Shown one piece after another: positions 1 to 33,924 of a stretch of 33,924 bases of DNA (its first letter is position 1; each line of letters starts with the position of its first letter). The notes beneath the pieces are model-generated. The model worked only from the letters and a program-made list of their open reading frames with translations, was not told where the DNA came from and ran no database searches. The stretch is from Clostridiales bacterium (GTDB lineage: Bacteria; Bacillota; Clostridia; Lachnospirales; WQUN01): assembly GCA_031269415.1 (NCBI GenBank), contig JAISZF010000285.1, positions 1 through 33,924 on the forward strand. Direction: 5' to 3'. Both the position numbers and the translations under genes were made by a program.

Positions 1-438
1 CATGGAACCCAGCCCTCTATGATATTTGGAACCGTGAGTCATGGGGCCGCGGTGCTGGCCGTAGCGCTTGATCGCCCCTTGGAAGCCCTTGCCTTTGGAA
101 ACGCCGCTGACGTCCACGCGATCGCCGGGGGAGAATATATCGGCCTTGATCTCGTCGCCCACGTTATAGTTGGCGGCGTCGTCCAGCCGGAACTCCTTCA
201 GTATCTTGCGCGGCGTAATATTGGCTTTGCTAAAATGGCCCTTCATGGGTTTGTTCACCGATTTGGGCCTAACCTCACCGAAACCCACCTGAACGGCATT
301 ATACCCGTCGTTTTCAACCGTCTTCTTCTGAACCACGACATTCGGCTCGGCTTCCAGCACTGTAACCGGAATCAGCTCGCCCTTGTCGCTGAAGATTTGT
401 GTCATTCCTAATTTTTTGGCAACAATCGCCTTTTTCAT
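1..438 (-). CDS. rplC: 50S ribosomal protein L3, N-terminal part (runs off window start)
   Basis: Reverse strand from ATG at 438 reads [69 protein letters not shown]..., a classic L3 N-terminus. It lies downstream of rpsJ. The 19..411 plus-strand ORF is its antisense. Confidence 0.96.
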
Positions 439-519
439 AAATCCTCCTTTTAATACAGCGGATTGCCGGCTCTATTAACGCCCGGCAGTCATACTATCGC
501 GTTATAAAATACGCGGGAG

Positions 520-831
520 TTAAATAATCTTGAGCATTATATCCACGCCGTCGGGCAGATCCAGCCTTGAAAGCGCGTCAGCCGTCCGCTGAGTGGGCAT
601 AATAATATCGATCAGCCGCTTATGGGTACGCATTTCAAACTGCTCTCTCGAATCTTTGTACTTATGGACAGCGCGCAAGATAGTGACCACCTCTGTCTTA
701 GTGGGCAGGGGAATAGGCCCGGAAACCTTGGCGCCGGTACGTTTGGCAGTTTCAATGATTTGCGTTACAGACCGATCGATAAGCTTATGGTCATACGCTT
801 TCAGGGTTATCCTGATTTTTTGGTTAGGCAT
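520..831 (-). CDS. rpsJ: 30S ribosomal protein S10
   Basis: [76 protein letters not shown] is canonical S10. ATG at 831 preferred over the TTG at 840; AAAGGAGG lies upstream. Confidence 0.97.
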
Positions 832-1036
832 GAATGTCAAAACCTCCTTTTGCCTTTTACTTTAACGCGGGCGCAAAAATACCGCATATGGCGTCAGCGC
901 CATTGCGGCGTGCTTACCGTACAACTTGACCGGGCGTATCATACAGCGTAAAACTCTTCCCAATCCTTTGTAAACAGTATTCTCTGTCGCCTCGCCCGCC
1001 GCTTACCGTCATAACTTGGGTATTATACAATAAAAG

Positions 1037-1400
1037 TTATTGGAACGCAAGTTTTTTGTTGAAATATTCTGATATTCTTTGTAAGCGCGGACCAAAGGTC
1101 AAGAGACAGCCGCGATCGACCTCTTCACCGAACGGTTCTATCCGCCAAGGCGTCGCGTCCGTGGCAACCTGGCGGCCAAGCGTGATATGCTGGCTGTATC
1201 GGCGCTTTTCGAGGGCGAATCCCGCTTGACGCAGGTTGACGCGGAGTGTCCGCTGAACGTTCAGCAACCGCGGCGCGGCTTTGCAACCCGCCCACCACAA
1301 GTCGCCGCGAAAGTTGCCGATTTGCTCTATAGTCACGAAAAACTCGTTGGGCGCGTATGTAGTGCCGGTCATAAAATGCTTTATTGTGGCATCTACGCCA
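1037..1400 (-). pseudogene. 2'-5' RNA ligase (ThpR/LigT)-like, N-terminally truncated remnant
   Basis: ATIKHFMTG...FFVTIEQIGNFRGDLWWAGCKAAPRLLNVQRTLRVNLRQAGFALEKRRYSQHITLGRQV matches the central and C-terminal ThpR region, including the second HxT motif (HITLGR). The first HxT motif and the N-terminus are absent. The upstream end is approximate and runs into the relB promoter region. Confidence 0.7.
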
Positions 1401-1403
1401 TTG

Positions 1404-1441
1404 TTGACGTTATGTGTATATCGGTAGTATACTATACACAT
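1404..1441 (+). promoter_or_regulatory. Promoter and likely autoregulatory operator of the RelB-like antitoxin gene
   Basis: TTGACG (1404-1409), 18 nt, TATACT (1428-1433). Perfect inverted repeat ATGTGTATA (1412-1420) / TATACACAT (1433-1441) overlaps the spacer and -10. Confidence 0.6.
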
Positions 1442-1458
1442 AAAAGGAGATGGTTGTA

Positions 1459-1770
1459 ATGGCAATCAGTAGAATCTCTGTCAACATTGACGAAGACGTA
1501 AAACAAAACGCGCAGCGAATATTTAGCGAAATTGGTCTGGACATGACCACCGCTATAGATTCGTTTCTGCGGACGGTTGTGCGCGAGGAGCGTATTCCTT
1601 ATGATCTCCGGACGGAACGGGCTTACCGCGAATCCGTTCATCAGGCGTATATCAATGACGAATTGGATAAATCCTTGCTGGAGGCCGCCGACGCTAACAC
1701 TGAATGGACATCGCGCGATGAGATGAAGGAACGGCTGGCGAGACGACGCGAGGCAAGAAGTCATGCATAG
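1459..1770 (+). CDS. RelB/DinJ-family type II antitoxin
   Basis: MAISRISVNIDEDVKQNAQRIFSEIGLDMTTAIDSFLRTVVREERIPYDL is the typical RelB/DinJ ribbon-helix-helix N-terminus. AAAAGGAGA is upstream. Confidence 0.85.
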   Translation: MAISRISVNIDEDVKQNAQRIFSEIGLDMTTAIDSFLRTVVREERIPYDLRTERAYRESVHQAYINDELDKSLLEAADANTEWTSRDEMKERLARRREARSHA

Positions 1771-2004
1771 GCTGAAATTTCTTCCGGCCGCCGGCCTTGA
1801 TATGCTGGAAGCGTAGGCTTATTTAGGCGAGTTTAGTTCTCGCGCCGCTGATAAGCTGGCGTTAGCGTTGGAACAAAAGGCGGACGCCCTCATTGACAAT
1901 CCGTTGATATATAAGGTCTATGAGGCAAGACCGTACATGAAAGAGTTTGACCGATTTTTTAAACGGATTCAGTTACTCCGGCCGGAAAAGGGCGAAATAT
2001 TCTG
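1763..2004 (+). pseudogene. RelE/ParE-type toxin remnant
   Basis: ATG at 1763 overlaps the antitoxin 3' end. Translation is MHRLKFLPAAGLDMLEA*AYLGEFSSRAADKLALALEQKADALIDNPLIYKVYEARPYMKEFDRFFKRIQ...: RelE/ParE-like start, in-frame TAG at codon 18, degraded C-terminus. Confidence 0.7.
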
Positions 2005-2167
2005 ATATTATTTGCGCGATGTCAAGCCGTCGCTCTCCCAAGCGGCGCGGTTCGAGGTTAACGGATACGCCGATCTATTTGGTAAAGGCAGGTCTCTCGT
2101 ATAATCGTTGACATCCCGGCGGTCAAATGATAACGTTATTATCGAAAATTTGTCAATGGAGGCGCTT

Positions 2168-3655
2168 ATGGAAAGAGTTACGCCCGCTTCCGCCGGGGTA
2201 TCGCCGCGGGCTGTTTTAGGCATGCTGGACGCGTTGCGCCGCGCCGGGGTGGAAACGCACAGTTTCATGCTTACGCGGCGCGGCAAGGTGTGCGCCGAAG
2301 GCTGGTGGAAGCCGTTCGCCCCGGAATACAAGCATATAATGTTCTCATTCAGCAAGAGTTTTACATCAACCGCCATCGGCTTTGCCGAGCAGGAAGGGCT
2401 TCTGTCGCTGGACGAAAAACTCGCGGATATATTCGCGGACGCGCTGCCGGAAAACCCCGGCGAGAATCTGAGGAAAGCTGAAATCAAACATCTCCTGACC
2501 ATGACCTGCGGGCATGAGGTAAAGACGGACGTCTTGTCTCCGACCGATAATATGGCCGCGGATTTCATGGCGCGGCCGTTTGTGTATGAGCCGGGAACAC
2601 ACTTCTCTTACAACACCGCCGGAACGAATATGCTCTGCGATATCCTCAAACGCAAGATCGGCAAAAACCTGACAGAATTTTTAAAACCCAGGCTGTTTGA
2701 ACCGCTCGGCATGTCTGACGATATCGGCTGTTTTACCCTGCCCGGCGGCATAGAAGCCGGCGGCTTCGGATACAGCATACGGACGGAAGACATGGCAAGG
2801 TTTATAGAATTTGTCGCCAACAAAGGCAAACTCGGCGAAAAACAGCTTTTAAACGCCGACTGGTTTGATCGCGCCACGGCCAAACAGGTTGAAAACGGCG
2901 ACGGTACGACTGATTGGGGCGTAGGGTACGGCTATCAGTTCTGGCGCTGCAAGCCGGAGGGCGTTTATCGCGGCGACGGTGCTTACGGGCAGTATGGCAT
3001 TGTGTTTCCAGCGTATGACGCGACGCTGGTCATAACGTCCGCCGAGCTGATTATGCAGGATTGCCTGGACGCCGTCTGGACGCATCTGCTGCCCGGCTTT
3101 AACGATTTTCCCGTAACCGGAGAGGAAGAAGCGGAGCAAGAGCTGTCTTACCGGCTGAAACACTTATCGCTTCCGGTTATGCCGGGTTTTCAACTGACAG
3201 AGGCGCGGGACGCATTAAACGGAAGCGTTTTTATTCCGGATAAGCAATACCACAGTTTTACGACCATTATTGGCGGAGCGGGCTGTGTGGCGACAAGATA
3301 TCCTGTGCCTTTGGACGATTTCCTCAAGTCCATCTCATTTATTTTTAAGGACGGCAAGGGATATTTGGAATGCCGGCAAAACAGCGGCGTTTACGCCTTA
3401 GATCTGGGGCTTCAAGGCGACTACGCGGTAACGGATGTCAACGGTGTTCCCTTTGCCGTTAACTCGTGCTGGCGTTCGGATAAAAAATTAGAGGTCTTAA
3501 TCCGCAACCTGAACGCGGCATCGGGCAGACGGGCGGATTTTGAGTTTGAGGAGAATAAACTGAAGCTTAATTTGGATTGGACGCCGCCCATTGGCCCCGG
3601 GTTAGCGGGCACGGACTATACCGAGGTTACTTTTTCAAAAATGAAAGCTGGCTGA
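2168..3655 (+). CDS. Serine hydrolase, class C beta-lactamase/PBP-like family
   Basis: MFSFSKSFTSTAIGFAEQEGLLSLDEKL (SxxK motif), HFSYNTAGTNML (YxN motif). GGAGG at 2158-2162 precedes ATG 2168; the ORF-track start (TTG 2108) is less likely. Confidence 0.85.
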   Translation: MERVTPASAGVSPRAVLGMLDALRRAGVETHSFMLTRRGKVCAEGWWKPFAPEYKHIMFSFSKSFTSTAIGFAEQEGLLSLDEKLADIFADALPENPGENLRKAEIKHLLTMTCGHEVKTDVLSPTDNMAADFMARPFVYEPGTHFSYNTAGTNMLCDILKRKIGKNLTEFLKPRLFEPLGMSDDIGCFTLPGGIEAGGFGYSIRTEDMARFIEFVANKGKLGEKQLLNADWFDRATAKQVENGDGTTDWGVGYGYQFWRCKPEGVYRGDGAYGQYGIVFPAYDATLVITSAELIMQDCLDAVWTHLLPGFNDFPVTGEEEAEQELSYRLKHLSLPVMPGFQLTEARDALNGSVFIPDKQYHSFTTIIGGAGCVATRYPVPLDDFLKSISFIFKDGKGYLECRQNSGVYALDLGLQGDYAVTDVNGVPFAVNSCWRSDKKLEVLIRNLNAASGRRADFEFEENKLKLNLDWTPPIGPGLAGTDYTEVTFSKMKAG

Positions 3656-3656
3656 C

Positions 3657-4421
3657 ATGGAACAGTCCTTACAGTTAATCGAGCGCGTGTTCGCGGTGCT
3701 GGAATATTTGTCGGGCGCGCGCGAGGCTAAAGGGCCCTCGGAGATCGCCTCGTTCCTGAGCCTGCCTAAAAGCACGGTTCACCGGCTGCTCTCCTCCATG
3801 CTGAATCTGGGATATGTTGAGAAAACCGGTTCCGGTACATATCGTATAGGGGTTAAGCTGGTCGGGATTGTAAGCAATCACATCAACAGCCTGGAACTGC
3901 GGACGGAAGCGCGCCCCGTGCTGACGGATCTGCGGGCCGAACTGGGGCTGGCGGTCTATTTGGGCATACTGGACGGCTTTGAGGTCGTTTATGTGGAGAA
4001 GCTCGACATCGAACGCAATCTGCGAATATATACGCAGATTGGCTTGCGGGTGCCCGCCTACTGTTCTTCCTTGGGGAAGTGCCTGCTGTCGTGCCTATCC
4101 GGGAATGAACTGGGGTATCTTTTGCAAAATAACCGCTTGCGCCGGTTTACGCAAAATACGATAACGGATCCCGCTGAATTAAAAACCTGCCTGCGCCGGG
4201 TAAGAACGCGGGGATGGGCGATGGATAACTCGGAGTATATTCCGAGGAGCCGGTGTATCGGCGCGCCGGTATATGACTACCGCGGGGAAATGATAGCCGC
4301 GGTCAGCGCCAGCGGCCCGGAATCGCTGCTTTCCGACGAGAGGACAGAAAGCGTCGCGGACGCTGTGGTTCGCGCGGGGAAGGAGATCTCTAGGCGGCTG
4401 TGCTTTCAAGAGAATGGATAG
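3657..4421 (+). CDS. IclR-family transcriptional regulator
   Basis: LQLIERVFAVLEYLSGAREAKGPSEIASFLSLPKSTVHRLLSSMLNLGYVEK (wHTH) plus IclR effector domain (YCSSLGKCLLS, APVYDYRGEMIAAVSASGP). Confidence 0.93.
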   Translation: MEQSLQLIERVFAVLEYLSGAREAKGPSEIASFLSLPKSTVHRLLSSMLNLGYVEKTGSGTYRIGVKLVGIVSNHINSLELRTEARPVLTDLRAELGLAVYLGILDGFEVVYVEKLDIERNLRIYTQIGLRVPAYCSSLGKCLLSCLSGNELGYLLQNNRLRRFTQNTITDPAELKTCLRRVRTRGWAMDNSEYIPRSRCIGAPVYDYRGEMIAAVSASGPESLLSDERTESVADAVVRAGKEISRRLCFQENG

Positions 4422-4433
4422 AAAGGAGCGGGT

Positions 4434-5318
4434 ATGGAATTATTTACTGTAAAGAATGAAAACCTCAGCGTCCGCGTTTCGCCGCTGGGCGCGGAGATGC
4501 AGTCCATTAAGGGAAAAGACGGCCGCGAATATCTATGGTACGGCGATCCGGCTTTTTGGAACCGCAGGGCGATCAATCTATTTCCTTATATAGCCCGTTT
4601 AACCGCGGGGAAATACAGCTTCGAGGGCAAAGAATACCCCATGACGATCCACGGGTTTCTGCCTGAATCAGTTTTAAATGTGGAATCGCGGAACGATACG
4701 GAAATATGTTTCCTGCTGACAGACAACGAGGAAACCCGCGCCATATATCCCTTCAACTTTGAATTGCGCGTAGGATACGCTTTATCCGGGAATACGATTC
4801 ATATCCGGTTCGATGTCCGCAACACGGGCGGCTGCCCTATGCACTTCGGCATAGGCGGGCATCCGGGGTTTCTCGCGCCTATGGAAGACGGATTGACGTT
4901 TACGGACTATGTTCTGGAATTTGACCGGCCGTGCAAGCCCCTGCGCGCAGGATTCTCGGAAAGATGCTTTGTGGACGAGGAAAAAACCGAAGAATATCCC
5001 CTGACGGACGGGCGGATCATTCCGCTTAGGCATAATCTATTCGATCACGACGCAATTGTCCTGAGGGGAACGAGCGGAACCGTAACCCTAAAAAGCGCCA
5101 AGGGAACCAAGAGTGTGACCGTGCGTTACCCCGACATGCCCTATGTGGGGTTTTGGCACACCGTGAAAAAGGAAGCGCCGTATGTGTGCGTGGAACCATG
5201 GTCCTCCCTGCCGTCCCGCGACGGGATTGTAGAGGATATAAGCAGACAGGATAACCTGATCCATCTGCCCGCGGGCGAACAGTACGTTAATAACTGGTCG
5301 ATAGAGATCAATCAGTAA
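4434..5318 (+). CDS. Aldose 1-epimerase-like (galactose mutarotase fold) protein
   Basis: LSVRVSPLGAEMQSIKGKDGREYLWYGDPAFWNRRAINLFPYIARL...IHGFLPE...GGHPGF; RBS GAAAGGAG. Confidence 0.88.
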   Translation: MELFTVKNENLSVRVSPLGAEMQSIKGKDGREYLWYGDPAFWNRRAINLFPYIARLTAGKYSFEGKEYPMTIHGFLPESVLNVESRNDTEICFLLTDNEETRAIYPFNFELRVGYALSGNTIHIRFDVRNTGGCPMHFGIGGHPGFLAPMEDGLTFTDYVLEFDRPCKPLRAGFSERCFVDEEKTEEYPLTDGRIIPLRHNLFDHDAIVLRGTSGTVTLKSAKGTKSVTVRYPDMPYVGFWHTVKKEAPYVCVEPWSSLPSRDGIVEDISRQDNLIHLPAGEQYVNNWSIEINQ

Positions 5319-5321
5319 AAT

Positions 5322-5352
5322 AAGGCGGGGAACCGTTTGGGTTCCCTGCCTT
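5322..5352. terminator. Bidirectional hairpin terminator between convergent genes
   Basis: AAGGCGGGGAACC (5322-5334) / GGTTCCCTGCCTT (5340-5352), one G.T wobble, flanked by AAAA and TTTATT. Confidence 0.8.
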
Positions 5353-5358
5353 TTATTA

Positions 5359-6795
5359 TTAAGCGAATATATTTTTAAGCACTATAGTTTTCAACTTAGT
5401 AACTTCGTCAAACGTAGACATAACGCCTTCCGTGCCAATACCCGAGTATTTATACCCGCCGAACGGCATTTCAAAGCTGCGGAAGAAACTGGCGCCGTTT
5501 ATAACCACGCCGCCGCATTCCAACTCAGCCGCCGCTTTAAAAGCAGTCTTCATGTCGGCGGTGAATATACATCCGCACAGCCCGAAAATGGACTGATTCG
5601 CAATCTCTATCGCTTCTTCGACTGTATCGAAGCCTATAATCGGAACGACCGGCCCGAAGATCTCCATATCAATCGCGACATCGGCGGTTTTCGGCACATC
5701 CGCGATAACCGTGGGTTCATAGAACGCGCCGTTACGCTTGCCGCCCAATACTATTTTGCCGCCCTGCTCCACAGTCTGGTTCACCTGCCGCTCGACCTCA
5801 ATGGCGGCTTTCTCGCTGATCAAGCAGCCCAATTGCGTATCGTCGTCCGAGGGATCGCCCAATTTTATCTTTTTTATACGAGCGACGGCTTTTTCGGTAA
5901 ACACTTCTTTCAGGCTGTTATGTACGATGAAACGCTTTGAGGCGCAGCAGACCTGGCCGGTATTGTACATGCGGCCCCAGATCAATTCCTCCACCGCCAA
6001 ATCCACGTCCGCGTCCGCGCAGACAATAAACGCGTCGTTGCCGCCCAGTTCCAGAGAAATATGCGCCAGATGGCCAGCCGCGTTCTTCGCGGTCTCAATA
6101 CCCACCGAGGTGGATCCGGTAAAGGTTATGGCGTGAACGCCGGGATGACCGCACAGCCAACCGCCCACCGTAGCGCCGCGCCCGGTCACGATCTGTACCG
6201 CGCCGTCGGGCACGCCGGCTTTGACCAGAAGTTCCGTCAAGATACACAGCGTTAACGGATTGTCAGTGGAAGGCTTTACAATTGCGGCGTTTCCCGCCAT
6301 TAAAGCCGGGGCGACCTTTTGATCAAACAGGTCGCAGGGAAAATTGAACGGAATAACGCACGCCACGACGCCCACAGGTTCGCGCCGGGTAATCAGCATA
6401 TGATTCTCCTGATTCTTTTCAATCCCGTTCGGAATGACCTCGCCGTATAAATGCTTGGCTTTCTCCACGAACGCCTTGAATGAGATGGGGATATTAGCGA
6501 TCTCTCCCCTCGCCTCAGTAATGGGTTTCCCTGTTTCCTGCGAAAGGGTTTGCGCCAAACGCTCTTTGTTCTCCTCGACCAGACCGATGAACGCTTCAAT
6601 GATCTCGCCGCGCTTATAAACCGGATAGGCGGCCCATACCTTCTGCCCCGCCTTCGCGTATTCGACTGCTTTGTTAATATCCTCTTCCGTGGCCGCCGGC
6701 ACGGTGTCGATCAGTTTGCCGTTTGCCGGATTTATTACATCTATGGTCCCGCCATCGGACGCCTCCGCCGCAAGCCCGTTTATAATCATTTTCAT
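5359..6795 (-). CDS. NAD(P)-dependent aldehyde dehydrogenase
   Basis: FNFPCDLFDQKVAPALMAGNAAIVKPS, ITFTGSTSVG, HISLELGGNDAF, NTGQVCCASKRF (catalytic Cys), MEIFGPVVPI. Confidence 0.93.
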   Translation of the reverse strand: MKMIINGLAAEASDGGTIDVINPANGKLIDTVPAATEEDINKAVEYAKAGQKVWAAYPVYKRGEIIEAFIGLVEENKERLAQTLSQETGKPITEARGEIANIPISFKAFVEKAKHLYGEVIPNGIEKNQENHMLITRREPVGVVACVIPFNFPCDLFDQKVAPALMAGNAAIVKPSTDNPLTLCILTELLVKAGVPDGAVQIVTGRGATVGGWLCGHPGVHAITFTGSTSVGIETAKNAAGHLAHISLELGGNDAFIVCADADVDLAVEELIWGRMYNTGQVCCASKRFIVHNSLKEVFTEKAVARIKKIKLGDPSDDDTQLGCLISEKAAIEVERQVNQTVEQGGKIVLGGKRNGAFYEPTVIADVPKTADVAIDMEIFGPVVPIIGFDTVEEAIEIANQSIFGLCGCIFTADMKTAFKAAAELECGGVVINGASFFRSFEMPFGGYKYSGIGTEGVMSTFDEVTKLKTIVLKNIFA

Positions 6796-6815
6796 AGTTG
6801 ATCAGCCGTCCTTTT

Positions 6816-7970
6816 TTATTTAGTGAAGCCCGTATACGAAAGCATCAAACCGCCGGTGGAATTATTCCCGTCGTCCTCGTACCCATACTCGCCGAACGTA
6901 AATTGCATCATAAACGGGACATCGCCCGCTTCCGCCTTAACCGCTTCCGCGACCTCGTTCAGCCTGTCGCCGATACCCGCCCTGCGGCCTCCGCAGTGTA
7001 CCAGCAGGAAACCGGCGGGCTCGGCGGTCATTTTTTCTTTCAACGCCTTCAGCGTTTCGGACGCTGAAGCGATCAACTCGTCCACAGTGGATTCCATTCG
7101 GATAACCGCGGTCTTTTCAGCGAGATTAGCGCCGATATTCATCGAGTAGTCGTCATTGCCGTTCATGGGATGGCGGATGGCCGTTAGATCGCCAAGTCTG
7201 TCCTTAATGCCGAGCGGAGAGGTAATCGTGGCGACAAGCAGGTTGCCTCCCATAATAGTGTCGGGATCAACGCCGCGCCACTCCGCGTACTTTTTAACCG
7301 CCGGTACGCCGTCTATCTCCTCCAGCACGCGGTTGTCGCGCACTTTGGTGATAATTCCAACATCGTCCGTTTCCCGGTAAGCGCCGGTAAAGAGATTCAC
7401 CGCGGGTTCGCCGCCGTAGAAAAACGCGACGGCCACGCCGTCCGCGAAAGCTCCCTCGTCCGTATAGACCTTCCACTCGCCCGAAATAGTGTTATCCGCC
7501 GCGCTGCCGCCGAAAAGCGGCTTGCGTCCGATAACATCCGATATACCCTTTAAAAAGAATTCCTCTTCGCCGGGAGGCGCGGCCATATAAAAGTAATCCG
7601 GCGATCCGTTTGCCTCGGCGGCGGCCAGCGCGGCCATTTTACCCGTGTCTCTGGCGCTGCCTTCCTTAGGCAGGCCTTTAACGCCCACATAGAAATCCTC
7701 ACCGCTTAACAGCATTACGCCCACGAATCCCTCGTCGCCGGTTATGTATCCCTCCGGGGTTATTACGCCGGTAAACGACGTATTCCCAATAACGGGAACC
7801 CCGGGAAGCGCTTCCTTTACACCCGCCAGAAGCAAGTCCATGTCGTACGCTACGCTTGAATACACAAGCGCCAATTTCGCGCTTTCAACGCCGTCCTCCG
7901 CCTTCCGCGCGGCGGCCTTCCCAGCCGATTTGGCGCAAGACAGAACGCTTGAGCCGATTGTGCATTTCAT
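6816..7970 (-). CDS. Stand-alone FIST (FIST_N + FIST_C) domain protein
   Basis: FIST features: IGSSVLSCAKSAGKAA...ALVYSSVAYDMDLLLAGVKEALPGVPVIGNTSFTGVI...GEYGYEDDGNNSTGGLMLSYTGF. ATG 7970 has a GGGAGG RBS (ORF-track start is 7991). Confidence 0.82.
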   Translation of the reverse strand: MKCTIGSSVLSCAKSAGKAAARKAEDGVESAKLALVYSSVAYDMDLLLAGVKEALPGVPVIGNTSFTGVITPEGYITGDEGFVGVMLLSGEDFYVGVKGLPKEGSARDTGKMAALAAAEANGSPDYFYMAAPPGEEEFFLKGISDVIGRKPLFGGSAADNTISGEWKVYTDEGAFADGVAVAFFYGGEPAVNLFTGAYRETDDVGIITKVRDNRVLEEIDGVPAVKKYAEWRGVDPDTIMGGNLLVATITSPLGIKDRLGDLTAIRHPMNGNDDYSMNIGANLAEKTAVIRMESTVDELIASASETLKALKEKMTAEPAGFLLVHCGGRRAGIGDRLNEVAEAVKAEAGDVPFMMQFTFGEYGYEDDGNNSTGGLMLSYTGFTK

Positions 7971-8104
7971 CAAAAAACCTCCCTCGTTCATTCAATCTAA
8001 TGGTGCTGTATTAAGTATAAATCAATAAAAACGCTTAGCAAGCTGACGGTTCCAAATATCCGCCGGCGCGTTCCGCTAGGAGGAACAGGGATTAAACGCC
8101 GTAA

Positions 8105-8138
8105 AAATAAAAGCGTGGGTTATCCCACGCTTTTATTT
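8105..8138. terminator. Perfect 15-bp hairpin, bidirectional terminator
   Basis: AAATAAAAGCGTGGG (8105-8119) TTAT CCCACGCTTTTATTT (8124-8138). Confidence 0.8.
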
Positions 8139-8302
8139 GCGGACGGTTCAGAACCTAAATTCGATTGGATGTACTCATCAATGCAGTCTATGACTTTGTT
8201 TTTAGAGTTGAGCAAAGAACATGGACGAACTTATGTTTATTCCAGTCGAATTTCCAGCAAATAAAATAAGGCAAGGAAACGCTCGGTTCCCCTGCCCTTC
8301 GC

Positions 8303-9136
8303 TTAACCTTTATCAGCGCCCATCGCCCTATAGATCATTGAGGCGCACTCTTCTCTGGTCGCTTTATCGCGCGGCCTTGTGCCGTCTGTAACGCCGTTCT
8401 CGATAGCCCATTCCCACGATTTTTCCGCCCAGTCGGAAGGCCCCGTTTCCTTCGGGGGAACCTGTACTCCCGCGCTCATCGCGTTGTGAATATCCGTCTT
8501 CATCTGTTCCCAGGCTGAAGGATTATTCACGTAATAGAGCGGACATAGTTTTCCTGTTACGTCATAATGCCTCTTAACATTGTTGAACGCGTTGAACCCA
8601 TGCCGTTCGCATATATCGGCGGTAAGCTCAATCAGTGCTTTGTACGTTACCGCGCTGAATTTCCCCGTCTTATCCGGATGACACACCTCAATCCCCAAAT
8701 AGGTCGAGTTGTTTGTTTTCGCCTGTTCCGTCCAAGCCGCTCCATAGGCCCTGCCCGCGTGCATAGCGCGTTCATTTTCAGGTATCAAACGAAGTATCTC
8801 GCCTTGCAGACCCACAATATAATGGCAGGATGTGCCGTTGCCGTCCGAACCGTTTTCAAAGTAATTTCTGTTCGCCAGCGCGCTTGAGCCGGGGTTTGCC
8901 ACATAGTGGATCACAACGCCCTTGGCGTTCAGCTTTTGACCCGTGCGCCCGTGAGACGCGCCGGGCGTCAGCAGTTTGTCGGTAATAACCGGCGCTCCGA
9001 ATGTCTGAGGCAGGATCGCGGAGTCCGAGGTTGTTTCGCCCGCGCATTTCCGCCCGATAAAATAACCAGCGGCGCCTGCCGCCAGCATACCCACGCCGGC
9101 CGCAAGCGCAACCGCCCATTCATATTCCGTATTCAT
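8303..9136 (-). CDS. N-acetylmuramoyl-L-alanine amidase (amidase_2/PGRP) with N-terminal TM anchor and C-terminal SLH-like segment
   Basis: N-terminal TM EWAVALAAGVGMLAAGAAGYFIGRK; VVIHYVANPGSSA, SCHYIVGLQGEILRLIPENERAMHAG, LGIEVCHPD, VKRHYDVTGKLCPLYY; C-terminal WAEKSWEWAIENGVTDGTRPRDKATREECASMIYRAMG. Confidence 0.88.
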   Translation of the reverse strand: MNTEYEWAVALAAGVGMLAAGAAGYFIGRKCAGETTSDSAILPQTFGAPVITDKLLTPGASHGRTGQKLNAKGVVIHYVANPGSSALANRNYFENGSDGNGTSCHYIVGLQGEILRLIPENERAMHAGRAYGAAWTEQAKTNNSTYLGIEVCHPDKTGKFSAVTYKALIELTADICERHGFNAFNNVKRHYDVTGKLCPLYYVNNPSAWEQMKTDIHNAMSAGVQVPPKETGPSDWAEKSWEWAIENGVTDGTRPRDKATREECASMIYRAMGADKG

Positions 9137-9259
9137 TCTAGAACCTCCTTGTTCAAATCGAATTAGTACAATATATGATTAAAGACGGGAGGCGCTACTA
9201 ATTTGGATAAATAAAATATCGAGTCCTTCAGCCCAATAGCTTCATCTCACTTCATACAC

Positions 9260-9294
9260 AAAAGACGCCGTACGTAAACCGTACGGCGTCTTTT
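9260..9294. terminator. Perfect 15-bp hairpin terminator downstream of the small peptide gene
   Basis: AAAAGACGCCGTACG (9260-9274) TAAAC CGTACGGCGTCTTTT (9280-9294). Confidence 0.8.
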
Positions 9295-9311
9295 AACTCA
9301 GCTCATCGTTA

Positions 9312-9572
9312 TTATAGACCGAATAAATTAAATATAGGAGTGCCGATGGCGCTTATCACATCTAAGACGCCATGTGCTTTTGTATTCACAACCTTAGCGT
9401 TTGATGTGTTAACTAAACCCGTCACAGCTTGAAAACCTATGCCCACAATGCCGAGTATAGTGTTGAATATAGAACCGCCTATAGTCGGCAGACCCAACAG
9501 GCCGCCCCTGACTTGCGTCGACTCTTCCGTATTCAGTTCCGTAAAACTGGAATTAACCAATTCCTTTTTCAT
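9312..9572 (-). CDS. Putative double-glycine-leader secreted peptide (bacteriocin/pheromone-like), 86 aa
   Basis: MKKELVNSSFTELNTEESTQVRGG | LLGLPTIGGSIFNTILGIVGIGFQAVTGLVNTSNAKVVNTKAHGVLDVISAIGTPIFNLFGL. GG-type leader, hydrophobic Gly-rich core, strong GAGGAGG RBS, own terminator. Confidence 0.65.
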   Translation of the reverse strand: MKKELVNSSFTELNTEESTQVRGGLLGLPTIGGSIFNTILGIVGIGFQAVTGLVNTSNAKVVNTKAHGVLDVISAIGTPIFNLFGL

Positions 9573-10098
9573 TTTATGACCTCCTCGCAGATTATACGCC
9601 GCTTGTATCGACAGCCCCTCCTCTTAGTACAGGGGCGGGATTAACAAAGCTAGCTTATTTATGTATTAAAACGACAATATATTCAATAAATTGAATTTTT
9701 TATCGTTTATAGTATTATTATAAGAAATTTAAGATATTTTGTCAATACGTGAAGTATAGAAAATATTTGGAAACCAGAGTAATGGTATTGCCTGATAGTA
9801 GAATCCTCAGCAAACGTTAACATGAAAAACTATTAAATATATTTAAAACGAGCAGATATTTAATAGTCTTATACAACATAAATTTGCCGATGTAATTTTT
9901 ACGCCTATAGCAGACGCTAAGATCCATTTATCGCTGTACCCTTTGCGTCTCGTTTTATATAATCAAGCCGCTCTTAAATCATCAGAAAAATTCTTTTCAA
10001 CTTATTTCTTGATAAATATAACAAATTATATGAATAAAATTTAGTGCATATTACTATTGATGTGATAAATCAATTATGCTACTATGGGTATGCTTGAG

Positions 10099-10154
10099 GA
10101 AACGTTTTCAGAAGTACCTCGGCGATTATTTTTTTACAAAGTGTAAACGTTTAC
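10099..10154 (+). promoter_or_regulatory. Two LacI/cre-type operator-like palindromes upstream of the sugar cluster
   Basis: GGAAACGTTTTC (10098-10109) and perfect palindrome GTAAACGTTTAC (10143-10154), centers 45 bp apart. A LacI-family gene lies in the same cluster. Confidence 0.55.
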
Positions 10155-10171
10155 TTGGAAGGGGGCTATTA

Positions 10172-10957
10172 TTGCTCATTGGAAGCGCTGCTTCTATCGC
10201 GGATTTAGACATATTAATGAATGCGGGTTATGACTACATAGAATTAAGCGCTCGTTATTTATGCGGACTTGAAAACAGACGCGCTAATGAGGTAATCCAC
10301 TCATTTCTTAAGCGTGATTTTCAATGCCTTGGATTTAACGCGTATTGTCCCCCCGCGATTCAGATGGCGGGGCCGCTGTACAATCCAAAAGAAGCTGACG
10401 CTTACACGCGTAAATGTCTTGCGTACGCGCGTGAACTGGATATCCGGCATATAGGCGTCGGTTCGCCTTTATCCAGGCGGCTGCCGCCGGGATACCCTAA
10501 AAAAGAAGCGGCGGAACAAATCCGCGGGTTCTTAACCATAACCGCGGATATATTCGGCGCGGCGGGCATATATGTCTGCCTCGAAGCCTTAGCGCCATGT
10601 TACTGCAATTATATCAACACGCTCTCCGAGGCGGCGGAGATAATAAACAGCCTGAATCATCCGTTTTTAGCCATGGTTCCGGATTTTTACAATATGGAAC
10701 TCAGCGGTGAGTCGAATCTGGATTTATCTGTTTATTTGCCGCTTATAAGACATGTCCATATATCTGACGATGACGGCTCGCCTGCCCTGCGCTCTTTTCT
10801 GAAAAGCGAAAAATTTCCGATTCACGGACAGCGCTTGAAAAGCTTGCTGGGCACCGGGTATAACGGCGCGTTAAGCGTCGAGATTGACGTTCCCGCGGAT
10901 TTGACGCGCGCTTCACGAACACTGGAATTTTTGCGCGGCGTTGTTTCACGGTGCTGA
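10172..10957 (+). CDS. Sugar phosphate isomerase/epimerase-like TIM barrel (xylose isomerase-like/AP endonuclease 2 family)
   Basis: GYDYIELSARYL...LDIRHIGVGSPLSRRLPPGYP...GIYVCLEALAP...NHPFLAMVPDFYNM...IRHVHISDDDG. TTG 10172 with GGAAGGGGG RBS is preferred to the ORF-track start at 10076, which would place the operators in the coding sequence. Confidence 0.8.
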   Translation: MLIGSAASIADLDILMNAGYDYIELSARYLCGLENRRANEVIHSFLKRDFQCLGFNAYCPPAIQMAGPLYNPKEADAYTRKCLAYARELDIRHIGVGSPLSRRLPPGYPKKEAAEQIRGFLTITADIFGAAGIYVCLEALAPCYCNYINTLSEAAEIINSLNHPFLAMVPDFYNMELSGESNLDLSVYLPLIRHVHISDDDGSPALRSFLKSEKFPIHGQRLKSLLGTGYNGALSVEIDVPADLTRASRTLEFLRGVVSRC

Positions 10958-11004
10958 CGGCTAGGTCATATGCAGTATATTATTTTACAAATTGGAGGAA
11001 CAGT

Positions 11005-11709
11005 ATGTTTTCTGTTGAAGAAAACTTGGCGATTATAAACAAGTTTAAGGGTTTACGGGTTACAGACGTACGCGACGGCATGGATTGGGTAGGATATATG
11101 CACTACGGCACGGTTCATCACTCAATCCGCCCGCTATACCGCGCCAGCGCGATCGGCATCGCGCGGACGGCTCGTTACCTGCCATTCGAAGGCCCCGCGC
11201 CGACGGTAACCGGAGACGAGTATACCAAATGGGCGCATTGGTATTACGGCAATGTATGTACGGATCCTTGGGGCAGAGAGATTCAGCCCGGCGATTTTAT
11301 CTGCTTGGATATCTGCGGTCTGGACGTGGGTTTGCTGGGGTCTAACAATACTCTGGACGGCAAAAAGAAAGGCGCGGTTGGATATCTTACTAACGGAGGA
11401 GGTATCCGTGACACCGACGAGGTAATCCTTGAACAGATACCGATCTGGTCTAAGCATGTTTCCCAGCCCATGGATCAGGGAAGAATCCGTTTTTATGAGA
11501 AAGACATACCCATCGCGGTCGGAGGCGTGGCAATCTATCCCGGTGATGTTATTGTCGCCGACGGCGACGGCGTAATAGCTGTTCCGCGGAAAGCGGCGGA
11601 TGACGTGGCGAAATACGCGTGGCAGGAAGCGTCTAATGACAAAAAGGCGCGTAGGAGCATGTACATAGAAATGGGCATGGAAACAGACTCAACTGTGGAG
11701 ATAGACTGA
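11005..11709 (+). CDS. RraA-like protein (dimethylmenaquinone methyltransferase / HMG aldolase superfamily)
   Basis: FKGLRVTDVRDGMDWVG...GDFICLDICGLDVGLLGSNNTL...GAVGYLTNGGGIRDTDEV...GGVAIYPGDVIVADGDGVIAVPRKAADDVAKYA. ATG 11005 with GGAGGA RBS. Confidence 0.85.
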   Translation: MFSVEENLAIINKFKGLRVTDVRDGMDWVGYMHYGTVHHSIRPLYRASAIGIARTARYLPFEGPAPTVTGDEYTKWAHWYYGNVCTDPWGREIQPGDFICLDICGLDVGLLGSNNTLDGKKKGAVGYLTNGGGIRDTDEVILEQIPIWSKHVSQPMDQGRIRFYEKDIPIAVGGVAIYPGDVIVADGDGVIAVPRKAADDVAKYAWQEASNDKKARRSMYIEMGMETDSTVEID

Positions 11710-11741
11710 AAGCCCAACATTTTAACGAGGAGGATTTGTTA

Positions 11742-13151
11742 ATGAAAAGAATGTTATCCTCAATTCCGGCGCTGATAATTTGTTTATCTCTGGCCGTCGG
11801 ATGCGCCGGAAACAGTCCGGCTCAGACTAACAGCAGTCAGTCCGCGGCGGCGCAGTCCGAGTCCGCGGCGCTTCAACCCGCGGAGCAGAGCGCGTCAGCA
11901 GTCGCGGAAAGCGAATCCGCTCAGCCGGTAGAAAACGTAGAAATTCGCGCCGCGTGGTGGGGCGACACGGGGCGCAACGATCTGTATCAACAGATTACGG
12001 GTCGATTTGAGGCGGATAATCCCGATGTGAAAGTAATATGCGAGCCTGTCAGTTGGACTGATTATTGGGATAAACTGGCCGTTCAGACATCCAGCAACAA
12101 CGCTCCCGATTTTATGGGCATGCACCCGCAATACGCCGCCGACTATATCGGAAGAGGCAAAATCGAGCCGCTTCAGCAGTACATCGACAGCGGCGCGCTT
12201 AATATGGAAGGCTGGCCGGAAGGCGTTATCAACACCGGTTCGGTAAATGGCACGTTATATATGCTGGCTATGGGCGTTACATTCTCGTCTGTATTTGTAA
12301 ACGACGGATTATTTGAACAACTCGGCGTAACCAAACCCGGTTTCGACTGGAACTGGGACGATATGAAAACGATCGGCACGGACACCCGCGCGAAACTTGA
12401 CGCCGCCGGCATGGACAGCTCGTGGTTTATGGCTGATTTATCAAACAACCTGAATTCCTGGAGATATTTTGTGCGTCAGAACGGGCATGAGATTTATACC
12501 GCTGACGGTGAAATAGGCTTCACATTAGAAGACGTAACCGATTGGTGGACAATGTACACGGAATTCCGTCAACTAGGCATTGTACCCGACGCGGCGACGA
12601 CAACCGAATACAGCACGGCTACCTTGGAAGACAGCCTCTTCTCCCGGGATAAGGTTCTTGCCATTCTGGTACCGGTCAATCAATTTAAGCTATATTCCAC
12701 GACATTTCCCGATAAAAAACTCAGTATTATCAGGAACCCAAGCGCGGCCGGCAAAGCGGTCGGCGAGTTCCCCGAAGGGGCGCATTTCGCTATATCATCC
12801 GCGTCCGCGCCTGAGAAAAAAGCCGCGGCCGCCCGTTTAATGAACTTTTGGATTAACTCCGCCGCCAGCTTGGAATTATTCGGGTTGGATCAAGGCGTAC
12901 CCGGAAACACCTCGTTATCTGACTCGTATATGCCAAACCTTGATGAGTACCAGTTGCAGATATACGATTTTGTTGAAAAGCTGTCGGAAATCGGCACTCC
13001 TTCCACTTTCCCGGCTGCCGGGGCGACGGAGGTTGACGCGTTGTTTAAATCAATAGCCGAGTCGATCTCTTTCGAGCAAACTACTGTTGAAGACGGCGCC
13101 CAGCAGTTCTTTGAACAAGCAAAAACCATAGTCGCGGATAATAAATCCTGA
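11742..13151 (+). CDS. ABC transporter sugar-binding lipoprotein
   Basis: Lipoprotein signal MKRMLSSIPALIICLSLAVGCAG and extracellular solute-binding family 1 features (AAWWGDTGRNDLYQQITGRFEADNPDVKV...). Confidence 0.92.
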   Translation: MKRMLSSIPALIICLSLAVGCAGNSPAQTNSSQSAAAQSESAALQPAEQSASAVAESESAQPVENVEIRAAWWGDTGRNDLYQQITGRFEADNPDVKVICEPVSWTDYWDKLAVQTSSNNAPDFMGMHPQYAADYIGRGKIEPLQQYIDSGALNMEGWPEGVINTGSVNGTLYMLAMGVTFSSVFVNDGLFEQLGVTKPGFDWNWDDMKTIGTDTRAKLDAAGMDSSWFMADLSNNLNSWRYFVRQNGHEIYTADGEIGFTLEDVTDWWTMYTEFRQLGIVPDAATTTEYSTATLEDSLFSRDKVLAILVPVNQFKLYSTTFPDKKLSIIRNPSAAGKAVGEFPEGAHFAISSASAPEKKAAAARLMNFWINSAASLELFGLDQGVPGNTSLSDSYMPNLDEYQLQIYDFVEKLSEIGTPSTFPAAGATEVDALFKSIAESISFEQTTVEDGAQQFFEQAKTIVADNKS

Positions 13152-13187
13152 TAAAGTGAGTTAACCCGTGAATTCAGGCTGATTAAC

Positions 13188-13225
13188 GGGAAGCCGCTTC
13201 ATGAATTATTATGAAGCCGCTTCCC
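13188..13225 (+). other. Intercistronic stem-loop between binding protein and first permease gene
   Basis: GGGAAGCCGCTTCAT (13188-13202) / ATGAAGCCGCTTCCC (13211-13225), one mismatch, 8-nt loop, no T-tract; extended by TTAA/TTAA pairing. Confidence 0.65.
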
Positions 13226-13262
13226 TTAACAGGACAGGCGGGGTCGGACGGAGGCGTCTTCG

Positions 13263-14147
13263 ATGAAGCGGCATGTTTTCAATAAACCGTGGGAAGCTTA
13301 TCTGTTTTTACTCCCATGGCTGGTGGGCTTATTGAGCTTCACAATTATTCCGATAATTATGTCGCTGTACTTTTCATTTACGCGTTATGACATGGCAAAC
13401 AGCCCCTTGTGGATTGGCATGGGCAACTATATGACCATGTATAAGGATCCGCGCGTCTGGAAAAGTATAAGCGTTACATTTAGATATGTGTTGCTAGGTA
13501 TCCCGTTTCAATTGTCATTCGCGCTGTTCCTTGCCGTTATTCTGAAAAAACAGCGGGCAGGTGTGCGCATATACAGGGCGGTATATTATCTGCCGTCGCT
13601 TTTTGGGGGCAGCGTTGCGGTAGCGTTACTATGGAGGCAGATCTTCAACAAAGAGGGGATTATAAACCGGCTGCTCTCACTTTTGTCCATTGAGGGTAAG
13701 AACTGGATCGCTTCTCCGGATACGGCGCTTTATACGCTTATACTGCTGTCTATTTGGCAGTTCGGTTCTTCGATGGTCATTTTTTTGGGAGGCTTGCAGC
13801 AAATACCACAGGATTTATACGAGGCGGGTTCGATTGACGGGGCCGGTAAAGTCAGGCTGTTTTTTACCATCACTTTGCCGCTGCTTACCCCGATGGTTTT
13901 CTTTAATCTGATAATGACCATTATAAACGCCTTTCAGGCCTTTACGCCGTCATACATTATCAGCGGCGGAACCGGAAGTCCTGTGGATTCCACGCTTTTC
14001 TATACCCTTTATTTGTATATCAACGGTTTTAAGCAGTTTAAGATGGGATACGCCTCGGCAATGGCATGGGTGTTATTGGTCATAATAGCCGCGGTAACCG
14101 GCGTTATGTTTGGTATAGGTAAAAAGTGGGTGTATTACGATGACTAA
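13263..14147 (+). CDS. ABC sugar transporter permease (MalF/UgpA type)
   Basis: AYLFLLPWLVGLLSFTIIPIIMSLYFSFTRYD and EAGSIDGAGKVRLFFTITLPLLTP (EAA loop). Confidence 0.93.
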   Translation: MKRHVFNKPWEAYLFLLPWLVGLLSFTIIPIIMSLYFSFTRYDMANSPLWIGMGNYMTMYKDPRVWKSISVTFRYVLLGIPFQLSFALFLAVILKKQRAGVRIYRAVYYLPSLFGGSVAVALLWRQIFNKEGIINRLLSLLSIEGKNWIASPDTALYTLILLSIWQFGSSMVIFLGGLQQIPQDLYEAGSIDGAGKVRLFFTITLPLLTPMVFFNLIMTIINAFQAFTPSYIISGGTGSPVDSTLFYTLYLYINGFKQFKMGYASAMAWVLLVIIAAVTGVMFGIGKKWVYYDD

Positions 14148-14979
14148 AAGGCGGGTAAACTCAATTATATTTCACGTTTTGATTATTCTGTTCGGTTTCA
14201 CTATGCTGTATCCGCTGCTATGGATGCTTATGGCGTCATTCAAAACGAACCAGGAGATATTCGCCGGCGTAAACTTTTTCCCCGAAAATCCTACCCTTGG
14301 CAACTACGCCAGCGGATTCAAAGGGGTATCCGGTTACAGTTTCTTCAGATTCATCGGGAATTCGTTTTTATTGGCCGCCGTTTGCATAGTGGGTAATATC
14401 GCATCCTGCTCTATGGCCGCTTTCGCTTTCGCGAAATTAGATTTCAGATTAAATAAGTTTCTGTTTTCCGTAATGATGGTAACGCTCATGCTTCCGTTTC
14501 ATGTACGCCTGATACCGCAATACATAGTTTTTAATGGGATGGGTTGGATTGACACCTTCCTGCCGCTGGCCGTGCCAAAGTTTTTCGCCACGGAGGGTTT
14601 CTTTATCTTCCTCTTAACTCAGTATATGCGCGGCATAAGCAATGAACTGCTTGAGGCGCCGCGCATCGACGGTTGTTCCACTTGGCAGATCTTTTTATAT
14701 TTCATGCTGCCTCTGTCGCTTCCCGGTTTAATGACTATCGGAATTTTTACATTCATATGGACATGGAATGATTTCTTCTCGCAGATGATCTATATTTCCA
14801 ATCCGATAAGATTTACTGTTTCCGTCGCCTTGCGCATGTTTGTCGACACCACCGGCCAAAGCACATGGGGCGCGTTGTTCGCGATGTCTTGCGTGTCTCT
14901 GGTTCCATTGTTCGCGTTATTTATCGGTTTCCAGAGATACCTGATTGAAGGCATCGCCGCGGGCGGCATTAAAGGCTGA
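14140..14979 (+). CDS. ABC sugar transporter permease (MalG/UgpE type)
   Basis: FTMLYPLLWMLMASFKTNQEIF and EAPRIDGCSTWQIFLYFMLPLSLPG; overlaps the previous CDS. Confidence 0.93.
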   Translation: MTKRRVNSIIFHVLIILFGFTMLYPLLWMLMASFKTNQEIFAGVNFFPENPTLGNYASGFKGVSGYSFFRFIGNSFLLAAVCIVGNIASCSMAAFAFAKLDFRLNKFLFSVMMVTLMLPFHVRLIPQYIVFNGMGWIDTFLPLAVPKFFATEGFFIFLLTQYMRGISNELLEAPRIDGCSTWQIFLYFMLPLSLPGLMTIGIFTFIWTWNDFFSQMIYISNPIRFTVSVALRMFVDTTGQSTWGALFAMSCVSLVPLFALFIGFQRYLIEGIAAGGIKG

Positions 14980-15053
14980 GGGAAACTTTCGTATCAGATC
15001 TGTCTGTTTCCTGTGGTATAATGCGATAAAATACCGGAAGGGACGGGCTGGTA

Positions 15054-16079
15054 ATGTCTGAGAGAAATGTAACGCTGCGTGAGGTAGCGAAAAAAGCCGG
15101 AGTATCTATAGCGACAGTCTCAAGGGTTCTCAATGAGTCAAATTATGTAAGTCCCGAGATACAGAAAACCGTACGCGCCGTGGTCAAGGAATTGGGATAT
15201 TACCAAAACTCCGCGGCGCGCAGTCTTAAAACCAATTCTTCCATGACTGTCGGCTTTGTGACAGCCGATATTTCAAATCCATATATGATCAACGTCGCCG
15301 GGGCAGTAGAGGATTTGATATGGGATCTCAAATACAGCCTGGTGGTTTGCAGCACTCACTCCAGCGCCGAGCGGGAGTTGGAATATCTTAAACTCTTAAT
15401 GGGCAGAGGCATTGACGGTCTATTATTAAACGGAACCGGGAGCAACGCCGACTTCATTTCCGATATCAGCAATCGGATCCCCGTCGTGCTTTTGCATAGG
15501 AGTTATGACAATACCGGATTTATCGGCGATCTGGTCGACAGTGACAATGAGGATGGCGTATACGCGCTGACAAAACACCTAATACGTATTGGGCATAAAA
15601 GAATATTCGTTGTGAAGGGACAGGACGTAAGCAATAATAAACTGCGTTTAGCGGGCTTTGCCCGGGCGATGCGTGAAGCCGGCATTGACGCCGGCATACA
15701 TTACCCATATCTATATGGCGATGATTTTACCATAGAGACCGGATATCGAGCCGTTGAAAAGCTGCTCGGCATGGAAGAACGCGCCACCGCGATTCTGGCG
15801 CTCAACAATACCTTGGGTCTAGGCGTGCTTCAAGGGTTGGCCGAGCATAATCTGCGCGCTCCGGAGGATATATCCGTAGCGCATTACAACAGCATCGACC
15901 ATCACGAAATGATGCTCGTCCGACCGATGATGCACCACGTCGATCCTCGCGAGGTAGGATTTACCGCGGGAAAGGCGCTTCTGGCGCGCATGGATAATAA
16001 TAAACTCGCAAACCGCGCCTATATTGTCAAGGGGAAGCTGATACCGGGAAACGCCGTAGGTATGCCGCTTTCAATGTAA
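15054..16079 (+). CDS. LacI-family transcriptional regulator
   Basis: VTLREVAKKAGVSIATVSRVLNESNYVSPEIQKTVRAVVKELGYYQNSAARSL plus periplasmic-binding-like effector domain. Confidence 0.96.
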   Translation: MSERNVTLREVAKKAGVSIATVSRVLNESNYVSPEIQKTVRAVVKELGYYQNSAARSLKTNSSMTVGFVTADISNPYMINVAGAVEDLIWDLKYSLVVCSTHSSAERELEYLKLLMGRGIDGLLLNGTGSNADFISDISNRIPVVLLHRSYDNTGFIGDLVDSDNEDGVYALTKHLIRIGHKRIFVVKGQDVSNNKLRLAGFARAMREAGIDAGIHYPYLYGDDFTIETGYRAVEKLLGMEERATAILALNNTLGLGVLQGLAEHNLRAPEDISVAHYNSIDHHEMMLVRPMMHHVDPREVGFTAGKALLARMDNNKLANRAYIVKGKLIPGNAVGMPLSM

Positions 16080-16114
16080 TAAACCTTAATAAATAATGAG
16101 AGGATCAAAATAAC

Positions 16115-16570
16115 ATGAGCAGTGCGTTTGTATCAGAAAGCACAGGCCGCGCGGTCTTAATCCATATGACTGTCGGTGATCGGCTGCTGGAAACAATACG
16201 CGAGGAAGCAAAGCGTTTGAACATACAATCAGCCATAGTCACCGGCGGCATCGGATCTCTGCGCAAGGCCGTATACCACTATATTGAGGCGGTGACCGAA
16301 GAACCGCGCGACGCTTATAAAACCGTTGAAAGGCCGATGGAACTGGTGTCCCTGCAGGGTATTGTTCTGGAAGGCGAGCCTCACCTGCATATGGCGGCGA
16401 CCGAAGAAGGCGGCGGTGTGTGCCACAGCGGACATGTGGAGGAAGGCTGCGAGATTCAATATTTGGCCGAAATCTCCTTAATTGAGCTGAAAAATCTGCC
16501 TTTAGGCCGACGCGCCGAAAAATATGGAACAGTAACACATTTTGAGCTGTTAAATGGAGGTAACATGTAA
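16115..16570 (+). CDS. PPC/DUF296 domain protein
   Basis: GRAVLIHMTVGDRLLETIREEAKRLNIQSAIVTGGIGSLRKAVYHY...LVSLQGIVLEGEPHLHMAATEEGG. Confidence 0.8.
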   Translation: MSSAFVSESTGRAVLIHMTVGDRLLETIREEAKRLNIQSAIVTGGIGSLRKAVYHYIEAVTEEPRDAYKTVERPMELVSLQGIVLEGEPHLHMAATEEGGGVCHSGHVEEGCEIQYLAEISLIELKNLPLGRRAEKYGTVTHFELLNGGNM

Positions 16571-17508
16571 TGTCAACCCGAAAGCAAAAAAAAGTAGTAA
16601 TAAGCGCGGCGATTACAGGAGGCGTGCATACCCCCTCCATGTCTCCCTATCTGCCGAAAACGCCTGACGAGATAATCCAGAACGCCGTAGACGCCTGTAA
16701 AGCGGGCGCCGCCGTGGTCCATATACACGCGCGGCGCGAGGACGGCAGCCCTACCGCGGAATATGATTATTTCGAGAAAATCCTGTCCGGAATAAAAAAG
16801 CAGTGCGATGTGGTCGTCGGCATTACCACAGGCGGCGCGCAGGGTATGACCGTAGAGGAACGGTTCGCGGTGATAGAACGTTTTAAGCCCGAAATCGCCT
16901 CCGCAAACGGCGGATCCATGAATTTCACCTTTTCCCGTTTAGCCGATACATACAAGCCGTTCCAATATGACTGGGAACAGCCGTTTATTGAACGCACATG
17001 GGACAATATATTCAAGAATACATTCCGCGATATCGAGTACTGTATAAAAATCATGAACGCCTGCGGCACGCGCCCGGAGTTTGAGTGTTTTGACTTCGGT
17101 CAGGTAGCCAACGTAGGTTACTTTGTCAAACAGGGGATCGTTCAAAAACCCGTGTATCTGCAATTCGTGCCCGGCATAATGGGCGGCATGCCCATAGGAT
17201 ATGACGCGATGATGTTTATTATCGAACAGGCCAAAAAACTGGTGAGTCCGGATATAATATACTGCACTGTGGCGCCGGGCAGGCGCATGTTCAGACTGGC
17301 CGCGATGATGGCGATTAACGGCGGCCATGTGCGCGTCGGCATGGAAGACGGACTGTATATAAAACCCAATGGGGAACTGGCAAAGAGCAACGCCGAACAG
17401 GTAAGCAAGATTCGCGGTATTCTGGAAGCGCTTGATTTCGAGATAGCCTCGCCGGACGACGCGCGTGAGGAGTTTGCCCTAAAAGGCGCTGATAAGGTGG
17501 AATTCTGA
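16570..17508 (+). CDS. BKACE (DUF849) beta-keto acid cleavage enzyme
   Basis: KKVVISAAITGGVHTPSMSPYLPKTPDEIIQNAVDACKAGAAVVHIHARREDGSPT (metal-binding HIHAR), VVVGITTGG, MFRLAAMMAINGGHVRVGMED. Confidence 0.92.
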   Translation: MSTRKQKKVVISAAITGGVHTPSMSPYLPKTPDEIIQNAVDACKAGAAVVHIHARREDGSPTAEYDYFEKILSGIKKQCDVVVGITTGGAQGMTVEERFAVIERFKPEIASANGGSMNFTFSRLADTYKPFQYDWEQPFIERTWDNIFKNTFRDIEYCIKIMNACGTRPEFECFDFGQVANVGYFVKQGIVQKPVYLQFVPGIMGGMPIGYDAMMFIIEQAKKLVSPDIIYCTVAPGRRMFRLAAMMAINGGHVRVGMEDGLYIKPNGELAKSNAEQVSKIRGILEALDFEIASPDDAREEFALKGADKVEF

Positions 17509-18674
17509 TGTATAAAAATATAGGAGTCTATGGTATGGCGCGAACCCCCGTCGGATCTTTCGGGGGTTCGCTGAAAAACCACAGCGCGGTTGATCTGGCC
17601 GCGCTTGTTATCGCCGAAGCCGTTAGGCGCTCCGGCATACCGGCTGATCGTATAGGCGATGTTATTATGGGATGCGTCGGCCAATACGGCCTGAACATAT
17701 TCTTAGGCCGTTTGGCCGGGCAGAAGGCAGGATTGCCCGAGCAAATCCCCGGGCAGACGGTAAACCGCATGTGCGCCTCCGGCCTGCAGGCTATCGCTTC
17801 CGGCGCGGATTTGATCGCTCTGGGTCACGCGGACGCGGTTATCGCCGGCGGCGCTGAAAGTATGAGCAATTTCCCATTCAGCGTGGCAAACGCCCGCTGG
17901 GGCTTGCGGATGGGGGACGCCGCCTTAAAAGACGATTTGGTTAACGCGCTTATAGAACCGTTCACCGGTGCACATGTTGGAATTACCGCGGAAAACATAG
18001 CCGAGAGATACGGTTTAACCCGTGAGGAGCAGGACGCTTACGCGCTGGAGAGCCAAAACCGCGCCTTAGCCGCCGCTGCCGATGGGAAGTTCAAGGAAGA
18101 GATTGTTCCCGTAGAAATAAAAGATAAAAAACAGACCGTTATTTTTGACGCGGACGAATACCCGCGCCAGACCAGCTTGGATAAACTGGCGAAACTGCGA
18201 CCCGTGTTCAAAGGCGACGGTTTAATAACCGCCGGAACGGCGTCCGGAATTAATGACGGAGCCGCCGCCGTGGCGTTGGCCGATACGGACAAAACGGACA
18301 GAAAACCTCTGGCGAAATTTATAGATTACGCGGTCGCTGGGCTTGATCCCGCTTACATGGGCCTGGGGCCGGTCTACGCCACGCGCAAACTGCTGGATAA
18401 AACAGGCTTAAATATCTCCGACATCGGGCTGGCTGAACTGAACGAGGCTTTCGCGTCACAGGCTATGGCCTGCGTGAGAGAATTGGGTCTGAGTATGGAT
18501 ATTGTCAATGTAAACGGCAGCGGTCTTTCTCTGGGTCATCCCTTGGGCGCTACCGGAGCTATAATCAGTATTAAATTAATCAACGAGATGAAACGCCATG
18601 GAGTCCGCTACGGTCTGGTATCGCTGTGTATCGGCGGCGGACAGGGCATGTCGGCCATCTTCGAGGTATCCTGA
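17508..18674 (+). CDS. Thiolase (acetyl-CoA acetyltransferase family)
   Basis: TVNRMCASGLQAIASGADLIALGHADAVIAGGAESMSN, LNEAFASQAMA, NVNGSGLSLGHPLGATGA, CIGGGQGM. Confidence 0.94.
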   Translation: MYKNIGVYGMARTPVGSFGGSLKNHSAVDLAALVIAEAVRRSGIPADRIGDVIMGCVGQYGLNIFLGRLAGQKAGLPEQIPGQTVNRMCASGLQAIASGADLIALGHADAVIAGGAESMSNFPFSVANARWGLRMGDAALKDDLVNALIEPFTGAHVGITAENIAERYGLTREEQDAYALESQNRALAAAADGKFKEEIVPVEIKDKKQTVIFDADEYPRQTSLDKLAKLRPVFKGDGLITAGTASGINDGAAAVALADTDKTDRKPLAKFIDYAVAGLDPAYMGLGPVYATRKLLDKTGLNISDIGLAELNEAFASQAMACVRELGLSMDIVNVNGSGLSLGHPLGATGAIISIKLINEMKRHGVRYGLVSLCIGGGQGMSAIFEVS

Positions 18675-20077
18675 TGAAAACCTTTACGCGGACGGCGGCA
18701 AGCTTCCCGCCGATTGTTCCCGCGGAGGCGGACGCCGCGCTCAAAGCCGCCGAACCAACGCGATCGGTAAAGGTAATCGCGCTGGACGACGATCCGACGG
18801 GCACTCAAACTGTTCACGATATCTTTGTATATACCGACTGGGATAGAGACAGCGTAAGGCAGGGCTTGGACGACGCGGACAGACTGTTTTTTATCCTGAC
18901 CAATTCGCGGGCCTTCAGCGTCAGCGAAACAGTCCGCGTTCATGAGGAAATCGCGCGGAACATAGCCAGTCAAACGGATAATTTTGTGTTGGTCAGCCGA
19001 GGCGATTCCACCCTGCGCGGCCATTACCCCATAGAAACCGATGTTCTGCGCCGCGCCTTGGCGGAAAACGGATATAAAACAGACGGCGAGATTATTTATC
19101 CGTTTTTCCCGGAGGGCGGACGTTATACCGTTGAAAACATTCATTACGTCAAATACGGCGATGTGCTGGTTCCCGCCGGTGAAACGGAATTCGCGAAGGA
19201 TAAGACATTCGGATATACAGAGTCTGATTTGACGAAATGGATAGAAGAAAAAACATCAGGCGCTTATAAAGCGAAGGATGTAACCACAGTAACTCTTGAC
19301 GAGCTCAGGCGGCAGGATTATGACGGCATAACAGCCAAGCTCATGGGTGTTTCAAACGGAAAGGTTATTGTCAACAGTCTCACATACGACGACGTAAAGG
19401 TATTTACGACGGCGTTCTGGAGAGCCTGGTCTATGGGCAAGCGCTTTATAATCCGAAGCGCGGCGGCGTTCGTTAAAGTCTTGGGCGGCGTGACTGATAA
19501 AGAGCCGCTTACCTCGGAAGAACTGAAAATGAACGTGAAGAGCCGCCGCGGAGGGCTTATTATCGCGGGTTCTCATGTAAAGAAAACAACGGATCAACTG
19601 GAAACGCTGCGCGGCGTTCCCGGTTTGACTTTCCTTGAATTGAACCAACACCTGGCGCTGGATGAAGCGGCTTTTGAGGCTGAAGCCGACAGGGTCGCGA
19701 AACAGGCGGACGCCCGCCTAGCCTCCGGAGAGACTGCGGTTATTATGACTCGCCGCGAGCGGTTCGATCTGGGAACCGGGGATAAGGCGGCGGAACTCGA
19801 TCTGGCCGCCAAGATATCCGACAAGCTCTGCGGTATCGTCCGCAAGCTGACTCACTCCCCAAGGTTCGTTATCGCTAAGGGCGGCATTACTTCCAGCGAC
19901 ACAGCCATAAAGGGCTTGGGCATTAAAAAAGCGCTGGTACTGGGGCAGATTCTGCCCGGCGTGCCCGTATGGCGGGCGGGTTCGGAAACTCGTTTTCCCG
20001 GCCTGACATACGTTGTCTTTCCCGGCAACGTGGGAGACGAGCACGCTCTGATGGAAGCCGTCAAAAAATTGATATGA
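18674..20077 (+). CDS. Four-carbon acid sugar kinase family protein (DUF1537/OtnK-like)
   Basis: KVIALDDDPTGTQTVHDIFVYTDWD, ILTNSRAFSVSE, LVSRGDSTLRGHYPIETDVL, FVIAKGGITSSDTAIKGL. ATG 18674 overlaps the thiolase stop (TGATG). Confidence 0.93.
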   Translation: MKTFTRTAASFPPIVPAEADAALKAAEPTRSVKVIALDDDPTGTQTVHDIFVYTDWDRDSVRQGLDDADRLFFILTNSRAFSVSETVRVHEEIARNIASQTDNFVLVSRGDSTLRGHYPIETDVLRRALAENGYKTDGEIIYPFFPEGGRYTVENIHYVKYGDVLVPAGETEFAKDKTFGYTESDLTKWIEEKTSGAYKAKDVTTVTLDELRRQDYDGITAKLMGVSNGKVIVNSLTYDDVKVFTTAFWRAWSMGKRFIIRSAAAFVKVLGGVTDKEPLTSEELKMNVKSRRGGLIIAGSHVKKTTDQLETLRGVPGLTFLELNQHLALDEAAFEAEADRVAKQADARLASGETAVIMTRRERFDLGTGDKAAELDLAAKISDKLCGIVRKLTHSPRFVIAKGGITSSDTAIKGLGIKKALVLGQILPGVPVWRAGSETRFPGLTYVVFPGNVGDEHALMEAVKKLI

Positions 20078-20086
20078 GGTGAACGC

Positions 20087-20818
20087 GTGAAACGTTTGGA
20101 GAACAAAACAGCCGTAATAACCGGCGCTGCCCAAGGCATAGGGTTTGCGGCGGCAAAAAGGCTGTTTGACGAGGGCGCGGTGTGCGCGTTGATTGATGTA
20201 AACCTGGAGTCGTGCAAGGCGGCGGCTGCAAAAATAGATCCCAATGTATACGCCTTTGCTTGCGATGTATCCGATCGCCAAGCTGTTTCGGATGTATTCG
20301 CCCAAATTTACGGCGCGATGAAACGCGTTGATATCTTGATTAATAACGCGGGCATAACACGAGACGGCATGTTCCACAAAATGATAGACGACGAATGGGA
20401 CGCCGTTATCAACGTCAACCTGAACGGCGTGAGGAATTGCTGCAAGGCGGTCGTCCCCGCGATGCGTGAGAATAAATACGGCAAAATCGTAAATCTGGCG
20501 TCCGTATCCGCGTTCGGTAACATGGGCCAGACAAACTACGGCGCTGCCAAGGCGGGCGTAATAGGGTTCACAAAGTGCCTGGCCAAGGAAGCCGCCCGAA
20601 ATAATATAACGGTTAACTGCGTAGCGCCAAGTTATATTGATACGGAAATGCTGAGAGCCGTGCCGGATAAGGTGATGGAACGTTTTATCGCCGCCATCCC
20701 GATGGGCAGGCTGGGAAAGCCGGAAGAGCTGGCGGCGGCTGTCGCGTTTCTTTCCAGCGATGATTCCAGTTTTATAACCGGAGAATGCCTAGTGGTTTCC
20801 GGCGGATCATATATGTAA
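20087..20818 (+). CDS. Short-chain dehydrogenase/reductase (FabG-like)
   Basis: GTG start; AVITGAAQGIGFAAAKRLFDEGA, ILINNAGITRDGMF, YGAAKAGVIGFTKCLAKEAA. Confidence 0.93.
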   Translation: MKRLENKTAVITGAAQGIGFAAAKRLFDEGAVCALIDVNLESCKAAAAKIDPNVYAFACDVSDRQAVSDVFAQIYGAMKRVDILINNAGITRDGMFHKMIDDEWDAVINVNLNGVRNCCKAVVPAMRENKYGKIVNLASVSAFGNMGQTNYGAAKAGVIGFTKCLAKEAARNNITVNCVAPSYIDTEMLRAVPDKVMERFIAAIPMGRLGKPEELAAAVAFLSSDDSSFITGECLVVSGGSYM

Positions 20819-20833
20819 CCGCGGGGTGAGTGA

Positions 20834-21271
20834 GTGAATATAATTATCGGCGGCGATCACGCCGGGTTTGCGTTAAAACAGGAGTTATTTGAAAAGCTTA
20901 GGCAAGACGGGCATACAGTACAGGATGTGGGATGTTATTCACTGGAACCTGTGGACTTTCCCGATGTGGCGAAAAAGATCTGCGCCGCTATATTGAACGG
21001 GCAGGCGGAACGCGGCGTTATGGTGTGCGGTACCGGGGTGGGCGCGGCTATCGCCTGCAATAAAACAAAGGGTATCCGCGCCAGCGTCATACACGACGCA
21101 TATACGGCCAGACAGTGCGTCGAACACGACGACGTACAGGTATGCGCTTTGGGCGCGCAAGTTATCGGAAATCTCACGGCGTTTGATCTGTTGAAAATAT
21201 TTCTGAACGCCCGGTTTTCAGGCGACGCGGAATTTATTACGCGTCTGAACAAGCTGTCTGAAATGGAATGA
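20834..21271 (+). CDS. rpiB: RpiB/LacAB-family sugar-phosphate isomerase
   Basis: GTG start; MNIIIGGDHAGFALKQEL...GVMVCGTGVGAAIACNKTKGIRASVIHDAYTARQCVEHDDVQVCALGAQVIG. Confidence 0.93.
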   Translation: MNIIIGGDHAGFALKQELFEKLRQDGHTVQDVGCYSLEPVDFPDVAKKICAAILNGQAERGVMVCGTGVGAAIACNKTKGIRASVIHDAYTARQCVEHDDVQVCALGAQVIGNLTAFDLLKIFLNARFSGDAEFITRLNKLSEME

Positions 21272-21505
21272 CCAAGTTTATTACGCCGCATATGTTATTT
21301 GAAATACGGCGGTTCAATAACGCCTCGTACATTTGGCTGACAGAGCGGCCGTTTGTCCTAGGCGTTTTTTTCTTGTAATAGAGATCGCCGCCGTTCTATG
21401 CCAATACATCTCGCGGCGTTTCTCTATTCCAGCTATGATAAAAAGCTTGCAAAACTTACACAAAAGCATATAATATCAACCAATGGTAGTACAAGCTGAA
21501 AAGAG

Positions 21506-23425
21506 ATGACTAGCGTGCAGCATAAAATACCGCGTCCGTTGAGCCGCAAAAAAGCCAAGCACAAACTAAACGACAGATCCAAAGCCCGGTACATACGCGT
21601 CAATTTGCCGGTAAGCCTGCTTTTGATACTTCTGTCCTCCCTAGCCTTAACCTATATCTGTTTCAGGCTGCAGCCCGCCTCGATTGAGGACATCTGGAAA
21701 ATAATCGTTGAGTCAGAGTACGCGATCTTCTGTCTGAACTGGATCCCCATCCTGTTGGTAACACTGCTGCTTTACGCTGCCTTTAACAATGTCGCGGTCG
21801 CCTGTGGTTTGACCTCCGGCGCGGCCATTCTGCTCTCCTTTGTAAATCGGAATATGATTAACATGCGTCAGGATCCCTTTAAGCCGCTGGACATCCTTCT
21901 GGGCGGCGAATTTTTAGGTATAGCCAAAAGTATTGATCGTAGACTGCTTATATTCGCGGTTATCGGCGTCCTTGCTTTTTTGGCTGTTATTGCGTGCTGC
22001 GTTTTCTTCATCAGAAACAAATATGTACTGCACCCGGTCGTTCATCTGATTGCCGCCGCCGCCGCCATTGCCGTATGCGTCTGGTACACTAACACCACCC
22101 TGTCGGATACCGCATTGTACGAATCTTTACCAATGTCCGGCAACAGATATAACCTGACCGATAATTTTGAATCCAAAGGCTTTATATACAGTTTCCTCTA
22201 CACCATGAACACCAGCCGTATAGACGCCCCGCCGTCCTATGATAAGGATAAAGCGGCCATTGCCTCGCGTATAAGCGTGTTTACCCCGGCGGATTTAAGC
22301 GGCGTCGTTAAGCCGAACATTATCTTGATCCTAAGCGAGGCGTTTTCCGATATTCTGCTCAATCCAAGTTTGAATTTTGACAGCTATACAGATCCTATGG
22401 AAAATTACAAACGTATACGCGACGAGTCTATTTCCGGCCATCTGATTGTGCCTAACATCGGAGGCGGTACGGCGGATACCGAATTTGACATATTTACAGG
22501 GCTGAACACAAGGCATCTGCGCGGGACTCCGTACACGTATAATCTTATAACCAAGCCGGTCAGCGCCCTCCCCTCGATTTTAGCCGGCGCCGGCTACGAG
22601 AACCTCGCGCTGCATCCGGGGTACGGCTGGTTTTATAACCGTCAGAACGTGTACAAGCGCATGGGGTTCAGCGGGCTGCTTGACTCAAAGACATACGATA
22701 CCGCGGATACCAAGGGCATGTATATCACGGAGAAACAAACCATACAGCGTATTATAGACGAATACGAGCTGCATGTTGAAACAGCGCCCGAAACCCCGTT
22801 CTTTGAGTTCTGCGTCACTATTCAGAATCACGGCCCTTATCCGGGGAAATATAACGCCGAAAAAAATTTTGATTTCGATAAGCCGTTATCGGAGGACGCG
22901 GAAAACGCCGTTTCAAACTATGTCGAGGGAATGATCGACTGCGACCGCGAATTGGGCGTACTGACAGATTATTTAAACGAAAGGCCGGAGCCGGTTATTC
23001 TGGTGTATTACGGAGATCATCTGCCCAGTTTTATCACCGAAGTATACAACGCCCTGATCCCCACCCCCACGCCGGTTGATTCGTATGAACAACTAACGCG
23101 TCTGTATAAAACGCCGTTTATAATATGGCAGAACGGTGCGGCGCGGGCTTCCACCCCTATTACGAAAAACTTTGAGGAGCTTGTTAATCCGGACGGCGAA
23201 TGGGTTATAACCTCGAACTTTCTGGGGGCAAACCTGCTGAGTATGCTGGGGTTTAGCGGCGTTGATCCGTTTATGGATTATGTGAACGATTTGTCTCAGG
23301 CATATCCGGTTATATTGGAAAACAACGCGCTGACAAGCGACGGCTCGTTTATAAACCTCAGTGAAACGCCCTCGGAACAGATTGATTTCTATCGCGGCTG
23401 GGAGTATTATTGGATATTTAAATGA
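21506..23425 (+). CDS. LTA synthase-like membrane sulfatase (phosphoglycerol transferase family)
   Basis: N-terminal TM helices, then PNIILILSEAFSD...PNIGGGTADTEFDIFTG (nucleophile-type Thr)...NHGPYPGKY...VILVYYGDHLP. Confidence 0.9.
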   Translation: MTSVQHKIPRPLSRKKAKHKLNDRSKARYIRVNLPVSLLLILLSSLALTYICFRLQPASIEDIWKIIVESEYAIFCLNWIPILLVTLLLYAAFNNVAVACGLTSGAAILLSFVNRNMINMRQDPFKPLDILLGGEFLGIAKSIDRRLLIFAVIGVLAFLAVIACCVFFIRNKYVLHPVVHLIAAAAAIAVCVWYTNTTLSDTALYESLPMSGNRYNLTDNFESKGFIYSFLYTMNTSRIDAPPSYDKDKAAIASRISVFTPADLSGVVKPNIILILSEAFSDILLNPSLNFDSYTDPMENYKRIRDESISGHLIVPNIGGGTADTEFDIFTGLNTRHLRGTPYTYNLITKPVSALPSILAGAGYENLALHPGYGWFYNRQNVYKRMGFSGLLDSKTYDTADTKGMYITEKQTIQRIIDEYELHVETAPETPFFEFCVTIQNHGPYPGKYNAEKNFDFDKPLSEDAENAVSNYVEGMIDCDRELGVLTDYLNERPEPVILVYYGDHLPSFITEVYNALIPTPTPVDSYEQLTRLYKTPFIIWQNGAARASTPITKNFEELVNPDGEWVITSNFLGANLLSMLGFSGVDPFMDYVNDLSQAYPVILENNALTSDGSFINLSETPSEQIDFYRGWEYYWIFK

Positions 23426-23450
23426 ACTTTTGACATAAAATTAACAGTGG

Positions 23451-23476
23451 AGGCTCTGTCGTAAGAGACAGAGCCT
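23451..23476. terminator. Hairpin between convergent LTA-synthase-like and ahcY-like genes
   Basis: AGGCTCTGTC (23451-23460) GTAAGA GACAGAGCCT (23467-23476); weak T-tract. Confidence 0.5.
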
Positions 23477-23606
23477 TGGATAATGTCGTTTGAATGAATA
23501 TTCATTTGTTGCATACTTTCCAAGCCAGTCAAAACTTGTAACAAGTTTTATCTGCTCAATTAGCGTGTAATCCATTTTTGCCTCTTCCGCCGCAATACAA
23601 GCGGCG

Positions 23607-24857
23607 TTATTCCCCGCTGCTTTCCAGATATGCCGCCTGCTCCGGGGTTAACGTATCCAACCCCAGCCCCATGGCTGTCAGCTTCATGATTGCAACGCGG
23701 TAATCTATGCCGGCGGGAATATCATACACGCCGGGTTTAAGCGAACGCCCGTGTTCGGCCACATACATCGCGGACAGAGCCTGAATGGCAAAGCTCAAAT
23801 CCATAATATCCGCCGGATGGCCGTTGCCCGCCACAATATTAACCAGCCTGCCGTCCGCGAGGACGTTTATTACCCTGCCGTCGTTCAGATAGTATCCGTC
23901 GATAAACGGCTTGCGGTTCTCCACGCGCGCGGACATGGCCCTGAGTTGTTCCTTATTGACCTCCACATCAAAATGCCCGGCGTTCGCCAGAAGAACATTG
24001 TTCTTCATGACATTGAAGTGCCGTTCGGTTATAACGTCTTTGCATCCGGTAGCGGAGATAAATATGTCGCCTATTTTAGCCGCTTCGTCCATTTTCAGCA
24101 CTTCATAGCCTTCCATGGCCGCTTCCAGGCAGCGGAACGGGTTTACCTCCGTTACCACTACCCTGGCGCCCAGCCCTTTCGCGCGTTTGGCGATCCCCGA
24201 CGAACAGAATCCGTATCCCGCGACGACAACAACCTTGCCTGTAACCATTATGTTTGTCGTATACATAATAGCGTCCCAGACGGACTGCCCCGTGCCGTGT
24301 ATGTTGTCAAAGAGGTGCTTGCAGTTGGCGTCGTTTACCGCCATCATGGGGAAATACAGCCTTCCTTCCCTTTCGCGCGCCCGCAGGCGGGTTATGCCCG
24401 TTGTTGTTTCCTCGCAGCCCCCGATTAAATCTTCGGCAAGATCGCGGCATTCGCCGTGCAGCAGATTGGTCAAATCCCCGCCGTCGTCGATAATGATATG
24501 CGGCTTAAAGGCCAGCGTCATCTTCAAATGCTCGACATATTCGCTTTCCGAGGCGTTGTGCCAGGCGTACACATTCATGCCAAGGCTGTCCAACGCGGCG
24601 CAGATCTCGTCCTTGGTGGACAGTACATTCGAGCCTGTTACTGCCACATCCGCACCGCCGGAGCGCAGCACCAACGACAGATAAGCGGTTTTAGCTTCCA
24701 AATGAATGGAGATGGCAATTTTAAGCCCTTTAAACGGCTTATCACGCTCAAATTCTTTCTCAAGCTGAGAAAGAACCGGCATGAATTCCTGTTCCCTTAC
24801 CCAATTGATCTTCTTCAGCCCGGATTCGGCTAGACTCTTGTCACGGATAACGCTCAT
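23607..24857 (-). CDS. ahcY: Adenosylhomocysteinase-family protein (short form)
   Basis: LKIAISIHLEAKTAYLSLVLRSGGADVAVTGSNVLSTKDEICAAL...NIHGTGQSVWDAIMYTTNIMVTGKVVVVAGYGFCSSGIAKRAKGLGARVVVTEVNPFRCLEAAMEGYEV. Confidence 0.92.
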   Translation of the reverse strand: MSVIRDKSLAESGLKKINWVREQEFMPVLSQLEKEFERDKPFKGLKIAISIHLEAKTAYLSLVLRSGGADVAVTGSNVLSTKDEICAALDSLGMNVYAWHNASESEYVEHLKMTLAFKPHIIIDDGGDLTNLLHGECRDLAEDLIGGCEETTTGITRLRAREREGRLYFPMMAVNDANCKHLFDNIHGTGQSVWDAIMYTTNIMVTGKVVVVAGYGFCSSGIAKRAKGLGARVVVTEVNPFRCLEAAMEGYEVLKMDEAAKIGDIFISATGCKDVITERHFNVMKNNVLLANAGHFDVEVNKEQLRAMSARVENRKPFIDGYYLNDGRVINVLADGRLVNIVAGNGHPADIMDLSFAIQALSAMYVAEHGRSLKPGVYDIPAGIDYRVAIMKLTAMGLGLDTLTPEQAAYLESSGE

Positions 24858-24962
24858 ATATATCCCCTTTAAACATGTAAATAATTATAATTATTGCGTT
24901 TCTTACGGTAAGTATTATTATATATTATAGGTGATCAATGTGCAAATTCAAGTGTTAGAAAA

Positions 24963-25535
24963 GTGGCCGACGCCATGACGGATTGCGAGCGTTTCAACCA
25001 TGATACTGAAGCCCTAGCGCTGGAAGCCCTACAGAACGGCTTTTCCCACGCGGGCGAACTGAATGTCAAGTCGCTGGTTTTCATGCCGGAAGTAAGGGAA
25101 ATGTGCAGTGTTGACAAATGCCGGCAGTATAACAGAAACTGGCGGTGCCCCCCAGCCTGCGGCTCCGTTAAGGAAGCGGCGGAGCGCGCCGCGCGGTATT
25201 CATACGGCATTATCGTTCAAACGACCGGGCTGATGGAGGACGACTTCGATTATGAAACCATTCAGGAAACCGGGGAGAAGCACAAACGCAATTTTGCCGG
25301 GTTCGTCGCCAAACTCAGGAGCCGCTATCCCGACATACTGCCCATGGGCGCGGGCACATGCGATATATGCGAAACATGCGCGTATCCCGACGCGCCGTGC
25401 CGCTTCCCCGACCGTTCTATTTCTTCCATGGAAGCCTACGGCCTGTGGGTAAGCAAGGTATGCCAGTTGTCCGGAATGCCGTATAACTACGGAAAGCTGA
25501 CGCTTACTTACAAGAGCTGTGTTTTGCTTAATTAA
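24963..25535 (+). CDS. DUF2284 cysteine-rich predicted metal-binding protein
   Basis: DKCRQYNRNWRCPPACGSVKEA...GAGTCDICETCAYPDAPCRFPDRSISSMEAYGLWVSKVC. The true start may be ATG 24975. Confidence 0.82.
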   Translation: MADAMTDCERFNHDTEALALEALQNGFSHAGELNVKSLVFMPEVREMCSVDKCRQYNRNWRCPPACGSVKEAAERAARYSYGIIVQTTGLMEDDFDYETIQETGEKHKRNFAGFVAKLRSRYPDILPMGAGTCDICETCAYPDAPCRFPDRSISSMEAYGLWVSKVCQLSGMPYNYGKLTLTYKSCVLLN

Positions 25536-25536
25536 C

Positions 25537-25577
25537 GATATAGAAAAGCGTCCCCAAAGGGGACGCTTTTCTATATC
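25537..25577. terminator. Perfect 19-bp hairpin, 3-nt loop
   Basis: GATATAGAAAAGCGTCCCC (25537-25555) AAA GGGGACGCTTTTCTATATC (25559-25577). Confidence 0.75.
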
Positions 25578-25862
25578 ACTAAGAGTTTCGCCATTACACA
25601 AAAAAACCTGGATAGAGCTCGACTCGGGGTCAACAATCCAATACTCTTTCACGCCATGCTTTTCATATTGTTTTTTCTTCTCAACAATATCAATTTTCGC
25701 GGTACTGGGCGATAGAATCTCAACGATCAGATCCGGCGCGCCATGTATGCCATTGGCTTTCCTTTTGCTTCTGTCGCATAACACAAATACGTCCGGTATA
25801 AATGTGTTATCCTTATCCAGTATAACATCCAGCCCATAATACACGCCCTCTTCGCGAGTCTC
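25578..25862 (-). pseudogene. Uma2-family (PD-(D/E)XK-like) protein fragment, truncated at both ends
   Basis: YYGLDVILDKDNTFIPDVFVLCDRSKRKANGIHGAPDLIVEILSPSTAKIDIVEKKKQYEKHGVKEYWIVDPESSSIQVFLCNGETLSD. The N-terminal ~60-70 aa are missing; the C-terminus runs into the 25537-25577 hairpin. Confidence 0.75.
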
Positions 25863-27602
25863 TTACTCCCCTAAAGCCTCCGTGTAACCCGCGATAGACT
25901 CAAACATATACGCGTAGTCGGCGGCGGTTTCCGGGTTAATGGCTCGAACCCAACTGTCCACGAACGTCTGGGCGGTAATGGGGGTTCCGTCGCTGAACTG
26001 TATGCCGTCGCGCAGATGAAACGTATACGTAAGACCGTCGTCGCTGACGTCAACGCTCTCCGCCTGGCCGGGAATCGGCACGCCGTTATCATCCAGCGTG
26101 TATAATCCCTCGAAATTATGGATTATAAGGGTGGCGCCGTCAACAGCTGAGTTGAGCGCCGGGTCGATTGTATCCGGATTCGGCCCGATGCAGACGTTCA
26201 ACTCCGGCTGGTTCGCGTACATTAAGTACTTATAGCCCAGCGGTGAAGCCCATACGCTGCCGTCCAAAGCGTTGTTCTGCATGTAAACGTCCACATAATA
26301 GTAAATCGGGCAGAGCATCCACTCGTCAAATATAATGTTCTCCGCCTGATGCATCAATTCCATGCGTCTCGCCTGATCACCGGAGTTCTTGATCTCGGAT
26401 ATAAGCCCGTCATATTCGGTATTCGACCACTGGGCGTCGTTGTTTCCGCCGTCCGTAATCCACATGTCGAGGAATGAAATGGGGTCGTTATAGTCCCCCA
26501 GCCAGCCGTTGCGGGCGACTTGATATTCCCCGTTTTTACGGGTGTTCAGGAAAGTAGCCCACTCTTGGCTTTCAAGAGTTACTGTGGCGCCGAGTTCGCT
26601 CCACATCTGCTGAAGGGCTTCGCCAATGGCCTGGTGGCCCGTGCCCTCGTTGTAAACATAGGTTACGGTAGGCAGTCCTTCGCCGTTGGGATAACCGGCT
26701 TCGGCCAGGACTTCTTTCGCTTTCGCGAGATTAGCCTCATTGCCCGCGCTGGTCGGGTCATAGTAATCGCCGCCCACATCACGGAATTCCTGTGAGGCGT
26801 CTGCGTCGGTCAAGCCGACAGGTACATACGCGCCGGCGGGAATCTGCCCGGCTTTGCCTATCTGCGTGACGATATAATCACGGTCGACAGCCAGCGTAAA
26901 CGCCTGCCTTACAAGCGGGTTGTCGAACGGGGCGGCGGTTACGTTATAGCTCACATAATATGTGCCAAGCTGGCCTTCCTTATGGAAATCGGGCTGAGAC
27001 GACACGCGATCCAGTTCATCCTGCGGAATAGCGTCGATGAATTGAAGCTGGCCCGACTCGTATGCCGTAAGCTGAGCCGCGTCGTCTTCCATCAGCGCGA
27101 AACTGATTGTATCGGGTCCCAAGTTGGCGGCGTTCCAGTAAGTGGTATTCTTTTCCGCTACGATCTTATCGCTGGGGGTCCAAGCCGTCACTTTGTACGG
27201 TCCGTTTCCAATGTAGGTGGCGGCATCAGTCGCCCACGCCTCGCCCACTTCGTCGATGATATGCAAGGGTACCGGGTTGAAAGTGGGAAACGCGGTCAGT
27301 TCTAGGAAATAAGGCGTTATGGCGGTCAGTTTTACCTCCAGCGTCTTATCGTCTATTGCCTTGACCTGAAACGCGTCCGGGTTAAAGCCCGAAGTCTCTC
27401 CTTCCGAGGCTGGTTCTTCTGACGGCGCGGTGGACTCGCTGGCCGCCTCGCTCGGCGTTTCAGCCGCCGCTTCGCTGCTTGCCGCGGGCGGCGCCGCTTC
27501 CGAGGAAGTCGTCGGCGCGTTAGCCTCAGCGCCCCCGCCGCATGACGACATAAGCATTACGACGCCTAACGCCAGACTTACCGCTCTAAGCTTTTTCTTC
27601 AT
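25863..27602 (-). CDS. OppA-like peptide-binding lipoprotein with apparent circular permutation (order: signal/linker - C-terminal part - N-terminal part)
   Basis: Lipobox MLMSSC; linker to ~27387; FNPDAFQVKAIDDKTLEVKLTAITPYFLELTAFPTF...MQNNALDGSVWASPLGYKYLMYA (27386-26214), then NQPELNVCIGPNPDTIDPALNSAVDGATLIIHNFEGLYTLDDNG...SDDGLTYTFHLRDGIQFSDGTPITAQTFVDSWVRAINPETAADYAYMFESIAGYTEALGE (26213-25866). The latter segment is normally the N-terminal part of these proteins. Confidence 0.88.
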   Translation of the reverse strand: MKKKLRAVSLALGVVMLMSSCGGGAEANAPTTSSEAAPPAASSEAAAETPSEAASESTAPSEEPASEGETSGFNPDAFQVKAIDDKTLEVKLTAITPYFLELTAFPTFNPVPLHIIDEVGEAWATDAATYIGNGPYKVTAWTPSDKIVAEKNTTYWNAANLGPDTISFALMEDDAAQLTAYESGQLQFIDAIPQDELDRVSSQPDFHKEGQLGTYYVSYNVTAAPFDNPLVRQAFTLAVDRDYIVTQIGKAGQIPAGAYVPVGLTDADASQEFRDVGGDYYDPTSAGNEANLAKAKEVLAEAGYPNGEGLPTVTYVYNEGTGHQAIGEALQQMWSELGATVTLESQEWATFLNTRKNGEYQVARNGWLGDYNDPISFLDMWITDGGNNDAQWSNTEYDGLISEIKNSGDQARRMELMHQAENIIFDEWMLCPIYYYVDVYMQNNALDGSVWASPLGYKYLMYANQPELNVCIGPNPDTIDPALNSAVDGATLIIHNFEGLYTLDDNGVPIPGQAESVDVSDDGLTYTFHLRDGIQFSDGTPITAQTFVDSWVRAINPETAADYAYMFESIAGYTEALGE

Positions 27603-27644
27603 TGAAAAATATCACTCCTCATAATTAATATCACAGCCGCGCTC

Positions 27645-28607
27645 TCAACCGCGTCCGGGGAAATGACAGGCGACAAAATGCCCCTTTTCCGTTTCGTCAA
27701 GAGCGGGCTCTTCCTCCGAGCAGCGCGCCGCCGCGTATGGGCAGCGCGGGTGGAACCGGCATCCGCTGGGCGGATTCAATGGACTGGGAACGTCGCCCTC
27801 TAATATTATACGCTCCCGCTTCCTCGCCTTATTCGGGTCGGCTATGGGTATAGCGGAAATAAGGCTTCGGGTATACGGGTGAACACCGCGCAGCGTTATC
27901 TCGCCGCTTTCCCCTGTCTCAACTAGTTTACCCAAATACATGACTCCGATTCTGTTGGAGATGTGTTTTACAATAGACAAATCATGGGATATAAACAGGT
28001 ACGTAAGCCCGTTTTCCTCTTGAAGGCGTTCAAACATGTTTACGACCTGAGCCTGAATGGATACGTCCAAAGCCGACACTGGCTCGTCGCACACGATAAA
28101 CTCGGGATCGACCGCCAAGGCGCGGGCTATGCCTATTCGCTGGCGCTGTCCGCCCGAAAATTCGTGCGGGTAGCGGTTGGCGTGTTCCGAATTAAGGCCG
28201 ACCTTATCCAATATAGAGATTATACGATCCGCCCTGTCCTTTTTGCCAGAAGCGAGTTTATGTATATCAATGGCTTCGCCCACAATCTCGCCGACTGTCA
28301 TCCGTGGATCCAGCGACGCGTAGGGATCCTGAAACACAATCTGCATCTTGCGCCTGTACGGAAGCATGGGCGCTTTTGTAATGTCGCTGCCGTTATATGT
28401 TATACTGCCGCTGGTAGGCTCGTAAAGCCTGAGAATTGTGCGCCCCAGCGTAGTTTTGCCGCAGCCGCTCTCGCCCACGAGACCGAATGTTTCCCCCGGC
28501 GCGATTGTCAGGCTGACGCCGTCCACGGCTTTAACCTTTTTCTTGCTCAAAAAGCCGCCTACCGGAAAATACTGGCGGAGTTCCCTTGCCTCTATCAGAT
28601 TCGTCAT
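27645..28607 (-). CDS. oppF: Oligopeptide ABC transporter ATP-binding protein (OppF type)
   Basis: [33 protein letters not shown]...[15 protein letters not shown]...[16 protein letters not shown]...[15 protein letters not shown]...[10 protein letters not shown] 28607 overlaps the oppD stop. Confidence 0.93.
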
Positions 28608-29611
28608 TGCGCTCCGCCCTTTCCGGCGGCCTCGAAAGCCGCCTTCTGACTCAGCCAGCACAGACTGTAATGCGTATCCGAGAATTCGCCGACGGGCGGC
28701 ATTTCGCGGACGCATATCTTCATGCAAGACTCGCACCTTGGGGCGAACGGGCACCCCGCGGGCGGGTTAAGCATGTCTACCGGCGAACCCGGTATTGGCG
28801 TAAGCTCCTGTTTCTCATCGTCGTCCAAAAGGGGTTTGCTGCGCAAAAGCCCTTTTGTGTATTCATGCCGGGGATTATAAAACACCTCGTCGGTAGTGCC
28901 GTACTCCACAATCTTGCCCGCGTACATAACCGCTATCTTCTCGCAGATAGACGCCACCACGCCCAAATCGTGCGTAATAAGGATAATAGCCATCCCTAAA
29001 CTTTTGCGCAGCGACTGCATTAATTCCAGTATCTGCGCCTGAATGGTCACGTCCAAGGCGGTGGTAGGTTCGTCGGCGATAAGCAGTTTCGGCTCGCAGG
29101 CCAGCGCCATGGCTATCATCACGCGCTGGCGCATTCCTCCCGATAGTTCGTGAGGATATTGGCGCATACGCTTTTCAGGCTCGTTTATGCCCACTAGGCT
29201 CAGCATCTCAACAGCGCGTGCCCACGCTTGTTTTTTGGGTTTGCCCGAGTGCAGCCTTATGGCTTCCATAATCTGGCCGCCTATGGTAAACACGGGGTTC
29301 AGGCTGGTCATAGGGTCTTGAAAGATAATAGATATCTGATTGCCGCGGATGCTCTCCATTTGCTTATCAGACATAGTGTCCAGCCGCTGGCCGTTGAACG
29401 ACAGCGAGCCGCCCAAAAAGCGTCCGGGGCGCGGCACAATGCCCAGCAGGGAGTACGCGGTCACAGATTTGCCGCTGCCGCTTTCGCCCACAATCCCTAA
29501 AACCTCGCCGGTTTTCATGCGGAACGTAACGTCGTTTAAGGCTTTCACCTCGCCGGCCGGCGTAAAGAAGGAGAGCCTCTCGTTTTGGACATCCACAAGA
29601 TATTCGCTCAT
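28604..29611 (-). CDS. oppD: Oligopeptide ABC transporter ATP-binding protein (OppD type)
   Basis: [21 protein letters not shown]...[44 protein letters not shown]...[14 protein letters not shown]. Confidence 0.94.
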
Positions 29612-29621
29612 ATGGGTCTCC

Positions 29622-30677
29622 TCATTTCTTCAGCTTGGGATCAAACGCGTCACGCAGACCGTCGCCCAACAGATTGAAAGCCAGTATGATGACGGCGATG
29701 AATACGGCGGGGATAAATATGCGGTAAGGATAACTCTGCAGGCCGTCGAGGCCCATTTTCGCCAGGCTGCCCAACGAGGGAAGCGGGGCGGCCACGCCCA
29801 TGCCGATGAAACTCAGGATGCTTTCGGTAAAAATTGAAGACGGAATCTGAAGCGTGGTAGTAATAATAAGCAGACCGATAGAATTACTGAGCAGATGTTT
29901 GCTGATAATTCTCCAGTGACTCGCGCCAAGCGCCCGCGCCGCGGTCACATATTCCATTTCTTTAAGCTGCAGCACCTGCCCGCGCACCAAGCGCGCCATT
30001 CCAACCCAGTAAAGCATGGTAAACACGATAAATATGCATATGAGGCCAACCCCAAAGGTATTGATCCACGCGAAAGACCTCGATGAATCCGCCAGGGCTT
30101 TCAATGGGGCTTTCAGCGTAACCGACAGCAGAATAATAATTAAAATATCAGGAATGGTGTAGATGATGTCAACAATCCGCATCATGATCATATCTACCCA
30201 GCCGCCGAAATATCCCGACACCGCCCCGTAAACAGAGCCGACCAGCAGTATGAGGGCAGCCGCCACCATGCCGACGGTAAGTGAAATGCGCGCGCCGATC
30301 ATTACGCGTATGGCAAAGTCCCTCCCCAGGTTGTCGGTGCCCAGGATGTGCGGAAACACATTGCCCCCCGAAGCCATTATGTCTTTCTCCGTCTGGGAAT
30401 ATTGCATGGGGAACAGGTTCTCACTGCCGCGGATCTGCCATTCATATGTGTACGGGTAGAAAACCGGCACAATGAAGGCTATAACAAAAACTACCAGCAA
30501 AACCCCCAAACTGACCATCGCTATGGGGTTCGCGGTCAGCCGGCGCACTCCGTCTTTCCAAAACCCCACGCTTTCGCGCATTACCACAAGCCGTTCTTTT
30601 TCGGATTCATCAGCCGGGAGGAAGTCATCCACCCGTAAATGCATACTAAACGGCGCAAGCTTAGGCTGTTTTTCCAT
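29622..30677 (-). CDS. oppC: Oligopeptide ABC transporter permease (OppC type)
   Basis: HILGTDNLGRDFAIRVMIGARISLTVGMVAA...EYVTAARALGASHWRIISKHLLSNSIG...GDGLRDAFDPKLK. Confidence 0.94.
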   Translation of the reverse strand: MEKQPKLAPFSMHLRVDDFLPADESEKERLVVMRESVGFWKDGVRRLTANPIAMVSLGVLLVVFVIAFIVPVFYPYTYEWQIRGSENLFPMQYSQTEKDIMASGGNVFPHILGTDNLGRDFAIRVMIGARISLTVGMVAAALILLVGSVYGAVSGYFGGWVDMIMMRIVDIIYTIPDILIIILLSVTLKAPLKALADSSRSFAWINTFGVGLICIFIVFTMLYWVGMARLVRGQVLQLKEMEYVTAARALGASHWRIISKHLLSNSIGLLIITTTLQIPSSIFTESILSFIGMGVAAPLPSLGSLAKMGLDGLQSYPYRIFIPAVFIAVIILAFNLLGDGLRDAFDPKLKK

Positions 30678-30702
30678 AGCGTCACCTCCGGTTATTATTG
30701 GC

Positions 30703-31620
30703 CTACTTCAGTTGAATCCGCTGATCCAGTAACTTATTCAGCACGTCGGACAGGATGTTAAAACCAATAAGAAGCGCCGCCAGAAATAATGTGGTGCCCA
30801 TAATCACCGTATAGTCCCGGTTAGTGATAGAACTGACAAAACTGTTGCCTAAGCCGGGTATAGTGAATATACCCTCCACCACGAAGCTGCCTATCAGAAT
30901 GAACGCCAGCGCCGGCCCGAGATAAGTGATAATAGGCCCGACGGCGTTGCGCAGGGCGTGCTTGAAGATACGAACGGCCCAAGGCAGCCCCTTAGCCTGG
31001 GCGGTACGCATGTAATCCTGGCCGAGTACATCCAGCATCGACGATCGCATCAGCCTTGTGATATACGCCGTAGGGTAAAACGCTAACGCCGCTACAGGCA
31101 TTATGTAATTCTTCGGGCCGTCCAGCCCAATAGACGGCAGCCACCCCAGTTTGAGGCTGAATATATACATAAGCAGCGCGGACGTGATAAAGGATGGCAT
31201 TGCGATACCGACCGTGCTTATGACCAGAATTGTGTTGTCCCCGGCCCGCCCTCTTTTAAGGGCGGCCAAGCAGCCCAACGGAATGCCCGCGAACAGGGCC
31301 AGAACCATTGCCGACCCCCCCAGCCTGGCGGATATAGGAAACCTTGTACCGATTCTATCGTTGACCGTGCGCCCGCGCTGCTTCATGCTGGGCCCTAAAT
31401 CGCCCTTCAGCACGTTGGTCATGTAGTTCCCGTACTGGACTATAACCGGCTTATCCAACCCATACTTCTTCTCCAGAGCCGCCAGCGTGGAGGCGCTCGG
31501 TGTTTTCTCGCTGAGAAAAGGCCCTCCCGGAACCAGGAACATCAGAAAGAATGTGAGTGTGGATACAACAAACAACGCCACCAGCCCTAGTAACACACGC
31601 TTTAAAATATACCGCGGCAT
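30703..31620 (-). CDS. oppB: Oligopeptide ABC transporter permease (OppB type)
   Basis: MPRYILKRVLLGLVALFVVSTLTFFLMFLVPGGPF...LDVLGQDYMRTAQAKGLPWAVRIFKHALRNAVGPIITYLG. Confidence 0.94.
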   Translation of the reverse strand: MPRYILKRVLLGLVALFVVSTLTFFLMFLVPGGPFLSEKTPSASTLAALEKKYGLDKPVIVQYGNYMTNVLKGDLGPSMKQRGRTVNDRIGTRFPISARLGGSAMVLALFAGIPLGCLAALKRGRAGDNTILVISTVGIAMPSFITSALLMYIFSLKLGWLPSIGLDGPKNYIMPVAALAFYPTAYITRLMRSSMLDVLGQDYMRTAQAKGLPWAVRIFKHALRNAVGPIITYLGPALAFILIGSFVVEGIFTIPGLGNSFVSSITNRDYTVIMGTTLFLAALLIGFNILSDVLNKLLDQRIQLK

Positions 31621-31814
31621 ACGTTTCCCCCTTCAGGCGCTAATCAAACTGACGATTTATTATATAATGGTTATTCCTATTTTGTAAAGATGTTTAGGTA
31701 CGCGAGAGAATTTCTATCTGGGACTAAAGCGTTATATGAATATATAGAGACCGGCGACTTTGCGTGAATTTCCGAAAAAGCAGTCTGTTTATGAATTGCT
31801 TCGATCCGTTTCAA

Positions 31815-31866
31815 CATCACGCAAAAACCGCGCCCATAAAAATATGGGCGCGGTTTTTGCGTGATG
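31815..31866. terminator. Perfect 24-bp hairpin, 4-nt loop
   Basis: CATCACGCAAAAACCGCGCCCATA (31815-31838) AAAA TATGGGCGCGGTTTTTGCGTGATG (31843-31866). Confidence 0.7.
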
Positions 31867-31962
31867 AAAGCGCGGAATCGTCACATAAAAGAGATAGTTT
31901 AGTCATTGGTAAAATAGGAAATTTATGTTAGCATTATCTTATTAGTCTCAGGAGGTAGTAAC

Positions 31963-33018
31963 ATGAAAAAAGTATTCATATGCCTATGCCTGACAGTCAT
32001 AAGCCTTGCGGGGCTGACTTGCCTGGCCGCGGAAAAAGCGTCGCCCACCGCGTCGCAAGTGCTTGTGGACGGCAAGATCATTCCCTTCGACGCGTATAAC
32101 ATTAAAGACAACAATTACTTTAAACTGCGCGACATAGCCTACGCGCTAAGGGGAACCCCGACACAGTTCGCGGTGGAATGGGACGCCGCGAAAAATTCCA
32201 TTAATCTGGTGAGCGGGAAAGCGTATGCCACCGCGGGCGGTGAGATGACGCAATCGGGGGAGGGCATCCGAACGGCGGAACCAACGACGTCTAGTGTCTA
32301 TAAAGACGGTAATCTTCTGGCAATGACCGCCTATAACATCGGAGGAAATAATTACTTCAAATTACGCGATATCGGATCGGCGTTCGGCTTTGCGGTGGAT
32401 TGGGACGCCGGGAAAAACACTGTTATAATTGATACCGGTAAAAGGCATAACGGCGCGAACTTAGCGGCAAGCATGAGAAGCGCGGAGAAGGACGCGTTAA
32501 TTCTGTTCCTGATGAATTTCTCGGAGCTTGGGAATTTTGATTACTTCGATGCCGCGGATTATGACGAGAAACTATTGATTTCCTACGCCATACAGCATAA
32601 TCACATTAACAGCACCCAGGCGGTCGCCTACGACAGCCAGGAAAAGGCGTTAAATGTGGACGGACGCTCGTTTGCGGGAAGAATACCCTCTTCGTCGGTC
32701 GATAACACGATTCTGAGGTATTTCGGCATAACAGGTGTAAAGCATGAAACAATCCTCACCGCGGATCATCAGCGTATAGTGTATCATTATGAGAATGGAA
32801 CTTATTACTTTGAACCGGCTGACGGTTACGTCTCACCCTTGCTCGTTCTTGACGGGTATTTTGATAACGGCGACGGTACGTTTGACGCGGAAGTATCCCT
32901 GAAATGGGAATACGACGGCGCGCCCGGCGGCGGCATATCCGCTAAGGTCGCTAAGCATACATACAACGGAACGGAAACCTATAAACTCTTATACTATACC
33001 GAAGTTTCGGTGTTTTAA
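31963..33018 (+). CDS. Secreted protein with two stalk-domain (copper amine oxidase N-terminal-like) repeats and an unassigned C-terminal region
   Basis: Signal peptide MKKVFICLCLTVISLAGLTCLA; repeats DAYNIKDNNYFKLRDIAYALRG and TAYNIGGNNYFKLRDIGSAFGFAVDWDAGKNTVIIDTG; AGGAGG RBS. Confidence 0.85.
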   Translation: MKKVFICLCLTVISLAGLTCLAAEKASPTASQVLVDGKIIPFDAYNIKDNNYFKLRDIAYALRGTPTQFAVEWDAAKNSINLVSGKAYATAGGEMTQSGEGIRTAEPTTSSVYKDGNLLAMTAYNIGGNNYFKLRDIGSAFGFAVDWDAGKNTVIIDTGKRHNGANLAASMRSAEKDALILFLMNFSELGNFDYFDAADYDEKLLISYAIQHNHINSTQAVAYDSQEKALNVDGRSFAGRIPSSSVDNTILRYFGITGVKHETILTADHQRIVYHYENGTYYFEPADGYVSPLLVLDGYFDNGDGTFDAEVSLKWEYDGAPGGGISAKVAKHTYNGTETYKLLYYTEVSVF

Positions 33019-33029
33019 AGATTTGCGGA

Positions 33030-33106
33030 AACCGGGTTGACCGCGGCAATGGACGCAACCCCCGCGAGTTAACCGGGTTGACCGCGGCAATGGACGCAAC
33101 CCCCGC
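33030..33106. repeat. 36-bp perfect direct repeat, two copies, 5-nt gap
   Basis: AACCGGGTTGACCGCGGCAATGGACGCAACCCCCGC at 33030-33065 and 33071-33106. Confidence 0.9.
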
Positions 33107-33133
33107 ACGTGAACAGCGGGAGTTGCGTCCATT
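33089..33133. terminator. Hairpin formed by second repeat copy and downstream arm
   Basis: AATGGACGCAACCCCCGC (33089-33106) / GCGGGAGTTGCGTCCATT (33116-33133), one mismatch, followed by TTA. Confidence 0.65.
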
Positions 33134-33139
33134 TTAGAT

Positions 33140-33472
33140 TCATTTATATCTTGCCGCGCCCGCTTCCGTTGCCCGGTTATGTTTTCCCGCGTTGATATTA
33201 CGAGAGACCGCTCTTTGCAACGTCCGTCTGCACACGCCGTATTTCTTGCTCAATTCCATGGAATTTAAACCGTTATACTCATCCACCATAGATTGCTGCA
33301 GACAACTGACAAACAGGTTCGCCCGTTTAGGTATGTATAAGGACGACCCGCCGTATACAGCCGAAAGCTCGCATAGCCCGTCATACCCCAGAATATCCAG
33401 CAGCGTTTCGGCGGTTTCCGGCAGATATTCTTTGTACCGCGTCACAATCTCCCTCATTTGCTGTTTATCCAT
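33140..33472 (-). CDS. Mor transcription activator-like HTH protein
   Basis: LLDILGYDGLCELSAVYGGSSLYIPKRANLF...VDEYNGLNSMELSKKYGVCRRTLQRAVSRN resembles the Mor/C-family layout (GG..IYIP..., C-terminal HTH). Confidence 0.6.
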   Translation of the reverse strand: MDKQQMREIVTRYKEYLPETAETLLDILGYDGLCELSAVYGGSSLYIPKRANLFVSCLQQSMVDEYNGLNSMELSKKYGVCRRTLQRAVSRNINAGKHNRATEAGAARYK

Positions 33473-33565
33473 AGATGCCCCCTAAAATGTAATAACTAGC
33501 TACGAACAAGTATAGCATACATCTGTTCGTATTTCAAGAGGCAAATCGAATATTTCTTCGACAAT

Positions 33566-33817
33566 CTACTTTTGCCCGCGGCCAAAAGGAAGCCTTAAAG
33601 TGTCCGCGACCTTTTCGGTTTTTATTACACACTCATGCCGTTTGGAATCCCTGTCATAATTAACGACAATAAGCAAGACATTATCCTCATAATCCTTCAA
33701 TACCGATAAATACTCTCTGGATTTGATCTGGCGAATGGCGCTTTCCGCTGATTTATCCCATTTGAGTTCAATAAGCATGGCAGGCTTATCCATATCACTG
33801 TCATTAATATTTTTCAA
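33566..33817 (-). pseudogene. C-terminal remnant of a PD-(D/E)XK nuclease / AAA-ATPase-like family protein
   Basis: KPAMLIELKWDKSAESAIRQIKSREYLSVLKDYEDNVLLIVVNYDRDSKRHECVIK matches the nuclease-like C-terminal module (ELK motif). The N-terminal ATPase-like part is not visible upstream on the minus strand within the window. Confidence 0.6.
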
Positions 33818-33924
33818 TTGCGAAAGATAAACAGTAATTTTTTGACGCCAGAAAAAGCGCCAGAAAAAGCGCTTGTAATTCGTTGCGAAGCGTGATAAGC
33901 TAACGGCATGACGCGGTCAACCGT

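Follow-up and report, generated by a model that had tools for sequence, protein, structure and literature searches.

Beta-keto acid cleavage and the phosphorylation of four-carbon acids by kinases are so far known from separate pathways; what, then, would a gut bacterium of the Clostridia do with a gene cluster that encodes a beta-keto acid cleavage enzyme (BKACE, DUF849) together with a DUF1537 kinase? The initial annotation of the window (the whole stretch of 33,924 nucleotides analysed here) had described six clustered genes, and open reading frames and Pfam profiles confirm their placement, all on the + strand. They encode a PCC/PPC (DUF296) protein (16115..16570; PF03479, 62 bits), the BKACE (16570..17508; PF05853, 309 bits for a gathering score of 24.8), a BktB-like thiolase (17508..18674; Pfam, 284 and 149 bits), the DUF1537 kinase (18674..20077; PF07005 and PF17042, SBD_N and NBD_C, 170 and 127 bits), a FabG-like SDR dehydrogenase (20087..20818; PF13561/PF00106, 204-222 bits) and an RpiB-type isomerase, an optional member (20834..21271; PF02502, 159 bits). 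The PCC/BKACE, BKACE/thiolase and thiolase/kinase junctions are overlaps of 1 base, when ATG 18674 is taken as the kinase start (an upstream GTG at 18626 is also open), and gaps of 9 and 15 bases separate the kinase from the SDR and the SDR from RpiB.

The six genes were thus correctly delineated but the 5' boundary of the unit was not. They make up the latter half of a unit of 12 + strand genes (10172-21271), whose start about 6 kb further upstream, at about 10172, is shown by an adjoining TIM barrel, an RraA-like protein and operators, all missed before. The complete order is TIM, RraA, SBP, permease, permease, LacI, PCC, BKACE, thiolase, DUF1537, SDR, RpiB. The first half encodes, also on the + strand, a xylose-isomerase-like TIM barrel resembling ketose 3-epimerases (10172..10957; PF01261), an RraA-like protein of the class II aldolase/decarboxylase family (11005..11709; PF03737), the solute-binding protein of an ABC importer (11736..13151; SBP_bac_1/8 profile), two ABC permeases (13263..14147 and 14140..14979) and a LacI-family regulator (15054..16079; PF00356 and Peripla_BP_3).

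We compared the window with L021/L030 from a related Clostridiales MAG, L072 from Hungatella hathewayi and L117 from a fourth genome; the TTG start of the TIM barrel at 10172 was chosen by comparison with L030, and the permeases were assigned by sequence and synteny with L021. The gene set is rare, being known from these four loci only, two of them from one family, and is also found in human gut Hungatella. In L021/L030 the order from TIM to SDR is repeated, and L072 has the same enzymes in a rearranged order; chance adjacency is ruled out by the order kept in the former and the enzyme set kept in the latter. L117 keeps LacI, TIM, BKACE and RpiB and has a 3HCDH dehydrogenase and a MaoC protein in place of the SDR and the thiolase. 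In L072 as well as in L117, the TIM gene is the direct neighbour of the BKACE gene.

The LacI regulator shares 63%, 47% and 44% identity with those of L030, L072 and L117, respectively. Just upstream of the TIM start lies a predicted LacI-family operator, the perfect palindrome GTAAACGTTTAC (10143..10154), preceded by an operator-like palindrome found by motif match, GGAAACGTTTTC (10098..10109), with two mismatches to it. Allowing up to two mismatches, GTAAACGTTTAC has six matches for a shuffle mean of 1.5, and none of 100 shuffles reached six. Similar LacI-type palindromes stand directly upstream of TIM in L030 (paired sites at 628-643 and 680-695, both 5' of TIM) and in L072, i.e. in three genomes with the window, and beside LacI in L117. 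The GTAAACGTTTAC palindrome also resembles a CcpA cre site. A scan of sigma-70 promoters and terminators gave no excess over shuffles. Our answer to the question raised above, a tentative one, is that the region of about 10172-21271 may be a LacI-controlled catabolic operon for an imported sugar-like compound, with the kinase and the BKACE acting in series.

The TIM barrel matches the profiles of D-psicose 3-epimerase, YcjR and IolI, falls in the same epimerase-like group by fold comparison (TM 0.74) and has residues E138, D171, H196 and E237 invariant in the alignment. The Thermotoga inositol pathway, that of IolN and IolO, shares an IolO/epimerase-type TIM barrel, but the scores here are far below the IolO and IolN cut-offs; the Hungatella flank carries a creatininase-family gene with a weak IolN match (26 bits), and we know of no BKACE or DUF1537 protein in the Thermotoga pathway. 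The RraA-like protein is 63% identical to that of L072 and 57% to that of another locus, L144, with invariant GIRD and VADGDGV motifs, and permease 2 is 55% identical to an L144 permease. In L144, genes orthologous to the permease and RraA stand with a GH42 and an aldo/keto reductase, so the importer and RraA could belong to a different branch. As for the PCC protein, its fold matches the metal-containing AF0104 (2H6L) and, more weakly, alpha-acetolactate decarboxylase (ALDC, TM 0.5), and the putative metal-site residues HxH...H of this AF0104-ALDC-like fold (H90, H92 and H107) are invariant in the alignment.

The product of 16570..17508 is a predicted beta-keto acid cleavage enzyme. In alignments, the catalytic residues H51 and H53 (the His x His of the Zn site), E172, R255 and the ED pair E259 and D260 are kept. 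In lysine-fermentation Kce, Glu14 binds the 5-amino group; the window's enzyme has Val19 at this position and scores 236 bits for a cut-off of 382, and a lysine-type Kce was rejected. E172 and R255 map to E171 and R254 of 8RIO/BKACE15, the catalytic Glu and Arg of that enzyme (PMC11961710). The BKACEs of the window, L021, L072 and L117 form a clade (support 96/98), whose sister is L131 (100/99). The L131 BKACE adjoins an IlvD-type dehydratase and a UlaG-like lactonase. In BKACE neighbourhoods at 43-53% identity (L118, L131-L136, L138 and L139) we did not detect any kinase, RraA or PCC homologue. In the alignment, the clade-specific residues FVPG and GRRMFR might fit a substrate that is polar or anionic.

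In all four loci a dehydrogenase and a CoA-ester enzyme stand beside the BKACE, as anticipated for one catabolic unit built around it, and this CoA enzyme is of the type that handles 3-keto- or 3-hydroxyacyl-CoA (a thiolase in three loci, 3HCDH with MaoC in L117). The BKACE is probably fed by the neighbouring dehydrogenase. The SDR is 74% and 67% identical to those of L030 and L072, versus 34-41% for SDRs at other loci, and the thiolase has intact Cys/His/Cys motifs and its best score to BktB. The need for a CoA-transferase or ligase, noted initially as missing, is a real gap: three families were searched in the window's draft genome G000 (86% complete) and in the complete Hungatella chromosome G475, where the CoA-transferase families PF01144 and PF13336 gave no match and no acetoacetyl-CoA synthetase exceeded the TIGR01217 cut-off. 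No CoA-ester hydrolase was recognised in the unit. Because no acetoacetate-activating enzyme of these families was found, we think that either the acyl-CoA product of the BKACE would be a 3-ketoacyl-CoA usable by the thiolase, as in triacetate cleavage, or acetoacetate would be discarded.

In Pseudomonas simiae and Burkholderia, an SDR converts 2-deoxyribonate to a 3-keto acid, which a BKACE cleaves with acetyl-CoA, while a thiolase acts on acetoacetyl-CoA and a kinase on the released acid (PMC6365646). This oxidative logic of SDR, BKACE, thiolase and kinase would be shared here, and the dehydrogenase-BKACE neighbours are shared. However, in the deoxyribonate system the glycerate kinase is encoded elsewhere, transporters are of the MFS type and the genome offers a candidate CoA-transferase or candidate ligases (PMC6365646), whereas the window's operon includes a DUF1537 kinase, a sugar ABC importer, LacI, TIM, RraA and PCC, and no such CoA activators were found. 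A similar route for a 2-deoxy-aldonate is possible, if rather unlikely: the SDR would give a 2-deoxy-3-keto-aldonate with no 5-keto group, the BKACE an aldonyl-CoA and acetoacetate, the latter activated by an enzyme encoded elsewhere, and the kinase would phosphorylate the released glycerate or tetronate. Genetic evidence from Pseudomonas and Burkholderia backs the same trio and logic (PMC6365646) and the dehydrogenase adjoins the BKACE in 4/4 loci, but such a route requires the acetoacetate activation that the searches in G000 and G475 did not reveal, the unit is without a glycerate kinase family and nothing in the route accounts for TIM and RraA.

The best profile scores of the SDR are to FabG and acetoacetyl-CoA reductase. 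Being most like FabG/PhaB, it could act on CoA esters, and with the BktB-like thiolase it might then work on acetoacetyl-CoA in an electron sink or butyrate branch fed by the BKACE, while the kinase, RraA and TIM would degrade a sugar separately. The 3HCDH and MaoC that stand in for SDR and thiolase in L117 agree with this scheme; it is nevertheless unlikely, as it needs acetoacetyl-CoA, for which neither G000 nor G475 has a recognised activating enzyme, and the window's unit has no crotonase or acyl-CoA dehydrogenase.

Tetronate pathways with DUF1537 kinases are of the OtnK, DtnK and DenK types. These pathways, summarised in PMC10971088, share with the window a DUF1537 kinase in a catabolic operon; in contrast, the window's unit lacks PdxA2, OtnC and a tetronate dehydrogenase and carries a BKACE and a thiolase. 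As had been reported, neither a PdxA2-like dehydrogenase nor a class II aldolase came up in a Pfam scan of the unit, and PdxA is absent from G000; a family scan of the unit gave no OtnC partner. The kinase is far below every curated DUF1537 kinase subfamily cut-off (DtnK 56/450, OtnK 39/350 and OiaK 31/700 bits). Its nearest relatives have a GarR/HIBDH-type dehydrogenase neighbour in 54/80 cases and a PdxA neighbour in 3/80. The kinase tree has no supported cassette clade (40/81), and we discarded it as evidence of co-evolution. RpiB, for its part, is not a core member as initially assumed, since it occurs in only two of the four loci (the window and L117, at 59% identity; not L030 or L072) and, despite a catalytic-Cys motif CGTGVG, lacks the C-terminal phosphate-site Arg (FSGDAEF versus FQGGRH in 3HE8), as does the L117 copy. 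An RpiB that comes and goes, an L117 without kinase, SDR, thiolase and RraA, and the lack of a kinase clade would suit several catabolic modules for unrelated substrates under one regulator, which we consider very unlikely, given that the set is intact in two families (SDR 67%, BKACE 68% and thiolase 61% identity) and rearranged without loss.

In the anaerobic phloroglucinol degradation of Clostridium scatologenes, a dehydrogenase-BKACE-thiolase trio (TfD-TAL-thiolase) likewise occurs in an anaerobe (PMC10470551), and the triacetate (3,5-dioxohexanoate) enzyme, NF053538, is the closest curated BKACE family here. Yet degradation of this type, with the SDR as triacetate-forming dehydrogenase and the BKACE as triacetate acetoacetate-lyase before the thiolase, is highly improbable: the cassette members tested all score below the cut-off of 430 bits (window 395, L072 387, L117 379) and a triacetate lyase proper was rejected; the clade has Val/Ile at the key substrate position where CsTAL has Trp16; a BKACE of the TGAW type (L011) belongs to a clade far from this one; no phloroglucinol reductase (PGR) or cyclase-family hydrolase (DPGC) was found by family scan and reading in the window at 10-21 kb, in L021 or in L072; and a sugar importer, LacI, a kinase and an epimerase would be out of place in such a pathway.

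We come back to kinase and BKACE in series. Gene families, catalytic residues, synteny, the BKACE clade and the operator-like sites are seen in the sequences, whereas for this scheme we infer all the reactions and their order, the substrate and the C6/C4 carbon count. The ABC importer would take up a sugar-like compound, which the TIM-barrel epimerase and the RraA-like protein would shape into a C6 acid with C2 as CH2. The SDR would oxidise its 3-hydroxyl, giving a beta-keto acid that the BKACE would cleave with acetyl-CoA into a C4 acyl-CoA and acetoacetate, and the thiolase would act on the CoA side. After its release from CoA, the C4 acid would be phosphorylated by the DUF1537 kinase and enter triose-phosphate metabolism. 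Action of the kinase on this BKACE-derived C4 acid is a possibility that we advance with reserve; we prefer it over the separate phosphorylated branch of the initial annotation because C6 minus C2 equals C4. 2-Deoxy-5-keto-gluconate, an inositol intermediate, is a 2-deoxy-5-keto-hexonate, and 3-oxo-tetronate is a known substrate of OtnK-type DUF1537 kinases. With such a hexonate as substrate, the SDR would form a 3,5-diketo acid, the BKACE 3-oxo-tetronyl-CoA and acetoacetate, and the freed 3-oxo-tetronate would be phosphorylated, its 4-phosphate losing CO2 to give DHAP; PCC would be a metal enzyme for CoA-ester hydrolysis or beta-keto acid decarboxylation. That all these details hold jointly is quite unlikely.

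As proposed initially, the gene set has no characterised equivalent that we found in the open-licence literature. Should the scheme hold, a single route in gut anaerobes would join BKACE cleavage to kinases of four-carbon acids and turn sugar-like compounds into acetoacetate or acetyl-CoA and triose phosphate. An orphan BKACE clade would be explained and the poorly understood PCC and RraA-like families would be placed in a testable pathway; PCC as a CoA-ester hydrolase or decarboxylase would give an enzymatic function to prokaryotic PCC proteins. To find the substrate, one could start directly from the regulator with its putative operators and from the four orthologous BKACEs.

The initial annotation had read 16115-21271 of the window as a six-gene operon, and we could confirm both the coordinates and the family assignments of its six ORFs, which encode a PCC/PPC (DUF296) protein, a DUF849 beta-keto acid cleavage enzyme (BKACE), a thiolase, a DUF1537 kinase, an SDR and RpiB. 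Three of their junctions are 1-base overlaps and the remaining two are gaps of 9 and 15 bases; the start of the kinase gene is most likely the ATG at 18674. The six genes stand as described, but the unit to which they belong is larger. Directly upstream and on the same strand, we observed genes for a xylose-isomerase-like TIM barrel (TIM, 10172), an RraA-like protein (11005), a binding protein, two permeases and a LacI regulator, with a largest gap of about 111 bases. Two operator-like palindromes are found immediately upstream of TIM, including the perfect palindrome GTAAACGTTTAC (10143-10154) just 5' of this gene. On the opposite strand, a perfect sigma-70 consensus promoter (TTGACA-17-TATAAT, 9745-9717) precedes an amidase_2 gene (8303-9136). 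Also on that strand and outside the conserved unit, an aldehyde dehydrogenase, for which the nearest model is lactaldehyde dehydrogenase (under cut-off), adjoins a FIST-domain protein at 5359-7991.

Three other genomes contain related loci. The MAG contig JAISWZ010000209.1 (locus L030, a stretch identical to L021, G024:C683) has the gene order of the window, TIM-RraA-binding protein-permease-permease-LacI-PCC-BKACE-thiolase-kinase-SDR, and RpiB is not present in this locus. Identity to the window is 49-86% over the seven enzymes/proteins and the regulator that were compared. In Hungatella hathewayi DSM 13479 (L072), PCC and LacI are oriented divergently to RraA-TIM-BKACE-thiolase-kinase-SDR, the proteins are 41-68% identical to those of the window, and a gene of the creatininase family and an ABC importer precede the cassette. 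A variant in genome G582 (L117) is composed of LacI, an importer, an ADP-ribosylglycohydrolase-family gene, TIM, BKACE, MaoC, a 3HCDH dehydrogenase, RpiB and a GH38 mannosidase; its BKACE and RpiB are 64% and 59% identical to those of the window. Operator-like palindromes are also present in these relatives: two 5' of TIM in L030, again 5' of TIM in L072, and adjoining LacI in L117. In searches sampling 96, 388, 397 and 398 genomes with differing E limits, from a collection holding one genome per species, this BKACE clade was seen only in the genome of the window, G024, G475 (H. hathewayi) and G582; the gene set is rare. Another locus, L144 (G770, 2244-10468), encodes an RraA homologue (57%) and a permease that is orthologous (55%), along with a GH42 and an aldo/keto reductase; its contig stops directly after RraA.

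The BKACE of the window retains every residue used by BKACE15 and Kce, but the lysine-type Glu14 position is occupied by Val19. Among curated families, it comes closest to the 3,5-dioxohexanoate enzyme, with 395 bits versus a cut-off of 430. In a tree of 40 BKACEs, the four cassette members, from the window, L021, L072 and L117, cluster together (96/98) and their sister is the BKACE of L131 (100/99), which adjoins an IlvD-type dehydratase and a UlaG-like lactonase; this neighbourhood could be a setting of sugar-acid metabolism. The motifs F-D-x-G-Q and F-V-P-G are common to the cassette clade and L131, while G-R-R-M-F-R of the cassette enzymes reads GRRSFR in L131. The residues of the three motifs may set the specificity of the enzyme.

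DUF849 and DUF1537 are also found together in a second, distinct pairing (L068, L073, L077, L085, L087, L089, L093, L095, L103-L106 and L108), where a short DUF849 protein, in most cases missing the HTPSMSPYLP segment, is encoded near DUF1537. All these short proteins but that of L077, which is separate, fall in a single supported clade (12 of 13). Frequent neighbours are an Asp/Glu racemase-family protein, GntR, a class II aldolase or a TRAP transporter, and some loci adjoin GH127 or other glycosidases. An inositol-like setting for a BKACE (43%) was observed in L118 (G559, 3329-19480). The neighbours of this BKACE are two sets of CoA-transferases, a ThDP enzyme that scores 303 bits with IolD but stays under the cut-off, Gfo/Idh dehydrogenases, an ABC importer of the ribose/inositol type, an RpiB-like protein and a GH38.

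The thiolase, complete by motif reading, is BktB-like, and the SDR, complete by the same criterion, is FabG-like. The DUF1537 kinase scores far under the DtnK, OtnK and OiaK cut-offs. Among 80 close kinase loci, a GarR/HIBDH-type dehydrogenase lies within 5 kb in 54, a class II aldolase in 24 and PdxA in 3. By profile and fold, the closest relatives of the TIM barrel, whose presumed metal ligands are invariant, are D-psicose 3-epimerase, YcjR and IolI. In the PCC protein, the residues of the HxH...H set are invariant. The fold predicted for this protein resembles that of AF0104 and, less closely, that of acetolactate decarboxylase; the protein may be a metal enzyme and not a DNA-binding protein. 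RpiB is devoid of the C-terminal GGRH Arg, so its substrate may be other than ribose-5-phosphate.

Acetoacetate is a product of BKACE chemistry. Searches for PF01144 and PF13336 gave no match either in the 86%-complete genome of the window or in the complete chromosome of Hungatella, and none of the four genomes has a TIGR01217 match above cut-off; G024 carries CoA-transferases outside the cassette locus. Acetoacetate is either activated by another enzyme or discarded, or else the acyl-CoA product of BKACE is what the thiolase uses. This last possibility would be feasible if the substrate were a 3,5-diketo acid, for which triacetate is a precedent (PMC10470551).

The individual parts and the SDR-BKACE-thiolase logic are already known (PMC6365646, PMC10470551); we did not find this trio joined with DUF1537, RraA, TIM and PCC under LacI in the open literature that we searched. 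In the pathway that we infer, in its substrate as in all its steps, the kinase and BKACE would act in series, an arrangement absent from the acid-sugar pathway proposed in the initial annotation. Known BKACE enzymes take off C1-C2 of a beta-keto acid, and the DUF1537 kinase family phosphorylates four-carbon acids. Because this kinase family adjoins BKACE, a substrate of six carbons is suggested (C6 - C2 = C4): BKACE would remove two carbons and the resulting C4 acid would pass to the kinase. If the substrate carried an additional 5-keto group, the C4 acid released would be 3-oxo-tetronate, which is the substrate of OtnK.
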